DNA from: a virus
Direction: 5' to 3' (one strand)
IMG/VR virus record: IMGVR_UViG_3300046517_002304
Coordinates: 372,001 to 436,000 of that record
Length of the DNA stretch: 64,000 nt
The position numbers were made by a program, and so were the translations under genes. A model generated the notes under the pieces. The model saw nothing but the letters and a program-made list of their open reading frames with translations. It was not told where the DNA came from and ran no database searches. This document shows positions 1 through 64,000 of this stretch, piece after piece (the stretch's first letter is position 1; each line of letters starts with the position of its first letter).

Positions 1-256
1 TGCTTTCATCCGTAAAATCTTCTATGTCAAAGTCAGCCTTCAACGCCTTGCCTCTTGATGACAACCATACTACCACATCTTTGTTATCTTGTGGATTTTT
101 TTTAGTGTTATAAAACCTCATCCAAAATCTATCCTTGCCCATTCGCTCCATGTGAAACGAACATCTAGAAGCAGAATCAGATACAACAATTTCGTCTAAA
201 TCACCGTGCTTATCAAGACGGATTAATAGATTACCGACCCTTATTTCTTTTGTCAT
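1..256 (-). CDS. Hypothetical protein, 3' end cut by window edge
   Basis: An open frame of 85 codons starts with ATG at 254-256 and runs off the left edge without a stop. It begins MTKEIRVGNLLIRLDK and reads as a soluble mixed alpha/beta protein. Its start overlaps the 3' end of the next gene upstream by 26 bases, the usual coupling here. I recognise no family. Confidence 0.75.
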   Translation of the reverse strand, partial: MTKEIRVGNLLIRLDKHGDLDEIVVSDSASRCSFHMERMGKDRFWMRFYNTKKNPQDNKDVVVWLSSRGKALKADFDIEDFTDES

Positions 257-764
257 TATTTTTCTTACCTTTAATTGGTTTTTTAACGGGCGGCTTTCTA
301 GGGGCTGCCGGCCTTCTAGACCCACCATGAAACATATTAAATAAATCATTATAAGTCATATACGTTATTCCTTCTGACTGACGGGGAGCCTCAGCCTGCT
401 GTACTCCTCCTTCGCCAGACTCGCGCTCTTCTGCTGCTTGCATGCCCCGCTCAAAATCGGAAGCTTGCTGTGCTGGAGCTGATCTACGTTGGTCGGTCTT
501 CTTTGGTGTATTCCCATTAATCATGACATTTACATACTCTGTTGATAACTTCTTAACGTCAATTACGCGAGTGTCAACCGAAAACACCCAAGGCTCATTG
601 TAGTATTGCCCTCCACCATTAACATGCAATCGCACTGCAATGAAAGGCAGTTCAATCGCCTTAATTTCCATTACAGATCCATATAATCCAGTATCGTTGT
701 TGGTAGCAGTAATAAACATGCCAACGTCTAAATCGTCGGCGCGAGTGATGAACGGACTTGACAT
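231..764 (-). CDS. Hypothetical protein with basic, proline-rich tail
   Basis: 177 aa. The start is the ATG at 762-764, which forms a TAATG overlap with the upstream gene's stop and is preceded by GAGGAGAG; a longer frame from 800 lacks these signals. Residues 1-85 look like a compact beta domain, followed by a Gln/Glu-rich linker and a very basic tail rich in Pro, Lys and Arg (PRKPPVKKPIKGKK). The tail suggests nucleic-acid binding; this is inference. No family recognised. Confidence 0.75.
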   Translation of the reverse strand: MSSPFITRADDLDVGMFITATNNDTGLYGSVMEIKAIELPFIAVRLHVNGGGQYYNEPWVFSVDTRVIDVKKLSTEYVNVMINGNTPKKTDQRRSAPAQQASDFERGMQAAEERESGEGGVQQAEAPRQSEGITYMTYNDLFNMFHGGSRRPAAPRKPPVKKPIKGKKNNDKRNKGR

Positions 765-949
765 TATTCTCTCCTCAGGAGCAATGATTCTACCTTGCAC
801 TTCAAGGCATCAACCTCTTCCACATGCTCAAGATGATACTTCTTCATCAAGTGAGAAATCTGGTTGACGGCCGCAGTGTTATGGCAGTTTCTTTCAAGAA
901 ATTCCAATGCAACTAAGGCAAGGGAAACTTCTTTTCTATTGAACTTCAT
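764..949 (-). CDS. Small helical protein
   Basis: 61 aa, predicted almost entirely alpha-helical (MKFNRKEVSLALVALEFLER at the start). It ends in a TAATG overlap with the next gene and starts 3 bases after the preceding stop, so it is translationally coupled. Function unknown. Confidence 0.7.
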   Translation of the reverse strand: MKFNRKEVSLALVALEFLERNCHNTAAVNQISHLMKKYHLEHVEEVDALKCKVESLLLRRE

Positions 950-951
950 TA

Positions 952-1131
952 TTAGTGCCTGAGTTCCTCAAAGGAAATATAAAGTGCAGCAATAATGCAG
1001 GAAATAGCCGGGATAAGACATTCGGTATTTCCACTGCTAACCATAATCATACATCTCGTAAACGAGATGCCTAAAAAAACTAAAAGTAAAGTGCGGAAAA
1101 AGGCATGCGAAAGTCGTAGAAAGGTTTTCAT
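952..1131 (-). CDS. Small membrane protein
   Basis: 59 aa, read directly from the sequence. ATG at 1129-1131 overlaps the upstream TGA (ATGA); TAA at 952-954. Two hydrophobic stretches, about residues 11-32 and 38-52, suggest a two-pass inner-membrane protein. The AAGGA ribosome site is supplied by the repeat element at 1143-1154. Confidence 0.65.
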   Translation of the reverse strand: MKTFLRLSHAFFRTLLLVFLGISFTRCMIMVSSGNTECLIPAISCIIAALYISFEELRH

Positions 1132-1457
1132 GATGGTTCCTTATGGATAACTAAGTTTCGAAAGGATGTTAAAATTTGATCATATTCATACGTAGCCGAA
1201 TTTCTTTCACTGTTTACCCATTCCGTAACCCACTGAATGGCCTTCGCCATATTCTCTTCTGTGATTGCGTCATAAGTCACCCAGCCATACTCGTCATCTA
1301 TCGTATAGCCAAACTCATGCCCATAATACGTTCTGCAAAATTTAAACTCAGCAATACTGTTATGGTGATACAAGCCTTTTTGATGCTTATCAGGAGTAAA
1401 CCCCCACTTAGTTAAGAAATCATGATCTGCTTGTGAAATGCCTTCTGGTAGATTCAT
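1128..1457 (-). CDS. Hypothetical protein of the 'GF' family
   Basis: 109 aa. Start at 1457 chosen for the ATGA overlap with the preceding stop. The N-terminus (DHDFLTKWGFTPD) resembles other small proteins here at 1454, 2153, 8552, 8845, 17967 and 27786: a short helix ending in (N/F)GF or NGY, a run of beta strands and a C-terminal helix. Its last codons are read through the intercistronic repeat, so the repeat here encodes LVIHKEP. Function unknown. Confidence 0.7.
   Translation of the reverse strand: MNLPEGISQADHDFLTKWGFTPDKHQKGLYHHNSIAEFKFCRTYYGHEFGYTIDDEYGWVTYDAITEENMAKAIQWVTEWVNSERNSATYEYDQILTSFRNLVIHKEPS
1143..1154 (-). repeat. Intercistronic repeat element
   Basis: Plus-strand ATGGATAACTAA; in the sense of transcription TTAGTTATCCAT followed by AAGGA, the ribosome site of the next gene. 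First of 13 copies; at this copy the element lies inside the end of the upstream coding frame. Confidence 0.8.
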
Positions 1458-1834
1458 GATTTCGCATTCCACAAAGAATTTTCAATGCAGGCTAATTCTT
1501 CGACGGCTCTTTTATGATGTAGAAGAATTTCATTAGTATCATAAAGGCAGGATTTCATGATTTGCCTGATTGCCCAAGCTACGGTGCGACTGGTAATTTT
1601 TCTTATAAAAGTATTTACTTTGGGAAATTCTGGTGAATAATAATCAAGACAAAAGTATTCTTCTTCCCAATGCTGGCACGCAAAATGCATGCCTTTAATA
1701 GTTTTATGTCTGATGTTTATAACCTTAATGTCAGCATCAGGCAGGCCGACCTCATCATTCTTATAAAGATAAATTGGATCACCAAATCCAAACTTATGCA
1801 GAATAGCAATTTGTCTGCTGGTAAGCTTCTTCAC
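1454..1834 (-). CDS. Hypothetical protein of the 'GF' family
   Basis: 126 aa beginning MKKLTSRQIAILHKFGFGD, the helix-GF signature shared with its neighbours at 1128 and 2153. Coupled to both neighbours by four-base overlaps. Function unknown. Confidence 0.75.
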   Translation of the reverse strand: MKKLTSRQIAILHKFGFGDPIYLYKNDEVGLPDADIKVINIRHKTIKGMHFACQHWEEEYFCLDYYSPEFPKVNTFIRKITSRTVAWAIRQIMKSCLYDTNEILLHHKRAVEELACIENSLWNAKS

Positions 1835-2142
1835 TGTATCTCTACCCCGTTACGGAGCCACAAATTCCACTGAATCATTTCTAATCGTCTTTTGCGGATA
1901 CGACGATATTCTTCTCTGGTAATCAGATCATCGCTTTTCATAAAACGATGAACATAACAATCTCGTAGCACGGTTCTATCCGCTATATCAAGACGGGTGT
2001 CATTTAATAAATCAACAACTTCTTCATACTCTTGCTCTGTTATCTCACCTGAATCATTTAACTTGATTGCTGCTAAAAAAGCAAGAAAGCACAAAATTAA
2101 AAATGCCGAAATTATATAACAAGCCTTATTTGAATCAGACAT
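1831..2142 (-). CDS. Single-pass membrane protein with charged helical tail
   Basis: 103 aa. The ATG at 2142 follows AAGGAAAC; the longer frame from 2199 lacks a ribosome site. One hydrophobic segment (about residues 6-26) is followed by an acidic stretch and a very basic helix (EEYRRIRKRRLEM). Probably an inner-membrane anchor with a cytoplasmic domain. No family recognised. Confidence 0.7.
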   Translation of the reverse strand: MSDSNKACYIISAFLILCFLAFLAAIKLNDSGEITEQEYEEVVDLLNDTRLDIADRTVLRDCYVHRFMKSDDLITREEYRRIRKRRLEMIQWNLWLRNGVEIQ

Positions 2143-2152
2143 TTTTGTTTCC

Positions 2153-2518
2153 TTAAGCGACAAAGAATCCGAAAAAGTCAATAGCATCAGACAAAACAAG
2201 AGTTTGCTTTGGAATCATTTCATCCAGATACTCTTTCGCTTGCTTTTTAATTAATGAAAATCCTTTTTCCACATTCTCTTTAGTCAGTTCATGAAAATGA
2301 TCGGGCCAGCCGTCTGGCCCAAGCTTAATACCGCCAGCTATGGAAAGCCAAACTGACCAGCCAGTTGCAGATGTATGCCTAATTAAAAGACCATCAAGAC
2401 TCTTGTGCCTGGATTCATCGCTTAACCATCCGATGGGACGCTCAATGCGATTAAAGCCGAAGTCCGATAATACCTGCTGCTCTTGATCGGTCAAAATCCT
2501 TTCATTAACCTTCATCAT
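2153..2518 (-). CDS. Hypothetical protein of the 'GF' family
   Basis: 121 aa. The N-terminus (DQEQQVLSDFGFNRI) matches the family described at 1128, followed by a Trp- and Gly-rich beta region and a helical C-terminus. GGGTGAAAA precedes the start. Function unknown. Confidence 0.75.
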   Translation of the reverse strand: MMKVNERILTDQEQQVLSDFGFNRIERPIGWLSDESRHKSLDGLLIRHTSATGWSVWLSIAGGIKLGPDGWPDHFHELTKENVEKGFSLIKKQAKEYLDEMIPKQTLVLSDAIDFFGFFVA

Positions 2519-2521
2519 TTT

Positions 2522-2623
2522 TCACCCATGCCCTAGAAGCAAAACGGAAATAAGGCCACATCCTACCATGATAAGAAGAAGAAAAACGCGAATAAAAAAT
2601 TCTCTTTTCAACTGCTTGCTCAT
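2522..2623 (-). CDS. Very short membrane peptide
   Basis: 33 aa, ATG 2621-2623 to TGA 2522-2524: six mostly charged residues (SKQLKR) then one hydrophobic segment. GGGGAT lies 4-9 bases upstream. It is the first gene after a promoter-like sequence at 2667-2696, and its ribosome site may be masked by a hairpin. A size and layout seen in phage membrane toxins or holin-like peptides, but that is speculation. Confidence 0.55.
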   Translation of the reverse strand: MSKQLKREFFIRVFLLLIMVGCGLISVLLLGHG

Positions 2624-2632
2624 GATTGATCC

Positions 2633-2664
2633 CCGTTGCTAGTGGAAAAACAAACTTGCAACGG
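2633..2664 (-). promoter_or_regulatory. Leader hairpin overlapping a ribosome site
   Basis: Arms CCGTTGC (2633-2639 on the plus strand) and GCAACGG (2658-2664) are perfect complements with an 18-base loop. The proximal arm runs into the GGGG of the ribosome site for the gene at 2522, so folding could limit its translation. Confidence 0.4.
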
Positions 2665-2666
2665 TT

Positions 2667-2696
2667 ATTGTATCAGTTTTTTACAGTAAAAGTCAA
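2667..2696 (-). promoter_or_regulatory. Sigma70-like promoter
   Basis: Minus strand TTGACT (2691-2696), 18-base spacer, TACAAT (2667-2672). It lies at the end of the gene at 2673 and would start a transcript about 35 bases upstream of the peptide gene at 2522. Confidence 0.5.
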
Positions 2697-3038
2697 GAGT
2701 AGGTTGGAACTATCTTGAGTTGTTTCATGATGCTCTTCAGAATGAGTTATCGGTTGCAAAGATTCGGCCCAAGCGATCAGTTCTTTTTCTTGTTTCTTAG
2801 CAATCTTATATTGCGTTTTCATATCTTCTTTATAAGCGACTTTGTGTCCAGGATAAGTCATTACAGCTAAAACCGGGTAACTGCAAGCAAAAATTTTACC
2901 GAATGTAATCCAATTTTCATAACTTGCTTCAGCAATAAAGCAAGCGACAAAAGGCATTCCTAATATGCATACTGTCCCCCACCAGAATAATGGGAACAGC
3001 AAGGCGCAGATTATCGGCGGGAAAGGTTTCACGATCAA
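2673..3038 (-). CDS. Membrane protein
   Basis: 121 aa, three hydrophobic segments (about residues 8-34 and 46-62) then a Lys/Glu-rich cytoplasmic tail. The first codon is TTG four bases after AGGA; an in-frame GTG six bases later is an alternative. No family recognised. Confidence 0.65.
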   Translation of the reverse strand: MIVKPFPPIICALLFPLFWWGTVCILGMPFVACFIAEASYENWITFGKIFACSYPVLAVMTYPGHKVAYKEDMKTQYKIAKKQEKELIAWAESLQPITHSEEHHETTQDSSNLLLTFTVKN

Positions 3039-3053
3039 ATTATCCTAGGAAGT

Positions 3054-3233
3054 CTACCGGCGATGAGCCTTTCGATCCAAATCCTCAACAGAAACCAAAT
3101 CCCCTTTGAGCGTAGATTTAGGCTCTTCGTGGCCATTGAAGAATCGGATCATGCCTTCGTATTCTCGAACGATAACCCATTCTTCCGAGGGCCATGTAAA
3201 ACGATACCACCAGTAACGAACTACGCCAGTCAT
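3054..3233 (-). CDS. Small hypothetical protein
   Basis: 59 aa, Trp- and Tyr-rich (VVRYWWYRFTWPSEEW), probably a small beta barrel. Two adjacent ATG codons are available; the second (3233) has better spacing from AAAAGGG. Function unknown. Confidence 0.65.
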   Translation of the reverse strand: MTGVVRYWWYRFTWPSEEWVIVREYEGMIRFFNGHEEPKSTLKGDLVSVEDLDRKAHRR

Positions 3234-3245
3234 CATATCCCTTTT

Positions 3246-3668
3246 TCATCGTGGAAATTTGATTATGGCTGCACAGATCGCCAATGGCATTGTTTCTTCT
3301 TCTGATAAAACTTCAGTACCACCATCATCATAATTATTTATTACTCTCCATCCATCAAATTTGGAACTAACAGCAAGATATGCCGCTCTTTTTGTAGCCG
3401 CAATCCAATCAACAATAATCTTCTGTGCAGCATTTGCATCCGACGAAAACTTAGGCAAAGCATCAAGTGCGGCTTGCTCTGATCGGAAGAATTTGCCTCC
3501 TAACGGAAGATTATCCCAGCTAGTACTTTTGATAGGCTTATTATCCTTCCAAGCCCAATAAGGATAATCTTGTGGCCACATTGAACGTGCAGGATTATAT
3601 TCAACACATTCCAACCGCCATCCAATGGCTTTGGCAACTTCACGATCAATTTCAGGTGATGCAATCAT
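3246..3668 (-). CDS. Phage ABA-sandwich-like protein
   Basis: 140 aa. The N-terminal EIDREVAKAIGW, an Asp/Ala-rich central helix and the C-terminal MPLAICAAIIKF resemble the phage 'ABA sandwich' family (typical ends: AE-x-V-MGW and APLAICRAALKA). The family is widespread in phages and has no known function. The start follows the repeat element and AGGA. The assignment rests on pattern memory only. Confidence 0.5.
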   Translation of the reverse strand: MIASPEIDREVAKAIGWRLECVEYNPARSMWPQDYPYWAWKDNKPIKSTSWDNLPLGGKFFRSEQAALDALPKFSSDANAAQKIIVDWIAATKRAAYLAVSSKFDGWRVINNYDDGGTEVLSEEETMPLAICAAIIKFPR

Positions 3669-3677
3669 GTTGGTCCT

Positions 3678-3688
3678 ATGGATAACTA
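3678..3688 (-). repeat. Intercistronic repeat element
   Basis: ATGGATAACTA on the plus strand, directly after the stop of the NAMPT-like gene and before AGGACCAACATG of the next gene. Confidence 0.8.
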
Positions 3689-5134
3689 TTAAAGATAGCT
3701 CTTAACTCTTTCTCTGATTTCAGAGAGAGTATATTCTTTAGTTATCTTACCATCGCGGAACACGGTTTCCAGATATCCGCCAGCCGCTTCTTCCTTAGTG
3801 GCGTTATCCTTAGTAAAGAATTGACCATTCTCATCCTTGTCAAGTCGCATCAATCCCTTATGCGATTTTTTCTTGTGGTCTGTAATTGGGTCTTTTTCAA
3901 TATCTCTAGATTCACCATTAACAACAACATTGGTTGCCTTGATGGCAAATCCGAAAGTGTCTCTGGAGTGATTGCGGAGGATACCGCCGACGCCGATAGT
4001 GAGGTTAGATGCGGCATAACCCATGTTCTTGAGACGAGACAGCGTTCGCTCATATCGCTCATAGTACATTCCATCACCGTAAATCAATCCAATTTTAGGA
4101 TTGAGAATTCGGTATCCCTTCTTATTAATAGTGCTGCCAAATTTCATGTCAAGAAGACGGATAGCTCCAAGGAATTCAGGTGTGCCGAACTTGGCTGACG
4201 GATCGCCACAGATAATATATTCTGGATTTCCACTATCGGGACGGAATACAACTTTACCGTCTCTGGAGAGGATGCGTGATTTAAGTTTTTCGGCGAAATC
4301 GGTTAATACAGTCCAGACGTTGTAGGTGTCTGAAACCACGGAACAGATTCCAGTCGGATAAAGATCAAGCATGTGATTAAATGCAGCCAATTCATCTTCT
4401 CTTCCGAAACTACACATTACAGAATGTTCAGATGCATTAGCGCTTAACATAATTGGACTATTTAAATCAGCATTATAATACCTGTTTAAAAAATCAAACG
4501 ATAACATCGTATCACTTCCAAGGTGATTAATCAAATGTGCTCCACCAGAAACATATGCGCTTTCTTCGGTATCGCAACCACGATATCCAAAGTCTACTGC
4601 GGTTAAATCCTTAAGAAAATACATGTCCTCATCAACCGTCTCGTTAAAGTATTGCTCAATTAAAGTTCTATACTTAAAACTATGAGTCGCTACAGTAGTT
4701 AAAAACCAAATCTTAAGCAGCAAGCTTTCCACAAATCCTACTGCCCAATGGAAATCATCTTTTGTATTAGCGACAGTCATTAAGGCATTTCTAATACTTA
4801 TCACAGAGCCTTCTACAGGCGCTTTAATTTCCAAAGGCCAGTAACCTAACTTACACAAATCTCTAATTTTATTTTCAACAGTTCTACTGTTGCTTCCAAG
4901 AATATGTTTTCTAATAAAAAGAAACTCTTCTCCCATTTCTGGAGTAATAGGTTTCACAAGATACTTTTTAAGGTAATACTGAAGACCAAAAAACAATGTC
5001 CTATCCCACAGACGATCATTGTTTCTGGCAGTTAGATAAGAATAAACGTATGATGTTCCTGGGCAATATTGCTCTAGATGACCTGTCTTATAGATGTCAG
5101 TTCTTCGGAGAATGTTCTCTTCAAGTAGTTCCAT
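3689..5134 (-). CDS. Nicotinamide phosphoribosyltransferase family (NAMPT or NARP1 Namat)
   Basis: 481 aa, full length for the family. It transfers nicotinamide onto a ribose-pyrophosphate donor: PRPP giving NMN (NAMPT), or ADP-ribose-pyrophosphate giving NAD+ directly (Namat of the phage NARP1 pathway). Visible landmarks: TDIYKTGHLEQY (near residue 12), DFGYRG (181-186, stacking Phe and phosphate-binding Arg), the equivalent of human Asp219 at 208, the catalytic His in ASEHSV (His237), FRPDSGNP (Arg298, Asp300) and the phosphate-binding GVGG. AAGGAAAA precedes the ATG. A PRPP-synthetase-like gene lies four genes upstream in the same operon with a macro-domain gene between, which favours a NARP1-type pair. 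Substrate choice cannot be read from sequence by eye. Confidence 0.92.
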   Translation of the reverse strand: MELLEENILRRTDIYKTGHLEQYCPGTSYVYSYLTARNNDRLWDRTLFFGLQYYLKKYLVKPITPEMGEEFLFIRKHILGSNSRTVENKIRDLCKLGYWPLEIKAPVEGSVISIRNALMTVANTKDDFHWAVGFVESLLLKIWFLTTVATHSFKYRTLIEQYFNETVDEDMYFLKDLTAVDFGYRGCDTEESAYVSGGAHLINHLGSDTMLSFDFLNRYYNADLNSPIMLSANASEHSVMCSFGREDELAAFNHMLDLYPTGICSVVSDTYNVWTVLTDFAEKLKSRILSRDGKVVFRPDSGNPEYIICGDPSAKFGTPEFLGAIRLLDMKFGSTINKKGYRILNPKIGLIYGDGMYYERYERTLSRLKNMGYAASNLTIGVGGILRNHSRDTFGFAIKATNVVVNGESRDIEKDPITDHKKKSHKGLMRLDKDENGQFFTKDNATKEEAAGGYLETVFRDGKITKEYTLSEIRERVKSYL

Positions 5135-5146
5135 GATTTTTCCTTT

Positions 5147-5962
5147 TTAGGTTAGTGATTCAGCATTATACGGCCACTGCTTCTTATAATACTCTTCTTT
5201 GCTATAATATTTTCCATTAATATAATATTCACAATACCCGTTCATCTGATTTATAAAAGCAGGACCGTCCAAACGATGTAATACTCCATTCCGATACCAC
5301 TGACTAATTTTTCCCTTAAGAACAGCAGGGCCAGCAAGCCTGTGTCGGCGGCCATCAACCCACCACTCCATATCGCTATTCGGATAAATAATAGCAGGTC
5401 CATTTTCCCGATGCAACTGCATCTTGTTATTAGACCAAGTTTGAACTCCGTCAGAATCAACATGAGGAGAAACTATTTTATTAAACTCTTCCTCGGTATA
5501 CCTCTGCCCTCTTACTCCCCATATCTTAGTGCCGTTGGAGATTTCAATAGCTGGACCGTCTAACCGATGCAGCATGTTATTCTGAAACCAATACTTATCT
5601 CCATTGGTGTAAATAATAGCTGGCCCACTTTCGCAGTGAAGATCGCCATTAGCCTTTGTATGGTAAATAGGGTTTTGTAACGGTAGAGCTAATTGCTTCT
5701 TGTATTGCCCCCATTCTTCGTCTCCTGCATAAACATAATCGTAAATTGATGTATCAACTCCATTTTCAAGCCTTTGCTCAACTTTTTTACAAACTTCTGC
5801 GCCTATACTCTCAATCTTTTTCCATGCTTCATCACCTAAAGCATAAGAATCTTTATTAGGCAAAACAACAGGCTGCGCAACTTCCGCCTTCGCTTCATCC
5901 GCTCGGATGAACGGCAAAGCAAAAACAGCAGAGATTGATTTCAGGAAGCTTCTACGGAACAT
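5147..5962 (-). CDS. Exported repeat protein with twin-arginine signal ('HRxDGPA' repeats)
   Basis: 271 aa. It starts MFRRSFLKS followed by a hydrophobic stretch and ADEAKA, a twin-arginine (TAT) type signal peptide with a plausible cleavage site. The body has at least five degenerate repeats of the form (L/Q)HR-x-(D/N)GPA-(I/V)-I-x-x-NG-x-x-x-W-(F/Y)-x-N, related to MORN-like antitoxin or toxin-immunity-like repeats seen in large phages and giant viruses. Overlaps the preceding gene by 11 bases. It sits inside the NAD-salvage cluster. Partner unknown; export is inferred. Confidence 0.7.
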   Translation of the reverse strand: MFRRSFLKSISAVFALPFIRADEAKAEVAQPVVLPNKDSYALGDEAWKKIESIGAEVCKKVEQRLENGVDTSIYDYVYAGDEEWGQYKKQLALPLQNPIYHTKANGDLHCESGPAIIYTNGDKYWFQNNMLHRLDGPAIEISNGTKIWGVRGQRYTEEEFNKIVSPHVDSDGVQTWSNNKMQLHRENGPAIIYPNSDMEWWVDGRRHRLAGPAVLKGKISQWYRNGVLHRLDGPAFINQMNGYCEYYINGKYYSKEEYYKKQWPYNAESLT

Positions 5963-6143
5963 TTTTCTTGACCCTCGGTTTCTTTTCTTCCAGATCGCAA
6001 AGAGCTACCGTCATGTAATCGCCAAATCGGGACTCTACAACAGCTTCATCGCCTTCAATGCGAGTCAGCTTCACGAAATTACCATTGAAGTCATATTCTT
6101 TATTAATTTCATACTTTCTCTTTACTTTTAAATCAAATTTCAT
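5952..6143 (-). CDS. Small beta-rich protein
   Basis: 63 aa, alternating charged and hydrophobic residues with YDFNGNFVKLTRIEGDEAVV in the middle, compatible with an SH3-like or KOW-like barrel. Follows the macro-domain gene by 7 bases. Function unknown. Confidence 0.65.
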   Translation of the reverse strand: MKFDLKVKRKYEINKEYDFNGNFVKLTRIEGDEAVVESRFGDYMTVALCDLEEKKPRVKKNVP

Positions 6144-6150
6144 GATCGGC

Positions 6151-6615
6151 TCACAGATAATAAACAGTTACCGGAATTCCCGCCTTGACCCAACAATCAT
6201 TAATTAGTTCTTTGATAAACTCCCAGTTGCCGCCAGCTAGTCCAGCACCAAATCTCGGGCAAACGATTTCAAATTTCCACGGAAGCCTGGCAACTCCAGT
6301 CATGCAATAAACCAAATGGTTATAATACAAGTCTCGTACATGTGGTCTTTTTCCGCTTAACGTTTGGCCAACCATATGGGCAATCGCTATATTTTTATCA
6401 ACTTGAGTTCTCCATAACTGACCCATCTCAAGACAACCGCTACTTGACCACCCAAGATAATCTTGCTTCGCTTGTGGAAACGACTTAGCCAATGGTAAAA
6501 CAAATCCACTTGCCCACTTGCCTTTATCGTTAACCACATGAGGGATTACAACATGCCCCTTTTCGGTATGCTTTGGCAAATGCTCAAACAAATCGCCTTG
6601 AATTTCATTAAACAT
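6151..6615 (-). CDS. Macro-domain ADP-ribose-binding protein
   Basis: 154 aa, a stand-alone macro domain. Seen: GDLF near residue 7, HVVNDKGKWASGF (the Asn plus small-residue loop that contacts the distal ribose), and CPRFGAGLAGGNWEFIKELI near the C-terminus, matching the family's PRIGCGLGG-x-W motif. Closest in style to TARG1/Appr-1''-phosphatase proteins that bind ADP-ribose or remove it from proteins or nucleic acids. Its place between the Namat-like and Adps-like genes suggests handling of ADP-ribose, the Adps substrate in NARP1, or reversal of host ADP-ribosylation. Role is inference; fold is clear. Confidence 0.88.
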   Translation of the reverse strand: MFNEIQGDLFEHLPKHTEKGHVVIPHVVNDKGKWASGFVLPLAKSFPQAKQDYLGWSSSGCLEMGQLWRTQVDKNIAIAHMVGQTLSGKRPHVRDLYYNHLVYCMTGVARLPWKFEIVCPRFGAGLAGGNWEFIKELINDCWVKAGIPVTVYYL

Positions 6616-6814
6616 TTGGCTTATCCTTTTTGCCTAATTCAAGTGCGCTACTAAGAACCTTTTGCCTTCTCTTACGATAATCATCGCATCCAAACTCCCA
6701 CCCCAATGCCTTTGTCATGCGGGTGCATGTCGGGCATGGTCTATAGCCGTATAGATGGCCGTCAATTGATAATGCCTCAATCGCAAATTGTAATTCTAGT
6801 TTAGGCGTCATCAT
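6608..6814 (-). CDS. Small Cys-containing protein
   Basis: 68 aa with CPTCTRM and a third Cys (EFGCDDY), compatible with a partial metal site or deaminase-like PCxxC turn. Coupled by ATGATGA to the Adps-like gene upstream and overlapping the macro gene by 8 bases. Two ATG codons (6814, 6811) are possible. Function unknown. Confidence 0.65.
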   Translation of the reverse strand: MMTPKLELQFAIEALSIDGHLYGYRPCPTCTRMTKALGWEFGCDDYRKRRQKVLSSALELGKKDKPNV

Positions 6815-7701
6815 ATGACCTTAGTTTGATGAACGAATGGATCAGTAATGTCACAGAATGAATTAGTGGTATAAATCTTATCAAAGTAAAGCTTGAGTTC
6901 GTCCAGTCCCTTGCTGAAAATGCCATGAGGGATACAGAGAAATACTTTTCCGCAGTTCCGCGCCTTAAGAAGCTTGCCGATTTCTGTGAACGTGCGACCG
7001 CCATCACAGATGTCGTCTACAAGGAATACATCCACTTGCTTAAAATCATCACATGAAATTGAAGTATGGGTAATCTTACCAGTAGCAACGTCACGATGCT
7101 TATTACAACTCACCAGGTCCACACAGACAGATCCAAGCTGTTCGGTTGCAGAATACGCTCGCTTCAGCGCACCGCCGTCAGGAGCAATAACTACGACTTT
7201 CTTTAAATTATATTGTTCAACAGCATGCATTCCAATAAACTTCATTTTACGAATAAGAGAACGATTGATTAACGCCGGGGATACATCTGAGTGTTGCTCA
7301 AGTAATTCAACTGAATTATATCCTTGTGCATTGATAATAGGAGCAATTATATCTTTAAAATAACTGGTTCCACCTGAAACAAACTGACGATCAGATCTCG
7401 CTCCAAGCAAATATGGGAGATACAAAGAAATATCAGAACCCGCATGATCATTAGGAGCGAATTCAGTTTCTAAATTCTTAATAGCTGCCGTGGCACAAAG
7501 AATTAGCTCTAAATCTCTAAATGATGTAAACCTTGAAGATATCCTCCAAGAACTTTTTGTAGGGTAAGGAAAACCTTCTTTGCTTCCATGATTTTGAGGG
7601 AGGACAACAACGTCCTGCTGCCCATCGGGAAACTTGATAACTTTGTAATCAACATTATTATCATTGCTCGTTTGATGAGCAAGATTAATTTCTTTTGGCA
7701 T
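6811..7701 (-). CDS. PRPP synthetase family kinase (NARP1 Adps candidate)
   Basis: 296 aa, near the family's usual 310. It transfers pyrophosphate from ATP to a ribose 5-phosphate group; phage Adps uses ADP-ribose to make ADP-ribose-pyrophosphate. Visible: FPDGQ near residue 24, RISSRFTSFRDLE, YLLGARSDRQF (catalytic flexible region, about 97-107), APDGGALKRA (about 173-182) and the PRPP-binding loop VDDICDGGRTF (about 228-238). First gene of a six-gene coupled stretch ending with the Namat/NAMPT-like gene. Conventional PRPP synthesis for NAMPT cannot be excluded. Confidence 0.9.
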   Translation of the reverse strand: MPKEINLAHQTSNDNNVDYKVIKFPDGQQDVVVLPQNHGSKEGFPYPTKSSWRISSRFTSFRDLELILCATAAIKNLETEFAPNDHAGSDISLYLPYLLGARSDRQFVSGGTSYFKDIIAPIINAQGYNSVELLEQHSDVSPALINRSLIRKMKFIGMHAVEQYNLKKVVVIAPDGGALKRAYSATEQLGSVCVDLVSCNKHRDVATGKITHTSISCDDFKQVDVFLVDDICDGGRTFTEIGKLLKARNCGKVFLCIPHGIFSKGLDELKLYFDKIYTTNSFCDITDPFVHQTKVI

Positions 7702-7713
7702 TATTTATTCCTA

Positions 7714-8106
7714 TTACGGCCTACCAAGGCTGACCCATTTTTTATACAAGTCATCCATTTGTTTTCTAGTTTGAGACTTACCTTCGCATCCTATTAACTC
7801 AAGCGTTTCAAGAATTTTACTAATATGCTTCCACATTAAATGTTTTTGATCACCGAACATAAATTTTGGCGTAAGATTAGTTCTAATACATTTACTTTTC
7901 TTTTTCCCCCTGTACGCATAATCAATGCTAACTCCGTGGTCCGTAATAACGACTGCGGCTGGGGTTTTGTCTACCAACACATAGCACTCATAATAATAAT
8001 CATTAACTTCACCGCTGTCTTGGGACCAATAATGAACAACGTCCTTGCCAAATTTACTTTTGGCAAAGTATGGATTTTTCGGTTCGTAGTAAGGTCTAAT
8101 CTTCAT
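7714..8106 (-). CDS. Hypothetical protein
   Basis: 130 aa. The ATG at 8106 overlaps the upstream TGA (ATGA) and lies five bases after AGGA; another ATG lies at 8112. Tyr- and Lys-rich, mixed alpha/beta, ending in a helical region (QTRKQMDDLYKKW). No family recognised. Confidence 0.7.
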   Translation of the reverse strand: MKIRPYYEPKNPYFAKSKFGKDVVHYWSQDSGEVNDYYYECYVLVDKTPAAVVITDHGVSIDYAYRGKKKSKCIRTNLTPKFMFGDQKHLMWKHISKILETLELIGCEGKSQTRKQMDDLYKKWVSLGRP

Positions 8107-8354
8107 TGCCATCCTGCTTCGGGCAAAGCAGCAGTAGTCCTACAAGTATTTGCTAAACGAAGTAACGCCATTTCCTCACCGTCAGCGTCAATATTATCTC
8201 TCATAACACCCATAATATCAGCCAACTCATTTCCAGTTAAAACAATTAGTCCGCCTGGACCTGGCTTCGTAATAGTAATTATAGAAAAATCATCAGAAAA
8301 GTTAACAAGCATATTCTTTCGCTTATGCAAACCATCAAAAATTGGATTGTTCAT
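8103..8354 (-). CDS. Hypothetical protein
   Basis: 83 aa. Start at 8354 chosen because it overlaps the zinc-ribbon gene's stop (ATGA). Its opening MNNPIFDGL resembles an abortive 10-codon frame MNNPNGEFNR at 8502-8534, hinting at a local duplication. Function unknown. Confidence 0.7.
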   Translation of the reverse strand: MNNPIFDGLHKRKNMLVNFSDDFSIITITKPGPGGLIVLTGNELADIMGVMRDNIDADGEEMALLRLANTCRTTAALPEAGWQ

Positions 8355-8521
8355 GCGTATATCCAATCGCAAGGTGGTGGAGTTCTTCTAGCTACTGGTG
8401 CTCCGCATGTTTGGCATCTCTCCGCACGATAATCTTTTGAATCTAGACGACGAGCGCAATATTTGCAAGCACTACTCTTAAGGAGCGAAGTCTTTTCTGT
8501 TTTATCTATTAAATTCGCCAT
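8351..8521 (-). CDS. Small zinc-ribbon protein
   Basis: 56 aa, read directly. Two CxxC knuckles (CKYC at 19-22 and CQTC at 36-39) 13 residues apart form a treble-clef or ribbon zinc site. Such mini-ribbons often bind DNA, RNA or polymerase. No ribosome site directly precedes this ATG; translation may restart after the 10-codon frame just upstream, which has AGGA. Confidence 0.6.
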   Translation of the reverse strand: MANLIDKTEKTSLLKSSACKYCARRLDSKDYRAERCQTCGAPVARRTPPPCDWIYA

Positions 8522-8543
8522 TTGGATTATTCATGTTGGTCCT

Positions 8544-8555
8544 ATGGATAACTAA
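8544..8555 (-). repeat. Intercistronic repeat element
   Basis: ATGGATAACTAA on the plus strand; supplies the TAG stop of the upstream gene and is followed by AGGA and an ATG. Confidence 0.8.
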
Positions 8556-8836
8556 CTTTTAGAAATGACATCTATCATTTCTTGAATTTTTCTTAAAGCA
8601 ATCAGCTTAGTACTTTTAATAATTTCATCTAAAATTTCTTGAGTCAAATCATTTGGCACATCAACGGTTGCCGATATCCTAATGCCTCTATCATCAAATT
8701 CAAATCTAGACACGTTGCCGAAAGTTCCATTAAAGTGAATGGCAATACCACTCCTACAAAAGAAACCGTAAAGCTCGTTAAACTCAAATCCGTTTTGAAT
8801 GAGTAATTCGGCGGTTGATTTTTGAATGTATGGCAT
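8552..8836 (-). CDS. Hypothetical protein of the 'GF' family
   Basis: 94 aa; helix plus NGF (AELLIQNGFEFNELYGF), beta core, then a C-terminal helical region (LTQEILDEIIKSTKLIALRK) closely matching its neighbour at 8845, so the two are recent tandem paralogues. Function unknown. Confidence 0.75.
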   Translation of the reverse strand: MPYIQKSTAELLIQNGFEFNELYGFFCRSGIAIHFNGTFGNVSRFEFDDRGIRISATVDVPNDLTQEILDEIIKSTKLIALRKIQEMIDVISKS

Positions 8837-8848
8837 ATGGATAACTAA
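8837..8848 (-). repeat. Intercistronic repeat element
   Basis: ATGGATAACTAA on the plus strand, between the two tandem GF-family genes. Confidence 0.8.
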
Positions 8849-9135
8849 GCCTTTGGGAGGACTTTCAATATATCTTCAATTTGATTTAAAGCACCTTTTT
8901 TCAATGCGTTGATAATTTCGTTTAGATCGTCTTGCGACAATTCATTCTTCTCAAAGTGATGATTTACTTTTACAGCTATATCCCCTGATTTAATTTTTAA
9001 TGTCGCCAGATTTCCTTTACCAGACCAAGGGAATCTAATAAACACATAGCCTTTCCGGTAGGCTTCATCTGGGTTGATGTTTATTACGTGCTTATAACCG
9101 TTTTGCGAGAGCAAATCATGTGTTTCAGGGTTCAC
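8845..9135 (-). CDS. Hypothetical protein of the 'GF' family (GTG start)
   Basis: 96 aa starting GTG at 9133-9135, overlapping the upstream TGA as GTGA. HDLLSQNGYKHV at the N-terminus and LSQDDLNEIINALKKGALNQ near the C-terminus align with the gene at 8552. Function unknown. Confidence 0.72.
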   Translation of the reverse strand: MNPETHDLLSQNGYKHVININPDEAYRKGYVFIRFPWSGKGNLATLKIKSGDIAVKVNHHFEKNELSQDDLNEIINALKKGALNQIEDILKVLPKA

Positions 9136-9470
9136 CAGACGTACTCCCTATAAATTAATTCATATGGATTCTGAATAACTTTTCGGCCAAACAATTTCAA
9201 CATAGCTATTTGATCTTCTGGGTCAACACCTTCTTTTTCTACAATATCCTTAATTTCTTGCCGCTTTGTACTTGGAATGCGTGTAGAGAAAAATGCCCAC
9301 AAAGTTTTTGAGAAATAAGCTTTGTGGAAATCTGAAAACTCGGGACCGATTGCGGTAAGGCCAAGTTTATAAAAACCTTGATCGTAATCAAAAAACCAAG
9401 CGCCATCAAAAGGAGTAAGCCATCCTACAATATGCTCGTTGTATTTAAGAGTAAATTCATAACGCTGCAT
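9132..9470 (-). CDS. Hypothetical protein
   Basis: 112 aa with aromatic beta strands in the first half (GWLTPFDGAWFFDYDQGFY) and a helical second half. It resembles HipA N-terminal-like 'G-x-L....g.w.F.Y...y' strands, but the match is too weak to name. Three bases separate it from the upstream stop. Confidence 0.7.
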   Translation of the reverse strand: MQRYEFTLKYNEHIVGWLTPFDGAWFFDYDQGFYKLGLTAIGPEFSDFHKAYFSKTLWAFFSTRIPSTKRQEIKDIVEKEGVDPEDQIAMLKLFGRKVIQNPYELIYREYVW

Positions 9471-9472
9471 GA

Positions 9473-9820
9473 TTATTCACCGTTCAACTTACGAAGTGCT
9501 TTATTAATTAATTCTGCTCCATCAGCATTCGGTCCAGCATGTCTAGCAGCTTCCATTAACCTATCTACTTCACTCATTTTAGCGCGTTGTGCAGTCACCC
9601 ATTCTTTTGTTATCGGAACTAAGCGACCCGTTCTGCCGGGTTCATACTCGTCAGTTTGACGATATCCCATATCCTTTAGTCCTTGATAATATTCATTAAT
9701 CTTCTGGATGTAAGCATGGCCAGCATCTGGGAATTTACGTAACGTGGCATTCCATCTTGCGTTGTCTAATATCCTCTTATACTTCTTGCGCCACTTACGG
9801 GCATCTTCAATGGTTCCCAT
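9473..9820 (-). CDS. Helical basic protein
   Basis: 115 aa, mostly helical and basic (ARKWRKKYKRIL). No family recognised. Closely spaced with both neighbours. Confidence 0.7.
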   Translation of the reverse strand: MGTIEDARKWRKKYKRILDNARWNATLRKFPDAGHAYIQKINEYYQGLKDMGYRQTDEYEPGRTGRLVPITKEWVTAQRAKMSEVDRLMEAARHAGPNADGAELINKALRKLNGE

Positions 9821-9823
9821 ATA

Positions 9824-10111
9824 TCACCAGTTGTTTTCTTTAGCAACGATAGCGTACATTTTATCCATTTCAATCATTAATAATGCTGCTTTAGCGTTAG
9901 CGGCGATATTCGGATATTGCTCTAAATCATCCATAAAAAAAGCACCCCAAAACCATCCATATGCAATAAAGATGAAAGGGTCTTTTTTTGTCGGAGATGA
10001 TGAATAAAAATAATCTTCGCATAGCCTTCGCATAATGGATTCTGATTTTCTATTACGCCATCCTAAAGACTTAGCGTAAGAAACAAGGAATGCTTTAATC
10101 CATTGATCCAT
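9824..10111 (-). CDS. Hypothetical protein
   Basis: 95 aa, aromatic-rich (IAYGWFWGAFFMDDLEQYP) with a helical end. GAGATAA precedes the ATG. Function unknown. Confidence 0.7.
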   Translation of the reverse strand: MDQWIKAFLVSYAKSLGWRNRKSESIMRRLCEDYFYSSSPTKKDPFIFIAYGWFWGAFFMDDLEQYPNIAANAKAALLMIEMDKMYAIVAKENNW

Positions 10112-10115
10112 GATT

Positions 10116-10604
10116 TTATCTCAGTAGGAAGTTGCTGACACGGACAAATAACTCATCAAAGCTATTCGCAACCGTCACATCTGGTCGCTCTAATCTCATC
10201 TGATGGAATACATCAAATTTTCTTTTATAATCAGGATGACAACCTACAAATAAATAACGGCTTCTGTCAGTACAGCATTTCCCTAACTCAAATAAGGTAA
10301 TCGGACATAATGTTTCGCCGCAGAACCAAAATAATCTAGCAAAAGAAGTACCGATTCTCTCATACTCCCATTCAATCTGTTTACGCGAAATCTCTGGATC
10401 GTGAATATTCCAATCCGGCCTGCGCGGGTTAATTAAAGATAATTTAAAGTGAGGATTACTCTTATGTTTTTCATCACATGAAGGACTAAGCTTTGAAATG
10501 AATTCGCTTTGCCAATCACCACATCCAGTAATTCCGCCACCTAAGAAAAGGCAACGATGATTCAAGTATTCTTGATCGTTATCGGGTGATGTAAAGACTT
10601 TCAT
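10116..10604 (-). CDS. Nucleoside 2-deoxyribosyltransferase-like protein
   Basis: 162 aa. The order FLGGGITGCGDWQSEF, LINPRRPDW, a KQIEWEYERI helix and LFWFCGETLCPITLFELG follows the small NDT-like fold (GSI..G..W; NP.R.dW; Q..WE...l; i..w......pit.lElG). Members cleave or exchange N-glycosidic bonds of nucleosides; phage versions often lie in nucleotide-salvage loci. The Glu of ITLFELG corresponds to the catalytic-site region. AAGGTGAG precedes the ATG. Could instead bind a nucleotide without cleaving it. Confidence 0.72.
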   Translation of the reverse strand: MKVFTSPDNDQEYLNHRCLFLGGGITGCGDWQSEFISKLSPSCDEKHKSNPHFKLSLINPRRPDWNIHDPEISRKQIEWEYERIGTSFARLFWFCGETLCPITLFELGKCCTDRSRYLFVGCHPDYKRKFDVFHQMRLERPDVTVANSFDELFVRVSNFLLR

Positions 10605-10612
10605 TGCTCACC

Positions 10613-11164
10613 TTATGCTATCAGGGCCTCTTCACATTCGCGGCGGTCATACTCTATACGCTCATATGTCCAGCTACCAAACATCTCTATAATTTCTTCT
10701 CTTCTATTCTTAAACGCAACAAATAAAGAATCGGCCTTATACCAATACTTTAGAGCATAATTTGATGTTTCTTTAACATATCGAAAATCATAGGTGTTCC
10801 GAATACGATCCGCCATTTTAATAACAATCGCCCGGACAGACTTGGTTGCAAAACTAGCGATATATTCTGCTTTTTGTTGTGGAACCGACTTATCACTGCT
10901 CAAATCTGGAATGAATGTAATTTCATTTAAAACTAACATTCCAGTATCCCCTAATATGGTCTTTAATCTAGCCGTATAAATCCCAGGCTTGCTTTCTTCA
11001 ACGTCATGTAGAGGCGATACGCTCAACGTAATTGTATCTGTAACTCCCCACCGGCGAAGCAAAGCTGCGACTTCATAACAATGACTGACATAAGGAATTT
11101 CGCTTCCTGAGCGAAATTCTCCTTCGTGTGCTTCAAAAGCAAGTTTAAATTCTTCTTGTAGCAT
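10613..11164 (-). CDS. HD-domain hydrolase, MESH1/SpoT-like
   Basis: 183 aa from the ATG at 11164 (TAATG with the upstream stop, AGGA seven bases before). The order H13, H28 (PYVSHCYEV), HD53-54 (PLHDVEE) and KMADRIRN (Asp119) matches the metal ligands of small alarmone hydrolases, which cleave the 3'-pyrophosphate of (p)ppGpp or phosphate of NADPH (MESH1). In a phage it could blunt the stringent response. The substrate is inferred from family. Confidence 0.8.
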   Translation of the reverse strand: MLQEEFKLAFEAHEGEFRSGSEIPYVSHCYEVAALLRRWGVTDTITLSVSPLHDVEESKPGIYTARLKTILGDTGMLVLNEITFIPDLSSDKSVPQQKAEYIASFATKSVRAIVIKMADRIRNTYDFRYVKETSNYALKYWYKADSLFVAFKNRREEIIEMFGSWTYERIEYDRRECEEALIA

Positions 11165-11517
11165 TATTGTCCTATCCACACCGCACAACCAGCATAAATA
11201 TCATCATCTGTTCCAAAAATCTTATCAGGACCAGCCGATATGACTTCGCAATGTCTTAGAGCAGAACCATCAAGTTTAATTTTGAAAAAAGTACCCCAAG
11301 GATCATGCTGTTTTAAATCCATAAGAACGCTTTCATTCTTGCCATTAAATGAAAGAGCGATATACTGAGTTAATTCCTTAGTAGCCTCAATCTGCACCTG
11401 TTCCCGTCTTTGCAACTGGATACTAAGACAAACATAAACGCCGGAAAGACCTGCTGTAATAAAAAATGCTGCACCTAAAAGGACACATAACATTTCATGT
11501 TTACCGAGATTCATCAT
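11164..11517 (-). CDS. Membrane-anchored protein with GspG-like C-terminus
   Basis: 117 aa. One N-terminal transmembrane helix (about residues 10-31), then a small extracytoplasmic domain with DPWGTFFKI and SAGPDKIFGTDDDI. The last two motifs are hallmark sequences of the type II secretion major pseudopilin (GspG), where the Asp-rich loop binds calcium. No prepilin peptidase G-xxxx-E site is visible, so it is probably a tethered domain and not a pilin. TAGGAG precedes the two adjacent ATG codons. Confidence 0.7.
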   Translation of the reverse strand: MMNLGKHEMLCVLLGAAFFITAGLSGVYVCLSIQLQRREQVQIEATKELTQYIALSFNGKNESVLMDLKQHDPWGTFFKIKLDGSALRHCEVISAGPDKIFGTDDDIYAGCAVWIGQ

Positions 11518-11526
11518 TTTACTCCT

Positions 11527-11537
11527 ATGGATAACTA
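11527..11537 (-). repeat. Intercistronic repeat element
   Basis: ATGGATAACTA on the plus strand followed, in sense, by AGGAG and the pseudopilin-like gene. The element also provides the last codon and stop region of the upstream gene. Confidence 0.8.
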
Positions 11538-11756
11538 TACTTTGTTCTCAAGCACCATTTTTTTAATTTTAAACCAAAGGCGTCTTGGCCACGACCATTC
11601 ATACTGAAACATATCATGACATTGATAATGAGATTTTTCACCGTTTGCGAATGTAAATACAAACATTGTATCTTTATATCTGATCGTCTTACCACAATAC
11701 TGGCAAACTGCTGCATTATGGTTAGTAACAATAAACTTGACTTTGCCTACTCGCAT
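11535..11756 (-). CDS. Small zinc-finger protein
   Basis: 73 aa with CQYC at 18-21 and HYQC 20 residues later, a C2HC treble-clef arrangement as in LIM/PARP-like fingers. The C-terminus is a basic amphipathic helix. Probably DNA- or protein-binding. No clear ribosome site. Confidence 0.65.
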   Translation of the reverse strand: MRVGKVKFIVTNHNAAVCQYCGKTIRYKDTMFVFTFANGEKSHYQCHDMFQYEWSWPRRLWFKIKKMVLENKV

Positions 11757-11765
11757 GGTAATCGC

Positions 11766-12071
11766 TTATAATGTTGATCTATATTTTTCTAAAAAAGCCT
11801 TACCGAAACATGTCAATCTGTAGGTCTGCACATAGTTAGCAAACTCGCCAACATTCGAATAAATTTTATCCGGAACAACAAGCGGATCAGGATCTGCTGT
11901 AGCCCGCAGATTGGCCTTCGGTCGTAACCCGATGACCCGATGCCTCTTGCCACCACATGTTATGGTCTTTGGACATTTATCATCAGAACGACGAATATAA
12001 AAAAGAACGGCTGGACCCTTTTCAAACTGCTCAAGCGCTTCAATGAGTTTTGGCTTTTTTATCGTTTTCAT
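11766..12071 (-). CDS. Hypothetical protein
   Basis: 101 aa from the ATG at 12071, preceded by GAAGAG; an in-frame ATG at 12098 would lengthen an already large overlap with the upstream gene (32 bases). Residues LEQFEKGPAVLFYIRR mirror KPGICLFLVRR in the upstream gene, so the two may be related. Function unknown. Confidence 0.6.
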   Translation of the reverse strand: MKTIKKPKLIEALEQFEKGPAVLFYIRRSDDKCPKTITCGGKRHRVIGLRPKANLRATADPDPLVVPDKIYSNVGEFANYVQTYRLTCFGKAFLEKYRSTL

Positions 12072-12435
12072 TTTTGACAAACTCTTCGTTTTTTGCATGT
12101 TGTTTTTTAAAAAACTCTTCGTGCTGCTTAATGAAATCTGGATTCGGCAGAAGTTTCTGAATATCTGTCCATTCTGGAGGAACTCCTTTATCTCGCATAT
12201 AGACCATAGTCCCCCAAGCAGCAGCGTGAATTCTAAGCCAAGTTTCTTCAGAATGCTGGTTCCGGATTGACTCTTTTCTGTTATCTGAAATTCCTAGTTG
12301 TCTTGCAGCTTCATGGCAAAGAATGGTCCACGCTGGATTCTCTAACCTACGAACGAGAAATAAACAAATTCCCGGCTTTTCATCCATTAATTTTAAGAAA
12401 GCTTCTCGTTCGGTATAGTGATTAGGGATGGTCAT
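12040..12435 (-). CDS. Hypothetical protein with charged C-terminus
   Basis: 131 aa; soluble helical domain then a Lys/Glu/His-rich tail (KKQHAKNEEFVKNENDKK). ATG overlaps the endonuclease gene's stop by one base. Function unknown. Confidence 0.7.
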   Translation of the reverse strand: MTIPNHYTEREAFLKLMDEKPGICLFLVRRLENPAWTILCHEAARQLGISDNRKESIRNQHSEETWLRIHAAAWGTMVYMRDKGVPPEWTDIQKLLPNPDFIKQHEEFFKKQHAKNEEFVKNENDKKAKTH

Positions 12436-13763
12436 TATACCGAACCACCATTCTTTTGTCCAGCCAGTTTTTCTTGAAAATCTCTCTTGAGTTGCTTAAA
12501 TTTTTCTGGATTGGTTTCGCCGGAATCTCGCAATTGTTCAGCTAACTTACGGATTGTTATGGCGTCTTGTTTGTTTTTGTAATGGCCAAGATTAATATTG
12601 GTATAATATACTTGAATTCTAGAACGCCATAAACCATTCTTATACTCAGATACTCCGCTAAATCCAGAATTATTATTATAAGGTATATCTTGATCCTTTT
12701 TAAGATTTAAATTAAGACATCCCCAATTCTTGCCATTATAAATATCTCCAATTGTTGTAGGCGAAACATTATATTCAGACGCTATTTCTGCAATCGGCCT
12801 TTTGTTAGTCAAATGTTTGGCAATTTCAAGAACTTGGCTCTCGTTCAACAATGATAATGGATGGGTTTCTCCAAACATTTTAATAGGATGAATATAATGA
12901 CTAATATCTACTTTGTATAATACATCTTGCGTTGGTATAAACTCACGAATCATGTCTAAAAAATAAAGATAAGAAGAAGAGCCAATGCGAATAGCAGGAC
13001 ATTCTTTTGTTTTAAATGCACCTTTTTTATGATAAACATTACAATTTGTAATACCCATCTTTTTTAATTTATTGACAAGTATTTCAACTTCCGTAAAACT
13101 AAAACCATCTGTATGAAGTTTGGCATATCGTTGCTCTGAATTGTTTTCGCCATCATCACAAAACCATACGGCAACAATTCTAGGATTAAGCACTAAATTG
13201 TCGGGAACTATTTTAATTCTTCTCCCAATAGCGTTAAAAACATAGGAGTCATGGCCATCTCTTTGGTACCATGCTCGTTCTATGGCTGAAAATAATGGAT
13301 GATTTATTGTATGTATCGTACACGTTCCATTATCATAAATTGCTCTGCCATTTATGAAATGTGGCTTTGCAGCTAAACTTACCATCGTAAATTTTGATGA
13401 AAATGGCATTAAAGCATCAAATTTCCACTTTAAATAGTGTTGTTGTAGTAATCCATGCCTTTCGCAAAAATGAGAATTACAGCTTGTATGCTGTAACTTA
13501 GCACATGTTCCGTCTCCTAACATAGAGCCAGTAAGAATATCTGCTTGCAATTCTGAAAACTTATTAGGAATATCAACATTCTTCCATCTGGCACACTTAA
13601 GCGGTAATATTACACTATTTTCACTATCTCTAATTTTGTTAATTCTACCTAGTAGGTTAGCAAAAGTAATGCCAAAATAATCGGCAGATTGCTGCCTTGT
13701 ATGATTTAAGTAATAACTTGCAAATATTTCGTCACTGATTTCGGCAGATAATGATTTATCCAT
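12435..13763 (-). CDS. LAGLIDADG homing endonuclease with HTH and AP2-like domains
   Basis: 442 aa, freestanding. N-terminal HTH-like segment (QQSADYFGITFANLLGRI), a two-motif LAGLIDADG core (LTGSMLGDG at 77-85 and VAVWFCDDG at 197-205, each with the active-site Asp), then an HTH (IAEIASEYNVSPTTIGDIY) and an AP2-like DNA-binding module near 383-430 (GFSGVSEYKNGLWRSRIQV ... NLGHYK). It would cleave a long DNA site and spread its own locus. No intron or intein border is evident around it, and there is no ribosome site, so it is probably an independently inserted gene. Confidence 0.88.
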   Translation of the reverse strand: MDKSLSAEISDEIFASYYLNHTRQQSADYFGITFANLLGRINKIRDSENSVILPLKCARWKNVDIPNKFSELQADILTGSMLGDGTCAKLQHTSCNSHFCERHGLLQQHYLKWKFDALMPFSSKFTMVSLAAKPHFINGRAIYDNGTCTIHTINHPLFSAIERAWYQRDGHDSYVFNAIGRRIKIVPDNLVLNPRIVAVWFCDDGENNSEQRYAKLHTDGFSFTEVEILVNKLKKMGITNCNVYHKKGAFKTKECPAIRIGSSSYLYFLDMIREFIPTQDVLYKVDISHYIHPIKMFGETHPLSLLNESQVLEIAKHLTNKRPIAEIASEYNVSPTTIGDIYNGKNWGCLNLNLKKDQDIPYNNNSGFSGVSEYKNGLWRSRIQVYYTNINLGHYKNKQDAITIRKLAEQLRDSGETNPEKFKQLKRDFQEKLAGQKNGGSV

Positions 13764-13777
13764 ATAAAATACACATT

Positions 13778-14242
13778 CTAATTACTCTGTCCATCAATAA
13801 TTTCTTTAATCCTTGGACCGACAAATCCAGGCGGTTTAATCAATTTCCCGTCGCTACGACGAGAACTGCCTTCGCTGAATTTCGATAAATTATTAGAATC
13901 CACTTCGTCAACAATACTCTGATCAGCCAACCCAAAGCTAGATAACATACCTGTATTCACAACCCCGATGTCTGCAAAACCATCGGCCACTTGCTCTATG
14001 TCTGGCTCTGATGCAATCTCAAACCCGAGGTTTTCAATACGCAATTCTACTTTATTACCTCTGTCAAATACGACTACACCAAGACCGCGCCGGACAGTTT
14101 CGAGCAATTCTTCAAGTAATAAATTTGCCCTTAATAAAACTGTTTCAGAATTTGGTATACTAGGACTGAGTGGCACATCCTGTCCAGCTAAAGCCATAAA
14201 CTTTTCTACTTGAACTTGATGATATGATTTAACTCTGCTCAT
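13778..14242 (-). CDS. MazG-like nucleotide pyrophosphohydrolase
   Basis: 154 aa. An all-helical PRA-PH/MazG-like protein: HQVQVEKFMALAGQ, LRANLLLEELLET (metal-binding Glu pair), VADGFADIGVV (Asp in the second metal helix) and KFSEG...DGKLIKPPGF at the end, the usual phage form. Family members hydrolyse (d)NTPs to NMP and PPi. AAGGAG precedes the ATG. It is the first gene of the minus-strand transcript diverging from the cupin. Confidence 0.85.
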   Translation of the reverse strand: MSRVKSYHQVQVEKFMALAGQDVPLSPSIPNSETVLLRANLLLEELLETVRRGLGVVVFDRGNKVELRIENLGFEIASEPDIEQVADGFADIGVVNTGMLSSFGLADQSIVDEVDSNNLSKFSEGSSRRSDGKLIKPPGFVGPRIKEIIDGQSN

Positions 14243-14286
14243 TAAAATAATCTCCTTAAACTATAATAGTATATCGGATAAAATAC
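14243..14286. promoter_or_regulatory. Divergent promoter region
   Basis: The 44 bases between the MazG-like gene and the plus-strand cupin hold ATAATAGTATA and TAAAAT (14279-14284), which sits two bases before the cupin ATG. No good -35 is visible. The position implies a leaderless or very short plus-strand transcript. Confidence 0.4.
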
Positions 14287-14724
14287 ATGACATCTTTAAA
14301 CAATATTTCAAATTTAGAATTTATACCAAAAGGATGGGGCAGTGAACAAATAGTCACTAACACAAATCTCTATTGTCAAAAAATATTAACTATTAATCAA
14401 GACAAAAAAATATCAACCCACTTCCATCGATTGAAAACGGAGCATTTTTTATTGGTGTCCGATAGCGAAGTAGAGCTAATAATATATGAAAACGAAGATA
14501 TCGATAAGTATCTTTTAAACTGGGAAACTCTCTATAACGGCCTGCCAAATCTTCCAAGTCAATATGAAAAACCAAAAATTATTACAATGAAACAATGGGA
14601 TAGTATCCTGATACCTATCGGACTAAGACATACGGCAAAATCATTAATTAATAATGCGGTAATTATCGAATGCTCTACATTCCACCAGGACTCAGACTCA
14701 TATCGGATTTTAAAAGGAGATTAG
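14287..14724 (+). CDS. Cupin-fold protein, sugar-isomerase-like
   Basis: 145 aa, one of five plus-strand genes. GWGSEQIV, STHFHRLKTEHFL and IPIGLRHTAKS give the two cupin motifs with His/His/Glu and a later His as metal ligands; HQDSDSYRI at the end is usual in phosphomannose-isomerase-type cupins. It may act on a sugar phosphate or nucleotide sugar, or only bind one. No ribosome site precedes the ATG. Its stop overlaps the convergent gene by four bases. Confidence 0.78.
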   Translation: MTSLNNISNLEFIPKGWGSEQIVTNTNLYCQKILTINQDKKISTHFHRLKTEHFLLVSDSEVELIIYENEDIDKYLLNWETLYNGLPNLPSQYEKPKIITMKQWDSILIPIGLRHTAKSLINNAVIIECSTFHQDSDSYRILKGD

Positions 14725-15026
14725 CTCAATTTAATATGGCCTACACCAGTAATTATTTTGCCAAATTTTTGGCAATACCCATTCTTAAGACTTTCATCTG
14801 GCTCAAAAATCGCTATTACGTGACTTTTACTAATCTTTAACTCAGTTGGATCTTCGCCAGCAAGCAAGCAAACCGGAACAAAGCTGATTCCCATACCCCC
14901 GGGCGCTTCGGCGATCAACGGCCTAATAGGGTTCTTTAAAACCCATGCATTAGAATCCAACAAATCTTCTTCGACATCTGCAAGCCATTCATTACCACTT
15001 ACTAAATGCAGTATCTTCACGCTCAT
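14721..15026 (-). CDS. Sm-like fold phage protein
   Basis: 101 aa. The order VKILHLVSGNEWLADVEED, a proline-containing VLKNPIRPLI strand, IKLS-type ends and an FGKIITG close resembles a widespread phage family predicted to have an Sm/Hfq-like barrel. RNA binding is inference. AAAAAGGAGA precedes the ATG. Confidence 0.6.
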   Translation of the reverse strand: MSVKILHLVSGNEWLADVEEDLLDSNAWVLKNPIRPLIAEAPGGMGISFVPVCLLAGEDPTELKISKSHVIAIFEPDESLKNGYCQKFGKIITGVGHIKLS

Positions 15027-15050
15027 ATTATATCTCCTTTTTGTTTAATT

Positions 15051-15383
15051 TTACAGAACTTCTACTTTAACCCCGATTGCTTCTAGCGCCCCCATCAGAC
15101 GAACCATTATGTCTTTATAATAGTTCCTTCCGGTACCATGTTCATAGTCAATCTCAAAAATAACTTTAAATTTATAATCTTCTTGAGCAATTTCAATGTT
15201 GATCCAATGAAAATAGTCGCCAACACAGAACGATTCGGCCTTTTCTTGTCGGACTCCACCAGGATAGCAAACAGACGTTTCTTCAATCGTTCTGTAAAGA
15301 TCAGTATGCTCAAGCGCAATCTTCATCGCAGCTTGATATGTGTCATCATCGCTACATTTGACAATGTACTCACATTGCTTCAT
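15051..15383 (-). CDS. Hypothetical protein
   Basis: 110 aa, alpha/beta, acidic; AAGGAAAAGATC precedes the ATG. No family recognised. Confidence 0.7.
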   Translation of the reverse strand: MKQCEYIVKCSDDDTYQAAMKIALEHTDLYRTIEETSVCYPGGVRQEKAESFCVGDYFHWINIEIAQEDYKFKVIFEIDYEHGTGRNYYKDIMVRLMGALEAIGVKVEVL

Positions 15384-15393
15384 GATCTTTTCC

Positions 15394-15582
15394 TTAAATT
15401 ACCTTGTTGCCCGTTTGTGGCGGTATCATCACCTGAATTTCTCTATCCAGCTTATCAAATTCATCCATTAATTTATCTTGCTGTATGGCAATATGCCTTA
15501 ACTCTAAAGACTCGTAATCACCCAAAGGGGGCAAGCGCAATCCCCTTCTTCGTAATCGCCACGCTATTTCTGCCGTAATCAT
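15394..15582 (-). CDS. Small helical protein
   Basis: 62 aa from the ATG at 15582, after GAAGGAAG and the upstream stop. Amphipathic helices (DKLMDEFDKLDREIQ). Function unknown. Confidence 0.65.
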   Translation of the reverse strand: MITAEIAWRLRRRGLRLPPLGDYESLELRHIAIQQDKLMDEFDKLDREIQVMIPPQTGNKVI

Positions 15583-15584
15583 TT

Positions 15585-15830
15585 TTAGCTTCCTTCTACT
15601 TCTTTCCTTGCGTTTTCGTACCCCGTTCTCCATAATACATGCTGCATATTTGTTAACGGAGCGTTCTGAATATTGTTATACGGATGAAATTTATAAGGAT
15701 TATCTTTTAATTCCAACTCATTCCAATACGCTTCAACACCATCTAACGTTTGTTGCTCAACCCATAAATCGTACATTTTCACGGTAGTAAAAACTTGTCC
15801 ATTCATTTCATTATTAACATGAGGCAACAT
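15585..15830 (-). CDS. Hypothetical protein
   Basis: 81 aa from the ATG at 15830 just after the kptA stop; a longer frame into kptA exists but breaks the local pattern. Asn- and Trp-rich. Function unknown. Confidence 0.65.
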   Translation of the reverse strand: MLPHVNNEMNGQVFTTVKMYDLWVEQQTLDGVEAYWNELELKDNPYKFHPYNNIQNAPLTNMQHVLWRTGYENARKEVEGS

Positions 15831-15832
15831 AA

Positions 15833-16372
15833 TTACACCATAGGTATCAAATATGCGGCAGGAACAGCATCCGTAAGCCAAACATTGTTAGTAGATAAAT
15901 AAAACTTAAAACCATCATCAAACATTCGCTCTGCTTGTACTTCAAAGATAAATACAGCGCCGCCGTGTCTTTTGCCTACAGCAGTAGCGGTTTCGATAGT
16001 TTCAGATAAATGAACATATTGTCTTGATTGCTTTAATAATCCAAGTCTAAAAATAGAGCCAACAGATAGATCACTTGTGCCATGATACAAAACTTCCGGC
16101 GGCTGAATAGCAGTTAACTGTAAATCAACAGGCAAAGAATGGCCTTGCCGCGCCCTAATTTTTGTTCTACTTGCATTTAATTCATAGCGATTTTTAGTAT
16201 CCTTCTCAACGATATGCATCAATAAACTTTGAGATATGCTAGTTTTTTTAACTAACTCTTCGACAAACGCCCATCCATTTTCATCTAGTGTAAGGCCAAC
16301 TTTACCTGGATTATGCCTAAGAATAAGGCACAGGTATTTCCCTAAGCTAGTAGATGATAGTCCTGCTGCCAT
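15833..16372 (-). CDS. kptA: RNA 2'-phosphotransferase (KptA/Tpt1)
   Basis: 179 aa, full family length. It moves a 2'-phosphate from RNA to NAD+, releasing nicotinamide and ADP-ribose 1'',2''-cyclic phosphate. Signature order: GKYLCLILRHNP (Arg19, His20), GWAFVEELV, KIRARQGHS (about 71-79), VLYHGTS, RQYVHLS, VGKRHGGAVF and NNVWLTDAVP. All expected catalytic Arg/His positions are present. Bacterial KptA has no certain natural RNA target; in this phage it could repair 2'-phosphate RNA ends or reverse a defence modification, and it links to the NAD+ theme at 3.7-7.7 kb. AAAGGAAG precedes the ATG. Confidence 0.95.
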   Translation of the reverse strand: MAAGLSSTSLGKYLCLILRHNPGKVGLTLDENGWAFVEELVKKTSISQSLLMHIVEKDTKNRYELNASRTKIRARQGHSLPVDLQLTAIQPPEVLYHGTSDLSVGSIFRLGLLKQSRQYVHLSETIETATAVGKRHGGAVFIFEVQAERMFDDGFKFYLSTNNVWLTDAVPAAYLIPMV

Positions 16373-16382
16373 TTAACTTCCT

Positions 16383-16877
16383 TTAAATATGATTCAGAAG
16401 AAATCCCGGAACAGCCCCGCGAGTAAGCATAATCTTAGATTCTCCATCCACATCATACTCATTAGCGCAACAATTGCCCAGTTCAGGATAATCGTTGACA
16501 ATTTTCCATATTTTAGTTCCTAAATCGCTCTGCGGAAGCGAAAGATTAATCTTGCAAAGCCTACTGGAAAAATATCCATTACAAACAAAGATATATGGAA
16601 CAATATAATCGCCATCATCATCACTGATAGTTATCGCAGCAAAACGATTGGGTTTATCGTGGCATATCACTTCTTGAACATAATGCAAATATTTTAAAGA
16701 ACCATAAATCAATAATTCATTAACATCGCCATATTCCTCCAAGAACTCAATTTCACTATACTGCGAGTATAGCGGAACTTCGTCAAAGTAATTACGGATG
16801 AAGCGTGTAATCGGCCAATCTAAACCATTGGCGGCTATAACGTCTGTAAATTTATTGCGGCATTCGGGAATCATCAT
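16383..16877 (-). CDS. Hypothetical protein
   Basis: 164 aa, alpha/beta and acidic; two adjacent ATG codons after AAGGAAG. Several Cys residues (NCCANEYD) but no metal motif. No family recognised. Confidence 0.7.
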   Translation of the reverse strand: MMIPECRNKFTDVIAANGLDWPITRFIRNYFDEVPLYSQYSEIEFLEEYGDVNELLIYGSLKYLHYVQEVICHDKPNRFAAITISDDDGDYIVPYIFVCNGYFSSRLCKINLSLPQSDLGTKIWKIVNDYPELGNCCANEYDVDGESKIMLTRGAVPGFLLNHI

Positions 16878-16879
16878 AA

Positions 16880-17248
16880 TTAACTTCCTTTATATAAAGT
16901 GGCCATGAACTCTTCAAGGCTCATATCACTTTTTGTGTTATTACACTTTTTACAAGCCAGCACAATGTTCTTAACGGCATTAGTCCCGCCCTTGCTTAAC
17001 GGAACAACATGATCTTTTGTAAGTTGATTAATCCCAAATTTTTTCAGGCAGTAATAGCATAACCCATTTTGATTTTTATAAACTCGTCTCTTGAACCGAT
17101 CTGCCTTATGTTTTTGTGCTCTACGCTTTTCTTGATTTTTCTTTTTCTTATCCGCGATCTTCTCAAATAAAGCAGCTATATCATCCATTTCCATTACTGG
17201 ATGATATTCCGAATCATATACTCCTGTATAGATCGGTTCAGGAAGCAT
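16880..17248 (-). CDS. HNH endonuclease
   Basis: 122 aa. Basic N-terminal helix, then a classic zinc-bound HNH: CYYC, KDHVVPLSKGG (His of the beta-beta-alpha metal site), AVKNIVLACKKCNN with the second CxxC and final Asn. Probably a free homing or nicking endonuclease. It could equally be a 5-methylcytosine-independent restriction-type HNH. Confidence 0.85.
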   Translation of the reverse strand: MLPEPIYTGVYDSEYHPVMEMDDIAALFEKIADKKKKNQEKRRAQKHKADRFKRRVYKNQNGLCYYCLKKFGINQLTKDHVVPLSKGGTNAVKNIVLACKKCNNTKSDMSLEEFMATLYKGS

Positions 17249-17254
17249 TTCACA

Positions 17255-17506
17255 TTAAGTTAGGTCAATTTGATCGAGGATGTGGGCCGGGAGCCGTAAC
17301 CATTCCTCCAACGAAAAACTAGTTTTCAAATTGTGAACCAGCCGACACTTCCCGCCACGATACCTCAAGCAAAATCCATCGGGAATTTCTTTGAACTTGT
17401 CCAGCCATATTTTTTCCGCAGAATGTTGGTCTGCAATGAACAAGTACGCAATTAAAACAATAGCTGGCCAGAAAACAGATGACAGTATAATAATAGGCAA
17501 TACCAT
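17255..17506 (-). CDS. Single-pass membrane protein
   Basis: 83 aa; an N-terminal hydrophobic segment (MVLPIIILSSVFWPAIVLIA) followed by a soluble domain. TAATG overlap with the upstream gene fixes the start. A competing overlapping frame from 17516 is a shadow. Function unknown. Confidence 0.65.
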   Translation of the reverse strand: MVLPIIILSSVFWPAIVLIAYLFIADQHSAEKIWLDKFKEIPDGFCLRYRGGKCRLVHNLKTSFSLEEWLRLPAHILDQIDLT

Positions 17507-17751
17507 TATCCACCACCCTTTACTCTACGTAAATAAGAAATGAAAACCATTTCCATATATCTCAATAACTTATGCACTTCTTCATTATTAAGATCTGATG
17601 GAAGCCGCAAAGCACCCTCAATAGAATTGCAACTCTTGGTATCGCTAATCATAATAGACGTATACCCTGAGTGCGGGGCTGGCGTACCAATCCGGCAATA
17701 AATGTCGTCAATTTGTTTTTCAATTCTCGTTTGATCATCTAGTGTTTGCAT
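17506..17751 (-). CDS. Small helical protein
   Basis: 81 aa; AGGAGACGTAG precedes the ATG. The second half is a long helix (NNEEVHKLLRYMEMVFISYL). Function unknown. Confidence 0.65.
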   Translation of the reverse strand: MQTLDDQTRIEKQIDDIYCRIGTPAPHSGYTSIMISDTKSCNSIEGALRLPSDLNNEEVHKLLRYMEMVFISYLRRVKGGG

Positions 17752-17773
17752 CTACGTCTCCTAAGTAAAATTG

Positions 17774-17965
17774 TTATTCGGGATAATCCTGTGCCTGTTC
17801 ATCAAGAGACTCTGCATTATAAGTAAGAATCTCTTGAATTTCCGCTCTTAGCTTTTTTGATACCTTCTTAACTGCTCCAATACGGAGCAAATAATCTTCA
17901 AACGCGGAGACAACGATTTTCCCGCCAATAAACTCTGCCAAGTAGTTTACGGTGCTTCTTTTCAT
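17774..17965 (-). CDS. Small helical protein
   Basis: 63 aa from the ATG at 17965, after AAGGACCA and the upstream stop. Acidic C-terminus (SLDEQAQDYPE). Function unknown. Confidence 0.65.
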   Translation of the reverse strand: MKRSTVNYLAEFIGGKIVVSAFEDYLLRIGAVKKVSKKLRAEIQEILTYNAESLDEQAQDYPE

Positions 17966-17966
17966 T

Positions 17967-18254
17967 TCATTGGTCCTTAACATGTTGGATCAAGCTCTCA
18001 ATGTACTGCAAACCAGATAATTTAACCTCTTTAATGGCATTACTTAATGAGGGTAAATTTGCACCATAAGGAGCATTCTGTATTAGGTTAAAAGTACACA
18101 CGGCCATTATACGAGAATTCGGGGATGGACTATAAAGCTGCATCTCATAAGTAGCAGGAACTGATGTAACAGGACGAACAAAAAGATTCTTTCTTTTATA
18201 ATAATTATCAACTTTATTAAAACCATTTCCTGAAAAAAATTGGTCAATTGTCAT
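17967..18254 (-). CDS. Hypothetical protein of the 'GF' family
   Basis: 95 aa; TIDQFFSGNGFNKVDNYYKR carries the helix-NGF-Tyr start and the C-terminal helix ends like the members at 8552 and 8845 (SGLQYIESLIQHVKDQ). ATGA overlap upstream. Function unknown. Confidence 0.72.
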   Translation of the reverse strand: MTIDQFFSGNGFNKVDNYYKRKNLFVRPVTSVPATYEMQLYSPSPNSRIMAVCTFNLIQNAPYGANLPSLSNAIKEVKLSGLQYIESLIQHVKDQ

Positions 18255-18730
18255 GGTCCTAAAATATCCTGTGGTAAATCTACTGAATCTGGAACAAATT
18301 CTCTTGTGTCTTTTTTATGAACTAACCGATAGTATGGACTTGAGAATGGCCAAGAATAAATTCCGCAATACCATTGCTTATACGTAATACGCTCTAGTAA
18401 TAAATGTTCTACGCTGACAAAAGACTTACTCTGCTTAACTCCCCCGCCATCCGCATAGGGAATTTCCATTTCATAAACATCTATTGCTTCATCTTGAAAA
18501 ACTGCCCGGTAATCAATATTCAATGACTGAGTATTTCGAACTTTTGCAATATTAACAACATCAACGTTGCTTATCTCACGCTTACAAGACATCCAACAAC
18601 CAACCCAAATAGAAAAAATAAATGCAACAAATGCAACAGAACCCCACTCATCTATGGGATTTTCTTCTATCGCCAATGCTGCTGAAATGAGGAATAAAAG
18701 CACTATTATGAAAAACAATAGAAAAAGCAT
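18251..18730 (-). CDS. Membrane protein with soluble domain
   Basis: 159 aa; two hydrophobic helices in residues 1-48, then a beta-rich domain of about 105 residues. TTGGAAA precedes the ATG, just after a repeat element. Function unknown. Confidence 0.68.
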   Translation of the reverse strand: MLFLLFFIIVLLFLISAALAIEENPIDEWGSVAFVAFIFSIWVGCWMSCKREISNVDVVNIAKVRNTQSLNIDYRAVFQDEAIDVYEMEIPYADGGGVKQSKSFVSVEHLLLERITYKQWYCGIYSWPFSSPYYRLVHKKDTREFVPDSVDLPQDILGP

Positions 18731-18743
18731 CGATGGTTTCCAA

Positions 18744-18754
18744 ATGGATAACTA
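18744..18754 (-). repeat. Intercistronic repeat element
   Basis: ATGGATAACTA on the plus strand in the 66-base gap downstream of the phosphoesterase gene; no gene is visible in the gap. Confidence 0.8.
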
Positions 18755-18796
18755 GGTTCCTAAAGAATCCGACCGCTGATTATACCATAAATAGAA

Positions 18797-19477
18797 TCAG
18801 CCGTCAATCAATTTTATTGATAAATCCTCGGAGATATCAAAAACAAACGGCTTATTCATAGGCGTATATCTCTCATTTACAAGAGACGCATTAACGACAA
18901 TGGTTTTGCCGCGCAGCCTAAGTCCCCTTCCAGAGTGGATATGACCGTTCACGGCCACTAATGGCTGTATCTCATCAATTTTTTTCAGCAAAGACTTACT
19001 GCCTACTTGCTCGGGAACCGAACCCTCGTCATGTGCAATAGTCGTATCGCCATAACCGTAAGGAGGGCCATGCGTGACCAGAATATGGCAATCTGGAATC
19101 TGATTATATTTTTTATCTAAATCAGGCTCATCAAGATTAAACGCCCAATCGTAGAATCTTCTCTGCCATGGCGAGAAGTAAAATACGATCCCGTCAATTT
19201 CGCACCAGTTATCAGTGTAAAATTTACACTTAATGTCCGTTGGAACTAGATGAGGCGCAATCTCACCAATGAAGTCGTGATTTCCCCAGCAGGCGACTGC
19301 TCGTTTAACTGGCTGAGCATCCAGCCAATCCCTAAAGTCGCTATTCAGCCACGCCATTTGCTTGTGTATATCATGCATCCCGCGCGGCACTATATCACCT
19401 GCGATTACCAAAACATCGCATTCTGGAATATTAATAAGGTATCCATGAATATCAGATATAAATGCAATTCTAATCAT
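18797..19477 (-). CDS. Calcineurin-like metallophosphoesterase
   Basis: 226 aa from the ATG at 19477 (ATGA with the upstream stop). All metal motifs are present: ISDIHG (Asp9, His11), VIAGDIV (Asp28), WGNHDF (Asn/His near 66), VTHGPP and NGHIHSGRG. The compact size and HGPP fit the UPF0046/MPPED-like branch, which hydrolyses phosphodiesters such as cyclic nucleotides. In a phage it might degrade a defence second messenger; the substrate is unknown. Confidence 0.87.
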   Translation of the reverse strand: MIRIAFISDIHGYLINIPECDVLVIAGDIVPRGMHDIHKQMAWLNSDFRDWLDAQPVKRAVACWGNHDFIGEIAPHLVPTDIKCKFYTDNWCEIDGIVFYFSPWQRRFYDWAFNLDEPDLDKKYNQIPDCHILVTHGPPYGYGDTTIAHDEGSVPEQVGSKSLLKKIDEIQPLVAVNGHIHSGRGLRLRGKTIVVNASLVNERYTPMNKPFVFDISEDLSIKLIDG

Positions 19478-20043
19478 TTTTTCCATTTCTCAATGTACGA
19501 TTCTGCATCTTCCATAGTTTTAAATATATGATCATTTATCAAATCGGCAGATGGAACCACAATACTTATATGCTTCCTCCGTTCACCATAACCGGATACA
19601 TATAGCCTACCAGGCAGTTCAAATATCTGCATATCAGATATAATAAAAGGTCTAGGTTTTATCCTACGTGTAATTTGCCAAACTTTTGATCCTAGCTTAA
19701 TATAATCAGGTAAATGAAGCTGGTTTACTATCTCCTTACAGTACTTGCCGATATCGATATAATCATTAAGAATATCTAAAGCAAATTGCTCTTCATCGAT
19801 ATGAGTACCATTAATCAATTTAAGATCACTCTCAATAGAATTAAAATTATCAAAAATGCTACACCCAGGATCATATCCTATTTCTTGAGCACTCCAACTT
19901 ACTATCTGATGCACTAATGTAACCGCCTTATTCGTCGGATATCTTTTTTGTAAAAAATAACAACCAACAATCAAAGATTCATAATCTCTATCACTGGAAT
20001 AATGTAGTTTATTGTTATTAATATAAAAAGATTGATTTTTCAC
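19474..20043 (-). CDS. Hypothetical protein
   Basis: 189 aa, mixed alpha/beta, Ile- and Tyr-rich. Ends in a helix (DHIFKTMEDAESYIEKWKK). Coupled with the phosphoesterase by ATGA. No family recognised. Confidence 0.7.
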   Translation of the reverse strand: MKNQSFYINNNKLHYSSDRDYESLIVGCYFLQKRYPTNKAVTLVHQIVSWSAQEIGYDPGCSIFDNFNSIESDLKLINGTHIDEEQFALDILNDYIDIGKYCKEIVNQLHLPDYIKLGSKVWQITRRIKPRPFIISDMQIFELPGRLYVSGYGERRKHISIVVPSADLINDHIFKTMEDAESYIEKWKK

Positions 20044-20195
20044 GTTAAATACTCCTGGTTTAAAATGATCAAAGTGGCTAAATCTATGCTTCCCTTAACC
20101 TCGCATACTTCATGAATTTTATTTAATAAACGCGCATGGCTTGTTAGCGTGCGCCTAAGATATCTTATTTCTATGAGATTGTCAATCTCATTCAT
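20040..20195 (-). CDS. Small helical protein
   Basis: 51 aa from the ATG at 20195, which follows AGAAGAAAG; an in-frame ATG at 20222 gives 60 aa. Shares the pattern helix-G-(S/V)-I-x-x-(A/S)-x-L-I with the gene at 20212, so the pair may be tandem paralogues. Function unknown. Confidence 0.6.
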   Translation of the reverse strand: MNEIDNLIEIRYLRRTLTSHARLLNKIHEVCEVKGSIDLATLIILNQEYLT

Positions 20196-20211
20196 AATAC
20201 TTTCTTCTGTT

Positions 20212-20484
20212 TCACGTATCATCTGTTAATATACCATGTTCGCTTAAAAGCGTAATCAAAAGGCTGGCGGTTATAACGCCATCATTCTGAAGAATATTAA
20301 TCAACTTAGTTATTAACTGAAGATAATTAAGGTGAACTACTTCTGTGATTTCTGCCTCTTCGGTCAATTCATTTATCTGTGTATAGGCCCTTATTAGTCT
20401 ATCATTAAGATAGACTCTATCCTGCCCAATATCATTGAGCCGGGACTTCAGCCTTTTTAAAACAGCCTGATTAGTAGCCGTCAT
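20212..20484 (-). CDS. Small helical protein
   Basis: 90 aa from the ATG at 20484, set by a TAATG overlap with the small gene upstream. Helical, ending NDGVITASLLITLLSEHG. Function unknown. Confidence 0.65.
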   Translation of the reverse strand: MTATNQAVLKRLKSRLNDIGQDRVYLNDRLIRAYTQINELTEEAEITEVVHLNYLQLITKLINILQNDGVITASLLITLLSEHGILTDDT

Positions 20485-20663
20485 TAGATTCTCTTGAGTT
20501 CTTCCACTATGTTCCATAGCTTGGGGCCATAATTAATAAGTCCCTCCCATTGGCAATATTCTGAAAACATTTTTCTAATATCCATCTGAAGAATATCTTC
20601 ATCAGAATGACTGCGCTCATGTAGAGCGTCTAGGACTTCTTCAGGAATGTCTGAAAGCTTCAT
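20484..20663 (-). CDS. Small hypothetical protein
   Basis: 59 aa, read directly: ATG 20661-20663, TAA 20484-20486. Acidic and helical (MKLSDIPEEVLDALHERS at the start). TAATG coupling to the next gene supports it. Function unknown. Confidence 0.6.
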   Translation of the reverse strand: MKLSDIPEEVLDALHERSHSDEDILQMDIRKMFSEYCQWEGLINYGPKLWNIVEELKRI

Positions 20664-20742
20664 GGTTTTATTTTCAGCAACAGGACCAAGGAATGAGATT
20701 AAAAAATACCTTCCTATCGCACATCAAAACATAATGATTAAT

Positions 20743-20877
20743 TCATTCGCCAGTTATATGATCAAAAGTTGTTCTGCCGTCAAAAACTTCAACTAGTGGC
20801 GATCCACAAAGAACGCAAAACTTAGCGCCTTCTTTATGTGGCGAATAATAATGCAGGACTTTTTCAATCTTTTGCAT
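20743..20877 (-). CDS. Mini zinc-knuckle protein
   Basis: 44 aa, ATG 20875-20877, TGA 20743-20745. A single CVLCGSP knuckle plus later His could bind zinc alone or as a dimer. Starts 3 bases after the upstream gene's stop. The following 80 bases hold no convincing gene. Confidence 0.55.
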   Translation of the reverse strand: MQKIEKVLHYYSPHKEGAKFCVLCGSPLVEVFDGRTTFDHITGE

Positions 20878-20879
20878 GA

Positions 20880-21230
20880 TTAAAAGTAATCTCGTAGATT
20901 GTCAACAATAGGAAGGTATCCATTAAGTCGCAATAGTTTTTTAACCGCGTTATAAGCATCGTGAACATCTTCATTATCGCTACAGCATCCGCCGCCGGAA
21001 TCACTATGCTGATTCCTTAACTCAAAAGCTTCACATAACGCATCATCCTTGTCCCGCAACGGATTCGCTGAATTGAAGCCGCAAAGGTGGATTGAATCAT
21101 CAACCCCTGGAACTTTCAGAATCACCAACGATGTATCGTAATCACCGCCAGCTTCATCAGAAGTTATTACAAGATGAGGCAGGGCATCCTGCAACCACTT
21201 CTTAATTCCATCTGTGTTCCAATGAACCAT
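20880..21230 (-). CDS. Hypothetical protein
   Basis: 116 aa from the ATG at 21230, preceded by AAGGAAC right after the upstream stop. Asp-rich with GGGCCSDNED. Function unknown. Confidence 0.7.
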   Translation of the reverse strand: MVHWNTDGIKKWLQDALPHLVITSDEAGGDYDTSLVILKVPGVDDSIHLCGFNSANPLRDKDDALCEAFELRNQHSDSGGGCCSDNEDVHDAYNAVKKLLRLNGYLPIVDNLRDYF

Positions 21231-21241
21231 ATTCTTGTTCC

Positions 21242-21679
21242 TTAGAGAAGGATGGATTCCACGGCAGAAACCTTGCTTTCCTGCTTCGTCTTTTCGGCCT
21301 TTGCCATGTTCCAAACCTGAAGGATCTGGGAAACGCGATGAGGAGCAAACCCGTAAACTTCAACATGATCCGTCTTGAAGTAGAGAGCTGAGCGAACGAT
21401 GAACTTAGCCATCACTTCTTCCATGGACTGCGGCAGTTCATGCTCCTGATGATGAATATCCAGATCATGATTCAATCGACGACCGCGAGTCTTCAGTCCG
21501 TTTGCACGGCCAGCAGCACGCTTCGCACCTTCAATCGGATCAAACTTATCCATCTTGTACTTGCACTTGGTCCAGCCGATTCGGACCTTATTGTCCCCTT
21601 CGTCACCAATGGCGACCATCGTACCAACTCTGAGAGGCGTGCCGGTGCGCTTCCTCACATGTTCTGCGATTGACTTCAT
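21242..21679 (-). CDS. Hypothetical protein, higher GC than neighbours
   Basis: 145 aa beginning MKSIAEHVRKRTGTPLRVG, then an SH3-like strand stretch and a basic helical region (GAKRAAGRANGLKTRGRR). Codon use is visibly richer in G and C than the flanking genes, as in the SPFH gene, which may mean high expression or separate origin. Function unknown. Confidence 0.72.
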   Translation of the reverse strand: MKSIAEHVRKRTGTPLRVGTMVAIGDEGDNKVRIGWTKCKYKMDKFDPIEGAKRAAGRANGLKTRGRRLNHDLDIHHQEHELPQSMEEVMAKFIVRSALYFKTDHVEVYGFAPHRVSQILQVWNMAKAEKTKQESKVSAVESILL

Positions 21680-21891
21680 GATTTCTCCTTGTTTGTAGAA
21701 TGCTTGCTGCTAGGTCTTGGTGTCCAAATGTCAATACCTTGTTCATAGCAAAAAACTCGCCACTCTAAAACTTCTGGTGGAACATGATTTATTTCAAAAT
21801 CTTCTAATGTTGTATTTAGCGGGACAACATTAATGCTAATGTTTTCTTCTTGCTCGCACCAAAATAGGTTCTCTTCATCATAAAGGTTCAT
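21676..21891 (-). CDS. Small acidic protein
   Basis: 71 aa; coupled by ATGA to the downstream gene. N-terminal half is acidic (MNLYDEENLFWCEQEEN). Function unknown. Confidence 0.65.
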   Translation of the reverse strand: MNLYDEENLFWCEQEENISINVVPLNTTLEDFEINHVPPEVLEWRVFCYEQGIDIWTPRPSSKHSTNKEKS

Positions 21892-21899
21892 AAATCTTT

Positions 21900-21911
21900 A
21901 TGGATAACTAA
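21900..21911 (-). repeat. Intercistronic repeat element
   Basis: ATGGATAACTAA on the plus strand, filling the gap between two genes. Confidence 0.8.
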
Positions 21912-22388
21912 CTATTCCCAGTCGTCCTCATACTCAAAATCAATACTATTGTTCGTTCGCTCTTCCTCAGGAAAATCATGGGGGAATACTCTACCGCGAA
22001 CTATATCGTTAACGCCAGGAAAATGCTTCTCTAATTCACCAGAAAAGAACTTAGCCTTGCCTACACCGCATTGATAGATCAATATCCCTAAACAATTCGG
22101 ATGATAACTCTTAAAATGCTTCAGGTAGTCATACTTAGTGGGACTTGGAGTTACGGCGATAGTGTTAATCCCGCCAAATGTCTTATCAAGTAAACCAAGC
22201 AGCTTTGCAGTCGTCCAACGAGGCTCTCCCTTACGGAAGGTCGGAAACCCATCAATCAAAAAGCGCAAAAAGAAATTGCCAATTTCAATTGCCGAAGAAC
22301 TGCCGATAGCATGAAAGAAATTCTCTGTAGGATATAAAGTAATAGCGCACGGAGCACCTTCCACATAAATGATTACCGGCTTTGTCAT
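21912..22388 (-). CDS. Hypothetical protein
   Basis: 158 aa, compact alpha/beta (GAPCAITLYPTENFFHAIGS) with an acidic tail (SIDFEYEDDWE). AAGGAAAAATGC precedes the ATG. No family recognised. Confidence 0.7.
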   Translation of the reverse strand: MTKPVIIYVEGAPCAITLYPTENFFHAIGSSSAIEIGNFFLRFLIDGFPTFRKGEPRWTTAKLLGLLDKTFGGINTIAVTPSPTKYDYLKHFKSYHPNCLGILIYQCGVGKAKFFSGELEKHFPGVNDIVRGRVFPHDFPEEERTNNSIDFEYEDDWE

Positions 22389-22416
22389 GCATTTTTCCTT
22401 CGGGGCAATGATTGTT

Positions 22417-22428
22417 ATGGATAACTAA
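22417..22428 (-). repeat. Intercistronic repeat element
   Basis: ATGGATAACTAA on the plus strand; overlaps the stop of the gene at 22425. Confidence 0.8.
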
Positions 22429-22805
22429 TAATCAAAAGTTTGCACAACTTCATCATCTTCAATCGCGTCGGTAAATCCCCAATCATCCAAAAAATCTTGC
22501 AGGTCTTGTTTCTTATCTGCGCAAAACGTAGTAGTTTCTCCGTTGCCCGCGACATACTCATCTTCGTTAATATAAACAACCCTTTTTTTGCCTTTAATTA
22601 AAGGGATTCCGCCTAGCTTCTTTTTCTTCCCTATATCAGCGCAACCATTCTCAAGATCATAGACCCATCCGTGAATGGTATGCGATGTACCATAAAACTG
22701 ATCGTCAAGGAATTCACGTAGATTAACATTCAAATTCGGCGGAAGACGATCCCTATCGCCGCCCGCAAAAACAGTTGCTTTAAATGGAACTACGTCTGCA
22801 CTCAT
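22425..22805 (-). CDS. Hypothetical protein, tandem paralogue 2
   Basis: 126 aa. SADVVPFKATVFAGGDRD, LNVNLREFLDD and YINEDEYVAGNGETTTFC align along their whole length with the upstream gene at 22816, so this is a tandem duplicate. AAGGAGCAGAAC precedes the ATG. Function unknown. Confidence 0.75.
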   Translation of the reverse strand: MSADVVPFKATVFAGGDRDRLPPNLNVNLREFLDDQFYGTSHTIHGWVYDLENGCADIGKKKKLGGIPLIKGKKRVVYINEDEYVAGNGETTTFCADKKQDLQDFLDDWGFTDAIEDDEVVQTFDY

Positions 22806-22815
22806 GTTCTGCTCC

Positions 22816-23205
22816 TTAATCGGTCATGTGAACTTTTTTATTACGCTCAATAATGTCATCAAAACCCCAATCATTACAAAACTCTATTAACGACTCTTCG
22901 TTATTAGAGCAAAAAGTACTAGTTTCTCCACCCACATTAGAATACTCATGCTCATTAACATAATAAACAGTTTTATCTCCCTTTACGAAAGGTGTGCCAT
23001 GTAATCTTTTATTTTTCCCAAGCATAGGAAATTTATTATAATCAAACTTCCACTCTTTTATCGCCCCTACATACTCATCCTCGCATATCAAATCCAAAAA
23101 TACCTTAAGGTTAACGTTTGCGGTATCCGGCGGATGATTCGTATCTCCATCAACCAATGGCGTTATTTTAAATGGAACAACGTCTGAAGTGGCATGTCTT
23201 CCCAT
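22816..23205 (-). CDS. Hypothetical protein, tandem paralogue 1
   Basis: 129 aa from the ATG at 23205, one base after the nucleotidyltransferase stop. TSDVVPFKITPLVDGDTN, NVNLKVFLD and YVNEHEYSNVGGETSTFC match the gene at 22425. Function unknown. Confidence 0.75.
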   Translation of the reverse strand: MGRHATSDVVPFKITPLVDGDTNHPPDTANVNLKVFLDLICEDEYVGAIKEWKFDYNKFPMLGKNKRLHGTPFVKGDKTVYYVNEHEYSNVGGETSTFCSNNEESLIEFCNDWGFDDIIERNKKVHMTD

Positions 23206-23206
23206 T

Positions 23207-24214
23207 TTAGCACCTTGCGAGAAATTGCTGTTTGACATCATCGATAGAATTATCAAAAACAAAATCCAAATATTCGTTCTTATTGCTAAAGGACTTAATA
23301 AACTTCTCTATGGCATCGCCTAAATCTTTACCGTTCTTTCCACTCCATTGTGAAGCTAGCTCGCCATTAAACTTAGATTTAATCAATTTGCTTCTTTCAT
23401 AACCTATCTTGGCTAACTCCAATTCGCCTTTAAGGTGAGGAAAAGCAACTATGATCATCGGCAGATAAGAATTTTTCTTATCATCAAACTGATACTGAGA
23501 ATACTTATGTTTATTAACTTCCAGCCATTCCAAGAAATACTTGTACGTATTTCTCTTTTTATTTCTGGTTCTGTTGGCCGTGTTCAGATTTTCATACTTG
23601 AACTTGTCCGCGTTAAAATGCCTGCCACGACAAACCCAATCAAACATTTCTTCCAAGGTATCAAAACCATTCTGGAAATGCTTATAGTCAAACCCGCAAA
23701 AATTCAATATCTCTTCTGGGTTTTTACTCAGGCAAACATCCCGCAAGATATGCGTATTATTAGCGCCATCTTCAATATGCTCTGGCCTAATGGTAAAAAA
23801 TAGCCCCATGTGACCATATTTCAGGCCGATAGAGTGGAAAGACCTGCCGCAAAGATTTCCAGCATCGTTCCAAGAGTAATACGCCAAAGCAATATCAAAA
23901 TCATCTGGACGAACGTAAATAAAATCTATCTGGAAGTCTTTATATGGGAAAGAGTAGCATTCCCCATTATGGATTGGGTCTACATTGAAAAGTTTTTGTA
24001 TAACTTCTCTAGGATTAACATCATCATAAGATTTAATTAAAATATCGGCATCGCCAAAATCTGGCTTGCTGCGATATGATGGAATTACAATATAATCGTC
24101 TTTATGATACCGTAGTTGTAAACCATACTCAATTTCAGAAGTAATCTGCCTATATTCTTCGGCGGATATACGTCTAGGCTCAATGCCGAAAGCACGAATT
24201 GCACGACCGCCCAT
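23207..24214 (-). CDS. Nucleotidyltransferase (pol-beta-like fold)
   Basis: 335 aa. FGDADILIKS (two metal-binding Asp) and FQIDFIYVRP (third Asp) are the pol-beta-superfamily active site, with a G-rich start (GGRAIRAFGI). The C-terminal 200 residues are helical and charged. It would transfer a nucleotide to an RNA, protein or small molecule. Candidates include tRNA-end enzymes, MenA-like toxins and antibiotic-type transferases; none can be chosen from sequence. Confidence 0.75.
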   Translation of the reverse strand: MGGRAIRAFGIEPRRISAEEYRQITSEIEYGLQLRYHKDDYIVIPSYRSKPDFGDADILIKSYDDVNPREVIQKLFNVDPIHNGECYSFPYKDFQIDFIYVRPDDFDIALAYYSWNDAGNLCGRSFHSIGLKYGHMGLFFTIRPEHIEDGANNTHILRDVCLSKNPEEILNFCGFDYKHFQNGFDTLEEMFDWVCRGRHFNADKFKYENLNTANRTRNKKRNTYKYFLEWLEVNKHKYSQYQFDDKKNSYLPMIIVAFPHLKGELELAKIGYERSKLIKSKFNGELASQWSGKNGKDLGDAIEKFIKSFSNKNEYLDFVFDNSIDDVKQQFLARC

Positions 24215-24216
24215 GG

Positions 24217-24522
24217 CTATTCAATCCCTAGAAGTTCGTCCTTAACTCGTTCTTTCCTAGTTTTCGTATGGGTAGCGGTACACTTAGAAACAATATTCAA
24301 ACAGTATCCAAGTCCAAGAAGGGTATCATGAACGCGATTATAATCTTTGCTCACAGCAATTTTAGTTTTATGAGATAGATCAGTATAATCTACAGAACCA
24401 AACCGAGAAAGACTGGAATAACACTTGCAAAATTTCCCAGAAATATCCGTAGGCACTTCAGGAAAAACTGCAACTATTTCTCCAGTCTTTCTGCTAATTC
24501 GGTAAATCACATCCAACGACAT
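24217..24522 (-). CDS. Hypothetical phage protein
   Basis: 101 aa. The order VIYRISRKTGEIVAVFPEVP, CYSSLSRFG..DYT and RVHDTLLGLGYCLNIVSK follows a small family common in phages and plasmids (YRKWKDG-x-x-ALFPE ... SY.H.GQH ... EL...GY.L). Function unknown. Confidence 0.6.
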   Translation of the reverse strand: MSLDVIYRISRKTGEIVAVFPEVPTDISGKFCKCYSSLSRFGSVDYTDLSHKTKIAVSKDYNRVHDTLLGLGYCLNIVSKCTATHTKTRKERVKDELLGIE

Positions 24523-24524
24523 TA

Positions 24525-24809
24525 TTACGCCACCTTTTGGTTAATAATGTCGTAGTAGGTGTGAAAGCAGGATTCGTGAGTACAATACACCCGACTCTTC
24601 TCACGATACCGCTTGAAGCGATGCGTGCGACGAATGTGTGTATGGCACAGGAGGCACTCAGCAGTGTCCCCTTTAGATTTCATGGTGGGAAGGTGCTCCC
24701 ACTTGTACATCAGGTCGCCTCTACTGAGTCCGGCAGGCCCGGCTACAGTAATAGAATCAGCAGTTCGCTTGTTTCTAAGACCATCTGAATCTTCAGTACC
24801 AAACATCAT
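24525..24809 (-). CDS. Zinc-finger protein
   Basis: 94 aa. CLLCHTHIRRTHRFKR and VYCTHESCFH give a CxxC...CxxxxC site with basic residues between, likely nucleic-acid binding. Two adjacent ATG codons begin it. Function unknown. Confidence 0.65.
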   Translation of the reverse strand: MMFGTEDSDGLRNKRTADSITVAGPAGLSRGDLMYKWEHLPTMKSKGDTAECLLCHTHIRRTHRFKRYREKSRVYCTHESCFHTYYDIINQKVA

Positions 24810-24832
24810 CGCACCACATTTCCAATTATTTG

Positions 24833-25039
24833 TTACTCGTCGTCATCTTCCTCGTCTAAGGTATCAACCTCAAACTCGTCTTCGTCGTCAATGTCAAGTT
24901 CATCAAACTCTTCGTCAAATTCGTCTTCATCAAAATCGTCGTCTTCAACTTCTTCATCGTCGTCAAAGTCGTCTAACTCTGAATCGGTTCCGTTGCCCCA
25001 TCCATCTTCGTCTTCAATTTCTTCTTTGTCGTTCAGCAT
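24833..25039 (-). CDS. Extremely acidic small protein (possible DNA mimic)
   Basis: 68 aa, over half Asp or Glu, in near-uninterrupted runs (DDDFDEDEFDEEFDELDIDD). The DNA is a GTC/TTC near-repeat, so slippage could have expanded it. Acidic phage proteins of this kind can mimic DNA to block restriction enzymes or nucleoid proteins (Ocr, Gam-like). Another reading is a disordered chaperone or spacer. Function inferred from composition only. Confidence 0.6.
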   Translation of the reverse strand: MLNDKEEIEDEDGWGNGTDSELDDFDDDEEVEDDDFDEDEFDEEFDELDIDDEDEFEVDTLDEEDDDE

Positions 25040-25077
25040 GATTGCGTTCCTGTTTAATGAACCATCAATGATTTGTC

Positions 25078-25089
25078 ATGGATAACTAA
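25078..25089 (-). repeat. Intercistronic repeat element
   Basis: ATGGATAACTAA on the plus strand, immediately downstream of the methionine aminopeptidase stop. Confidence 0.8.
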
Positions 25090-25091
25090 CA

Positions 25092-25838
25092 TTATAGCCA
25101 AATCTCACTGTCTGTCAAGATTTCTGCATGGTTTTTACATACTAAAATTGTATGCTCAAATTGCGCAGACATTCCACCATCCTTTGTTCGCGCAGGCCAT
25201 CCTTCCATAATAATCTCTGAACTACCTGTGTTGATAATCGGTTCAATGGTAAAAGTCATACCCTCATCAATAATCTGACCGCTGTCCTTTTCTGCTTCAT
25301 GATAAATGGTCGGGGATTCATGAAACTCTAGGCCAACTCCATGCCCTGTAAAAGAGCTACAAACAGAAAAACCACATCGGTTAACATACCGACTTATTTC
25401 ATACCCAATGTTGCCTAAGTAATTGCCATTCTTTACTTGCTTTATTCCGATATACAAAGAGTTTTTTGCTACCTGTAACAGCTTTGCCGCATTATGGCTT
25501 ACTTCGCCTACTGGATAGGTAAAACAGGTATCTCCATAATATCCGTCAACTATAGTCGCAACATCAATGCCAACTATGTCACCGTTTTTAATTACAGTGC
25601 CGTCTGGTATACCATGACAAACAAAATTATTAACGGATATACATGTCGCAGCAGGAAAACTTTTATAGTTCAAAGGCGCAGGTATACCGCCATTTTTTCT
25701 TATAAAATCTTCTATTAGATTGTTCAGCTCTAGTGTAGTTACGCCTGCTTTAACGAACGGCTTAATAAAAACTAAAACATCAGCAGATAGCTTGCTGCTT
25801 TTTCTAATACCGGCGATTTCGCTATCTGTTTTAATCAA
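25092..25838 (-). CDS. map: Methionine aminopeptidase, type I
   Basis: 248 aa, full length without an extra N-terminal domain. It removes the initiator Met from new proteins. All residues expected of the two-metal site are visible: His75 (VCHGIP), Asp92 (VGIDVA), Asp103 (YYGDTCF), His166 (GHGVG), His173 (FHESP), Glu199 (TIEP) and Glu228 (QFEHTI). The start is TTG (25836-25838) overlapping the upstream TGA, which suggests coupled low-level translation. Together with RRF and YqeY it forms a translation-linked set. Confidence 0.95.
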   Translation of the reverse strand: MIKTDSEIAGIRKSSKLSADVLVFIKPFVKAGVTTLELNNLIEDFIRKNGGIPAPLNYKSFPAATCISVNNFVCHGIPDGTVIKNGDIVGIDVATIVDGYYGDTCFTYPVGEVSHNAAKLLQVAKNSLYIGIKQVKNGNYLGNIGYEISRYVNRCGFSVCSSFTGHGVGLEFHESPTIYHEAEKDSGQIIDEGMTFTIEPIINTGSSEIIMEGWPARTKDGGMSAQFEHTILVCKNHAEILTDSEIWL

Positions 25839-26131
25839 GATGATCGGCTTCTTATGAAAGAATTTTTACTTGTATTTACCATGCTTTTCAAACTGCCAAG
25901 ATGAATGAACTTAATTTTATCTATTAATAAAACTTCTTTCCACTGCATTGTATTATAATCGGCTGTTGCGTGCTTATACGAAAAGTAAATACCATCATCC
26001 TGAATAACTTGAAATTCAACTACGTCGCCAGCGTGCATCAGGTCAGTATTATGAGGATATCTGCCCTTGGATTTATTGCTTAATATTTTAAACTTATAAG
26101 TTCCAGGTACTTTTATTTTAGATTTCGGCAT
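25835..26131 (-). CDS. SH3-like protein of the 'SFVR' family
   Basis: 98 aa. Beta-barrel-like N-terminal part (PGTYKFKILSNKSKG ... HAGDVVEFQVI) and a C-terminus of the form KF-x-x-L-x-S-(L/M)-x-S-M-x7-SFIRSR, shared with the genes at 26118 and 48996. Overlaps the upstream gene by 14 bases. Function unknown. Confidence 0.7.
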   Translation of the reverse strand: MPKSKIKVPGTYKFKILSNKSKGRYPHNTDLMHAGDVVEFQVIQDDGIYFSYKHATADYNTMQWKEVLLIDKIKFIHLGSLKSMVNTSKNSFIRSRSS

Positions 26132-26447
26132 TTCTGGTTCTTACAAATGAAGGCGATGGGCATCTGCACAAGCTAACTATCGCATTCAAAGATGCAAATT
26201 TTACCTTTTGATTACCCATAAACCTCACTTCGTCATAGCCAATTTGATGACTTTTACAACTATTTTCGCCTGATAACTTATAATGAAAGATATTACGTTC
26301 AACCGCCACAACAAACAAATCAGCTAACTCTCCGATTTTCAAAAGCCTATTCTCTGTTGGATGGTTTGCATGAGAATAATTTCTTAAAACCTTCACTTTA
26401 ACAATTTTTCCGGCTCTGATGTTTTGCACATTAGTACCCAGTACCAT
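26118..26447 (-). CDS. SH3-like protein of the 'SFVR' family
   Basis: 109 aa. RAGKIVKVKVLRN and KIGELADLFVV mark a small barrel; the C-terminus KFASLNAIVSL ... SFVRTR matches the genes at 25835 and 48996. Function unknown. Confidence 0.7.
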   Translation of the reverse strand: MVLGTNVQNIRAGKIVKVKVLRNYSHANHPTENRLLKIGELADLFVVAVERNIFHYKLSGENSCKSHQIGYDEVRFMGNQKVKFASLNAIVSLCRCPSPSFVRTRNAEI

Positions 26448-26826
26448 GCAAACGGAAAATTACCAAAGACCATATAACTTCTGCCATCGGCAACTTATAC
26501 GGAAAATTCTTATGTAGCCATTGTACTAGCGTGCCCATGCCAAAAGCAGCATTCGTCTTATAAATCTCATAGAATTGATCGGCCAAATCAGAATCTGAAT
26601 AAACAGAAATATTCTCCAGCAATATTTTCTCTGCTTCTTCTACCATCACTCTATGAATATCTCTTAAGGTTTTTTCTTTATACGCCGCCGACAAAACACG
26701 ATTCGTATTCTTTCTGTTGCTGAAAAAATACTTTTCATAAACGTCAAGCGTTTGTAAGCCGATCCCTAATTTTCTTAGGGCAGGATACAATGTCGTATGA
26801 TTAAAATCAACTTTATCACTCTCCAA
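26431..26826 (-). CDS. Hypothetical helical protein
   Basis: 131 aa, mostly helical, basic in the middle. Overlaps the downstream gene by 17 bases and the metalloprotease gene by 11. No family recognised. Confidence 0.7.
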   Translation of the reverse strand: MESDKVDFNHTTLYPALRKLGIGLQTLDVYEKYFFSNRKNTNRVLSAAYKEKTLRDIHRVMVEEAEKILLENISVYSDSDLADQFYEIYKTNAAFGMGTLVQWLHKNFPYKLPMAEVIWSLVIFRLHGTGY

Positions 26827-27340
26827 TTTTCACTTCCTCTTCTTGAGGCGCTACTTGTGTAGCTTCTTCTTCTTTTTTCTTATACAGCAAGTGGCCTTTT
26901 GGCTCTAGCTTGGCGTAACTCTTAGGAAAGCACAATCTAAATAAATTGATGGACCAAGTACATGTTTTTACTTCGTTCTTTCCTAAGGCATGTCCGTATT
27001 CATGTAAGAACACTACCACTGAATATTTGCCGTCAGATTCTGGTTCCATAAATATGGTCTTGGCCATCGGGAAATAACAGCTCGGAACACCTGGTTTAAA
27101 AATTAACGTAGGCACTGGAATATTGTAAATCGCAGACAAGGCCACATTTAGCTTTTGAAACTTAACATATTGAACCTTCGGACTACCGCGCCATGGTCTT
27201 GTTTTCTTAAAAGCCATTACGGCTTCAAGCACTTCCTTTTTATACTTGATATCGTCATCAAGCACTTCCGCAACAGTTTTCGGATACGGATCTCGCCATC
27301 TGATTAATATATTTGCTATAAGGGCCAAAATCTTCTTCAT
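26816..27340 (-). CDS. Putative zinc metalloprotease (HEYGH)
   Basis: 174 aa. VVVFLHEYGHALGKNE contains HExxH with the catalytic Glu, typical of gluzincin/metzincin-like peptidases; a third ligand may be the Glu or Asp further on. An N-terminal hydrophobic stretch (LALIANILI) may anchor it. The C-terminus is Glu-rich. Substrate unknown. A second HExxH protein lies at 50452. Confidence 0.72.
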   Translation of the reverse strand: MKKILALIANILIRWRDPYPKTVAEVLDDDIKYKKEVLEAVMAFKKTRPWRGSPKVQYVKFQKLNVALSAIYNIPVPTLIFKPGVPSCYFPMAKTIFMEPESDGKYSVVVFLHEYGHALGKNEVKTCTWSINLFRLCFPKSYAKLEPKGHLLYKKKEEEATQVAPQEEEVKIGE

Positions 27341-27777
27341 GATCTAATTCCTTTAACAATTTCTGAAACATCTTTGCCGTTAAATACGCAATTCATCTTT
27401 CTAAGCTCTGCCATTGAGAGCTTAATGGCCAACCCATCATTGGATTGATTTTTAATCTGCTCATAGAAAGCATTTAAGAAGATGATAACATCATCTTTGC
27501 TCATGGTAGCTGGCAAAAATTCAGAAAGAATTTCATTCTCCTGAATTAACTTTACCTTAGTCAAGTTAGATTGACTTGCTTTCATGGTTTCTTCGTTATT
27601 GCTAATAATCTTTCTTAGGATATTCTGTCTACCTTCCTCAGTCAATGGGCTACGAGATTCCACTAACTCAATTTCAGAAATAGCAACACGCAAAATATCC
27701 TTGCGGCCTTCCTGTTGTTTCTTAACGGCGGAAAGCAAGCTGGATTTAAGTCTAGTATTAAGTTCGCTAGTTAGCAT
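27337..27777 (-). CDS. yqeY: YqeY-like protein (GatB tail-like domain)
   Basis: 146 aa, the usual size. N-terminal LNTRLKSSLLSAVKKQQEG..DILRVAISEI, LTEEGRQNILRKIIS and QENEILSEFLPATMS reproduce the YqeY/GatB_Yqey pattern. The C-terminal half normally binds tRNA in GatB, and stand-alone YqeY is thought to act in translation. Occurs in some large phages. AGGAAAAATC precedes the ATG. Confidence 0.85.
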   Translation of the reverse strand: MLTSELNTRLKSSLLSAVKKQQEGRKDILRVAISEIELVESRSPLTEEGRQNILRKIISNNEETMKASQSNLTKVKLIQENEILSEFLPATMSKDDVIIFLNAFYEQIKNQSNDGLAIKLSMAELRKMNCVFNGKDVSEIVKGIRS

Positions 27778-27785
27778 GATTTTTC

Positions 27786-28079
27786 CTAGAATGGCATGTT
27801 CTTGATTGTTTCAATGATATCTGCTGCTTCTTTTAATTTGCCCAATTTATACTCATCAACTTTAGCCTTGAAATCCAAACGTAATGTACCAATTTTAAAC
27901 TGAGCAACCTCTTCGGAAGAATGTACTAGCCATTTGCGCAATATCCAACCCTGTGTTATTTTTTTCCCAGTATAGTCTATCGGAGATTGAAATACGTTAA
28001 ACCCCTTTAGATTATAATAATAAAACATATGATGTTTTGTAAAACCCATCTCTTCCAAGTATTTTACGTCATCTTCCAT
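27786..28079 (-). CDS. Hypothetical protein of the 'GF' family
   Basis: 97 aa; DVKYLEEMGFTKHHMFYYY at the start and a helical C-terminus (LGKLKEAADIIETIKN) fit the family at 1128 and 8552. Function unknown. Confidence 0.7.
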   Translation of the reverse strand: MEDDVKYLEEMGFTKHHMFYYYNLKGFNVFQSPIDYTGKKITQGWILRKWLVHSSEEVAQFKIGTLRLDFKAKVDEYKLGKLKEAADIIETIKNMPF

Positions 28080-28080
28080 C

Positions 28081-28653
28081 TTAATTACCTGAATAGGTTC
28101 GCCATATCAACAAATCAAACTCGCTAATATTCATGCCGAATGGCACAAGTGTTAAAAACAACTGCTCAACCGCATGATATACTGCATCATTTGACGGAGT
28201 AGAACGAGGGACTTTATAACCTAAATCTGATAGATACCGCAGTAAATGTCTGTCAATAACTGCATACCTTGCGTTTCTTCTAGTATGCAGAATAAATCCT
28301 CTACTAGATTTCTTACCTATCCCCTTTACCTGTTCTAAATCATAACAAGAACAGCTTCGTAGATCAATATCAAGATTCACTAAACCCCACAAGGTTTTAG
28401 ATTTTAACCTGTAGCAACCTATCCCAAAACTTTTGAGTAAATCCGGCAGGTCATAAAACCCAAAACTTTTTATCAAACAAAAAGGCGAAAGATACCCATA
28501 TTCATGACGTAAAAAAGCAAGCATCTTTTCTAAGTTAGCCGCTGCTACTCTACCATTTTTACCAGCAGCCAAAACCCAAAAAAGCATTAACTCTTCTAAT
28601 TCATAATAAGTTCGTTCATAATTTGTTATATTACTTACATCTACCATAATCAC
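28081..28653 (-). CDS. HhH-GPD DNA glycosylase-like protein
   Basis: 190 aa starting GTG at 28651-28653 (GTGA with the upstream stop) or ATG at 28647. The hairpin DLEQVKGIGKKSSRGFILH carries GIGKKS with the Lys expected for a bifunctional lyase, followed by AVIDRHLLRYLSDLGY with the conserved Asp. This resembles endonuclease III/OGG-type base-excision enzymes without the iron-sulphur cluster. It may protect phage DNA or act on modified host DNA. The target base is unknown. Confidence 0.75.
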   Translation of the reverse strand: MIMVDVSNITNYERTYYELEELMLFWVLAAGKNGRVAAANLEKMLAFLRHEYGYLSPFCLIKSFGFYDLPDLLKSFGIGCYRLKSKTLWGLVNLDIDLRSCSCYDLEQVKGIGKKSSRGFILHTRRNARYAVIDRHLLRYLSDLGYKVPRSTPSNDAVYHAVEQLFLTLVPFGMNISEFDLLIWRTYSGN

Positions 28654-29054
28654 ATTGCAGGTAAAAACATCTTATACTTAATTAAAAATTGTTTGGCGTT
28701 TCTAAAATTGTGCTTCATTAATGCATATGCGCTAGTGCTAGTCCGGCAGGCCGAATTGTTGCGCATTAAGTTGGTGTTCATATTGATCATTTTAAGAGCA
28801 GCACTTATAATAATCTGTCCAATGCGCCGTGCTTCCATCTTACTTAATGGCTCAATGTGATGTGTGTCAAAAGACTTAAGAGAAATATTCTTATTTAACA
28901 AATTGTCATTTCTAATATCTCCATAAACCCATACGACTGTACCGCTCACCAACCTTACGCTGTCTGACAAATTATGCGCAACAAAAATTACTTTAGGCTC
29001 GGCATTATGACAAAATAGCCTGTGGTTGCTCACATGAACCTCTTTAGCAACCAT
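28650..29054 (-). CDS. Hypothetical protein
   Basis: 134 aa, beta-rich first half (VIFVAHNLSDSVRLVSGTVV), helical basic second half with several Met and Asn. Overlaps the upstream gene by 25 bases. Function unknown. Confidence 0.68.
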   Translation of the reverse strand: MVAKEVHVSNHRLFCHNAEPKVIFVAHNLSDSVRLVSGTVVWVYGDIRNDNLLNKNISLKSFDTHHIEPLSKMEARRIGQIIISAALKMINMNTNLMRNNSACRTSTSAYALMKHNFRNAKQFLIKYKMFLPAM

Positions 29055-29497
29055 ATTAGCTTTTTAAGTTGAGATAAGGCTATAGCAATATCGCCGCCAT
29101 GCAAGCGATAAAAAGATGCATTCCTACTTGGCGCGGCAGGTGAAGCAATAAACATGTGCTTCTTCTTATGTATCTTCGTTAACAAATAACGACAATGACG
29201 AACTATAAATCTTCTTAGTTGCCTGCGATCTAAATCACTCACTTTAATAACGCTTTCGCAATAAGTCTTACGACTAAAAAATAACTTTCCTTTGCGGCCT
29301 GAAATTAATTCGTCAACAGGAAATTCATCTAAAAATTTTTCAATCAGCCTTGGTAATGGCGTTCCATCAGAATTCCATAAGGGAATAAGCGTGTATAACA
29401 TACATCCATCATTTCCCTGATCAATTTTTTCTAATAAAAAAACTTCTGTGGATGCAGCCTTTAAGTTTTTTTTAACAGCCGTAAATTCAATCATCAT
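29030..29497 (-). CDS. Hypothetical protein
   Basis: 155 aa, with a strongly basic middle (DLDRRQLRRFIVRHCRYLLT KIHKKK region) suggesting nucleic-acid contact. Overlaps both neighbours. Function unknown. Confidence 0.68.
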   Translation of the reverse strand: MMIEFTAVKKNLKAASTEVFLLEKIDQGNDGCMLYTLIPLWNSDGTPLPRLIEKFLDEFPVDELISGRKGKLFFSRKTYCESVIKVSDLDRRQLRRFIVRHCRYLLTKIHKKKHMFIASPAAPSRNASFYRLHGGDIAIALSQLKKLIWLLKRFM

Positions 29498-29900
29498 ATT
29501 GAGGGCACCTCCGCAACAACTGCATAAATCTCACAATATGCTCCGTATTTCGGATAATACTACATATTCTTCTAATATATGGAGGCCACGACTTAGTGTC
29601 TTTCATTCTACCATCTGAAATACAACGAAAAAGACCAAGCGCCTTTATAGGCAGGCTTTCTACAAGAGGCTTAAGCAAGATGTCTATTTCCTTTATTCTA
29701 TATTTAGGAATAGACTCAACCCACGCATCACTGCTAACTTCGGTAATCTCTGGCAAAGATAGCAAATTTACGTTGCTGGCAACAGTATTATAGAAATTCC
29801 AGAATATATAAGCCTTTTGCTGCTTGTTATCAACAAAGCTACAGATACAGTCGTTTAATCTGAATAAGTAGCCCACATTTTTATTCATAATGTCGGGCAT
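29487..29900 (-). CDS. Hypothetical protein
   Basis: 137 aa; N-terminal beta meander (FRLNDCICSFVDNKQQKAYI), helical C-terminus. The beta part resembles that of the gene at 29902, so the two may be distant paralogues. Function unknown. Confidence 0.68.
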   Translation of the reverse strand: MPDIMNKNVGYLFRLNDCICSFVDNKQQKAYIFWNFYNTVASNVNLLSLPEITEVSSDAWVESIPKYRIKEIDILLKPLVESLPIKALGLFRCISDGRMKDTKSWPPYIRRICSIIRNTEHIVRFMQLLRRCPQYDD

Positions 29901-29901
29901 T

Positions 29902-30312
29902 TTATTCCTTATTATCAGCTACATTGTTTAATCTCGCTGCAAATTTTAATAATTTTACCATAACCTGAATAGCGGACTTAATTTCGCCTGGACAATACTG
30001 TATGGCATCAATAGTCGCATCATCATCCACAATTTGCTCTCTCAAAAACCTCAAGTCGCCCATATCATCCGCAAGTTTATCCAAAACTAAACCAAATACT
30101 TTTTTCCTTATATGCAAAACAACATCTTTAGGAGGGGGAACAATATTAATGATACAAGTGACGACAGGGTGTGGCAAAGAAAGCAATGTATTCATGTTCT
30201 CTACATCGCTAACGTCCTTGTTCCATACAAATTTAGCGTTAAGCGTAGAAGTAGACTTGGTATCTACTTGCCATAACGTATTATCCTTCCACGAAAACCT
30301 TATTCCTTCCAT
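29902..30312 (-). CDS. Hypothetical protein
   Basis: 136 aa from the ATG at 30312. N-terminal strands (IRFSWKDNTLWQVDTKSTS) echo the gene at 29487; the rest is helical and acidic. Overlaps the cyclotransferase-like gene by 13 bases. Function unknown. Confidence 0.66.
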   Translation of the reverse strand: MEGIRFSWKDNTLWQVDTKSTSTLNAKFVWNKDVSDVENMNTLLSLPHPVVTCIINIVPPPKDVVLHIRKKVFGLVLDKLADDMGDLRFLREQIVDDDATIDAIQYCPGEIKSAIQVMVKLLKFAARLNNVADNKE

Positions 30313-30668
30313 GATGACCCACAATCATCCATACCTTCCGTGTCCATCTGGAAAACGTAGGCAATAATGGGTTTTGGAATAGGCGGAACTACGCCATCTG
30401 ACATTATCTCTACTTCTTCTCTGGCATACATTCCAAAGTGAACGCCCTCAATGCGGTCAAGATAATTCATTAAATCGTCGTCAACTTCCCATAATTCGCC
30501 AATAATACTGGTTCCATTTCCATCATTTACAAGTGCAGGAAACGATCCAGTATTATATAAACGATAAAATGGAGTCGTCATCGCGGATCGTAGAAACTTC
30601 GCATTCTTCAAAATATGATTACGGCAGCAGCCTTTTTTCAAAGTTCCATAGATAAATAAGGTTGTCAT
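30300..30668 (-). CDS. Gamma-glutamylcyclotransferase-like protein (GGCT/AIG2 fold)
   Basis: 122 aa from the ATG at 30668, six bases after AGGAG. The diagnostic LFIYGTLKKG...N binding loop is at the N-terminus and the catalytic Glu lies in YLDRIEG. GGCT-fold enzymes cyclise gamma-glutamyl amines to pyroglutamate. Phage copies may degrade a protecting group or an adduct; the substrate is not predictable. Confidence 0.85.
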   Translation of the reverse strand: MTTLFIYGTLKKGCCRNHILKNAKFLRSAMTTPFYRLYNTGSFPALVNDGNGTSIIGELWEVDDDLMNYLDRIEGVHFGMYAREEVEIMSDGVVPPIPKPIIAYVFQMDTEGMDDCGSSWKE

Positions 30669-30670
30669 TC

Positions 30671-31243
30671 TCATCTCCTGTTTGAAGTTCTTATCCACGA
30701 TGAACAAACCGCACTTCTAGCATCTTCAGATACAAGAGACTTAATTAAGTTCATATCAAGATATTTAAACTTATTGGGTTTTGAAAAGGTTGCACTTGCT
30801 AATTGTAGAAAACTTAACTCATTCATTCCAATTATAGCACAGGAATACAAATCAGACAAGGCTAAGCGAAAATACTTATCCCTATCCATCATAGAAGAGC
30901 TAAGGCAATATGCTCTCCCGAGATAAAAATCTACATTCGTTTTGATTTTAACCCCATTAATATGGAAATATAAGTTAGTAAATAAATTCAGCGGCCCGGA
31001 ACGGCCGCACATTGACAAAAGATGTCCATAATTCCATATCTCATGGGACTTTGCCCAGTTGTTTTTCTTACAATTTATATATTGCTTAACTAAGGTATCC
31101 CAACAAGTATAGCGGTGAACTCTTTGTACTTTATCAGAAAGTAAATGCGTGCTATTTTTACAGTACTGAAAGATAAAATCAAAAATTTTATCTTCGGTCT
31201 TAACAATAAACACATGATCGTCGAATTTAATTTTATATGCCAT
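30671..31243 (-). CDS. Hypothetical protein
   Basis: 190 aa, helical and Cys-containing. It shows a tandem-helix, TPR-like feel (FYLGRAYCLSSSM ... LALSDLYSCAIIGMNELSFL) but no confident repeat. First gene after the structured-RNA region. Function unknown. Confidence 0.68.
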   Translation of the reverse strand: MAYKIKFDDHVFIVKTEDKIFDFIFQYCKNSTHLLSDKVQRVHRYTCWDTLVKQYINCKKNNWAKSHEIWNYGHLLSMCGRSGPLNLFTNLYFHINGVKIKTNVDFYLGRAYCLSSSMMDRDKYFRLALSDLYSCAIIGMNELSFLQLASATFSKPNKFKYLDMNLIKSLVSEDARSAVCSSWIRTSNRR

Positions 31244-31259
31244 ATTAGCTCAAAAAATA

Positions 31260-31505
31260 AAGTAATGCGGTTAATTTGCAACTACTACTAGCCGACACTT
31301 CCATCCGAAGATGTTGTCCTGCCTTGTAGCAGCCGGAGGCCACGCATCATTCTCCACCAGTTTGTACCGACAACCGGTCGTCTCTTACGTTGCTCAAGAG
31401 ATTTAACCCTCTCTTACAACGGTTGTTCTGGGACAGATGGTCTTCTGATCGCTCCCAGCGTTTTCTGGCTAACAACTAACCAGTCCGACTTAACGGAACT
31501 AATTA
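31260..31505 (-). ncRNA. Probable structured non-coding RNA
   Basis: The 270-base gap holds no start-to-stop gene but is GC-richer than its surroundings and full of short inverted repeats. In the minus sense these include CTGG...CCAG, CTGGGA...TCCCAG, CAGA...TCTG and a perfect CATC-TTCG-GATG hairpin with a UUCG tetraloop, closed further out by GACA/TGTC. It lies between two same-strand genes, so it may be a processed RNA, a leader for the gene at 30671 or a guide-type RNA. The class is not recognised. Confidence 0.55.
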
Positions 31506-31513
31506 AATAACGC

Positions 31514-31942
31514 TTACAAATTCGCTTTTTCTTCGTCAATTTTACGACTTAACAAATCAATCAAGGATGAAATTTCATCCATCTTTTCAGCGCGTTTCGC
31601 TTTACGGTGTAAGGAGAGTTTACCGACAGATATTTTCTCAATCTTAACAGAAGGGGAACATCGCCTTGGGGTCAAAACATCTTTGTCCAAGAAGGCAAAT
31701 ACAGATACCTTACTAGCGACTTTTTTAATAACTGGCTTTAGTTTTTTCGGTTTAATAGAAGCAATAGATGCAACAGCCTTCTTCTTTTTAACTGCTAAAA
31801 CTGGAACCGCTTCTGGCCTACCTTCTCTTCGTACATTTACAACTTTATAAATTCCGCTATAAACCAACTGATGCGGATACTTACGTCGCAACCATCGGAG
31901 ATAGGAGTTTCTGATTCTGACTAAATCGCCAACTTCAATCAT
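31514..31942 (-). CDS. KOW/SH3-like basic protein
   Basis: 142 aa. IEVGDLVRIRNSYLRW and VYSGIYKVVNVRRE form a KOW-like barrel; the rest is very Lys/Ser/Val-rich with alternating KK pairs, probably disordered and nucleic-acid binding. ATGA overlap with the RuvB-like gene upstream. Confidence 0.7.
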   Translation of the reverse strand: MIEVGDLVRIRNSYLRWLRRKYPHQLVYSGIYKVVNVRREGRPEAVPVLAVKKKKAVASIASIKPKKLKPVIKKVASKVSVFAFLDKDVLTPRRCSPSVKIEKISVGKLSLHRKAKRAEKMDEISSLIDLLSRKIDEEKANL

Positions 31943-32982
31943 ACCAGCCCTTTCTTTGATAAAACCTTTAGACCACTATCGGTAATGTGATACCTGTTTG
32001 ATACCTGAACCAATGGTTTAGTATCTAAACTTGACAGTAGTAATAAGGGCATAATATGAACTTCCATTTCCTCTGTGCTCACGCCTACGGCACTACAAAG
32101 CGACTTCAAAGATTTTCCATGTTCCTTGTTCATAGCAAGTGCTATCATAACATCTATCTGCTTTTTGTCAATACCGTCTTCATCAATACCTTTTCTTTTG
32201 GCGACAATTTCTACCGCATCAAGAATACCGACATTCATTCTTTTAGACGCAAATAATGCCTGCTGACTAAAGGCAATAGCTTGTCTTGGAATTTTCGTAA
32301 GCTGTGCCACTTTCATACAAGCTGCCGCTACCCAACCAGTATTCATCGCAACAATTTCCGCAACTTCAGACAACGTGTAGGATTCTAATCTAACAGATAT
32401 AAATCTGGACTCAAACGGCAAAGGCAGTTGTCCTCGTTCCGTTGTAGCCACTACCCAATAAACGTTTTTACAGTCTAATTCCTCTCGGGCCGTCACCAGG
32501 CGAGAAGTTTTTTGCTCTAAAGCCGCCAATAATACTTCCCTCGCATGAGCCGGCAATGAGTGAATTTCATCCATAAAAATCACCATCGGAGGAATTTCGT
32601 AATAATCCTTACCGTTCACTTTGCTAAGAGGCGTCAGTCCAAGATATTCTTCTTCTAACTTCTTGTCTATTCTATCAAATAAGTATTCAGCAGTCAATAC
32701 TTCTCCTGCTTGAAGCTCTAGAAATGGCAGTTCCAGCACATCGGCAAAAAGCTTGGCGACGGTGGTCTTGCCAACGGATCTTGGGCCAGCGAGTAAAATA
32801 TTCACGCCAGATGCGGCTCTATCTTCTTTGAGCAATCCGGCAAAGGCAAGATCAGACAATGCGTCAATGGCATTATCATTGCCGATGAAGTTAGAGAAAG
32901 AACATGACGGATTATCTCTGTCAAGTAACAGTCGGATTTCGTCCGGCGACAAGGCATCAAAGATGCGTTTGGCTTGTGTCAT
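31939..32982 (-). CDS. RuvB-like AAA+ ATPase
   Basis: 347 aa, the size of RuvB. Walker A LAGPRSVGKTT (about 65-75), Walker B VIFMDEIHSLP (the RuvB-type DEIH), sensor 1 VVATTERG, an Arg-finger region (PFESRF) and a C-terminal winged helix ending NRYHITDSGLKVL. RuvB drives Holliday-junction branch migration with RuvA; no RuvA or RuvC is in the window. It probably helps recombination or replication of the phage genome. No ribosome site is seen before the ATG. Confidence 0.85.
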   Translation of the reverse strand: MTQAKRIFDALSPDEIRLLLDRDNPSCSFSNFIGNDNAIDALSDLAFAGLLKEDRAASGVNILLAGPRSVGKTTVAKLFADVLELPFLELQAGEVLTAEYLFDRIDKKLEEEYLGLTPLSKVNGKDYYEIPPMVIFMDEIHSLPAHAREVLLAALEQKTSRLVTAREELDCKNVYWVVATTERGQLPLPFESRFISVRLESYTLSEVAEIVAMNTGWVAAACMKVAQLTKIPRQAIAFSQQALFASKRMNVGILDAVEIVAKRKGIDEDGIDKKQIDVMIALAMNKEHGKSLKSLCSAVGVSTEEMEVHIMPLLLLSSLDTKPLVQVSNRYHITDSGLKVLSKKGLV

Positions 32983-32997
32983 TTATTTGCTAAATTT

Positions 32998-33801
32998 CTA
33001 GGCCACACGCTGGTGGAGCGACTGAAGCTTAGATTTCGCTTGTTTCAGAACCATGCGAACGTACCTTGGGGTACATCCACGTTGAACACTTATATCAATA
33101 ACAGACTTCTTTTGCAATAGGGATTTTATGATATCCTGTTCAGCAGGCTTAAGCTGATTCAATACTTCATAATCAACATCTGCCTGAGGCTCTACCAGCT
33201 TAATAGACTTATGGCCAACTTCTCCCATCATCACCCGATTTAGCGGGAGCAGCAAAAACTTTTTGATTTTCCGATTATTCCACCCAAGCTTAGCGAATAC
33301 TTCGTCTAACGTAGCTCTTCGCCCAAGTTCGTTGTCTAACACATTCTTAATTTTATGAAAATTACGAATAGCCTGTGCAATTAATGAACTTTTAATTCTA
33401 ATTGGGCTATCCTTCAATGCGGGTCCGCACACCCTTCTCTTAACACTTGTGTACATAAAAGAAAATACAGGAACAGATAAATTTGTATAATACCACAGCA
33501 CATCATACGCCTCCAGATAAGTCGCCCCAAAATCCATCCTTTTAGATCTGGTAATAGTCTCTAAGCCGCCATAATGATTCTTAAGAAAAACATGAATATC
33601 ATTTTGATTTTCTTTGATAATGGCAACATCTTGCTCAGGCAAGTCAACCTGTTGATTGTTAAAAATAGTGTTTCGTAAGACTGATAAATCCATCCCTAAT
33701 CGTCTGGCATGATTAGCCAACAATAAGTTGGCCTTGACGATTTTGGAAATGACTTCTGATTGAACTTCTGTTGATTCAGGCACCGACCATGGTGATTTCA
33801 T
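32998..33801 (-). CDS. Divergent sigma70-family-like factor
   Basis: 267 aa from the ATG at 33801 (ATGA with the Nudix stop). The middle (YLEAYDVLWYYTNLSVPVFS then FMYTSVKRRV) resembles sigma region 2, RRATLDEVFAKLGWN resembles region 3, and LNQLKPAEQDIIKSLLQKKS..DISVQRGCTPRYVRMVLKQA resembles the region 4 helix-turn-helix. It may direct host polymerase to phage promoters, such as the repeat-associated or leaderless sites noted here. Could also be another HTH regulator. Confidence 0.65.
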   Translation of the reverse strand: MKSPWSVPESTEVQSEVISKIVKANLLLANHARRLGMDLSVLRNTIFNNQQVDLPEQDVAIIKENQNDIHVFLKNHYGGLETITRSKRMDFGATYLEAYDVLWYYTNLSVPVFSFMYTSVKRRVCGPALKDSPIRIKSSLIAQAIRNFHKIKNVLDNELGRRATLDEVFAKLGWNNRKIKKFLLLPLNRVMMGEVGHKSIKLVEPQADVDYEVLNQLKPAEQDIIKSLLQKKSVIDISVQRGCTPRYVRMVLKQAKSKLQSLHQRVA

Positions 33802-34175
33802 TGCTTTAACATTCCTGCTTTTTTGAGAACCAATGTGTTGTATTCTGGCCATGCGCCAGCTAACAGTTCATCTACGCTCACCCACAATGCTACGCCTTCG
33901 GAACTTGATGCTATTCTTCCAGACCATTTAGAAACTAAATACGTAGTTGTCCAGTAATCTCCGTTTTGAGAGGCATGAATCCAATCACACGCTTCAACTT
34001 TTATATTGGTTTCTTCGTAAGCTTCTCTAATAGCAGCAGTTTTAGTAGATTCAAATCCGGTTAATTTTCCTCCGGGCAAACTGCATAACATTTGGTTCTT
34101 CGGCGAACATACAGCTAAAATCTTCCCTTCGTTAATTAAAAGAATACAGGCAGCGGAAGTATGTCCAATCATCAT
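33798..34175 (-). CDS. Nudix hydrolase
   Basis: 125 aa, one Nudix fold. The box GGKLTGFESTKTAAIREAYE followed by ETNI is intact except Asn at the usual last Gly. Substrates of this family include ADP-ribose, NADH, ADPR-type caps and mutagenic dNTPs. Given the NAD-salvage genes here, ADP-ribose or a capped RNA is a reasonable guess. MutT-like length. Confidence 0.87.
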   Translation of the reverse strand: MMIGHTSAACILLINEGKILAVCSPKNQMLCSLPGGKLTGFESTKTAAIREAYEETNIKVEACDWIHASQNGDYWTTTYLVSKWSGRIASSSEGVALWVSVDELLAGAWPEYNTLVLKKAGMLKQ

Positions 34176-34183
34176 GTATCTCT

Positions 34184-34195
34184 ATGGATAACTAA
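34184..34195 (-). repeat. Intercistronic repeat element
   Basis: ATGGATAACTAA on the plus strand, between the AAA+ and Nudix genes. Confidence 0.8.
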
Positions 34196-34198
34196 AAA

Positions 34199-35320
34199 CT
34201 ATGCAGGCATTCTAGTTGCGTGCAAGTACCCCTGGTAGCTACCGTCCATTAACTTCTCTCTTCCGCATAAACAAACAGTGATTGCCTCTCTCGGATCGTC
34301 AATATGATTTTCCTGACAATACTGAAGAGTCGGATCAATCCATTCTTCTTTCCCCTTAAATCTAATCACTTCTCTCAACAGAATTTTTCTCATAATCTCC
34401 GCAGATGGACGAGGACAATAAACTTGATTCGGGAATCTGCTGGCCAGAGCGCCGGACATCAAACTTTTAAACAACGGCATGTCATTTACCGTAGCAAAGC
34501 ATAAGAGTTTTATATTCCTATGCGAATTTTCTCTGTAATTAATTTTTCGTATTTCAGAACGATGATCCAAAAGACCCAGCAGGTATTGTAGGCTGGATTC
34601 CGGAGCCTTTTCTAGCTCTTCAATGACCAAGAGCTTTGGCTTATATTTAGAATTTAATAATGTTTTTTCAGCCCCAGCCTTAGTGGTTGACGATGCGTCC
34701 ATTTTTAAAACCGCATCTTCGCCTACCATTTGTACAAGAGCATGTAGTATCTCAGTTTTTCCGCAGCCGGGAGGGCCTGCATACAAAACGTTAAACTTAT
34801 TCAGTCCTCCGGATTCTTCAAACGCTACGAGCGCGGAGTGGAGTATCTGTATCTGAGCATCCCTATCATAGATATGATCGAAGTGATTCCCTAAATCAAG
34901 ATTTAATTTCCCAATTTCTATCTTCCCTATACTTGCTCCGTCAGCCACCGTCAAAGGCTCTACGGTGGCACCAGAATCAACCGGCTCAACAACGGTCATC
35001 GGCGTGCCATCTTCGCTGAGAATCTCCCATCGGCCATTATTAGAACATGCGCCTACAGCCATGCCTACCAATCGCTCAAACTGGATATCATCAACTTCCG
35101 CCCCGTTTGACTTTCTCTTTTTAAAATCTAAACGAGTCCTGTAGATGTAATTATCGCCATGGGCAAGCGGCTTAGGGGTCATCCAGCTAATGCAGGACCA
35201 GCCTTGCTTCCCTCTGTCGCCCGCAGTAGCGCGGCCAATGATACCGTTAATATTCTGTCTAATAATATCTTCATTCAAACGACGTTTGCTGACCTTATTA
35301 AGCAGAATGGTATGCGACAT
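34199..35320 (-). CDS. AAA+ ATPase (clamp-loader/ClpX-style)
   Basis: 373 aa. An N-terminal region of about 130 residues unlike known domains precedes an AAA+ module: Walker A YAGPPGCGKTEIL, Walker B LLVIEELEK (Glu-Glu in place of Asp-Glu), sensor 1 LLCFATVND and SGALASRFPN. Probably a remodelling or loading ATPase. AAAAGGAACAA precedes the ATG. Confidence 0.8.
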   Translation of the reverse strand: MSHTILLNKVSKRRLNEDIIRQNINGIIGRATAGDRGKQGWSCISWMTPKPLAHGDNYIYRTRLDFKKRKSNGAEVDDIQFERLVGMAVGACSNNGRWEILSEDGTPMTVVEPVDSGATVEPLTVADGASIGKIEIGKLNLDLGNHFDHIYDRDAQIQILHSALVAFEESGGLNKFNVLYAGPPGCGKTEILHALVQMVGEDAVLKMDASSTTKAGAEKTLLNSKYKPKLLVIEELEKAPESSLQYLLGLLDHRSEIRKINYRENSHRNIKLLCFATVNDMPLFKSLMSGALASRFPNQVYCPRPSAEIMRKILLREVIRFKGKEEWIDPTLQYCQENHIDDPREAITVCLCGREKLMDGSYQGYLHATRMPA

Positions 35321-35351
35321 TTGTTCCTTTTCGGTTTGGGAAGTGGTCCTT

Positions 35352-35362
35352 ATGGATAACTA
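35352..35362 (-). repeat. Intercistronic repeat element
   Basis: ATGGATAACTA on the plus strand, between genes at 35366 and 34199. Confidence 0.8.
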
Positions 35363-35365
35363 TTT

Positions 35366-35725
35366 TCAACCTTCACCGCCGATATCAGTCAAAAACACAT
35401 TCAGCAGGCACTTGGTATGAGTGTATCGGTAAGAGTGGTATCCGAACACCCAATCCTGAAGCGGGCCAAAATCCTTCGGCGTTCGGGGCTTGAAATTAAA
35501 AACAAGATTCGCCAAATGGTAATAAATTGCTCCACATTCTCTCGCAAGACGAACGTGGCCAGTCCCATAATCCTTTGGATTTGCCAGTAAATCATCATTC
35601 TCTTCCTTGAGAGCAACCAAGAGTTCGTCAAGATAAGAATAAATTTTTTGCCATTCCGTAACATGAGACTGGAGGCAGTCTTCAAGTATCGTCTCAATTT
35701 TGGCTACGAGGTCGTTTGAGTTCAT
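35366..35725 (-). CDS. Hypothetical helical protein
   Basis: 119 aa, helical (DLVAKIETILEDCLQSHVTE; LYHLANLVFNFKP-like middle). Diverges from a plus-strand gene 52 bases away. Function unknown. Confidence 0.7.
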   Translation of the reverse strand: MNSNDLVAKIETILEDCLQSHVTEWQKIYSYLDELLVALKEENDDLLANPKDYGTGHVRLARECGAIYYHLANLVFNFKPRTPKDFGPLQDWVFGYHSYRYTHTKCLLNVFLTDIGGEG

Positions 35726-35765
35726 TTTGTGCCTCCAAAGTTGGTGATTCCCCGAATATATAAAC

Positions 35766-35771
35766 TATAAC
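35766..35771 (+). promoter_or_regulatory. Promoter -10 element next to start codon
   Basis: TATAAC six bases before the ATG at 35778; a TATATAAA run lies just upstream and no clear -35 is present. The spacing would give a leaderless transcript. Confidence 0.4.
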
Positions 35772-35777
35772 CACGTA

Positions 35778-36002
35778 ATGGAGATAAGTCAAGTGAAAGC
35801 ATTTGAAGAATTTTTGAACGATAAAGGTGAGAGTCTAGAAGAAGTCAAGAAGTGGCTGCAAAAAGCTATCGATCCCAAGCACGCCGGTTTTTGTACTCCT
35901 ATGACAAAAGATACCTGCACGCCAAGACGCAAGGCTTTAGCAAAACGCTTTAAGAGCGGCGACATTCATGAAGACAACTTGAAGAAAGACGAAAAGAAGT
36001 AA
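35778..36002 (+). CDS. Small basic phage protein
   Basis: 74 aa. The KHAGFCTPMTKDTCTPRRKA region followed by ALAKRFK resembles short proteins common in tailed phages. If the mRNA is leadered, the better start is the GTG at 35793, which has GGAG nine bases upstream. Ends in TAATG with the next gene. Function unknown. Confidence 0.7.
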   Translation: MEISQVKAFEEFLNDKGESLEEVKKWLQKAIDPKHAGFCTPMTKDTCTPRRKALAKRFKSGDIHEDNLKKDEKK

Positions 36003-36121
36003 TGGCGGAACCAGTGGTAATAAGTGTGTCTAGCTATATTTTCATGACTGGCGTTACTGCACTATTCGTCTTTGCGCTTATCCACGACACTTTCTTTGGA
36101 GAGCCGTGGGGCTGGAAGTAA
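36002..36121 (+). CDS. Small membrane protein
   Basis: 39 aa, read directly: ATG 36002, TAA 36119-36121. One transmembrane helix with a short Trp-rich tail (GEPWGWK). Coupled to the gene before it by TAATG and convergent with another small membrane gene. Function unknown. Confidence 0.6.
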   Translation: MAEPVVISVSSYIFMTGVTALFVFALIHDTFFGEPWGWK

Positions 36122-36122
36122 C

Positions 36123-36290
36123 TTAGGATCGGCAAGAAAAGAAAAATAGGAAAATAGCCGATGCCCAAAATGTCAGACTAATTAAAACAACCGCCCAACT
36201 GTTCCGATTCAAAAGTCCAAGAATGCCGGTTGTGGCAGGCAGCTTATCTTCAAAAGAGCCTTGCTTCATATCGTCCAATGAAAATGGCAT
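36123..36290 (-). CDS. Small membrane protein
   Basis: 55 aa, ATG 36288-36290, TAA 36123-36125. N-terminal soluble part (PFSLDDMKQGSFEDKLP) then a Trp/Phe-rich transmembrane helix. Its stop lies one base from the convergent plus-strand gene. Function unknown. Confidence 0.6.
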   Translation of the reverse strand: MPFSLDDMKQGSFEDKLPATTGILGLLNRNSWAVVLISLTFWASAIFLFFFSCRS

Positions 36291-36303
36291 GTTTATCTTT
36301 CTA

Positions 36304-36315
36304 ATGGATAACTAA
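36304..36315 (-). repeat. Intercistronic repeat element
   Basis: ATGGATAACTAA on the plus strand; provides the stop of the gene at 36312. Confidence 0.8.
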
Positions 36316-37037
36316 GGTTTAACGAGTAATTCAGCAATCTGTGATGCAGTTTTGCTTTGAAAAGCGTAATACCAGTTTCTTCGGTTCATCCAGTCATGAT
36401 GCGCAGTATACACAGTATATCCAGCCAAAAATCTATCAACAGCTAATATTGTATCTCTGGCATACGTGTAGGTTTCGAGTGCTTCGTGGTAATGATGGAA
36501 ATCTTTATGAATCACTCCGCAGCGTAAAAACATCGTAAGAGCAGACATACGCATACTGTACTGCGTCCAAAAATCTGATGGTTCAATCCAAATACAATTA
36601 GGCTTATCAACGCCGTCCAATGAAGTCTTCTTGAACGTACTTAAATTCGTAAGATTTAAAACTTCTTCAATCATTCTAATATAGTGAGCTATCTTTTCCC
36701 CGAAACCACCCGTTTCACGGTAAACACTAAAATAAAATCCTTTTGTAAATAGTGCTCCACAATTCTGCATACTATTTTTGCCAGTTTGCATAGATGTTTC
36801 AAATAACTCCCTACATTTCTCCCAAGAAGTAGTCTCAGGCTCGGCAACTGAGCGGAGGCCGAAGCAACCATCACTTGTTGACATTAGGCCGTAGACTGAC
36901 GGAGCAATCTGTTTAACTTCATCAGGAAAAATGGATAACTTATTTTCAGCCATCTGCCAAATTTCTTCGTTGCTTTTATGCTGATTTCCGTTTTCGTAAA
37001 TTTTGTGTGCCGTAAATGCAATACACTGCTCTCTCAT
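36312..37037 (-). CDS. Hypothetical protein of the 'FW-GYT' family
   Basis: 241 aa. CIWIEPSDFW, then ALTMFLRCGV, ALETYTYARD and DRFLAGYTVY align with the gene at 62481 and, less closely, 47529 and 48013. Four dispersed paralogues share this 'Fxx-FW ... S.F..LR.G ... FL.GYT' core. AAGGAG precedes the ATG. Function unknown; mixed alpha/beta, no enzyme motif seen. Confidence 0.72.
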   Translation of the reverse strand: MREQCIAFTAHKIYENGNQHKSNEEIWQMAENKLSIFPDEVKQIAPSVYGLMSTSDGCFGLRSVAEPETTSWEKCRELFETSMQTGKNSMQNCGALFTKGFYFSVYRETGGFGEKIAHYIRMIEEVLNLTNLSTFKKTSLDGVDKPNCIWIEPSDFWTQYSMRMSALTMFLRCGVIHKDFHHYHEALETYTYARDTILAVDRFLAGYTVYTAHHDWMNRRNWYYAFQSKTASQIAELLVKP

Positions 37038-37046
37038 AATGGCTCC

Positions 37047-37074
37047 TTGACTTTAAAAAATTTTACTGTAAAAT
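37047..37074 (+). promoter_or_regulatory. Sigma70-like promoter, leaderless
   Basis: TTGACT (37047-37052), 16-base spacer, TAAAAT (37069-37074), then six bases to the ATG at 37081. Transcription would begin at or near the start codon. Confidence 0.6.
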
Positions 37075-37080
37075 GTCGGA

Positions 37081-37677
37081 ATGCTCTACATCATCAGACA
37101 CGGTAGTACAAATTTAAATGAAATGAATCCACCCGTCCTTCAGGGCCGCAGCGTGGATTCACCTTTAAGCACGCTTGGAATACAGCAGGCCGAAAAGACG
37201 GCGGCGTATTTTGTTGAAAAAGGGATAACTAAAATTTATTCGTCGCCTCTTAGGCGTGCCATTGAGACAGCGACCATCATAGCAAAACCGCTGAACCTGT
37301 CAATAGAAATCGCAGATGACCTCATAGAAGCGGATTTGTCGGTTTGGGAAAACATGACAATCGAACAGGTAAAACAAAAATACGCTACAGATTTTGCTTG
37401 GTTTTCATACGATACCGGATGGCGAAAACCGGGCCGTACCGGAGAGTCATACAATCAAGTGCTGGAGCGAATTACTCCATTCTTAGAAACAATCAATGCC
37501 AATGGCGAAACAAATCTGGTTGTATCTCATAGCGTAGTGGTCAAAGCATACATGGCAAAATTACTTCAAATTCCCCTTTGGCATGCCCGCGAATTGCCAA
37601 TGTCTAACTGTAGCATAAATTTTTACTGGAAAGATAAGAATCTTATTACGCTGAATTCCGTCCAGCACCTTATCTAA
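37081..37677 (+). CDS. Histidine phosphatase family protein
   Basis: 198 aa, complete. YIIRHGST holds the phospho-accepting His (RHG motif), YSSPLRRAIETATI the phosphate-binding Arg, ADLSVWEN a catalytic acid region, and VVSHSVVVKAY the second His. Similar in style to phosphoglycerate mutase-like phosphatases such as CobC/PhoE. The substrate is unknown. No ribosome site precedes the ATG. Confidence 0.88.
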   Translation: MLYIIRHGSTNLNEMNPPVLQGRSVDSPLSTLGIQQAEKTAAYFVEKGITKIYSSPLRRAIETATIIAKPLNLSIEIADDLIEADLSVWENMTIEQVKQKYATDFAWFSYDTGWRKPGRTGESYNQVLERITPFLETINANGETNLVVSHSVVVKAYMAKLLQIPLWHARELPMSNCSINFYWKDKNLITLNSVQHLI

Positions 37678-37870
37678 TTTTCGCCAGAAACTTAGCCCAA
37701 CGATTATGACTGCATACACAATCGGCATCGTTAGAATGCCCACAATCTTGACAAGTGCAACAGGTGCCGTGATTGGGGCGCATGGTGGGAATTAGCTCAA
37801 CAGTGTGATTTTTTAATTGATCACAATCTCTGAGCATTGCCACTAGTTCATCAAAAAGTTCTTGGTTCAT
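37670..37870 (-). CDS. Small Cys-rich zinc protein
   Basis: 66 aa with CCTCQDCGHSNDADCVC, a close pair of Cys knuckles. The 3' end overlaps the convergent plus-strand gene by 8 bases and the 5' end overlaps the HNH gene by 20. Function unknown. Confidence 0.62.
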   Translation of the reverse strand: MNQELFDELVAMLRDCDQLKNHTVELIPTMRPNHGTCCTCQDCGHSNDADCVCSHNRWAKFLAKIR

Positions 37871-38327
37871 TGTTGTCCCCTAAGGGTAAATAATTTACTG
37901 GCTGGCCATTCTTATCTATATTGCAGCGGCGAAAGCCAGAGATGTCTAGCTTGCCGAAATGGTGCTCCCTATGGCAATTATGGCATAGCACGATGCATTT
38001 ATTTATTTCGGCAATGACATCATCTAACGGATTTCTGTTACCACCGCCAATAGTAAACTGTTTCTCTGCTGGATTTATATGATGAAAAGCTAATTGATAC
38101 GTATGCAACTCATCACTCCATGCACACGATGGATTGACGCAGCCATAATGCAATCTAATTGCGTTGATAGTTGCCCCTTGCTTGGCTCTAAAATTTACTT
38201 GATACTCTCTCGCCTTAACCAATAGCATAGGATCAGCTAATTTTCGTTCCCTCCGATATTTCTTGAAATAATCAGGGTCTTCCTCCAGCTTCACCTTATT
38301 CCAATTCTTCCAATTTGTTTTTGCCAT
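37851..38327 (-). CDS. HNH endonuclease-like protein
   Basis: 158 aa. Basic N-terminus, YGCVNPSCAW, LAFHHINPAEKQFTIG (HH-x-N of the HNH), then KCIVLCHNCHREHHFG with the second CxxC and final His. The form is that of phage GIY/HNH-linked homing genes. Sits next to the vWA gene without an intron. Confidence 0.78.
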   Translation of the reverse strand: MAKTNWKNWNKVKLEEDPDYFKKYRRERKLADPMLLVKAREYQVNFRAKQGATINAIRLHYGCVNPSCAWSDELHTYQLAFHHINPAEKQFTIGGGNRNPLDDVIAEINKCIVLCHNCHREHHFGKLDISGFRRCNIDKNGQPVNYLPLGDNNEPRTF

Positions 38328-38342
38328 ACATAATATATCGTC

Positions 38343-39326
38343 TTATTTCTTGACTTGCATTAATACATAGCCAACTAATAATAAACAAGAAGCACCATAA
38401 AACCAATGATCTAATGATACCACTTCATTGTAAGGCTTCGTTAGATCTAATTCTAAAAATTGATTTGCTATGTTAGTTATCTGACGAGACATGTCCCCCG
38501 ACGATGAATATCGCACATAAGATCCATTTCCTATTGCGGCGATAAATTTGAGTACGCTCTCATCTAGGCTAGAGCGAAGCATGTTTCCTTTGCCATCAAC
38601 GTAGTAGCCCTCAAAAACATTATCTATACGCTTTGTAAGCTTGCAATTATCTGACCCTAGTCCGATGCTGCTGAACACAAAACCAAACTTCTTCAATTCA
38701 CTAATATGTCTTTTAATTTCATCTCGGTCAATAGTCAATCCTTCCTCAAGGCCACCATCAGACAATACAACAACAATGTTCTTACCGCTAGTGATTTTAC
38801 GATTATTAGCAATTTGATGTAATGCAGAGAACGCACTCTCAACCGAAGTTCCTGGGATATCTACTACCTTATAATCCACTTCACGAAGAAGAGTTAAAAA
38901 AGTACTTTTTTTAGTTGTTAAAGGGCAGTATCCAATGTTTGCCGCGCCCGAGAATGGAATCAAACTTGTGGCAGCAACACCGGGTAATTCGATATAAGAT
39001 TTTTCTATTTCCTGCTTTGCGGCAACCAATCGGTTAGGCCGAATATCCTCACACATCTGCATACTTTTGCTAACGTCCAAGAGGAAGAAAAATCGGATAT
39101 CCTTATAGGCATACTTGACGACTTCCCTATAAGGCCCAGCTAGGCCAATGATAGCGCTGCCGATTGCAGCTACCAAAAGTATAACGGCAGTCATTCTGTT
39201 TTTAAAACTAGGCGTATTGCCCAGCAGACTAATCTCGCCGAATCTACGGATTCGCTTTGCGGCGATGAAGATTACTGGGATTAGCACGAAGAGGAAGTAC
39301 AGGTAATTAGGTGATAGAAGGTGCAT
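38343..39326 (-). CDS. vWA membrane protein, BatA/BatB-like
   Basis: 327 aa. Two N-terminal transmembrane helices (about 8-24 and 46-64), a vWA domain, and a C-terminal helix (near 308-325). The MIDAS metal site is complete: DVSKSM (Asp84, Ser86, Ser88), Thr160 (IPGTS) and Asp190 (VLSDGG). BatA and BatB proteins are membrane vWA partners of MoxR ATPases. It lies 5.7 kb downstream of the main MoxR/DUF58/BatA stretch, after RRF and the MKAEV array, and looks like a second copy of the same role. Confidence 0.85.
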   Translation of the reverse strand: MHLLSPNYLYFLFVLIPVIFIAAKRIRRFGEISLLGNTPSFKNRMTAVILLVAAIGSAIIGLAGPYREVVKYAYKDIRFFFLLDVSKSMQMCEDIRPNRLVAAKQEIEKSYIELPGVAATSLIPFSGAANIGYCPLTTKKSTFLTLLREVDYKVVDIPGTSVESAFSALHQIANNRKITSGKNIVVVLSDGGLEEGLTIDRDEIKRHISELKKFGFVFSSIGLGSDNCKLTKRIDNVFEGYYVDGKGNMLRSSLDESVLKFIAAIGNGSYVRYSSSGDMSRQITNIANQFLELDLTKPYNEVVSLDHWFYGASCLLLVGYVLMQVKK

Positions 39327-39332
39327 AGATAA

Positions 39333-39671
39333 TTAAGAATCTTTATACTTAACATTAATTTTTACATCAACACGATAATTACAAGGTATTTTATTTTTAT
39401 TAGCATTATATCCAGTATATCCCTTACAATTAATGGGGGTACCATCATATTCGGTTAATTTTTTGGCTACCGCAGTCTTAATCGCACTAAGAACATCTAT
39501 GCTGTATCCGCCTTGCTTACAACCGTGCTTATTGCTGCAACAAGCAGTATCTTCTCGATATCCACAGTGGATATCCCGTATTAAAAATGACGAATAAAAA
39601 TCACTCTCTTTAACAGTATACGTTATATCCGATGCTTCGGGAAACATTTCTAACAATTCAAATTTATTCAT
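39333..39671 (-). CDS. Hypothetical Cys-containing protein
   Basis: 112 aa with CGYREDTACCSNKHGC in the middle and a later Cys pair, perhaps a small disulphide or zinc domain. Tyr/Lys-rich. A TATAAT lies five bases upstream of the ATG. Function unknown. Confidence 0.66.
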   Translation of the reverse strand: MNKFELLEMFPEASDITYTVKESDFYSSFLIRDIHCGYREDTACCSNKHGCKQGGYSIDVLSAIKTAVAKKLTEYDGTPINCKGYTGYNANKNKIPCNYRVDVKINVKYKDS

Positions 39672-39676
39672 AACCT

Positions 39677-39682
39677 ATTATA
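39677..39682 (-). promoter_or_regulatory. Promoter -10 element next to start codon
   Basis: TATAAT on the minus strand, five bases before the ATG at 39671; the -35 is poor (GATTAA at 17 bases). AGGTT lies between, so a very short leader is also possible. Confidence 0.4.
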
Positions 39683-39699
39683 GTTCCCCAACCTTCTTC

Positions 39700-39840
39700 T
39701 TAATCAGCTTCTACCCTAATTGCTGCCGGGACTGGATGCGCTTCAATGTAATAGAAGCCAGCAAATGCTATCGACAGCCAAATTATAGCGACAATTAGTG
39801 GTCCAGTATCTAAATCCGTCCAAAAAGTTTTTTTACCCAT
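39700..39840 (-). CDS. Small membrane protein
   Basis: 46 aa, ATG 39838-39840, TAA 39700-39702, overlapping the RRF gene by 8 bases. One transmembrane helix (IVAIIWLSIAFAGFYYI). Function unknown. Confidence 0.6.
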   Translation of the reverse strand: MGKKTFWTDLDTGPLIVAIIWLSIAFAGFYYIEAHPVPAAIRVEAD

Positions 39841-40294
39841 TTATCTCATCCACCTTCATTTCAACTAAGTCCACAATTTCTTTGTTAGCCGCATCCGTCA
39901 TCTTCTGCACTTCTTTGTCGTCCAACTCTTTGCGGGCCTTATGCCTAATATTTCTAATTGATATTTTCGCTTGCTCTCCTAATGCCCTCACGAATTTAAT
40001 AATCTTTTCTTTCTCCTCTCCACACCTTTTTGGCACGCTTACAACCACACTGTTCTTTGAAAAGACATAAGAACTAAATCCAGATTTCTGAAGTGCCGTA
40101 TTTATAGTTCCTAGTAAAGCAGGGTCATAAGGCGTGATTTGTATTCTTTTCCCGTCACTGTACACCATCGCAATGTGCTTCAATTCGGAAGTGCTTCCGT
40201 AACACTCTATCTTGACCGAATCCAGCATACCCGGAGAAACAGAGTCTCTAACCCCCTGTAGTTGCTCTACCAAATGATCTACCGCTTTGCTCAT
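39833..40294 (-). CDS. frr: Ribosome recycling factor, shortened
   Basis: 153 aa against about 185 in bacteria. ECYGSTSELKHIAMVYSDGK, ITPYDPALLGTINTALQKSG, VVSVPKRCGEEKEKIIKFV and the helix-I motif ISIRNIRHKARKEL ... QKMTDAANKEIVDL follow RRF in order, with the RNIRR-like basic patch that contacts 23S rRNA. The deficit is spread over the N-terminal helix and helix II to III region. With EF-G it would split post-termination ribosomes, or it might compete with host RRF as a variant. AAGG precedes the ATG. Confidence 0.88.
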   Translation of the reverse strand: MSKAVDHLVEQLQGVRDSVSPGMLDSVKIECYGSTSELKHIAMVYSDGKRIQITPYDPALLGTINTALQKSGFSSYVFSKNSVVVSVPKRCGEEKEKIIKFVRALGEQAKISIRNIRHKARKELDDKEVQKMTDAANKEIVDLVEMKVDEING

Positions 40295-40307
40295 TTGAGC
40301 CTTAAAA

Positions 40308-40472
40308 TCAGCACAAGCGATTTTTGTTTTTCTTCATGATTATTTCCTTTGCTTTTTCTGGGTCCATCTTAAAAATCTCAACATAGATATCGTAATCACT
40401 CATAAGTTGCATGCTCTTAAAAACAGGCGTTTTATTAGACCCTATGACATCTACTTTTACTTCTGCTTTCAT
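40308..40472 (-). CDS. MKAEV-family small protein
   Basis: 54 aa, ATG 40470-40472 after AAGTAAATC, TGA 40308-40310. Starts MKAEVKVDVIGSNKTPVF, as do five genes in the array at 41.8-43.2 kb, but ends in a charged helix with no LWN. Six bases separate it from the TAT protein's stop. Function unknown. Confidence 0.65.
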   Translation of the reverse strand: MKAEVKVDVIGSNKTPVFKSMQLMSDYDIYVEIFKMDPEKAKEIIMKKNKNRLC

Positions 40473-40475
40473 GAT

Positions 40476-41465
40476 TTACTTCTTTTCGCTAACAGTCATA
40501 GCCAGATATTTTTTACCACCAAGTATCTTTGTAGAGAATCCTTGGAAAACAACATTTTTACTAAAATCAATCCTTGTTCCACGCGACGACCGCCAGGTCG
40601 GATATTTAATTACGCTAGCGTTAATATACTCAACCGCCTTCTTAGAAATATCTTCTAACCAGATCAATTCCTTGTCTAAACTATATTCACTATCATTAGC
40701 GCTAAACGGCTTCGGACTTACATATGGAATCAACAATACAGAAGTCATGCCATCAAAATTAGATAACGAATTTGGATTTCTGTTATCAAACTTATGCTCA
40801 ACATATGGAATAATTCTTCTTACTAATGAAATAGATACTCTATAAAAGTCAGTCTCTTGATGAGAGTCAAATACACGAAAAGCAGAACTAAATGTTTCTT
40901 GTGCTTCTAGACAATTAGCGATACGATAAGCCGTTTCGCCTTCTAGACCTTTAAGCATTCCTCTATCATTCCACTTTTTGTAAATATTAGCAGACGCTCC
41001 GGCCTTCTCCCAGATATCCCTATTGTCGGTCGCCACATCTTCCAATTCTAGTCCGGCACCTACGCGATGCGCATGTATAGCGTCCAATATACTATTAATA
41101 GTCTGATGTTTTTTATACGATAAAACCAACTGATCGCCTGGATCGCCGTTGATGAATAACTGAACAAAGTGTCCTTGGCGACAATACTCGTCAAATACAT
41201 CATTATCAAACATTTTAATAGATGCAATGTATTCATCTTTAAAGAAAACGGCAAAGCTGTCCGCTTCAGGAAGAGCCTTCATCTTATACCCATACTTGCA
41301 ACATCTCAAATCGCTGTCGGATAATTCCCAACGATCACCGTATCCGGTCTTAAATTCAACTTTACTCAAATCAACCGCTTCTTGCTTCTGCACACTGGCG
41401 CTTAAATTCTGGATACCAACTAATGGTAGTAACGCACCCGCACTCAAAAATTCTCTTCTTAACAT
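40476..41465 (-). CDS. Exported protein with twin-arginine-like signal
   Basis: 329 aa. MLRREFLSAGALLPLVG is a TAT-type signal (RRxFL) followed by a likely cleavage after LSA. Residues about 55-140 (YGYKMKALPEADSFAVFFKD ... HAHRVGAGLELE) repeat the domain that makes up the whole gene at 41530. The C-terminal half resembles no family known to me. Consensus promoter and AAGGAC in front; 64 bases upstream of it are gene-free. Confidence 0.72.
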   Translation of the reverse strand: MLRREFLSAGALLPLVGIQNLSASVQKQEAVDLSKVEFKTGYGDRWELSDSDLRCCKYGYKMKALPEADSFAVFFKDEYIASIKMFDNDVFDEYCRQGHFVQLFINGDPGDQLVLSYKKHQTINSILDAIHAHRVGAGLELEDVATDNRDIWEKAGASANIYKKWNDRGMLKGLEGETAYRIANCLEAQETFSSAFRVFDSHQETDFYRVSISLVRRIIPYVEHKFDNRNPNSLSNFDGMTSVLLIPYVSPKPFSANDSEYSLDKELIWLEDISKKAVEYINASVIKYPTWRSSRGTRIDFSKNVVFQGFSTKILGGKKYLAMTVSEKK

Positions 41466-41495
41466 GATCTTGTCCTTTTTGAAAATTATTACTCT

Positions 41496-41523
41496 ATTTT
41501 ATCATTAAAAATTACTTTGTCAA
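41496..41523 (-). promoter_or_regulatory. Sigma70 promoter
   Basis: Minus strand TTGACA (41518-41523), 16-base spacer, TAAAAT (41496-41501). It drives the TAT protein at 40476 with a leader of about 25 bases containing AAGGAC. Confidence 0.7.
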
Positions 41524-41529
41524 CGTCAA

Positions 41530-41802
41530 TTATTCTAGCCCCAAATTCACACGAGAATCATGGATAAATTTTAGTGTACTCTGGACTGACGGATACTCAT
41601 CTGCCTTAAGATTAACATATGCAAAAGTATCAGAGTCTTTAAAAATAACAGAATGAGCATCAGGCTCCTCGTACATCTTAACTTCTGCTATCTGTTGGTC
41701 TTGCAAGTATATCGGAAAAACCTTGCGTTCTTCCGACCACATAATATCGTAACCATAATCAGAGCTAGTAAGCTTACATAATTCATCTTTCATATCTTTC
41801 AT
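41530..41802 (-). CDS. Stand-alone domain shared with the TAT protein
   Basis: 90 aa. DYGYDIMWSEERKVFPIYLQ ... EVKMYEEPDAHSV ... STLKFIHDSRVNLGLE parallels residues about 53-137 of the next gene. It has no signal peptide, so this copy is probably cytoplasmic. GGAAG precedes the ATG. Function unknown. Confidence 0.72.
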   Translation of the reverse strand: MKDMKDELCKLTSSDYGYDIMWSEERKVFPIYLQDQQIAEVKMYEEPDAHSVIFKDSDTFAYVNLKADEYPSVQSTLKFIHDSRVNLGLE

Positions 41803-41821
41803 AATTCTTCCTTTTTAAAAA

Positions 41822-42076
41822 TTAATTTTCTTCGTAATTTAAATTCCATAAATTCGCATCACACCCATTTTGGGTAGTTATAAACCAATAGCCAACATAA
41901 TATGAACTTTCCCCAAAAGATAAAAATTTAATCCCATGATGTTTAGCATATGATTTAAACTTCATCACCAAATGCTTCGGCACAGCCCATCCCAGGCTAT
42001 GTGAATTACCAGAATAAACACTGAATATTGTAGATGTACTTTCATACGCAGTAGTTATCTTAACTTCAGCTTTCAT
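41822..42076 (-). CDS. MKAEV-family protein
   Basis: 84 aa, MKAEVKITTAYESTSTIF to a C-terminal LWNLNYEEN. One of five tandem paralogues: N-terminal strand MKAEV(K/R/S), a variable beta core, a V(P/S)-x-x-(L/V)V helix and LWN/KWN ending. Function unknown. Confidence 0.72.
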   Translation of the reverse strand: MKAEVKITTAYESTSTIFSVYSGNSHSLGWAVPKHLVMKFKSYAKHHGIKFLSFGESSYYVGYWFITTQNGCDANLWNLNYEEN

Positions 42077-42294
42077 GTTTTAAACTCCTCGTAAAACCGG
42101 TACAGATAACTTCGATTAACTTCAAATCCACTATACTTGGCGACACAAGGTATTTTATACTTTTTAATAAACTGCGCAAGATGTACGCGATCAGCAAAAC
42201 TTGCGCCTTTAATAAACCTAATAGCATTATTAATATAGGTAATTGTTATTACCGGCTTTTTATGGTCAACTACTATCTTTACTTCTGCTTTCAT
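42073..42294 (-). CDS. MKAEV-family protein
   Basis: 73 aa, MKAEVKIVVDHKKPVITITY at the start; shorter than its neighbours and lacking the LWN end. Coupled by four-base overlap to the gene at 41822. Function unknown. Confidence 0.7.
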   Translation of the reverse strand: MKAEVKIVVDHKKPVITITYINNAIRFIKGASFADRVHLAQFIKKYKIPCVAKYSGFEVNRSYLYRFYEEFKT

Positions 42295-42295
42295 A

Positions 42296-42532
42296 TTAAA
42301 CTGCCCAATTCTCTACATCATACATCTTATTCATTCTGAAAACATAATTGACGCCATCAGATGCACAGGCTAAATAATAAATTTTTGATCCCATTAATCT
42401 TTTCGTAAAAACGTCAACAACATCTGGTGGAACATATACCATTTGAGCACCGGAAATCTCAGAAGGACCAGATTTTACCCCTCTATGACCAAAAGTGGTT
42501 TTTAGCAATTCTATCTTTACTTCTGCTTTCAT
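42296..42532 (-). CDS. MKAEV-family protein
   Basis: 78 aa from the ATG at 42532 (ATGA with the upstream stop). AQMVYVPPDVVDVFTKRL matches YVYVPPDLVDLFTSC in the gene at 42917, so these two are the closest pair. Ends VENWAV. Function unknown. Confidence 0.72.
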   Translation of the reverse strand: MKAEVKIELLKTTFGHRGVKSGPSEISGAQMVYVPPDVVDVFTKRLMGSKIYYLACASDGVNYVFRMNKMYDVENWAV

Positions 42533-42744
42533 TCTTGAATATTCCACTTAGTAGGATCTACAGAGCCTGGCACCTTATAGCTATAATAACTGTACATGTG
42601 ACCAGTTTGATTTTTAAAACACGGCACACCTTTACTTTCCGCTATTTCCAGGAACTTATCAAGAACAGTCTTCTTAACCAAAATATCTTTCCATAGAGAT
42701 AATTGATTGAAATTAAAAATACTTACACTAACTTCTGCTTTCAT
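42529..42744 (-). CDS. MKAEV-family protein
   Basis: 71 aa from the ATG at 42744 (ATGA overlap). MKAEVSVSIFNFNQLSLWKD at the start, TKWNIQE at the end. Function unknown. Confidence 0.7.
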   Translation of the reverse strand: MKAEVSVSIFNFNQLSLWKDILVKKTVLDKFLEIAESKGVPCFKNQTGHMYSYYSYKVPGSVDPTKWNIQE

Positions 42745-42920
42745 CCTGAACCGCCCAATTCTCTCCATCGCTCAAATAATTTATGCCTAGTTTCCTTACT
42801 GATAGCAATCATAAATGCCGGACTTAGCAATTTCCGTCGCAACTCTTCTTTTTCATTCTTAATTCTTGCAATTCTCTTGCGCTGAAGTCTCAGTGATTCA
42901 GATATAATGTGATAAATCAT
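42741..42920 (-). CDS. Small basic helical protein
   Basis: 59 aa from the ATG at 42920 (ATGA overlap). A long charged helix (SLRLQRKRIARIKNEKEELR). It interrupts the MKAEV array and may bind nucleic acid. Function unknown. Confidence 0.65.
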   Translation of the reverse strand: MIYHIISESLRLQRKRIARIKNEKEELRRKLLSPAFMIAISKETRHKLFERWRELGGSG

Positions 42921-43159
42921 TCTCGCACATTCCATAATCTAACATTATGAAAAGCGGGGATGCGAAATACAGTACAGGACATTAATGGCGTTCCTTTCTG
43001 TATGAAGTATTTTACTCCACGATCTTTAGCACATGATGTAAAAAGATCAACTAAATCTGGCGGAACATAAACATACTGTATTGTATCCCACTTACCGACA
43101 TCAATATTTTTAAACGGTTGCCTGAAATCTAACAAACTTATCCTTACTTCAGCTTTCAT
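42917..43159 (-). CDS. MKAEV-family protein
   Basis: 80 aa. MKAEVRISLLDFRQ at the start, YVYVPPDLVDLFTSCAKDRG in the middle, RLWNVRE at the end; closest to the gene at 42296. First member of the array in transcription order. Function unknown. Confidence 0.72.
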   Translation of the reverse strand: MKAEVRISLLDFRQPFKNIDVGKWDTIQYVYVPPDLVDLFTSCAKDRGVKYFIQKGTPLMSCTVFRIPAFHNVRLWNVRE

Positions 43160-43284
43160 TTTTTATTCTTATAAGTTTTTAAATTCTGCCGAACACGTTC
43201 CGCTTTTTCACGATTACCATTACGATCTAAAACCTTCTTCAGTTGTTTCCTAACTGCATCCGATGCAATGTGGGGGCCAGTCAT
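43156..43284 (-). CDS. Very small basic protein
   Basis: 42 aa, ATG 43282-43284 in TAATG with the upstream stop, TGA overlapping the next ATG. Helical and basic (AVRKQLKKVLDRNGNREKAE). Function unknown. Confidence 0.6.
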   Translation of the reverse strand: MTGPHIASDAVRKQLKKVLDRNGNREKAERVRQNLKTYKNKK

Positions 43285-44039
43285 TAAAACTGTCCTTTAT
43301 TCGGACTGGCTCCTACTAGCGGGCTAGTAAGCTGTTGGACTCTTTCTTCACGAGGCTTCTTTGCCTGCGCCATCATTTTTTCTTTTTGCTGAAGAAGAAG
43401 TTCAATATTAATCTGACTGTTCAAATCCTTATCCTTATACTTCAAAGAATTCTTAAATGCGTTCAGTGAATTAAGAAAAGTTTCTTCCGCATTATCGGGA
43501 GTAGACAATAGCTGCAAATGACGGAAGTAAATGCATCCTTTTGTGTACCACAACATATAGTTGTATTCACTAGAGCCATTATAAGAAATAGTTTCAACGT
43601 AAACCTTTGCCTCATTATAATCCGATATAATACTACGGGAAAGAGTTGATATGAGCGAATGCTGCTCAGGAGTCAAATAAAAATTAGCTTCTGGTTTAGA
43701 CGTATCTCTGTTATCATAAAAAACCTTATGCAGGTTTTTAGCCTTAACGAAATCTCGCTCTGCTCTACGAAGCAATGACAGCGCCATCTTAAGCTTCAGA
43801 ACAGACTCAATTTCGTTTTTGTTATCAACTTCTAGTAAGGATATTTTATACTCAATATTTTTAATGTCATCTGGCTGCGCGGGAGCTGAATTAGCATCAT
43901 CCATCGCTCGCTGTACAGAAGATATGTTATTGTGCTCTGTATCAGAGCGATTCTTATATGCAGAATATACCACATATATTACCACAATAATAAACGCATT
44001 AATACTAAGCCAAACCAACCCATTCCACAACTTACTCAT
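43284..44039 (-). CDS. Membrane-anchored helical protein in the Bat module
   Basis: 251 aa. One N-terminal transmembrane helix (about 10-27), then a soluble helical domain with TPR-like spacing (LRRAERDFVKAKNLHKVFYD; YTKGCIYFRHLQLL; FLNSLNAFKNSLKY) and a Gln/Pro-rich tail. In bacterial Bat operons a TPR-containing protein (BatB/C/E type) follows the vWA genes in the same way. TTAGGAG precedes the ATG. The TPR call is tentative. Confidence 0.68.
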   Translation of the reverse strand: MSKLWNGLVWLSINAFIIVVIYVVYSAYKNRSDTEHNNISSVQRAMDDANSAPAQPDDIKNIEYKISLLEVDNKNEIESVLKLKMALSLLRRAERDFVKAKNLHKVFYDNRDTSKPEANFYLTPEQHSLISTLSRSIISDYNEAKVYVETISYNGSSEYNYMLWYTKGCIYFRHLQLLSTPDNAEETFLNSLNAFKNSLKYKDKDLNSQINIELLLQQKEKMMAQAKKPREERVQQLTSPLVGASPNKGQF

Positions 44040-44048
44040 AAGATACTC

Positions 44049-45062
44049 CTAAACAGATGTTATGTTTTTATTAACTAAAAAAGCGGCGCAAATCATTACT
44101 AAGGCCAGCAATGCAAAATGCTGAGAAAACGACTTCTTATGCCAGACCTTAGTGTTTTTATAAGCGGACTCAATCTCAAAAATCTTCTTGTATGCCTCTG
44201 CTAAATTTTTAGGCTTAACAACTAGAAAATCTCCCCCAGTGTCCTTAACCGCTTTTAAGAAACCAGAAGAACCCATTATACCACTAATCGGCATTAAGTC
44301 AATGATATAAACAGTAATTCCGAAATTTTTACATAAATCAACGACCTTAACAGCAGAAAGATCAGACCTATTCATTGCCGTTGGATTGAAATAACCATCG
44401 GTAAAAAGAACCAGACAATTTCCCCGAGCCATTTCAGATATAGAAGATACTTTGTTTTTAAGTTTACTTATATCAGCCGTAACACCGGCTCCCAAACATC
44501 CTTTATGCATGATTTCTAAATCTGCATCAAGTAGTCCAGTATTCTTAAAGGCAACCTTAACGCCGGTCCATAAAGCCTTTTCTACTTGAGTTCCGCCAGC
44601 AAGCGGAGGCTTTTCCCAATTAATGTCGTTCATTTTTTCTACAATGAAATCAGTATCATCAATTAAATAAGATACAACAAAAGCATTATCTGAAAAAACA
44701 ACAAAGCCCACCAAGTCCTCTCGCTTCTTTTCTTTCAGTAAATCTAGAAACTTTTCATTTGCATCCATCAATGGCTCAACTAAACTCCCGAAAACCATTG
44801 ACATTGATCCGTCATTTATAAGAGTATAGCTTCTTTTTGGTGATGCATATTCAGTATAATAACCAGAAAAGCATATTCCTACCGCTGCACAGAAAAGTGA
44901 TGCACAAGCAATATAATTGAAGGCTTTTCCATAGTTAAACTTTGACTTAACGCCAGAATAAACTATAGATGAAATCTTTACATAGTATTTTGGCTTCCTT
45001 AGAATAAAAAACAAAGGAACCAATACAACTAAAAACAACCAATAAGAATGCTCTAACGTCAA
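44049..45062 (-). CDS. vWA membrane protein, BatA-like
   Basis: 337 aa from a TTG start at 45060-45062, seven bases after AGGAG; an earlier in-frame TTG at 45080 is less well placed. Two transmembrane helices at the N-terminus and one at the end frame a vWA domain whose MIDAS is complete: INDGSMSM (D-x-S-x-S, near residue 84), Thr in AGGTQ and Asp in LFTDGY. Membrane vWA proteins of this type interact with MoxR ATPases. Directly follows the BatD/DUF4381-like gene. Confidence 0.86.
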   Translation of the reverse strand: MTLEHSYWLFLVVLVPLFFILRKPKYYVKISSIVYSGVKSKFNYGKAFNYIACASLFCAAVGICFSGYYTEYASPKRSYTLINDGSMSMVFGSLVEPLMDANEKFLDLLKEKKREDLVGFVVFSDNAFVVSYLIDDTDFIVEKMNDINWEKPPLAGGTQVEKALWTGVKVAFKNTGLLDADLEIMHKGCLGAGVTADISKLKNKVSSISEMARGNCLVLFTDGYFNPTAMNRSDLSAVKVVDLCKNFGITVYIIDLMPISGIMGSSGFLKAVKDTGGDFLVVKPKNLAEAYKKIFEIESAYKNTKVWHKKSFSQHFALLALVMICAAFLVNKNITSV

Positions 45063-45064
45063 GA

Positions 45065-46537
45065 TTAGGCTCCTGAGCAACAGTCAAGATTAACTAACTG
45101 CTTTAGTCTAACGATATCTGGAGCGGTATCCCTAGCATACGTCTTTTCCAACTCATCAAAAATTTCATGTGCGGGGAAATATCTCGTATCATAATTTGGA
45201 TTCAATTTTAAATATTCGGACATAATCTTAGCATAAACATCGCGCCAGTTATTCTGGTCGCAACCGTTTAATAGACCATTTAAAATATCCTTAAAACTAG
45301 GAATATATTCCACTATAGCAGGCTCTTTAGATGAAAAGAAAAAGTAATTAAAGCCTACCCCAATAAGAACTATAAGAACACCACATATTAGCGCAACGTA
45401 CGCAAAACTCTTCCCAGAAATACTTGCAAGAACACATGGGTAATTATAGTTATCTGGTATGCTCTGAATATCTGTAATCATTGGAGTCAGTAAGCTAGAT
45501 ACATGAAAGACAGGATTTATTTTTATTAGGGTTGAACCAACCGTATTATTGTGTGTTGTAGAAACATAGTGATAGGCGCTAAATTGAAAAAGACCTGGAG
45601 TATAAACATGAAAAGGGTAAACAATACTATATGTCCAATAATCTTTATGATATGCCTTTTTTACCTGTGGATCTTTAAAAGCAATTAAGTTTTCGTCTAT
45701 CTGCTGCATTGATAAATTAGATGAAAATGTTGCGGCAGTGACGGTAGGGTTAATATCAAACACCGATTCAAATGTTAGATGTGCAATTTCCTCTTCTTCG
45801 GAAACCTTGTAGCTATTCGGAAGAGTGATTTCGCAGTGCAAGAACCGTTCTTCTCCAAGCGTTCCAGCACCATTATTTTCCAGCCATACCTTAACGCTAA
45901 CCTGTTCTACCGGCGACATAAGAGGATGCACGCTGCTAAAGAAGGCATATCCAGATAAAGTGGTTGATAGATATATAGAGTTTCTGTATACTCCGTAATC
46001 ATCCATATGAAGAATATATTCTCCTGGGGAAATAAGCGGAGTTAGCTTAAATTCAGGCGTGTGTAAAATAGATTCTAAATACTTATTAACAGCTTCTATG
46101 GCAGATGGTTGTTTGACACTAATCCGAACGCCATCAGACAAAAAATAAAGATTACCGTTTTCGTCCTTAATAACTGGTATCATTTGCTCATACTTACCCA
46201 ATACCTTAATGGTATCCCTAATGTTATCAAACTCTATCATGTAGGCATTTGCGTTATTACTCGCCCAAATCCCAAGCCTATCCTGCGGCCTAGATGCAGC
46301 GGCGTAGTCAGAAATTTCTTTTATGGAACCACTGTATTCTTTTACAATATCCTGCACAATTTCAGTGCTCAACACTCCGTAGCCTGTATTACCTTTGTAT
46401 AAAAGCATTTTCGGCTGTAGTTCCCAAACAACCAAATTTCCATTTTTGTTCTTATAAGAAAAGTCGGTATCAGTATATGTTCTAGCAAAACTCACATTAG
46501 CGAGCAATAGAGTTAACACAAAACAAATAATTCTCAT
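45065..46537 (-). CDS. BatD/DUF4381-like membrane protein
   Basis: 490 aa. Signal peptide at 1-18 (LLLANVSFA), a long periplasmic beta-rich region (19-375), one transmembrane helix (about 378-402) and a cytoplasmic tail of about 88 residues whose YAKIMSEYLKLNPNYDTRYF and HEIFDELEKTYA recall the C-terminal domains of DUF4381/BatD proteins next to bacterial MoxR-DUF58 genes. ATGA coupling with DUF58. Identified by architecture and position more than by sequence. Confidence 0.65.
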   Translation of the reverse strand: MRIICFVLTLLLANVSFARTYTDTDFSYKNKNGNLVVWELQPKMLLYKGNTGYGVLSTEIVQDIVKEYSGSIKEISDYAAASRPQDRLGIWASNNANAYMIEFDNIRDTIKVLGKYEQMIPVIKDENGNLYFLSDGVRISVKQPSAIEAVNKYLESILHTPEFKLTPLISPGEYILHMDDYGVYRNSIYLSTTLSGYAFFSSVHPLMSPVEQVSVKVWLENNGAGTLGEERFLHCEITLPNSYKVSEEEEIAHLTFESVFDINPTVTAATFSSNLSMQQIDENLIAFKDPQVKKAYHKDYWTYSIVYPFHVYTPGLFQFSAYHYVSTTHNNTVGSTLIKINPVFHVSSLLTPMITDIQSIPDNYNYPCVLASISGKSFAYVALICGVLIVLIGVGFNYFFFSSKEPAIVEYIPSFKDILNGLLNGCDQNNWRDVYAKIMSEYLKLNPNYDTRYFPAHEIFDELEKTYARDTAPDIVRLKQLVNLDCCSGA

Positions 46538-47319
46538 AATAGTTTCCTTACCAGCGGCAAAAGCGGATTCTGCGAAATAACATCTATACTAATCGGCGTA
46601 CAATTCAATCTTAATAAATCTGTATGAATTTTATCTTGCCATGCGGCATACTTGGTCTTTGACAAATTGGCGTTCACATAGCATCCGGTTTCACCGTCAA
46701 AACAAACGCATGTTCCATAATTATTTTGATTTTCATTCATTATTAATGAATAAATTTTATTATTAGCAGATATAAACCGAATAGCTCTTTTCGCCTTCTC
46801 CGTTAATTCAAAATAAAAATCTGAAATAATAAACACTAATGAATTTTCAGTTAAGCAGTTAGACAGCGCAGCCAAAGCGCTTTCTACATTAGACTTCCCA
46901 CTAAAAACTACCCCGGCAATCGCATCCTGCACTCTGCCGTAGTCATTAGTGATAGACATCTCTTGTGCCTTATCGCTAAACGTTAGTAACGATATTCTAT
47001 CTCCAGAAAACTCAGTTAAAAACAATAGGTACAACGCTGCCAGCAAACTTACATCAGATTTATCGCCGCATTCTCCAGAACCAGACGTATCTAAAACAAT
47101 ATAGACATCTAGTTGTTTTTCTGGATCATATGTCTTTGCCATTATTTCATGGCATTTAATGCTATTTTTTGTATCTATTCTCTTATCAGACGGCTGAAAC
47201 TTCTTGGCTGAATTAATGTCCTCATAGTTATCCAGTAAAGATGATAGGTGATTGCCGCTTGGATAGGCGGATAGTAGGTTTTTAGCCTTTAATTCAAGGT
47301 GTCTGAAATTGCACTTCAC
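46534..47319 (-). CDS. DUF58 protein (MoxR-associated)
   Basis: 261 aa. GNHLSSLLDNYEDINSAKKF followed by SDKRIDTKNSIKCHE matches the DUF58 signature (G.h.S...G.g.ef...R.Y..gDd.R.IDW...A). The second half is a vWA-like fold with LDTSGSG (D-x-S-x-S) and ISDFYF. DUF58 proteins are cytoplasmic partners of MoxR. The start is GTG (47317-47319) with no ribosome site, inside a perfect inverted repeat, so expression may be controlled there. Confidence 0.82.
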   Translation of the reverse strand: MKCNFRHLELKAKNLLSAYPSGNHLSSLLDNYEDINSAKKFQPSDKRIDTKNSIKCHEIMAKTYDPEKQLDVYIVLDTSGSGECGDKSDVSLLAALYLLFLTEFSGDRISLLTFSDKAQEMSITNDYGRVQDAIAGVVFSGKSNVESALAALSNCLTENSLVFIISDFYFELTEKAKRAIRFISANNKIYSLIMNENQNNYGTCVCFDGETGCYVNANLSKTKYAAWQDKIHTDLLRLNCTPISIDVISQNPLLPLVRKLL

Positions 47320-47335
47320 TAAATAAAGTAGTGAA
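47315..47335. promoter_or_regulatory. Inverted repeat at a divergent start
   Basis: TTCACTA (47315-47321), seven bases, TAGTGAA (47329-47335), a perfect 7-base palindrome. It overlaps the GTG start of DUF58 and lies just upstream of the plus-strand gene at 47349. It may be an operator or an mRNA hairpin that hides the DUF58 start. Confidence 0.45.
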
Positions 47336-47348
47336 TACTAAATAATAT

Positions 47349-47528
47349 ATGATGGAAAAATTCACTAATTTCTTCGCTTCCTGCTCTAGCTGGATTAAAG
47401 CCAAAAAACTTCAAATTTTAAGCTACGGTATTTTGGGCGTAATCCTTTGGTGGACGATTGTCGCGGTCTGGTGGGTAATCAAGATAATCCTATGCACCTG
47501 CTTCGGCATCTGTATCCTTTTTCCTTAA
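47349..47528 (+). CDS. Small membrane protein
   Basis: 59 aa, ATGATG at 47349 to TAA 47526-47528. Basic N-terminal helix then a Trp-rich transmembrane helix (GVILWWTIVAVWWVIKIILC). TACTAAATAATAT sits directly before the ATG. Transcribed against the Bat module. Function unknown. Confidence 0.62.
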   Translation: MMEKFTNFFASCSSWIKAKKLQILSYGILGVILWWTIVAVWWVIKIILCTCFGICILFP

Positions 47529-48011
47529 TTATCTCTTCACCAAATCTTCGGCTCGTGGAAGCCAATACAGATTACTTAAAAATCCTATATGATTGTTATA
47601 CGCATACTTCGGCTTAGTATATCCATTCTTGAATAGATTAAGCAATTCTTTAGATTTAGCCGACCTAAAATAATGACCTGGACTTTTGAGTACTGCCGAA
47701 AAAATTGACTTCCTGAAGGAGTTAGCCGACCACCACCTGCCTAAATCAACATAAATAACAAATTCTGTATCGGTAACATAAAATTTCGCTTTATTTTTAA
47801 CCTTAGCATCTTTTTCAAATTCTATAATTCTGGAAACTGCATTCTCCCAGTTCCGACTACGAAAGTAAAAATCTCTATGACCTACTAGGTATTGTTGGAG
47901 ATTATCTCTACAACCGACCCAGTTGCCGTTACTTCGCGCGAATCGCATTCTTCCTCTACCATATCCGTAAATAGCGTTAGGCACATGAAGCGTACTCTTA
48001 GGTAGTTTCAT
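47529..48011 (-). CDS. FW-GYT family protein, tandem copy 2
   Basis: 160 aa. VDLGRWWSANSFRKSIFSAV followed by LKS and LFKNGYTKPKY align with the upstream gene at every step, and both begin MKLP. AGAAAGG precedes the ATG. Function unknown. Confidence 0.75.
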   Translation of the reverse strand: MKLPKSTLHVPNAIYGYGRGRMRFARSNGNWVGCRDNLQQYLVGHRDFYFRSRNWENAVSRIIEFEKDAKVKNKAKFYVTDTEFVIYVDLGRWWSANSFRKSIFSAVLKSPGHYFRSAKSKELLNLFKNGYTKPKYAYNNHIGFLSNLYWLPRAEDLVKR

Positions 48012-48012
48012 A

Positions 48013-48495
48013 CTAACCTTTCTTAACTAATTCTTTAGGCTCTTTTGTTTTTAAGTTCTCTAAAAATCCATCTGACTCTGTGTATTTTATAGACGGCACA
48101 TGATACCCATCAATAAATAACTTAAGCAATTTTTGCGGCTTATCACCAGCAAAATACTTCTTTCTACTTTTAAGAATGGCCGAAAAAACAGACTGTCTCA
48201 AAGAATTCGCAGACCAGAAACTTCCCATTTTAACGTAAATACAATTCAATGTCTTAGTTTGATAAAATTCAGCAGGCTCTTTTAATCCCATCATTTTTTC
48301 AACATCGCGGACTCTTTTAACGCCAGATTCCCAAGTCTTATGGTAAAAATAAAATTCATTCGTGCTATGACTCACAATATAACTATGAAAAATATCCCTG
48401 CACTCAGTCCAATAACTTGTGCGAAATTTCGCCCTATTGTTCATACTCAAGTACATTGTACTTGGTGCGGGATTACCTGTTGGCGGTAACTTCAT
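48013..48495 (-). CDS. FW-GYT family protein, tandem copy 1
   Basis: 160 aa from the ATG at 48495, after TGAGG. MGSFWSANSLRQSVFSAILK and LFIDGYHVPSIKY show it to be a tandem duplicate of 47529; more distant relatives lie at 36312 and 62481. Function unknown. Confidence 0.75.
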   Translation of the reverse strand: MKLPPTGNPAPSTMYLSMNNRAKFRTSYWTECRDIFHSYIVSHSTNEFYFYHKTWESGVKRVRDVEKMMGLKEPAEFYQTKTLNCIYVKMGSFWSANSLRQSVFSAILKSRKKYFAGDKPQKLLKLFIDGYHVPSIKYTESDGFLENLKTKEPKELVKKG

Positions 48496-48502
48496 CTTAG
48501 CC

Positions 48503-48721
48503 TCAAGAAATGTAAGCTGTTCCGTTTTTAACAACTAGACTGTCCGCAACTCCGGCAATAACTACATGCGGCTGTGTTTTACGCTTCCTGCTGAATGTCC
48601 GCACGCTACAATCTAAATCATCTACTAATAGGCATTGCCCACGATAATGCACAGTTAATTTCGGTGAACCAAATTTACGTGAGGCAGGTTTGTTATAATG
48701 ATACCAGAAACTATAGCTCAT
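48503..48721 (-). CDS. Small beta-rich protein
   Basis: 72 aa, strand-rich (PKLTVHYRGQCLLVDDLDC) and basic. ATGA overlap with the thioredoxin gene. Function unknown. Confidence 0.66.
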   Translation of the reverse strand: MSYSFWYHYNKPASRKFGSPKLTVHYRGQCLLVDDLDCSVRTFSRKRKTQPHVVIAGVADSLVVKNGTAYIS

Positions 48722-49005
48722 TTCAACTCAGCCAGTCTGCCTAAAATAATATCTTCTTTCTGAAGTCCTTCTAGCCTTGATTCTTCCTTACCATCTTTAA
48801 AAAAGATGATCGTTGGTACAGCACGAATTTTATAATGGTTCGCGGTATCAGCAGAATGCTCCGCATCAACCTTAATAATCTTGACCACCTCTTTTAATTT
48901 GTCAAGAACTGGCTCCATCATTTTGCACGGACGGCACCAACTAGTATGAAAATCTACTAAGACAATTCCGCTCTTAATTTCATCATTAAATTCTTTTAAA
49001 TGCAT
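48718..49005 (-). CDS. Thioredoxin
   Basis: 95 aa, a single thioredoxin fold. TSWCRPCKMM is the redox motif (Cys24, Cys27; Arg in place of the usual Gly), VPTIIFFKDGK the cis-Pro loop, with KVDAEHSADTANHYKIRAVP typical. It reduces disulphides in the cytoplasm. Many phages carry one for ribonucleotide reductase or as a polymerase partner; no reductase is in the window, so it may serve the Bat module or another oxidoreductase. Confidence 0.92.
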   Translation of the reverse strand: MHLKEFNDEIKSGIVLVDFHTSWCRPCKMMEPVLDKLKEVVKIIKVDAEHSADTANHYKIRAVPTIIFFKDGKEESRLEGLQKEDIILGRLAELK

Positions 49006-49349
49006 GTTTTTTTACTCCTTACGAATGAGTTGGTCCCTGATTGGACCAACGATTGAACGGCATTAAATGAAATAAACTTAACATCTACCGCTAATAAAGC
49101 AACCTCACTCAATAAAGTTATCTGAGCGTTTTTAAGCGGCTTCAAATCCCCAATATACGTTGACTGACCCGGACAATGATAGACAATGTATTCCTTCCCA
49201 TCTAGAAGAAGTGGACCTTGAATAACCTTGATTTTATCATTAACCCTCAAACGACGCATAGTCTTATAGGTGCCATCAGCGGAATAAATTCCGCTTGCCG
49301 TATTCCCAAGCACCCGAACTATATCGCCTACTTTAATCTTGCGCATCAA
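48996..49349 (-). CDS. SH3-like protein of the 'SFVR' family
   Basis: 117 aa. KVGDIVRVLGNTASGIYSAD and DKIKVIQGPLLLDGK form a KOW-like barrel; the C-terminus KFISFNAVQSLVQSGTNSFV followed by RSK matches the genes at 25835 and 26118. ATGA overlap with the MoxR gene. Function unknown. Confidence 0.72.
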   Translation of the reverse strand: MMRKIKVGDIVRVLGNTASGIYSADGTYKTMRRLRVNDKIKVIQGPLLLDGKEYIVYHCPGQSTYIGDLKPLKNAQITLLSEVALLAVDVKFISFNAVQSLVQSGTNSFVRSKKTCI

Positions 49350-50449
49350 TCACCGTGTACTTTAACATTTCCAAGTGTTTTAGCAATTAAATCATCAATT
49401 ACATGTGATTCAGTTTGCAAATGTGGTGAAACATCAAGCAAAGAAGGAATTGCAGCGGGGTTAAGAAGCAATCGCCCTCTAAGAATTCTCGTGGCAACCG
49501 ATGCAATATCAAACGGGACAACATAATCTCTACCATTTAGCATAGCGTGCGCCATCCCGCCTGATTCAAGGTGAATCATAACACGATCATTCGCTGCGGG
49601 ATGCTGCTTAAATATCTGAATATTCTCTAAAACTTTTCTTTCAGCAACAAACAAACCGCTTTCAGCGGGATTATTAATAGCATTTAAAATTCTGGCACAG
49701 TAATAACGAATCTTGTCATCAACATAAACATGATCAAAGAAATACTCTCTTGCCTCATTTACGTCATCAAGCGTCATAACCTGCTTTAGCTCGTCAAAAT
49801 TAAAATGATGAGTTCTCTTTGCTACTTCAACTTTTTCATCTGCTGTAGTCGGCTTCATCAATACTTTATAAACAAACCTATCGCTTAAAGCTTCTGAGAG
49901 CTTGGACGTTCCCTTGTGCTGCTCTGATGGGTTAAGCGTAGCAATACAAATAAATGGATTTTTTAATTTATATGTATTATCCCCAATCGTCACCTGTTGC
50001 TCGGCCAACATTTCCAAGAATGCAGATTGCGCCTTTGGGCTAAACCGATTTACTTCATCTGCTAATAGAATATTAGCTTGATATGCGGCACCATGAACAA
50101 CGTGCTTGGTTGAATCCAGTAAATACATTTCGGAACCGACTAGATCGCCTGGTTGGGCGTCTGGAATACCAGAAATTCTCTTATTAGTTCCTGCCAGAAT
50201 AGACGAAACAGCTTTAACCAATACTGTCTTACCAGTCCCAGTACTTCCCTCAAGCAAAACGTGGCCGCAACCTAAAACTCGTTCTTTTGTTTCAACATTG
50301 AAATCTCTCTGGCCAACAGAGAATAGTCCCATGACCACCGTGTCAATCGCTTCAGTTTGGGCAACAATAATTCTCTTAAGAGCGTCCCGCAAAGGAAATA
50401 CTCTGGTCGTAAGATATTCTTCAAATTTAGCCGGACATTTAAACTTCAT
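49346..50449 (-). CDS. MoxR-family AAA+ ATPase
   Basis: 367 aa. Walker A EGSTGTGKT (about 67-75), the MoxR-specific RISGIPDAQPGDLVGSE, Walker B NILLADEVNRFSPKAQSAFL, sensor 1 FICIATLNPSEQHKGTSKLS and an Arg finger in SDRFVY, then the helical lid. MoxR ATPases act with DUF58 and vWA proteins as chaperones that mature or insert proteins and metal centres. It heads the module at 43.3-50.4 kb, with thioredoxin and two FW genes interposed before DUF58. Confidence 0.92.
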   Translation of the reverse strand: MKFKCPAKFEEYLTTRVFPLRDALKRIIVAQTEAIDTVVMGLFSVGQRDFNVETKERVLGCGHVLLEGSTGTGKTVLVKAVSSILAGTNKRISGIPDAQPGDLVGSEMYLLDSTKHVVHGAAYQANILLADEVNRFSPKAQSAFLEMLAEQQVTIGDNTYKLKNPFICIATLNPSEQHKGTSKLSEALSDRFVYKVLMKPTTADEKVEVAKRTHHFNFDELKQVMTLDDVNEAREYFFDHVYVDDKIRYYCARILNAINNPAESGLFVAERKVLENIQIFKQHPAANDRVMIHLESGGMAHAMLNGRDYVVPFDIASVATRILRGRLLLNPAAIPSLLDVSPHLQTESHVIDDLIAKTLGNVKVHGD

Positions 50450-50451
50450 AA

Positions 50452-51039
50452 TTATTTCCTATTATAATGACAGTCAATTACATTACTACGGTAAAACTCT
50501 TTATATTCCATTATTCTTTTCTTGGATCTTAATCTGCTATATTCACCGGTATATTTTAGAACAGAAAGATACTCGTTCATCTTTTTCTTTCCCCATGCCT
50601 CAACCCACTTTTCGGCCTTCCATGCAGTTGCGATTGCTGCTTGAACATTATCTCTGTCCCTACTGTGATAAGACTTCCAAATTTTATTCCTATAGCAGTG
50701 TACGTGTCCCAACTCATGAAATACAAATGTAAACAATTCATTAATATTATAAAAAACAGAAAAATTTAAATAAATGCTTCCGCATGAAGCTGTGGACGCC
50801 TCTATTTCGCAATTCTTTCTAATAACAAATTGAACATCATGCTGTAAAGAAAGCTTAGTTAAAAGTTTTTTAATCGTATTTATATGCCTGTCCGACATAA
50901 GCAACTGACTTTTCATTAAGTCAGTTGCGCCATTATTAAATACAACCCGATTATTTTTCCACATCTTTTTGCACATTCGGCAATTAGACGTAGGCTTCCT
51001 CAAAACTCGATACTTTGGATGCTTTTTACATTTAATCAT
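50452..51039 (-). CDS. SprT-like zinc metalloprotease
   Basis: 195 aa. N-terminal C-x-x-H and TSNCRMC knuckle, then VFHELGHVHCYRN with HExxH and a following His. The layout of a small zinc-binding domain plus HELGH resembles SprT/Spartan-type proteins, which cut DNA-bound proteins. Could also be an Imm-A type peptidase. ATGA overlap upstream. Confidence 0.72.
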   Translation of the reverse strand: MIKCKKHPKYRVLRKPTSNCRMCKKMWKNNRVVFNNGATDLMKSQLLMSDRHINTIKKLLTKLSLQHDVQFVIRKNCEIEASTASCGSIYLNFSVFYNINELFTFVFHELGHVHCYRNKIWKSYHSRDRDNVQAAIATAWKAEKWVEAWGKKKMNEYLSVLKYTGEYSRLRSKKRIMEYKEFYRSNVIDCHYNRK

Positions 51040-51425
51040 TTTACACCAATAAAGTTTTTAATTTTTAAAATAGTTTCCTGTAAATCCTGAACTTCCCATA
51101 CCTCTGGTTTATTTGAACCATTAGATGTAACGGATAAAACTTCTCCACTATTATAACATTCAATATCGGCATATAAATCACCTTTAGTAAATGCAATAGC
51201 AATCCCTTCGTCAGTAGACGGATCAATATGACTTGGCATCAAATCATATCCTGATAATAAAGCCAAAACCTTAACCGCACTATCAAACGCAACTTGATTA
51301 GGCGGGGCGCAACCTTCAGAGTGCCAATCAGGACCGAGATTCATAATTCTCTTTAACTGATCGTTCGGATCAATCGTAATAGGCTTTCTACCAAAACCAA
51401 ATAACTGCTTTAACCAATTAATCAT
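51036..51425 (-). CDS. Hypothetical protein (PSTDEG... family)
   Basis: 129 aa. GPDWHSEGCAPPNQVAFDSA, HIDPSTDEGIAIAFTKGDLY and ECYNSGEV follow a small bacterial family (LPDNWDGEGA ... PTPDGGI.LEW ... IEI...G) found near toxin-antitoxin and mobile genes; function unsettled. CAGGAGGG precedes the ATG. It begins 26 bases after the TnpB-like stop, where a guide RNA for TnpB would end. Confidence 0.62.
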   Translation of the reverse strand: MINWLKQLFGFGRKPITIDPNDQLKRIMNLGPDWHSEGCAPPNQVAFDSAVKVLALLSGYDLMPSHIDPSTDEGIAIAFTKGDLYADIECYNSGEVLSVTSNGSNKPEVWEVQDLQETILKIKNFIGVK

Positions 51426-51437
51426 TTAAGACCCTCC

Positions 51438-51545
51438 TGGTATTCCAACTTTCATTGTAATTGTAGCCCTTCCGCTACCTTCAAAGTTTTAACTTCACTC
51501 CCTACGACCAGTTCTTGTAGGAAGATTTCACCCGAGAGTTTCGCG
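51438..51545 (-). ncRNA. Possible TnpB guide (omega) RNA
   Basis: The last 90 bases of the TnpB-like gene plus the gap form three hairpins in a row on the minus strand: CCTAC/GTAGG (51501-51521), AAGTT/AACTT (51484-51495) and GTAGC/GCTAC (51463-51478). In IS605-type elements the guide RNA lies exactly here, with its guide just after the scaffold. No transposon end is recognised, so the guide boundary is not fixed. Confidence 0.45.
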
Positions 51546-52906
51546 CTCTTATTTCGGATACTGCCAACAAATTCTTTTAGATCTGCCAGACTAACCCGTA
51601 GTCCTGTAAGGACGGCTTCCTCAACGTTGTCATTCAATTTCCGCCATAAAACCCATGAATGAATTCGTTTATCTTGGTACTTTCCTGCAAGGGTTCCCAA
51701 AACAAAATCCTTCACTCGTTTTTTAGCTTGTTTATAGAATGACAATTTTTCATTAAATCCAAGTCCTCTACGTCCTATCACGTAGGCCGCAGATTCATGG
51801 ATAGTAACCTTGTGCATCCAGCGATACTTGTACTTTCCGATAATACTAGTAAACGCCGGATTAACTTTTATATACTCAACTCCATGCTCAATACATTTTC
51901 GTTCTAATAATTCTATGAATTTACGCCATACAAATGGTGCTCTTCCGCGATTTATTTTTCTTCCGCTAAGACAAATCTCTTTTTTAAAGAACAAGTTCTC
52001 AAACACGATACCCTTATTCTTTTCTTTGGCATAATTAATTACTTGTTTTACTAAACATCCGATATCGTAATCTCTTTTATGGGTAGAACCATATAATAAA
52101 CGATTATTAATTAATGACTTGGATTCTACGAGGTTTCCATCTTTGCTTACTTCAGCCAAGGCGATTCTGTCAGGGTTTGTGTCTACCCCTATACAGCCGT
52201 TGCCTAATTTAGTTGTTGGTTCTGGAGCAGTAATTTGATAATCAATCTTAACATAAAAATGAGTGGCATCTTTTCTAATTAACCGAACATTATATGCTCT
52301 ACCGCTTTGAAGTAATTCTTGCAATCTTTCCTGAAACTTTTGTGGTATGAAAAGATGGTAATAAACCCATTTTTTAAAACCTATCGTAATTCTGAGCCTA
52401 TCGCCGACAATTCTGGCATTAAGATTTCCCTGCCGAGAAGCCCTTCCGCGGCAATAAATTTGCTTATTTCTATTATCTGTCCACTCCGCTTTTGTGATTT
52501 TGCCTAACTTGTAATCTTTCCATGCCTTTCTACCACCAAAGACAAGCTTATAATTACTAATTAATTTATCAATTCGCCCAAGTCTTTTTTTTAATTTGTT
52601 TTTTTGTTTTAAAGAAATCTTCGTTTTTATTTTTTGCTCTATAATTTGTCTTTTTTCGCAAAATCCTTCTATTTCTGATAAAACTTTCAAATAATAAGTT
52701 TGCCCTTCATTTACGGCGTCTGCCAATTGTCTAGAATTTAAATTATTATAAATACCCTTGGCCAATTTCTGAACCGAATAGGGCATCATCTTAGTTTTTA
52801 AAAACTTACAATATGAAAAACGAACACATGATTGAAAATCTATAATCAAACCATCTAGTTCATCAAAATTTATAGCCCATAATTCTCCATGTATAATTTT
52901 AAACAT
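51452..52906 (-). CDS. TnpB-like protein lacking zinc ribbon, altered RuvC
   Basis: 484 aa from the ATG at 52906, overlapping the aldehyde dehydrogenase end by 8 bases. N-terminal helical region, OB-like middle, then a RuvC fold: motif I IGVDTNPDRIA (Asp242), motif II VFENLFF (Glu303) and motif III IHESAAYVIGRRGLGF. In active TnpB, motif III has Asp (DRDINAA-type) and is preceded by a CxxC...CxxC ribbon; here the Asp position is His370 and no ribbon exists. It belongs to the 'accessory TnpB-related' group. No TnpA gene is nearby. The TnpB fold is clear; nuclease activity is doubtful. Confidence 0.85.
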   Translation of the reverse strand: MFKIIHGELWAINFDELDGLIIDFQSCVRFSYCKFLKTKMMPYSVQKLAKGIYNNLNSRQLADAVNEGQTYYLKVLSEIEGFCEKRQIIEQKIKTKISLKQKNKLKKRLGRIDKLISNYKLVFGGRKAWKDYKLGKITKAEWTDNRNKQIYCRGRASRQGNLNARIVGDRLRITIGFKKWVYYHLFIPQKFQERLQELLQSGRAYNVRLIRKDATHFYVKIDYQITAPEPTTKLGNGCIGVDTNPDRIALAEVSKDGNLVESKSLINNRLLYGSTHKRDYDIGCLVKQVINYAKEKNKGIVFENLFFKKEICLSGRKINRGRAPFVWRKFIELLERKCIEHGVEYIKVNPAFTSIIGKYKYRWMHKVTIHESAAYVIGRRGLGFNEKLSFYKQAKKRVKDFVLGTLAGKYQDKRIHSWVLWRKLNDNVEEAVLTGLRVSLADLKEFVGSIRNKSAKLSGEIFLQELVVGSEVKTLKVAEGLQLQ

Positions 52907-54368
52907 TAGACGATAACCCTTGCGCCCATGTAATCTTATCGTCATAATTCGTAGTGACAGCAATTTTATGGCAGGTAGCATCAAAATTTCCTGATGCTGA
53001 AGGATGCCCAATTCCACTTTTCTTAATACCGCCGAACGGCACAGAACTTTCTGCACCAATACTTCCTGCATTAAAATAAATCATTCCAGAATCAATCTCA
53101 TCCTGGAACTTTTTCATCGTCCTAAAATTATCGGTTATAACGGCACAGCTTAACCCAAAATCTGTATCATTATAAATTCTAATCGCATCATCCGCATCAT
53201 CAAAAGGAATAATCGCTACGTGAGGGCCAAATACTTCCTCTTTAAGAAATCGCTTGTTTGCCCATTCGCAAAGATAAACAAATGGGGATAAGAAATAACC
53301 ATTACCCACCAATTTGTCGCCTTGTATCAAAACTCTACAAGAACGATCTTTTAGAACCATTTCATTATAAGAAACAACTCTTTCCAATGATTCTTTACTA
53401 ATTACAGGTCCGAAAAAACTTTTTTCATTACTTGGTGCGCCAATAACCAATTCCTTCACTCTGGCAATAAAATGAAGAACAAAACTATTCAATAGTTGCC
53501 TATGTACCAAAATTCGGCCAGCAGAAACACATCGCTGGCCAGCCAATTTAAATGATGAATTAACACAAGCATCAAGAGCAAGGTCTAGGTTTCCATCATC
53601 CATTACAATAACGGCTGACTTACTTCCCATCTCACAAGAACAATCTTTATTCCATTGGGTTGCACAATGCTGTTTAATTTTCATTCCAACTTCGGCGCTT
53701 CCAGTAAATAAAACATAATTTACATCACTATTCTCAACCAATAGTTTTCCGGCTTCATCTTGTCCTTGTATCATGTTGTAAACGCCCGCCGGGAAACCAG
53801 CTTCATGATACAGTTCTGCTGTTAAATTAGCTGACAAAGGCGATAGCTGACTTGGCTTATGAACTACGCAATTTCCTTCTAATATCGCTGGAGCAGAGGT
53901 CCAATGTGTGATGGCATACGGAAAATTCCATGGTGTAACACAAGCTACAACCCCACGAGGCTTGCGAATTATAGAAATTGATTTTTCAGCAACTTCTGAA
54001 GGAATCAATTCGCCTGCCGGCAGTCTTCCTCTACCGGCAGTAATCTCGCACATGTGCTTGGCTTCATTTACTTCAGCCAATGCTTCATTCTTATTCTTGC
54101 CTGTCTCCGCACATATCACTTTTATGATATCATCTTTTCTTCGCTCAATTCGGGCAGCAAGTTTAAGAAAATACTCGCCTCTGGCTGGACGACTAATTTT
54201 ACTCCATTTATGGAATGCATTTCTAGCGGCGGCTACCGATAAATCAACTCCATCTATTACTGTATTATTGACAACTTCAAGGACTTCTTCGGTAGATGGA
54301 TCTATCTTATGAAAATAACCACTTGTACCCGATGAAGTAAATTCGCCATTAATGTAATTTTTATACAT
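52899..54368 (-). CDS. NAD(P)-dependent aldehyde dehydrogenase
   Basis: 489 aa, full length. VTPWNFP (Asn148 oxyanion hole), LFTGSAEVG (cofactor-binding), CEMGSKSAVIV (Glu246 general base), LAGQRCVSAGR (Cys280 nucleophile) and EEVFGPHVAI are all present; CEMGSK replaces the common LELGGK. The order and spacing fit succinate-semialdehyde- or glyceraldehyde-3-phosphate-type ALDH. Catalyses oxidation of an aldehyde to an acid. Very rare in phage genomes; looks acquired from a bacterium. Substrate unknown. ATG is one base past the upstream gene's stop. Confidence 0.95.
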   Translation of the reverse strand: MYKNYINGEFTSSGTSGYFHKIDPSTEEVLEVVNNTVIDGVDLSVAAARNAFHKWSKISRPARGEYFLKLAARIERRKDDIIKVICAETGKNKNEALAEVNEAKHMCEITAGRGRLPAGELIPSEVAEKSISIIRKPRGVVACVTPWNFPYAITHWTSAPAILEGNCVVHKPSQLSPLSANLTAELYHEAGFPAGVYNMIQGQDEAGKLLVENSDVNYVLFTGSAEVGMKIKQHCATQWNKDCSCEMGSKSAVIVMDDGNLDLALDACVNSSFKLAGQRCVSAGRILVHRQLLNSFVLHFIARVKELVIGAPSNEKSFFGPVISKESLERVVSYNEMVLKDRSCRVLIQGDKLVGNGYFLSPFVYLCEWANKRFLKEEVFGPHVAIIPFDDADDAIRIYNDTDFGLSCAVITDNFRTMKKFQDEIDSGMIYFNAGSIGAESSVPFGGIKKSGIGHPSASGNFDATCHKIAVTTNYDDKITWAQGLSSNV

Positions 54369-54620
54369 TTAGTCTTCCTCGTAAGAAACGATAGTGCCAA
54401 CTTCATCCGTCTCAGGATGATAGAATTCTTGGTGATGCAATTCCTTGCCACAAATTTGACTTTCAAAAGGCAATTCAGTAATCGGATCAATACCGAAAAT
54501 AGTAAACTCTTTTGGCTCGTGAACGTAGCAGACTAGCCCATCTTCAGAAAAATATTTTTCTGCATCTTCAATCACTACATGATTGAAGTCGTCGCACAGT
54601 AAAATTGTCGTGTTGCTCAT
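54369..54620 (-). CDS. Small acidic protein
   Basis: 83 aa, acidic, with His/Cys residues in SQICGKELHHQEFYHPETDE that could bind metal. ATG overlaps the next gene's stop. Function unknown. Confidence 0.66.
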   Translation of the reverse strand: MSNTTILLCDDFNHVVIEDAEKYFSEDGLVCYVHEPKEFTIFGIDPITELPFESQICGKELHHQEFYHPETDEVGTIVSYEED

Positions 54621-54862
54621 TTGACCCCCATGCTTTTACAAACGCCATCAAATAGTCTACCGTAAAAATACTGATCCGTAAGAGCAAGAACATCCTGCTT
54701 TGTTTCACACTTATCTAATTGATCTTTAAAATCAACATTCATAGATCCGAATGGAGAAGTCGCAACGCAATTTCCGTCTTCGTCTACTATAAGTGAACGC
54801 ATGGACATTACGTTTCCATACATTATCTTCGTGTACTCAAGGTCTTGGACTTTAAATTTCAT
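54617..54862 (-). CDS. Hypothetical protein
   Basis: 81 aa, alpha/beta. Overlaps the zinc-ribbon gene by 11 bases. Function unknown. Confidence 0.66.
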   Translation of the reverse strand: MKFKVQDLEYTKIMYGNVMSMRSLIVDEDGNCVATSPFGSMNVDFKDQLDKCETKQDVLALTDQYFYGRLFDGVCKSMGVK

Positions 54863-55148
54863 CTGGAATATTCTCCAATCTGTTCTGACAGTCTAAACAT
54901 ACTGCATACTCTACTTCGGCATTAGCTGCCCAAATCTTAGCCTTATTTTTATCGCAAATACTACAACGAATTTTTACTAAATTAACGGTATTGTCCGAAT
55001 GAGCTAATCCCTCTGTACGGGAACATGACGGACATTCTGGATATGATGCACCATTAATTATTGCACAATTAGAACCAATCGCGGAATCGTAGACGGCTCC
55101 ACATACACATTTTACCAAATAACAGTCTTCGGTTTGATTGATAATCAT
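54852..55148 (-). CDS. Double zinc-ribbon protein
   Basis: 98 aa with four Cys pairs: CVCG, CPSC, CSIC and CLDC, forming two ribbons. Such proteins often bind RNA polymerase or act as adaptors. AAGGTATTTATT precedes the ATG. Function unknown. Confidence 0.68.
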   Translation of the reverse strand: MIINQTEDCYLVKCVCGAVYDSAIGSNCAIINGASYPECPSCSRTEGLAHSDNTVNLVKIRCSICDKNKAKIWAANAEVEYAVCLDCQNRLENIPDEI

Positions 55149-55159
55149 AATAAATACCT

Positions 55160-55600
55160 TTAATGATGAAAATAAGCATGGACCCCATTTTTGTCTTTAA
55201 GTATCATATAGCTTAAATCTTCTGTGATACTAACTGTTTCAAAATAATAACTGCAATTTGACGAATACTGACCAATAACTCTTAATGAAATGCGTAGTTT
55301 ATCTGGATTATCGCATCTAGCTTTTACTAAATCTGCTAACGGCCCCAATCTACAATCTAGTGTGTAGCCTCTTGCGCTAATAATTATCTTGCTGTTGGCA
55401 ATACTAAAAACCTTAGCGGCATATTCTTCATGGAAATCAGAAACAAGAACAACCGACAGTCCCAAATTACTTCTAGTCAAAAGTAATGCAAACTTTTTCC
55501 AATCCGAAGTTACCGAATTTTCTGTATACTGTTTAGTTTTTATATACCCGCCTTGGGAATAACTGAGAGAACGAACCAAGTCTAGATTAAGAAATTTCAT
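55160..55600 (-). CDS. Hypothetical protein
   Basis: 146 aa from the ATG at 55600 (MKFLNLDLVRS); upstream ATGs at 55609 and 55621 are possible. A perfect sigma70 promoter ends nine bases before the chosen ATG, so the mRNA would be leaderless or nearly so. Alpha/beta protein, no family recognised. Confidence 0.7.
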   Translation of the reverse strand: MKFLNLDLVRSLSYSQGGYIKTKQYTENSVTSDWKKFALLLTRSNLGLSVVLVSDFHEEYAAKVFSIANSKIIISARGYTLDCRLGPLADLVKARCDNPDKLRISLRVIGQYSSNCSYYFETVSITEDLSYMILKDKNGVHAYFHH

Positions 55601-55609
55601 GGATTTCAT

Positions 55610-55637
55610 ATTATAGCACAAAACCCAAATATGTCAA
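55610..55637 (-). promoter_or_regulatory. Consensus sigma70 promoter
   Basis: Minus strand TTGACA (55632-55637), 16-base spacer, TATAAT (55610-55615). ATG codons follow 0, 3 and 12 bases past the -10 region, so the transcript has almost no leader. Confidence 0.8.
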
Positions 55638-55643
55638 GTATTT

Positions 55644-56129
55644 TTAGATAAAATTTACTGGATCAAAAATCTGATTAGCGGGCAACATTTCGCTGCCGCC
55701 AAGGTAATTAACCCAAATAGGCATGGCTTTGTAGCCAAGTTGAGACGCGGCCAAAATTCTATGGTTGCCTTCTCTAACTGTTGCCTTGCCGCGAGCATCA
55801 ACGACAATAAGAGGCTGCGCGAGATCTAATGCAGCATGTCCCTTATGTTTTAGCCACGCATAAATGTTATCCAATTTTTCCTTAGATTCAGGTGTATTGA
55901 ACCTTTTATGCTCTCCGTTTTCGCCTGGAATTTTTAAAAGTTCTGCTACTGGAACATAAGCGTTTCTATATCCAGCGGTAATTCTCGTTGGATTGGACTT
56001 TAACCAATCAAGGCCAGACTCTTTAGTTGCATATGGATTATCTTGTGCAAAATATAATGTCGCCCTCTTCTTATCACGAGCAGGGTCCGTAATGTAGTTG
56101 GAAAATAAACTGGTGAATGGAGGAATCAT
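55644..56129 (-). CDS. ParB-like fold protein
   Basis: 161 aa. PLIVVDARGKATVREGNHRI followed by LAASQLGYKAMPIWV is a ParB/Srx fold core with the G-N-H-R nucleotide or nuclease motif. Phage proteins of this type act as DNA-binding nucleases or CTP-binding switches, or as DNA-modification factors. The N-terminus resembles no other domain. Overlaps the next gene by 4 bases. Confidence 0.78.
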   Translation of the reverse strand: MIPPFTSLFSNYITDPARDKKRATLYFAQDNPYATKESGLDWLKSNPTRITAGYRNAYVPVAELLKIPGENGEHKRFNTPESKEKLDNIYAWLKHKGHAALDLAQPLIVVDARGKATVREGNHRILAASQLGYKAMPIWVNYLGGSEMLPANQIFDPVNFI

Positions 56130-56380
56130 AAGAGCGTCTTTATAAGAGGCAAAATAACCTTCAGTGAATCTTCAGACAAACTTGACTTTGTAGGAATATT
56201 AAAATTAAATAATTTACCATTGACGCTTAACTCTACATGAATAGTGTCATTAGAGCTATCATGATAAGAATCTTTCAATAAAACATTGCATCCTAACCTA
56301 GAATTAATTATGGCAATAAACTCATGGGCACGCTCAAGATTTTGGTGCAAAAACACTGACTCTTTTACTGGCTTATACAT
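56126..56380 (-). CDS. Hypothetical protein
   Basis: 84 aa from the ATG at 56380; the frame continues into the terminator but that part is not coding. TACTAAATATTGT just before the ATG echoes the site before the plus-strand gene at 47349. Function unknown. Confidence 0.66.
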   Translation of the reverse strand: MYKPVKESVFLHQNLERAHEFIAIINSRLGCNVLLKDSYHDSSNDTIHVELSVNGKLFNFNIPTKSSLSEDSLKVILPLIKTLL

Positions 56381-56401
56381 ACAATATTTAGTAGATCGAA
56401 C

Positions 56402-56435
56402 AAAAAACCCCAAGGGGTTGATTCCTTGGGGTTTT
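56402..56435. terminator. Bidirectional Rho-independent terminator
   Basis: CCCCAAGG (56408-56415), eight-base loop, CCTTGGGG (56424-56431), flanked by AAAAAA on the left and TTTT on the right. Extended by the A/T flanks the stem is about 12 bp. It would end the minus-strand transcript coming from 56523-56780 with six U and could also end plus-strand reading. Confidence 0.8.
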
Positions 56436-56522
56436 AAGATTCAAAATTCAGGCAGACTCACATCACTTACCAGTACTTTGCCGGTTACCCGGGATTGCTG
56501 GGACGGCGACTGCTGCCATGAA

Positions 56523-56780
56523 TTAGAAGCTGACGGTGATTGGGTGTCGGCTCATGTTAACAATTTCGTCGCGGCTGAATGTCTTATATCCAGCGTTGGC
56601 GAGAACACGAGTCGTACGACCTTCTCGGACTTCATAGCCGCCGATTGTGTTGCGGCCTAGTTCAGTGATAACCACAGTTCGGCGAACTGGCTTAGAATGG
56701 CTACCCTTGTACATAAACTTGGCAACTGGCTGGTTACGAATTGCATCTACACACCACGAACTCTTCTTTGACTTACTCAT
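56523..56780 (-). CDS. Hypothetical beta protein
   Basis: 85 aa, basic, predicted small beta fold (RRTVVITELGRNTIGGYEVR). TATAGGAAAAC precedes the ATG. It lies between two structured non-coding stretches: a 5' leader with hairpins and a GC-rich spacer before the terminator. Function unknown. Confidence 0.7.
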   Translation of the reverse strand: MSKSKKSSWCVDAIRNQPVAKFMYKGSHSKPVRRTVVITELGRNTIGGYEVREGRTTRVLANAGYKTFSRDEIVNMSRHPITVSF

Positions 56781-56948
56781 TTTTAGTTTTCCTATATAGA
56801 AAAAAACTTTTGCGAAATACCAAATAGCTTTATTGCGTACTTAGTAGATAAACTACATTCCGTAATAGGCTGTTTCGCCAGCCATTAATACCACCTTTAC
56901 ATCAGCGGTACTAATATATCGGCATACCACCGATATACTTTAACAAAA
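56781..56948 (-). promoter_or_regulatory. Leader region with hairpins and possible micropeptide
   Basis: 168 bases without a normal gene. In sense there is TATATCGG/CCGATATA (56915-56937, perfect 8-base arms), then AAAGGTGG before an ATG opening a 10-codon frame MAGETAYYGM whose start lies in a GGCTG/CAGCC hairpin. This could be a leader peptide or a ribosome-controlled switch for the gene at 56523. Confidence 0.4.
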
Positions 56949-57122
56949 TTACTTACAAATCGGAAAAGACGGCCCACAGGCACAATTTCCCGCCTTATCA
57001 CACTCGCACCGAATTTCCCAGCTTTCCGAAAAGGAAACTGACTTAGTGCAACGACAACCCGAACAACAAGCGACACAAGACGACATCAAAGCAATCAAGG
57101 TCACAAGAATCCAATTTTTCAT
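56949..57122 (-). CDS. Small Cys-rich secreted peptide or lipoprotein
   Basis: 57 aa, read directly: ATG 57120-57122, TAA 56949-56951. MKNWILVTLIALMSSC is a signal sequence with a lipobox-like end, followed by ten Cys (CCSGCRC, CECDKAGNCACG), suggesting a disulphide-rich or metal-binding periplasmic peptide. The 156 bases before it (57123-57278) hold no clear gene; a frame ending SRKRHRGTKPSRRE lacks a start. Confidence 0.6.
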   Translation of the reverse strand: MKNWILVTLIALMSSCVACCSGCRCTKSVSFSESWEIRCECDKAGNCACGPSFPICK

Positions 57123-57278
57123 TTTTCAATCCTTAGTTCTAGAGTTTTCTATCCTTAGTTTGTTTTAAAACTGGCCGTACCTTTGTGCTTGAGCACTGGT
57201 TATTCCCTACGGCTAGGCTTGGTTCCCCTATGCCTCTTGCGAGACTGTTCCACTTTTGCCAGCAGCTTGTTTCTTAGT

Positions 57279-57635
57279 TCAACACTTACACTTGCCTTTG
57301 GAGCAGCAGCTTCCTTCACTCTTCGCGTAGTGGTTACCCGCCTCTCCCATCAAATCAACTTCAGACACTATTCCAACTCTGTTAAGAGTTATCGCAACGT
57401 CCTTGGGCAAGTCCACAACCGCAAAGGTCACGCGATTCTTACCGATCTTCGTATCAGCCACAAAATTGGCGATATGAAAATGTTCAGTATATTCCTTCAG
57501 GAGAAGCGGCAGTCTTTCCGCCGTAATCGCTCCGAAAGGAAATACTAACTTGCAACAAGTCAATGGAGAATAATTCTTCACTTCGCTATAAGGTGTATTT
57601 TCTACAACATTCAGCGGATTCTTGTTGTCGTTCAT
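57279..57635 (-). CDS. Hypothetical protein with Cys-rich tail
   Basis: 118 aa. An alpha/beta body, then a Cys tail CCSKGKCKC that could bind metal. A perfect promoter ends six bases before the ATG. Function unknown. Confidence 0.7.
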   Translation of the reverse strand: MNDNKNPLNVVENTPYSEVKNYSPLTCCKLVFPFGAITAERLPLLLKEYTEHFHIANFVADTKIGKNRVTFAVVDLPKDVAITLNRVGIVSEVDLMGEAGNHYAKSEGSCCSKGKCKC

Positions 57636-57641
57636 GAGTGT

Positions 57642-57669
57642 ATTATACCAATTCTTGGTTCTTTGTCAA
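57642..57669 (-). promoter_or_regulatory. Consensus sigma70 promoter, leaderless
   Basis: Minus strand TTGACA (57664-57669), 16-base spacer, TATAAT (57642-57647), then six bases to the ATG at 57635. The expected start site is at the start codon. Confidence 0.82.
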
Positions 57670-57683
57670 TGGGAAGTTTTTGC

Positions 57684-57800
57684 TTATCGTGCTAAACAAC
57701 TGCATATATGGGTACAACACCAGCCGCACAAGAAAAAGAATCCAAGAAATACCATCGCATCTGGCCAACTTGATGGTTGCTTACTGTCTGAATTAGCCAT
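57684..57800 (-). CDS. Very small membrane protein
   Basis: 38 aa, ATG 57798-57800 after TTGGAGAAAAAATT, TAA 57684-57686. Hydrophobic, Cys-rich helix (MVFLGFFFLCGWCCTHICSC). Function unknown. Confidence 0.6.
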   Translation of the reverse strand: MANSDSKQPSSWPDAMVFLGFFFLCGWCCTHICSCLAR

Positions 57801-57831
57801 AATTTTTTCTCCAAGTATTTTAGTGTAAAAT

Positions 57832-58173
57832 TTAGTCTCTTACAAGCCACACCACATACGCTGTACTGATAATAGTCGCCAATGACATTGCCATAACAGC
57901 AAGATCATCATAAACACGACCGTAAAACATACCAATCCCGCCGATTACAATAAAAATACTAGCAGCTATATGAAACCAAAACAAATCATTAGGATTTATT
58001 GCTTCTTTTTCTTTCGTCAGCAAATTATCTACGTAGTTTTCGCACTGCGGGTTCAAGCATTTGTTAGTTCTCATCCATGCGACTAAATGAAGAGAGCTTT
58101 TGCACTTCGGACAATCTCCAGAATGGCCTTCTCTTGTTACGAGAAGCAAAGGAGGCTTAGGCTTTTCAATCAT
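57832..58173 (-). CDS. Zinc-ribbon membrane protein
   Basis: 113 aa: CPKC ... CLNPQC zinc ribbon (residues about 21-45) then two transmembrane helices (about 66-84 and 89-110). Probably an inner-membrane protein with a cytoplasmic zinc domain. Overlaps the upstream gene by 8 bases. Function unknown. Confidence 0.7.
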   Translation of the reverse strand: MIEKPKPPLLLVTREGHSGDCPKCKSSLHLVAWMRTNKCLNPQCENYVDNLLTKEKEAINPNDLFWFHIAASIFIVIGGIGMFYGRVYDDLAVMAMSLATIISTAYVVWLVRD

Positions 58174-58450
58174 TATACATCCTGTCTTTCTTTAATCGTC
58201 GCTTACTTTTCTTCCACCATTTTTTAACTTTGTGCGGCGGGATACAATCAAATCGCTCAGTGCCGTCGCTATCTGTTCGCACGCAAGACATCATCCTACG
58301 GCCACATTCCGGACACGTAACTCTTACCGCTTTACCGCCATTAGGATTACGGGGACTTTTCTCAGAAATCCACTCTTGATCCCACACCCACGGATCACCC
58401 GCATTCATCCCCATCATACTAGAGTAAGAGCACATTTTGTTTTTACTCAT
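58166..58450 (-). CDS. Zinc-ribbon protein
   Basis: 94 aa with CPECGRRMMSC and a later Cys (FDCIPPHK), then a basic C-terminus (KKWWKKSKRRLKK). Likely nucleic-acid binding. GGAGCATACT precedes the ATG. Confidence 0.68.
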   Translation of the reverse strand: MSKNKMCSYSSMMGMNAGDPWVWDQEWISEKSPRNPNGGKAVRVTCPECGRRMMSCVRTDSDGTERFDCIPPHKVKKWWKKSKRRLKKDRMYND

Positions 58451-58476
58451 AGTATGCTCCTAATTTAGATTTCTGT

Positions 58477-58488
58477 ATAGATAACTAA
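58477..58488 (-). repeat. Intercistronic repeat element (variant)
   Basis: ATAGATAACTAA on the plus strand, one mismatch from the consensus. It follows the terminator of the SPFH gene and precedes the gene at 58166. Confidence 0.7.
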
Positions 58489-58533
58489 AAAATACGTTCG
58501 GCTACATGATTTACAACATCATGTAGCCGAACG
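58485..58533 (-). terminator. Rho-independent terminator
   Basis: A perfect 16-bp stem: CGTTCGGCTACATGAT (58495-58510) and ATCATGTAGCCGAACG (58518-58533) with a seven-base loop. In the minus sense it is followed by TATTTTTT. It closes the SPFH transcript. Confidence 0.9.
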
Positions 58534-58548
58534 GCTACCAGGAGTTCC

Positions 58549-59715
58549 TTACTTAACTTCCTTCGCCTTGGCAACCGGAGCCACCACATTTTCAACAGCC
58601 TTGAGGAAGCTGTCTCCAAGAGTAATCACCTGCATATTCTCAGGCAGATATCCCTTGATGTTTCCGAATGCCTGAGCCATTGACTTCGCAACTTCAATTC
58701 TGGCGTAGGTTTCAGCACCAGACGCACTGAACGCTGAAAACTTCAGCTTTTCAGATTCGGCCTGAGCCTTACCAACGGCGAGAATAGCCTGCCCCTTCAA
58801 CTCGCCCGAATCCTTTTCGGCCTGAGCAGCAAGAACCGTTCTCTTCGCTTCAGCTTCAGCAGCAAGAATTGTCTTCTGCGCTTCAGCCTTAGCAGCAAGA
58901 ATAGACTGTTCGTTGCTTGCTTCGGCAGCAAGAACCTTAACCGCCTTATCTCGCTCTGCTTCCACAACGGCCTTCTCATAGTCGGCACCAGCAACCGCCT
59001 TTGCCTTCTTCGCGTCGGCGAGCGCAGCCTTCTCTTCCTGAACAGCTCGCTTCTCACGCTGAATAGCAACCTGCCGTGCAGTAATTTCTGAGACATACGC
59101 ATTATCAAGCTTAATATGCTCGATAACAAAGTTGTCAACAAAAATACCACGCTGACGCAGCTCGCCGTCCGCACGATTCAAGTCCTTCTCAATATCCTGT
59201 TGAAGTTTAACAAGACCTTCGCCAGAATACGCCGTAATTGCGTCCATGACCGTCGCATGATTCTTCGTTACCAACAGAAGAATCGGACGAAGAACTCGCT
59301 CTTCAATGCGATGATCGTCTTCATCACGAGGCGGGCCGACCGTCTTGTGAATGTCAACTACGTGCAACGGGTCAATTCGCCACTGAACCTGCAACGAAAG
59401 ATGCATGTCCTGGCTGTCCTGACTCTGCACAAGATAGCTATCCTGCTTACGGCCCTTGTTGACTTCGCCGTCTTCCTTGTTGTTCATAACAAACACATTG
59501 ACCGACGTAGAGTAAACCTGAATTCGTTCCCACGGCAAAACGAAGTAGGTCTTCGGCGGCAGAGGATCTTTTTCCACGCCACCAAACCACGTTTCCTTCA
59601 CGCCGATTTCGTTACCCTTGATAGGTACGATATCGAACATAGCGACCATCGCCACCATGGCGAGGAAACCGCAAACTGCGGCCACGATTAACTTGATCTG
59701 AGTCTTTGACAACAT
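58549..59715 (-). CDS. SPFH/prohibitin-like membrane protein
   Basis: 388 aa from the ATG at 59715, with AAGGA seven bases before; an in-frame ATG at 59751 lacks a ribosome site. One transmembrane helix (about 9-28), an SPFH/band 7 domain (about 30-230) and a long Ala/Glu/Lys coiled coil (AEAQKTILAAEAEAKRTVLA type repeats). SPFH proteins form large membrane rings that organise microdomains or guard proteases. Base composition is richer in GC than neighbours and the transcript is closed by a strong terminator, so expression is probably high. Rare in phages. Confidence 0.9.
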   Translation of the reverse strand: MLSKTQIKLIVAAVCGFLAMVAMVAMFDIVPIKGNEIGVKETWFGGVEKDPLPPKTYFVLPWERIQVYSTSVNVFVMNNKEDGEVNKGRKQDSYLVQSQDSQDMHLSLQVQWRIDPLHVVDIHKTVGPPRDEDDHRIEERVLRPILLLVTKNHATVMDAITAYSGEGLVKLQQDIEKDLNRADGELRQRGIFVDNFVIEHIKLDNAYVSEITARQVAIQREKRAVQEEKAALADAKKAKAVAGADYEKAVVEAERDKAVKVLAAEASNEQSILAAKAEAQKTILAAEAEAKRTVLAAQAEKDSGELKGQAILAVGKAQAESEKLKFSAFSASGAETYARIEVAKSMAQAFGNIKGYLPENMQVITLGDSFLKAVENVVAPVAKAKEVK

Positions 59716-59755
59716 CTTTGCTTCCTTTTTCTTAGAGAAATTTTTCGGCATTATT

Positions 59756-60229
59756 TTACTTTATTTCCGCAAGCAGTTCGTCTAAACTTACTGCTGTCTT
59801 AAGCCCTAGCTCTGATGCTTTGTTAAAAAATAATTCTGCCGTCTCATAATCGCCCATATTTGACCAAGCTAGTCCTTTAGCAAACATTAGCTTGGCGAAC
59901 GGAACGTGTACCGCAACCTCTCTTAACTTCTCTAATACTTTAATCCAATCAAGTCCCAACCATGCGGCTTGTAATTCTTCCTTAACAGTAAGAATATGAC
60001 CAGTAAGCGGATAGGGAGTAGCCTTGACATCCTGTAGATTATACAAGTCCTCAGAAAACCACTGTAAAAAACTAGCTTCTCTTGTATTTACATGCTCATA
60101 ATAATCATCTGACCTATCCTGTTCGGCCTGAAATTCAGGTGTATTATCTTTGCCTTCATTCGCCAAGCGATGAATGCTCTTAGTAGAACCAATCATCGCA
60201 ACAAAATACTTATTTTTTAAAAACTCCAT
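59756..60229 (-). CDS. Hypothetical protein with TPR-like end
   Basis: 157 aa, helical. The end (LAWSNMGDYETAELFFNKAS) matches the TPR consensus, so at least one TPR is present. Coupled to the membrane gene at 60229 by TAATG. Function unknown. Confidence 0.7.
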   Translation of the reverse strand: MEFLKNKYFVAMIGSTKSIHRLANEGKDNTPEFQAEQDRSDDYYEHVNTREASFLQWFSEDLYNLQDVKATPYPLTGHILTVKEELQAAWLGLDWIKVLEKLREVAVHVPFAKLMFAKGLAWSNMGDYETAELFFNKASELGLKTAVSLDELLAEIK

Positions 60230-60420
60230 TACTTGTCATCCTCAACCTTTTCTGGTTCCTTCTTCTGAAAGCATAAAAGAAGGGCATACAGAAGATACCC
60301 AACAACGCCAATGGCAAACATGGGAATCAAAACTTCAATAACAGCCTTCTTGAGAATGACCGTAAGCATAGCAACCAACAAAGTCGCCCATGCCACATGT
60401 ATCAACATTCGCCAGTTCAT
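60229..60420 (-). CDS. Small two-pass membrane protein
   Basis: 63 aa, two hydrophobic helices (about 5-25 and 29-50) and an acidic tail (EPEKVEDDK). ATGA with the small gene at 60417. Function unknown. Confidence 0.66.
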   Translation of the reverse strand: MNWRMLIHVAWATLLVAMLTVILKKAVIEVLIPMFAIGVVGYLLYALLLCFQKKEPEKVEDDK

Positions 60421-60566
60421 TGTTCTTCCTCTGAAAGAGTTTCAGTTGCCAAATTCTTGACCACAGCCACAAGTCGCCGGTGCTCTTCTCTGTCTATATG
60501 ACAGTTAAAGTAGCTGTAATCCAACGCATGTACGATAGCAGGAATGTCTTCGGGTGTCAAGACCAT
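60417..60566 (-). CDS. Small hypothetical protein
   Basis: 49 aa, ATG 60564-60566, TGA 60417-60419; overlaps both neighbours. MVLTPEDIPAIVHALDYS at the start; soluble, helical. Function unknown. Confidence 0.62.
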   Translation of the reverse strand: MVLTPEDIPAIVHALDYSYFNCHIDREEHRRLVAVVKNLATETLSEEEQ

Positions 60567-60805
60567 CACTTATCGTCGTCCTTAGATTTTTTGTCAAAAA
60601 GTTTGGTCAACCTAGACGTAGGGTATCGGTTAGGATCAGCTTCGCCGCGATCCAGCTTATATTTTTCAGTCAAATAATCGCCATATTCATCAGTCAAAAC
60701 CACCTTGGTGTCGTCGGTCAATTCAGCAGTTTTTGCTTCATTCACCATAGACTTATGACTCCCAAATACACTTGGAAACGGATATGACTTAATTTCTTTG
60801 GCCAT
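60566..60805 (-). CDS. Hypothetical protein
   Basis: 79 aa, Lys/Asp-rich, probably partly disordered (ends LFDKKSKDDDK). TTAAGGAAAAAATC precedes the ATG. Function unknown. Confidence 0.68.
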   Translation of the reverse strand: MAKEIKSYPFPSVFGSHKSMVNEAKTAELTDDTKVVLTDEYGDYLTEKYKLDRGEADPNRYPTSRLTKLFDKKSKDDDK

Positions 60806-60815
60806 GATTTTTTCC

Positions 60816-61103
60816 TTAAATTCTAGTGAGCGTGACTCTTTTCATCAACTTTTTTTTGCGTCTGTTGTGAGATATCGCACTACACGCCTTCAAAAATTGC
60901 GCGTGAATGAAAACGCCTAGTATGAAAACAATTCCTCCAGGGATATAAATAACAGGAAACAAAAGAAAAAGAAGTACTGTGCCAGAAGTCTTAAAAAATC
61001 CAAGATGTTTGTCTTTACACTCTTGATACATATCATGAGTAATAAAAATTGAAATTACATGTAATACAGCCACAACAACTAAGCAAAAATTAAGCATAGT
61101 CAT
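60816..61103 (-). CDS. Small membrane protein
   Basis: 95 aa, three hydrophobic segments and a basic C-terminus (HNRRKKKLMKRVTL). Overlaps the beta-propeller gene by 14 bases; the ATG at 61097 is an alternative. Function unknown. Confidence 0.66.
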   Translation of the reverse strand: MTMLNFCLVVVAVLHVISIFITHDMYQECKDKHLGFFKTSGTVLLFLLFPVIYIPGGIVFILGVFIHAQFLKACSAISHNRRKKKLMKRVTLTRI

Positions 61104-62484
61104 GCCAATGTTTATTTATATACAGGCTAACATCAGTGTCGTTCTGAACTACAGCAAAACAATTGCCGGATGGAGCATATGCAATTTTAGAAACTAAACC
61201 TAAGTCGTCATCAATCGATTCGTAGCCACCATTTGACCAACTGGCACTACCCAATGTTCCATCTTGATTTGCAACAATTATCTCTTTGTCTACTGGATTA
61301 AGATCAAAGCATTTAACCGGTATATTAAAATTATACACATAAATCGTATCCAAATTTCTAGGATTTAAAATTTCAATACGATATTTGCCTTTATCATCAA
61401 TTAAAACTCCTAAAACATCTTTACCAAAGGCAACTCCTAACATTCTTCGTACAGATTTATTTTTCGTCAGTGTTGATGCAATCTCCTCCCCCTTGTCAAT
61501 ATCTAAAATTGATATATCGTTATCTGGAGAAATCAAAGCCACCAATCTATTCTTCCATGACGGAATTAGGGTCTTAACGGCTGGCCCAATAGATCGGAAA
61601 ATATTACTATCTTTGATGGTACTTGCCCATCCATGTCCTTTAAAATCTTCTACATTAAACGACTTCATTTCTATAATACTCTCGCCTGTGTTCGGTTTAG
61701 GCTTATGCAATAAAATATAAGACTGAGATACATCGCCCAATAAATAAGCAGATGTATAATCATCTATTCTATGACAACCATACTGCATGCGATTAGCAAG
61801 ACTAAAGCAGCTAACATTATATCCTAAGTCATATACCCCCATTAACGAATAATCTAAAAAGGAAAAATACGATGGTAAGTTTGCCACATCAATGGAGTGC
61901 TCTTCCATTTTCTGAACTCGGTCTGGATAAATTTTTACAAAATTAATCTTATTCTCATTACTATAAGCAAAAATTTCGCCATTATTCAAAGTAAACGGAG
62001 CAAAAGCACAAATGGGAAAATCAACCCCTGTCGCCACTTCCTTACGATAATAACCATAGCCTACTCCTCCGCCTGTATCTTTTTTTTCAACTGATTCTGA
62101 AGAAGTATCTCCGTCATGCATAAGCCGCTTCTTAACAGAAAAATTATAAGGATGCGACATTCTAACAATAAACTTAGCGGCATCCGTACGATGCACTGAT
62201 GGGCAAAGAACAACACGTTTATTGCCATACTCATTATTTAATGCAATAACAGGAAGACAAGTTTTCTGACAAATAATGTCAGGCAAATCATTATCTACAG
62301 CGCAAGACGCAAGAATACAAGGAGAAAAAATACTTTCTGCCCTTGCTAAAACAGTGTCTAACGCCGGACCAATGTTGGGTATGCGAAAAATTTGATGAGG
62401 AATATTCCAAAACGACAAATCATTGGATAAGTACCCAACATCATCGCTCTCTTTATTAGTGGTTATTATAAATACGGGTTTCAC
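61090..62484 (-). CDS. Putative beta-propeller protein
   Basis: 464 aa. N-terminal 100 residues form an alpha/beta domain (VFIITTNKESDDVGYLSNDL); the rest is a series of short beta strands with recurring SPDNDISILDI, KYRIEILNPRN and NQDGTLGSASWSN, like WD40/YVTN blades. A Ser/Asp/Gly-rich linker (TSSESVEKKDTGGGVGYGY) separates the parts. Possible scaffold or ligand-binding protein. ATGA overlap with the FW gene. Confidence 0.66.
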   Translation of the reverse strand: MKPVFIITTNKESDDVGYLSNDLSFWNIPHQIFRIPNIGPALDTVLARAESIFSPCILASCAVDNDLPDIICQKTCLPVIALNNEYGNKRVVLCPSVHRTDAAKFIVRMSHPYNFSVKKRLMHDGDTSSESVEKKDTGGGVGYGYYRKEVATGVDFPICAFAPFTLNNGEIFAYSNENKINFVKIYPDRVQKMEEHSIDVANLPSYFSFLDYSLMGVYDLGYNVSCFSLANRMQYGCHRIDDYTSAYLLGDVSQSYILLHKPKPNTGESIIEMKSFNVEDFKGHGWASTIKDSNIFRSIGPAVKTLIPSWKNRLVALISPDNDISILDIDKGEEIASTLTKNKSVRRMLGVAFGKDVLGVLIDDKGKYRIEILNPRNLDTIYVYNFNIPVKCFDLNPVDKEIIVANQDGTLGSASWSNGGYESIDDDLGLVSKIAYAPSGNCFAVVQNDTDVSLYINKHWHDYA

Positions 62485-63395
62485 GGCTTCACCAACACCT
62501 TCTCGGCACTTTTGTCACAGTATACGAATGTGTTCACCCAACCGGTTTCTTCCTTGCCAACAAACTTTGTATATCCATCTAAAAATCTGGTAATATACTT
62601 GTTTGTCTGAGCGGAATAAGTATATGACCTCAATGCGTCTTTATAATTATCTTTCTTCTGATCATACAAAAGACCAGCTCTTACCAATATGGTAAACAAA
62701 GATCTCTTCAGGGTATCGGCCCTCCAAAAACCAGATGGATCAATTTCAATAATATTGTACTGATTGGTTTCGTAAAACTTGGTGAACTCTTTTAATCCAA
62801 GCTTTACTTCAAGTCTATGGATGAACCTAGCAACCCGACGAGATCTAAGACGGTAATCATTATAATTCTTAGCAGTTCCTTTGCTAATACTTACCGTACA
62901 AAAGAACATCTTTTCCGTTTTTGCATGGAATGACTTAGCAAACTCTTCTCTACAATGAAACCACTTAACCGTACTGTTTTTCTCGTTATCAAACACCCCT
63001 AAGTGCTGACCTTGCGGCTCGTAGATAGAAAAGCAACATGCCCGCATTGGGCGAACCATTGGAATAATATACTTCGCCGACAAACTATCATATGTCTTTT
63101 TAATTTCTTCATTTTCCAACGTAGTTTTTGCAAACTCGCAACATTCATCTATAATATTTTGGTAGTTGCTTCTTTTAGCATCAATTCTATCAAACTTCGT
63201 ATAGATAGGCTCCCACTTGTCGCCCTTTTGATTCAAAACTAAGTAAACTGCGGTGTCTGTAGACAAAGGTTTCTTGGCAGCAACTACAGTTAACTTTCGC
63301 GTTGTTAAAAACACCCGTCCAGGCTTTACGAAATGCATCGTAACTTTGCCGGAACAATTATCAGATTTTAATTCGCAACTTCCAAGTAATCTCAT
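62481..63395 (-). CDS. FW-GYT family protein
   Basis: 304 aa, largest of the four paralogues. IIEIDPSGFWRADTLKRSLF, LVRAGLLYDQ, DALRSYTYSAQ and ITRFLDGYTKF align with the gene at 36312. The first 120 residues form a separate beta-rich domain absent from the shorter copies at 47529 and 48013. Function unknown. Confidence 0.72.
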   Translation of the reverse strand: MRLLGSCELKSDNCSGKVTMHFVKPGRVFLTTRKLTVVAAKKPLSTDTAVYLVLNQKGDKWEPIYTKFDRIDAKRSNYQNIIDECCEFAKTTLENEEIKKTYDSLSAKYIIPMVRPMRACCFSIYEPQGQHLGVFDNEKNSTVKWFHCREEFAKSFHAKTEKMFFCTVSISKGTAKNYNDYRLRSRRVARFIHRLEVKLGLKEFTKFYETNQYNIIEIDPSGFWRADTLKRSLFTILVRAGLLYDQKKDNYKDALRSYTYSAQTNKYITRFLDGYTKFVGKEETGWVNTFVYCDKSAEKVLVKP

Positions 63396-63404
63396 GATTA
63401 TCCC

Positions 63405-64000
63405 TTAGACATCAAGGATACGAACAGTACGACCAACGTTAGTTTTAACCTGAATAACTTTATTAATATAAGCATCTTCACGACCGGCGCATAAACTGAG
63501 CACTTCGGTTCTACCTTTAGATACTTCTCTTAAAACGTCATCTAGTTCTTTTGAGAAGAGAGCCTTGTTTTCATCTAACGCTATCTTGCTACATGGAGGG
63601 TAAGATGACAAAGATACAACCTTGCAATCAGATGTGTAATAATTATCAAAATACTCCTTAACACTGACAACTGTATTGTAATATGCATTCTTTGCGTAAA
63701 CCGGGGGATTATCACGAAGCATGGCTAAGGATAAATCATCAATATTATTGTGAGTATAATTACCAGCAGGAATATTATGGGGGAAAATTTCACATCCCAG
63801 TATCATCAGTTTTTCGCCATTATTAAATATGGCCCCAGAATTAGAAACATAATGCAACTTCGGGTATTTAGCACAAACCTTGATTATACTTTGACGCATA
63901 TGGTTAAGCGTGTAAAAAGCAAAATCATTAGCCCCGAGTATAAAATAAATATGGCAAGCTGAAACGCCGTGTATGACACGCAGATAATACTCAACAGAAT
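63405..64000 (-). CDS. Metallophosphoesterase-like protein, 5' end outside window
   Basis: At least 197 aa. An ATG at 63899 exists, but the frame is open to the right edge and upstream codons read YFILGANDFAFYTLNH, which resembles the GNHD motif region of calcineurin-like phosphoesterases with Ala in place of the first metal-ligand context. Downstream, VVSLSSYPP stands where family members have a His-x-Pro-Pro. The fold match is suggestive and the metal ligands look incomplete, so it may be degenerate or misassigned. Confidence 0.55.
   Translation of the reverse strand, partial: SVEYYLRVIHGVSACHIYFILGANDFAFYTLNHMRQSIIKVCAKYPKLHYVSNSGAIFNNGEKLMILGCEIFPHNIPAGNYTHNNIDDLSLAMLRDNPPVYAKNAYYNTVVSVKEYFDNYYTSDCKVVSLSSYPPCSKIALDENKALFSKELDDVLREVSKGRTEVLSLCAGREDAYINKVIQVKTNVGRTVRILDV

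Follow-up and report, generated by a model that had tools for sequence, protein, structure and literature searches.

An undescribed branch of the NAMPT family in a giant-phage gene run with an Adps-family synthetase and a macrodomain gene

The genome of a giant phage includes a run of genes which, to judge by their sequences, looks able to rebuild NAD+ from the products of its breakdown and has at its centre a gene that would handle ADP-ribose. The key transferase of this run belongs to a previously undescribed branch, in which the published hallmark of the corresponding pathway known from phages is missing. That pathway, NARP1, is a recent counter-defence pathway whose transferase is recognised by the clamp signature of Namat. 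The virus record is 511,233 bases long, and the window that we analysed (i.e., the whole stretch of 64,000 nucleotides) covers its bases 372001-436000; the run is made up of six open reading frames at positions 3689-7701 of this window, all on the minus strand and all with ATG starts.

Read 5' to 3', the first of the six (6811-7701) encodes a PRPP-synthetase-like enzyme of the Adps family (296 aa) and is followed by genes for a 68-aa protein containing CPTC (6608-6814, overlapping both of its neighbours), a 154-aa macrodomain of the ALC1/TARG1-like type (6151-6615), a 63-aa protein (5952-6143), a 271-aa protein with LHRxDGPA repeats and a Tat-type signal, RRSFLK, that was read by eye (5147-5962), and finally the NAMPT-family transferase (3689-5134); neither of the two small proteins has a family match. 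The genes are densely packed, with successive junctions from the synthetase to the transferase of -4, -8, +7, -11 and +12 nt, in agreement with a sequence-only reading that had placed six coupled genes here. Because the minus-strand run extends past both ends of the six genes (across gaps of 12 nt upstream and 20 nt downstream) and scans for promoters and terminators around them gave signals near noise, they are not demonstrated as a separate transcript; it is likely that they lie in one operon. PADLOC returned a single weak local match (PsyrT, 4e-6), and no relatives at the DNA level were found among deposited phages.

The transferase matches PF04095 (8e-32), PF18127 (2e-12) and phrog_448 (6e-148), and it keeps all of the catalytic residues of Namat (F189, R192, D215, A242, R306, D308, G360, D361 and the histidine of EHS); the catalytic motifs of the synthetase are intact as well, so that what had been read from the sequence alone about both active sites was borne out. 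The signature of the Namat clamp, GSX-phi-X-phi-X-phi-TRD with aromatic residues at 392 and 396 (PMC12774641), is absent from the window enzyme, which reads GGIL-RNHSRD and is shorter by one residue. When aligned, it has neither clamp aromatic and is also Nampt-like at positions 190, 362 and 391. The clamp is known to matter for the use of ADPR-PP, and R40A/F392G reduced NAD+ output about 16.6-fold (PMC12774641).

A comparison of 68 sequences at the clamp separated them cleanly into three classes: A (Namat), B (Nampt) and C (the clade of the window enzyme). Members of class A have an aromatic residue at 392 (43/43) and, with one exception, S391 (42/43), and their partner is nearly always an Adps-type synthetase. 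Position 392 is G, A or L in class B, whose phage members have an adjoining NMNAT gene in 3/5 cases and a synthetase nearby in 0/5. Class C lacks an aromatic at both 392 and 396 and has G190, G362 and G391 as in Nampt. Classes A and C have Y359 in common (61/61), where class B has Q (7/7), and aromatics specific to class C occupy positions 364 (Y/F in 17/18) and 397 (H/W in 17/18), both of which adjoin AMP-contact positions (contacts from PMC12774641); in the window enzyme, alignment positions 364 and 397 correspond to Y357 and H389. Bootstraps in the transferase tree were 100 for A, 90 for C without one locus (L038) and 97 for A and C together, with B outside; the window enzyme was excluded from the Namat clade (bootstrap 100) and fell within C, sister to Namat. 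Since the signature is absent and the tree places the enzyme outside the Namat clade, it is not to be called Namat, an identity that these two results rule out. The sequence-only reading, which took the cluster to be NARP1-like, was therefore right about the synthetase, a member of the Adps family, but not about its partner, which by the published signature is no Namat and comes from a sister clade with a Nampt-like clamp. Neither enzyme was placed by phylogeny with ordinary housekeeping enzymes.

A transferase with such a clamp could serve canonical salvage, in which ribose 5-phosphate would be converted to PRPP, the NAMPT-family enzyme would produce NMN and a host adenylyltransferase would complete NAD+, making the cluster NARP2-like without an NMNAT of its own. 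At every clamp position the transferase resembles Nampt, and its predicted model (pLDDT 89) is equally near the two known types, with Z 43.0 against human Nampt and 42.7 against Namat, a tie that prevents whole-fold comparison from separating them. NadV of H. ducreyi, a Namat-like protein that works as an ordinary Nampt, is without the same clamp aromatics and has no synthetase adjoining it on pNAD1, which suggests that clamp loss together with PRPP use is possible in this family. On account of the Nampt-like clamp positions and the clamp loss in NadV, we keep canonical salvage as a serious, if minority, possibility. Against it, none of the examined phage Nampts of class B has a synthetase partner, whereas such a partner accompanies all clade C enzymes that could be evaluated, and the partner in the window is of the Adps family. 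Moreover, the operon holds no NMNAT, and the sole PF01467 match in the record, which may be incomplete, is HldE-like and not an NMNAT.

The synthetase matches PF00156 (1.5e-11) and phrog_619 (3e-59), and in a tree with a single housekeeping outgroup (E. coli) it groups with the partners of Namat, i.e., the Adps family, apart from E. coli Prs. Its phosphate loop, DDICDGGRTF, also speaks against canonical salvage: the loops of the Adps family, most of which read CDGGxTF (including those of the Felixounavirus and mycobacteriophage operon partners), are unlike the DTGGT of E. coli. Within the tree, the window synthetase groups with those of two loci (L020 and L060; support 0.977) that are both paired with clamp-bearing Namats, and A-paired and C-paired synthetases are intermixed throughout, with 9 partner changes; a single clade for the C-paired synthetases was rejected (p-AU 0.0015, lnL 132 worse). 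Such exchange of partners is expected if both transferase classes accept the same donor, and the simplest reading would be that A and C transferases can replace one another as the step after the same Adps, with the specificity of the synthetase judged from tree and loop only. That clade C keeps an Adps partner without the clamp means either that the pathway is wider than its signature or that Adps-type enzymes serve ordinary salvage.

Deposited phages contain no relative of the transferase above about 41% identity. Members of clade C occur at 44-61% identity on uncultured viral contigs and at 64-66% identity in Pedobacter, Mucilaginibacter and a Sphingobacteriales MAG, several of them on long chromosomal contigs, and the clade thus spans uncultured phages and Sphingobacteriaceae chromosomes. 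The bacterial members suggest, though they do not prove, that the virus has a host in the Bacteroidota. In the bacterial loci a gene for an NrtR-type regulator accompanies those for synthetase and clade C enzyme, and Pedobacter sp. MC2016-24 has the arrangement NrtR-synthetase-NAMPT(C)-NADAR-Macro; proteins of the NrtR family are ADPR-responsive repressors (NCBIfam description). A synthetase is present in every clade C locus not truncated by a contig end, and a credible NMNAT in none of these loci. Proteins that early BLAST labels called 'NMNAT' (in L007, L094 and similar loci) are in fact NrtR/Nudix-like.

The macrodomain protein is not matched by Pfam Macro; it matches phrog_335 (3e-15) and the structures of SCO6735 and BT1257 (about 1e-17). 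Its AlphaFold model (pLDDT 91) is nearest to BT1257 (Z 24.9), followed by SCO6735 (21.9), TARG1 (19.8), Poa1p (19.5) and then DarG, so that the fold best matches the ALC1/TARG1-like (SCO6735-type) group, and a search of viral contigs with this protein alone found no close phage relatives. SCO6735, the closest characterised relative, cleaves thymidine-ADP-ribose and is an antitoxin of DarT; H24, N27 and Q85 are functional in it, and its activity on DNA requires K34 and K89 (PMC9411070). The macrodomain might therefore stand outside salvage altogether, as an independent anti-defence hydrolase that strips ADP-ribose from phage DNA after a DarT-type attack and whose position here would reflect the clustering of counter-defence genes. 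The window protein retains H24, N27 and Q85, and a gene for NADAR follows the NAMPT gene at a distance of about 5.6 kb, but K34 and K89, the lysines that contact the substrate, are not conserved.

The neighbourhoods of other such pairs also bear on the role of the macrodomain. Searching 45 viral contigs that carry the pathway with an outside family (phrog_335), we found 18 macrodomains, 16 of which lie within 6 kb of a NAMPT gene, against the 3.3 expected under random placement, which reached a maximum of 11 in 20,000 draws. After removal of an orthologous group, 9/11 macrodomains were near NAMPT against 1.4 expected. Vibrio phage phi 3, L056 and L057 (all with class A), L027 (class C) and the window have their macro gene in the interval from synthetase to transferase, and the macrodomains placed in this way represent different macro subfamilies. 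A macrodomain or NADAR gene comes directly after the pair in several microbial loci (L136, L153, L165 and L121), and one or the other adjoins Adps/NAMPT pairs in many phages and some bacteria. The association of macrodomain and pathway holds beyond this phage; a macrodomain gene is absent from L002, L024 and L026, which are close phage relatives in clade C. That several subfamilies recur beside the pairs, sometimes in overlap, leaves an independent hydrolase unlikely in our estimation, and a salvage role and an anti-defence role of the macrodomain are in any case mutually compatible. The sequence-only reading envisaged a pathway extended by a macro domain; this idea gains a recurrent neighbour in its support and is plausible, but it is not new, since a macrodomain that feeds ADP-ribose to NARP1 was proposed earlier for Pseudomonas phage Adele (PMC12846349); what is new here is the survey of macrodomain neighbours and the statistics of their placement.

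Outside the six-gene cluster, a Tpt1/KptA RNA 2'-phosphotransferase (15833-16372, minus strand; PF01885 5e-41) is encoded 8 kb before the synthetase; like it, the gene for an RNA ligase, which follows the NAMPT gene at a distance of about 9 kb, is on the strand of the cluster. Enzymes of the KptA family consume NAD+ and produce ADP-ribose phosphate, so that host defences alone are not necessarily the source of ADP-ribose; with NADAR, Tpt1/KptA and RNA ligase encoded nearby, RNA repair by the virus itself may be a further source. If this source were the dominant one, the operon would mainly recycle the NAD+ used in RNA repair: KptA would turn NAD+ into ADP-ribose cyclic phosphate, the macrodomain would dephosphorylate ADPR-1''-phosphate, and the two enzymes would rebuild NAD+. 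The shared strand of KptA and RNA ligase and the nearness of the macro fold to the ADPR-1''-phosphatase Poa1p (Z 19.5) are consistent with such recycling. We nevertheless consider it improbable, as Poa1p is less close to the macro protein than BT1257 and SCO6735 are, no 2H phosphodiesterase that would open the cyclic intermediate was found, and the loci of relatives contained no KptA within about 6 kb on each side.

Our preferred reading, which the genes put just on the probable side, is a NARP1-type NAD+/ADP-ribose recycling operon with a variant transferase. It is favoured by the exchange of Adps partners, the lack of an NMNAT, the presence of Y359 and of aromatics peculiar to clade C, and the macrodomain and NADAR neighbours, and it is weakened by the missing clamp, the precedent of NadV and the three relatives without a macrodomain. 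An enzyme that releases ADPR, RyDEP, has a tested precedent in a NARP1 operon (PMC13232231); our search for RyDEP gave no match, and its control gave none either. We infer that ADP-ribose and ATP would be the substrates from which the Adps-family enzyme, by pyrophosphorylation of the former, makes ADPR-PP, and that the clade C enzyme, with a differently built adenine pocket, would join ADPR-PP and nicotinamide into NAD+ in a single step. The macrodomain would free ADP-ribose for Adps, either from conjugates such as ADP-ribosylated DNA or protein or from a 1''-derivative such as ADPR-1''-phosphate; the defences of the host, through NADase or ADP-ribosylation, and KptA-type RNA repair by the virus may both supply it. 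The recurrence of a macrodomain or NADAR neighbour suggests that the pathway is regularly fed by a step that releases ADP-ribose, and this would connect counter-defence against ADP-ribosylation with the repair of NAD+. A bolder proposal, which we consider less likely than not, is that clade C represents another nicotinamide transferase that uses ADPR-PP but is built separately from Namat, in which Y/F364 and H/W397 form a clamp in place of F392 and Y396, and that phages and Bacteroidota run a general ADP-ribose recycling operon with an ADP-ribose-releasing enzyme (macrodomain, NADAR or RyDEP) as its standard third part.

Among known systems, the NARP2/KVP40-type combination of Nampt and NMNAT resembles the cluster in the clamp positions of its transferase and differs in that the window has an Adps-type synthetase and no NMNAT was found. 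The macrodomain has its closest solved structures in SCO6735 and BT1257, at about 32% identity, sharing H24, N27 and Q85 of SCO6735 but not K34 and K89. The NrtR-synthetase-NAMPT operons of Pedobacter, with NADAR and Macro following in one genome, have a clade C transferase 64-66% identical to that of the window; unlike the phage cluster, in which no NrtR gene was seen, they are chromosomal and include one. With NARP1 of the SPbetaL1 Bacillus phage, Bas63 and mycobacteriophage DyoEdafos, the cluster shares an Adps-family synthetase, a NAMPT-fold transferase with a conserved core and the lack of an adjoining NMNAT, whereas its transferase is without the GSX(F/Y)..Y..TRD clamp and outside the Namat clade, and its two enzyme genes are split by four others, including the macrodomain. 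The NARP1 of Adele has a macrodomain (PaAdele_020) near Adps and Namat and has prompted the same proposal of ADP-ribose supply (PMC12846349), but there the macro gene lies downstream and was called Poa1p-like, whereas in the window it lies between the enzymes, is SCO6735/BT1257-like and accompanies a clade C transferase. RyDEP in the NARP1 operon of DyoEdafos (PMC13232231), a ryanodine-receptor-domain glycosidase that acts on cyclic ADPR, is likewise an accessory operon gene that provides ADP-ribose for Adps, a part that we propose for the macrodomain in the window.

Inside the NAD+ gene cluster lies a predicted exported protein (window 5147-5962, minus strand), which combines LHRxDGPA repeats with a Tat-type signal read by eye; the only deposited phages with similar repeats are Agrobacterium phage Atu_ph07 and Celeribacter phage P12053L. 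Past the NAMPT side, in L177 (the stretch of the same record that reaches before the window), a NADAR-domain gene (L177:9548-10069, i.e., record 369548-370069, minus strand; PF08719, 2e-13) is situated outside the window, about 2 kb before its start, and the next gene encodes an MGS-like protein (L177:9183-9650).

A Tpt1/KptA RNA 2'-phosphotransferase gene (window 15833-16372, minus strand; PF01885, 5e-41) lies 8 kb before the Adps-family synthetase and is transcribed in the same direction; together with an RNA ligase (L177:6160-7059, minus strand; PF09414, 2.5e-8), it perhaps belongs to one RNA repair set. Also on the minus strand are neighboring nucleoside 2-deoxyribosyltransferase-like (PF15891) and HD_4-domain proteins (window 10116-11188), a LAGLIDADG homing-endonuclease-like ORF (window 12435-13763; PF03161, 3.6e-22) and a VWA-domain protein (window 38343-39326; PF13519, 5e-11), whose likeness to Bacteroidota BatA/BatB, judged by eye, may hint at the virus host.

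Among relatives' loci, the chromosome of Pedobacter sp. MC2016-24 carries a run of NrtR, Adps-like, clade C NAMPT (from the branch sister to Namat), NADAR and Macro genes (L094:4316-8541), a candidate bacterial system for ADP-ribose recycling. In Streptomyces phage Annadreamy, a Sir2-family gene (L018:3324-4468) abuts a relative of the window macrodomain; for Sir2/macrodomain gene pairs in Streptomyces phages, a toxin-antitoxin role has been predicted (PMC9503650).

Follow-up and report, generated by a model that had tools for sequence, protein, structure and literature searches.

Bat operons are widespread in bacteria, where the genes follow the order MoxR-DUF58-BatD/DUF4381-BatA-BatB-TPR-BatD-BatE. 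The function of the encoded complex is unsettled: it has been associated with aerotolerance in Bacteroides, and a specific function is described as not demonstrated in Leptospira (PMC3557215). In Rhizobium, mutants of a related operon reportedly display envelope and morphology defects, as cited in PMC5700661. For the Borrelia homologue BB0173, the topology has been measured, placing the protein in the inner membrane with three transmembrane (TM) segments and a periplasmic vWA domain (PMC5700661). In phages, single MoxR-vWA pairs are already known, and our literature search did not reveal any previous description of a full Bat operon.

Here we analysed a window of 64,000 nucleotides (positions 372,001 to 436,000) from the IMG/VR virus record IMGVR_UViG_3300046517_002304, which spans 511,233 bases. 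This record carries Gp23 capsid (5e-87), T4 portal (6e-63) and terminase (2e-12) genes, and no 16S rRNA gene was found when searched for. A bacterial contig or a contamination by host genes was rejected on these grounds, confirming a phage rather than a chromosome or plasmid. The six open reading frames of the module were recovered where the initial annotation had placed them, on a single strand and in the order MoxR, DUF58, BatD/DUF4381-type, BatA-type vWA, membrane-anchored TPR-like and BatB-type vWA (Table 1). Pfam and profile comparisons supported all six labels, making their identity as a Bat operon set almost certain.

Table 1. Genes of the module (numbered 1 to 6) and interleaved features, in window coordinates.
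Feature	Position	Strand	Description
Gene 1, MoxR AAA+ ATPase	49346..50449	-	367 aa, transmembrane helix absent
Gene 2, DUF58 protein	46534..47319	-	261 aa, soluble, vWA, MIDAS DTSGS/ISDF
Gene 3, BatD/DUF4381-type membrane protein	45065..46537	-	490 aa
Gene 4, BatA-type vWA protein	44049..45080	-	343 aa, MIDAS DGSMS/FTDG
Gene 5, TM-anchored TPR-like helical protein	43284..44039	-	251 aa, TM 7-25
Gene 6, BatB-type vWA protein	38343..39326	-	327 aa, MIDAS DVSKS/LSDG
Block between MoxR and DUF58	47529..49349	-	in this genome only
Two related proteins (MoxR-DUF58 block)	47529-48011, 48013-48534	-	
Thioredoxin (MoxR-DUF58 block)	48718-49005	-	4.5e-23
117-aa ORF (MoxR-DUF58 block)	48996-49349	-	
72-aa ORF (MoxR-DUF58 block)		-	
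Block between TPR and BatB	39333..43159	-	in this genome only
Small MKAEV-start paralogues (TPR-BatB block)	41822-43159	-	MKAEV repeat family D1
329-aa ORF (TPR-BatB block)	40476-41465	-	twin-arginine-like start
Ribosome recycling factor, RRF (TPR-BatB block)	39833-40294	-	RRF 1.9e-26
112-aa ORF (TPR-BatB block)		-	

The MoxR protein matched AAA_3 (8e-36) and AAA_lid_2 (9e-7), with Walker A (GSTGTGKT), Walker B (ILLADE) and Arg-finger (ALSDRF) regions, and its nearest solved structure was 2r44 (5e-43). Upstream of it, a 195-aa ORF containing an HExxH motif forms a separate gene without Pfam match. The DUF58 protein (DUF58 9e-11, VWA_2 1e-10; no TM), predicted to be the cytosolic adaptor of MoxR, shared 30-32% identity with its phage orthologues. 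Gene 3 had no direct Pfam match and combines an N-terminal signal/TM segment, two alpha/beta domains, a beta-sandwich, a TM segment at ~378-396 and a helical cytosolic C-terminus. It aligned with the bacterial gene located between DUF58 and BatA, which carries PF13584/PF14316, at an hhalign p of 7.6e-7 (probability 92%; controls at 2e-3 or weaker). The AlphaFold model of its L012 orthologue was of moderate confidence (pLDDT 71, pTM 0.43). The BatA-type protein (VWA_2 7e-6; two N-terminal and one C-terminal TM segments) was 27-33% identical to its phage orthologues. Gene 5, also devoid of a Pfam match of its own, was linked to the TPR gene of Bat operons by hhalign (p 8.6e-6), by a bacterial TPR HMM matching it at 3e-6, and by reciprocal hmmsearch (2e-8 to 5e-5); its model was all-helical at moderate confidence (pLDDT 74). 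Fold searches with the gene 3 and TPR models returned Ig-like and helical folds but otherwise no clear homologue. Finally, the BatB-type protein (VWA_2 5e-11, BatB_Lepto 4e-16) displayed two N-terminal TM segments and a C-terminal hydrophobic helix visible in orthologues, with 28-35% identity to the latter and 31% to a Verrucomicrobiota BatB.

Every phage gene thus has a counterpart in the bacterial operon. A MoxR with AAA_3 and AAA_lid_2 comes first in 7 contigs, followed by a short soluble DUF58 protein as in bacteria; a BatD/DUF4381-type membrane protein lies between DUF58 and BatA, a TPR protein belongs to the operon, and two vWA proteins share the bacterial 2+1 TM pattern with intact MIDAS motifs. 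The bacterial gene order initially announced holds for the first four genes only, because the phages place the TPR gene between BatA and BatB in every contig, whereas in 57 bacterial operons the BatA-BatB gap was at most 248 bases and contained no gene; direct succession of BatA and BatB is a common bacterial arrangement, though not a strictly defining one. Likewise, the machine described as complete is better termed near-complete with its six genes, since the ~600-aa BatD and BatE, whose downstream presence varies among bacteria, gave no match in profile searches of the phage neighbourhoods. The phage version also differs by an extra N-terminal region of ~180 residues in gene 3. The thioredoxin, FW proteins and MKAEV array previously seen to be interleaved are indeed present, together with an inserted RRF gene, and are peculiar to this genome: neither interleaved block had a counterpart at the other phage loci. 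Because every other phage lacks them at this locus, we considered but rejected the thioredoxin, RRF and MKAEV genes as parts of the module.

Searching large phages for MoxR beside DUF58 and BatA revealed six further contigs, so that seven phage contigs, including that of the window, share the six genes with identical order and strand (the six others spanning 38.6 to 595 kb), a recurrence judged far beyond chance. With seven independent contigs, a mis-assembly is very unlikely. Truncated copies in two more bring the module to at least nine contigs. Its rarity in viruses, as first proposed, was borne out in the annotated phage collection, where LR756511.1 was the sole carrier. Single-sequence IMG/VR scans with MoxR and DUF58 gave no match; detection required aligning two or three of the phage sequences. 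Identities to the window proteins were 17-52%, and 46-52% for the six other phage MoxRs. An intein sits at Walker A in two MoxR copies. The ATPase motifs are conserved, and the MIDAS motif is kept in all 23 of 23 phage vWA domains. Matches to MoxR in gut and Listeria phages (~33% identity) lacked a DUF58 match and may stem from prophages or from pieces of host DNA. In related phages, an exported vWA protein is also encoded next to an OmpA-like protein. Promoter and terminator scans remained at chance level.

Compared with 55 bacterial Bat-operon MoxRs from more than ten phyla, the phage MoxRs formed one clade (support 100/100) on a very long, separate branch. Values for TerL and MoxR were 43% and 51% between the window genome and LR756511, and 79% and 85% between LR756511 and 3300014202; judged by these values, TerL parallels the module in divergence. 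Among the next TerL relatives (30-33%), four were searched over the whole genome and had neither DUF58 nor MoxR. Close module copies had dN of 0.08-0.23 and dS above 1, signs of purifying selection. Replication genes stand beside the module in five contigs, with DNA polymerase and DnaB adjacent in several; DnaB adjoins it in loci sharing this replication-gene flank and is separated from it by at least ~150 kb in two genomes. The flanks of the block changed without breaking it up; in the large genomes, the module lies ~130-240 kb from the capsid, portal and terminase genes. We interpret this module as an old, vertically inherited and phage-specific Bat operon of one T4-like huge-phage lineage. 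A stray host gene set was rejected in view of the phage-specific order and the deep separate MoxR clade. That the genes were recently captured as cargo, with no phage function maintained, could be imagined from the wide occurrence of bacterial Bat operons, but is refuted to the point of being barely conceivable by the single deep clade, kept motifs, selection signs, phage-specific order and presence in at least nine contigs.

Based on hydropathy and charge only, MoxR and DUF58 are predicted to be cytosolic and the other four proteins to be anchored in the inner membrane and facing the periplasm, a compartment that the host is assumed to have. This predicted topology matches that of the bacterial Bat complex and agrees with the one measured for BB0173. 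The six genes would encode an ATP-driven inner-membrane chaperone complex, in which a cytosolic MoxR hexamer would use the vWA domain of DUF58 as its adaptor. The BatD-type protein would then transmit the action of MoxR, through its cytosolic tail, to the predicted periplasm-facing BatA, BatB and TPR proteins. Once assembled, the complex may remodel or stabilise host proteins of the inner membrane and periplasm, and so preserve the integrity of the envelope, or alter its shape, while a very large phage completes its infection cycle.

Three roles had been put forward initially, among which remodelling of the host envelope fits best, because four of the six proteins have a membrane anchor and domains predicted to be periplasmic, and because the module is far from capsid and terminase genes and neighbours replication genes. 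Maturation of phage proteins is possible but agrees less well with where the genes lie and with the membrane topology. In its explicit form, MoxR and its vWA partners would handle the folding or processing of virion proteins; such a role has been proposed for the group 2.2 jumbo-phage MoxR-vWA pair and reported for the tail of an archaeal virus (PMC7824862). Conservation of the core block would suit such an essential phage function, and both LR756511 and 3300014202 encode, 14-32 kb from their capsid gene, further soluble vWA proteins that could be other MoxR partners. We nevertheless consider virion assembly unlikely given the membrane anchoring, the location by DNA polymerase/DnaB in several contigs, remote from the structural genes, and the absence from the module of the metallopeptidase-fused vWA protein of jumbo phages.

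A defensive role, in which the membrane complex would sense or block, at the envelope, rival elements or the DNA of incoming phages (superinfection exclusion), appears more doubtful still. NTP-dependent conflict systems with MoxR occur in prokaryotes (PMC7159879), periplasm-facing proteins would suit this role, and MoxR shows a weak PADLOC similarity to DolB (2e-11). However, the five other proteins have no convincing PADLOC match, PADLOC and PHROGs returned no system-level match, the block contains no toxin or nuclease effector, and its strict conservation and vertical inheritance are unlike the usual patchy, mobile defence genes. The proposed defence chaperone was not supported, the bpMoxR conflict-system model also scoring below its cut-off. 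Protection of the infected-cell periplasm from oxidative damage, as proposed for Bacteroides Bat, is a slim prospect: it would echo the name-giving aerotolerance phenotype of B. fragilis (PMC3557215) and the thioredoxin gene of the window genome, but thioredoxin is missing from the module in all other phages, and a direct periplasmic reducing role is unproven in Bacteroides or Leptospira (PMC5700661). Stabilisation or remodelling of the host envelope during infection is the most likely role, at about even chances. The combined view of a vertically inherited, phage-specific Bat operon acting as an inner-membrane chaperone at the envelope gets our slight preference. The block-wise inheritance suggests that these phages manage the host envelope with their own energy-driven equipment. 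More tentatively, an envelope-spanning AAA+ machine of their own, possibly with further phage vWA proteins encoded elsewhere, may be a core of the infection programme.

A full six-gene membrane Bat operon kept over deep phage evolution would make envelope management central to some of the largest phages. It offers a fresh way into the long-standing question of Bat complex function: as a reduced six-gene version, the phage set suggests which components of the machine are essential. The group 2.2 jumbo-phage pair (PMC7824862) similarly associates a MoxR ATPase with a vWA partner in a large phage, but comprises two proteins, with the vWA fused to a peptidase, and DUF58, BatD, TPR and membrane vWA proteins are not described there. 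Pfam found no peptidase domain in the module vWA proteins, hence no metallopeptidase-vWA beside MoxR, and no annotated jumbo phage of the pair type was among the matches listed for the window MoxR (E 1e-5). The MoxR-vWA-beta-propeller ternary conflict systems (bpMoxR, PF20030) also combine MoxR with vWA; the window MoxR scored 22.6 against a cut-off of 27 bits, and Pfam found no beta-propeller among the module proteins. RavA-ViaA and NorQ-NorD, as outlined in the literature consulted, differ by a single vWA partner, other MoxR subfamilies and no membrane vWA pair, and resemble the phage module in that an AAA+ ATPase acts via a vWA partner on membrane or metal enzymes.

The window spans bases 372001-436000 of a 511,233-base IMG/VR virus record. 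This record encodes the capsid protein Gp23 (5e-87) and a portal (6e-63), both of T4 type, together with the large subunit of terminase (2e-12). It contains no 16S rRNA, and the portal and Gp23 models had zero matches across 14 control cellular genomes. The initial annotation of a phage-like genome was thereby upheld against the alternative of a bacterial contig. Its terminase was most similar to the one encoded by the 595-kb uncultured phage LR756511.1 (43% identity), followed by relatives at 33%. The six genes previously proposed as a MoxR/Bat-type module were all recovered as open reading frames on the minus strand (see table). Within the block inserted between the TPR-like gene and BatB, the ribosome recycling factor is an unusual translation gene in a phage. 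The 195-aa ORF immediately upstream of MoxR is a possible metalloprotease.

Positions of the module genes and associated features in the window and at other phage loci
Feature	Position	Strand	Assignment
RuvB-like AAA+ ATPase	31939-32982	-	Sole other AAA_3 match in the genome, weak
BatB-type vWA	38343-39326	-	vWA confirmed by Pfam; BatB nearest in NCBIfam
Ribosome recycling factor	39833-40294	-	PF01765, 1.9e-26
329-aa ORF	40476-41465	-	Start MLRREFLSAGALLPLVG, twin-arginine-signal-like; no family match
Array of small ORFs	41822-43159	-	MKAEV start and its DNA context common, remainder divergent
Gene 5 (TPR-like)	43284-44039	-	No direct family match
BatA-type vWA	44049-45080	-	vWA confirmed by Pfam
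Gene 3 (BatD/DUF4381-type)	45065-46537	-	No direct family match
DUF58	46534-47319	-	Pfam, 9e-11
MoxR	49346-50449	-	Pfam AAA_3, 8e-36
195-aa ORF	50452-51039	-	HExxH motif (FHELGHVHCY); no Pfam match
TnpB/Cas12f-like gene	51452-53071	-	Overlaps end of aldehyde dehydrogenase gene
Aldehyde dehydrogenase	52899-54368		
SPFH/Band 7 protein	58549-59751	-	8.9e-18, membrane-scaffold family
Intein-split MoxR, phage locus L005	8819-10924		Intein of 347 residues
Intein-split MoxR, phage locus L008	8891-10987		Intein of 336 residues
TnpB/Cas12f-like gene, phage locus L103	4068-5843		
Further vWA protein, phage locus L120	G000 356-357.5 kb		
vWA/OmpA-like pair, 3300017388 (L121)	20-2499		One more exported protein follows
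vWA/OmpA-like pair, LR756511 (L125)	478-2257		

Searching phage collections for MoxR beside DUF58 and BatA, as had been suggested, revealed the same six-gene order elsewhere. LR756511.1 carries all six genes end to end, and scans of IMG/VR with alignments of MoxR, BatB, BatA and DUF58 all recovered one small contig set, with the complete ordered block in 3300017388_000001 (436 kb), 3300014202_001521 (341 kb), 3300036766_002288 (187 kb), 3300009537_004351 (41.6 kb) and 3300037264_005791 (38.6 kb), the genes present on the fragments 3300037264_004563 and 3300020193_001248 keeping this order. Identities between the window and the other phage copies were 46-52% for MoxR, 30-32% for DUF58, 28-35% for BatB, 27-33% for BatA, 23-27% for TPR and 17-24% for gene 3. 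The LR756511, 3300014202, 3300036766, 3300009537 and 3300037264 loci have the block in a common setting of replication genes, among them those for a family A DNA polymerase and a helicase of DnaB type. The helicase lies ~375 kb from the block in the window genome and ~150 kb in 3300017388, and the block has therefore been held together while its surroundings changed. Between close copies, dN was 0.08-0.23 and dS >1, a near-saturated value to be read only qualitatively.

Judging from their conserved motifs, the module genes look functional. The MIDAS parts DxSxS and [ST]D are kept in all 23 phage vWA copies, and the phage MoxR proteins conserve Walker A, Walker B and the arginine-finger region. 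Two phage MoxR genes are split exactly at Walker A by inteins, that of L005 having Hint and LAGLIDADG domains; conserved active sites of needed proteins are favoured intein positions. In 3300020193, a TnpB-like gene is inserted between BatA and TPR and leaves both unbroken; the TnpB/Cas12f-like genes of the window and of locus L103 lie next to or inside the module.

Membrane segments were absent from MoxR (by inspection) and DUF58, whereas the usual pattern in BatA and BatB is a pair of N-terminal segments, separated by positive charge, plus one segment at the C-terminus. Gene 3 has a signal-like start and a single late segment, and gene 5 one N-terminal segment. By the positive-inside rule, the vWA and TPR domains are predicted to face the periplasm. 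For BB0173, the homologue from Borrelia, an inner-membrane location, three membrane segments and a vWA domain on the periplasmic side have been shown (PMC5700661); this paper also cites envelope and morphology defects in Rhizobium mutants of the related operon. Most likely, MoxR would form a cytosolic hexamer with DUF58 as adaptor, the cytosolic tail of gene 3 coupling them to the periplasmic vWA and TPR domains, and the machine would act on the infected cell's envelope proteins. Because the module lies far from capsid genes and, in several phages, beside replication genes, an early or middle intracellular role fits its position better than late particle assembly.

Virion assembly, for which the MoxR-vWA pair of group 2.2 jumbo phages offers a precedent (PMC7824862), gains some weight from further vWA proteins in these phages, some located 14-32 kb from the capsid gene. 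Redox protection would draw on the Bacteroides phenotype and the thioredoxin, but the latter is not conserved with the module. Neither PADLOC nor an effector gene supports a defence role.

The further vWA proteins belong to several families (DUF2828/DUF7788, soluble vWA; loci L120, L122-L124 and L126-L128) and may serve the phage MoxR as additional partners. In 3300017388 and LR756511, a conserved gene pair encodes an OmpA-like protein and a vWA protein that is exported and carries a C-terminal transmembrane segment; this pair gives these phages a second vWA locus directed at the envelope.

In open-access papers on huge and jumbo phages (subscription papers, preprints and supplements being outside the search), MoxR appeared only as the group 2.2 pair, and the main text of the huge-phage survey mentions neither MoxR nor von Willebrand domains. 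On this evidence, the full Bat operon in phages, a variant of a known bacterial system, is unreported. When the BatB alignment from the phages was used to scan bacterial genomes, it yielded 80 Bat loci, which came from Verrucomicrobiota, Bacteroidota, Planctomycetota and Thermodesulfobacteriota as well as other bacteria. The 57 parsable operons read MoxR, DUF58, middle gene, BatA and BatB, with at most 248 bases between BatA and BatB; a TPR gene and a gene of ~600 aa usually come next. In profile comparisons, the bacterial middle gene was the counterpart of gene 3 (p 7.6e-7, the match covering the beta-sandwich, the transmembrane part and the helical C-terminus) and the TPR gene that of gene 5 (p 8.6e-6), the remaining pairings reaching p 1.7e-3 or weaker; the best matches of the bacterial TPR model were the phage gene 5 copies. 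Since the bacterial middle genes match BatD (PF13584) and DUF4381 (PF14316), at or somewhat under cut-offs, the BatD/DUF4381-like label initially given to gene 3 was right. In the MoxR tree, whose root is arbitrary, a 100/100 branch separated all seven phage sequences from 55 bacterial ones; a closer bacterial source may lie outside this sample, since it was selected by similarity to phage BatB. The phage module differs from the bacterial operon in its gene order, in the long BatD and BatE genes, whose models had no match in the phage module neighbourhoods, and in an additional N-terminal region of ~180 residues in gene 3, predicted with moderate confidence to form two alpha/beta domains.
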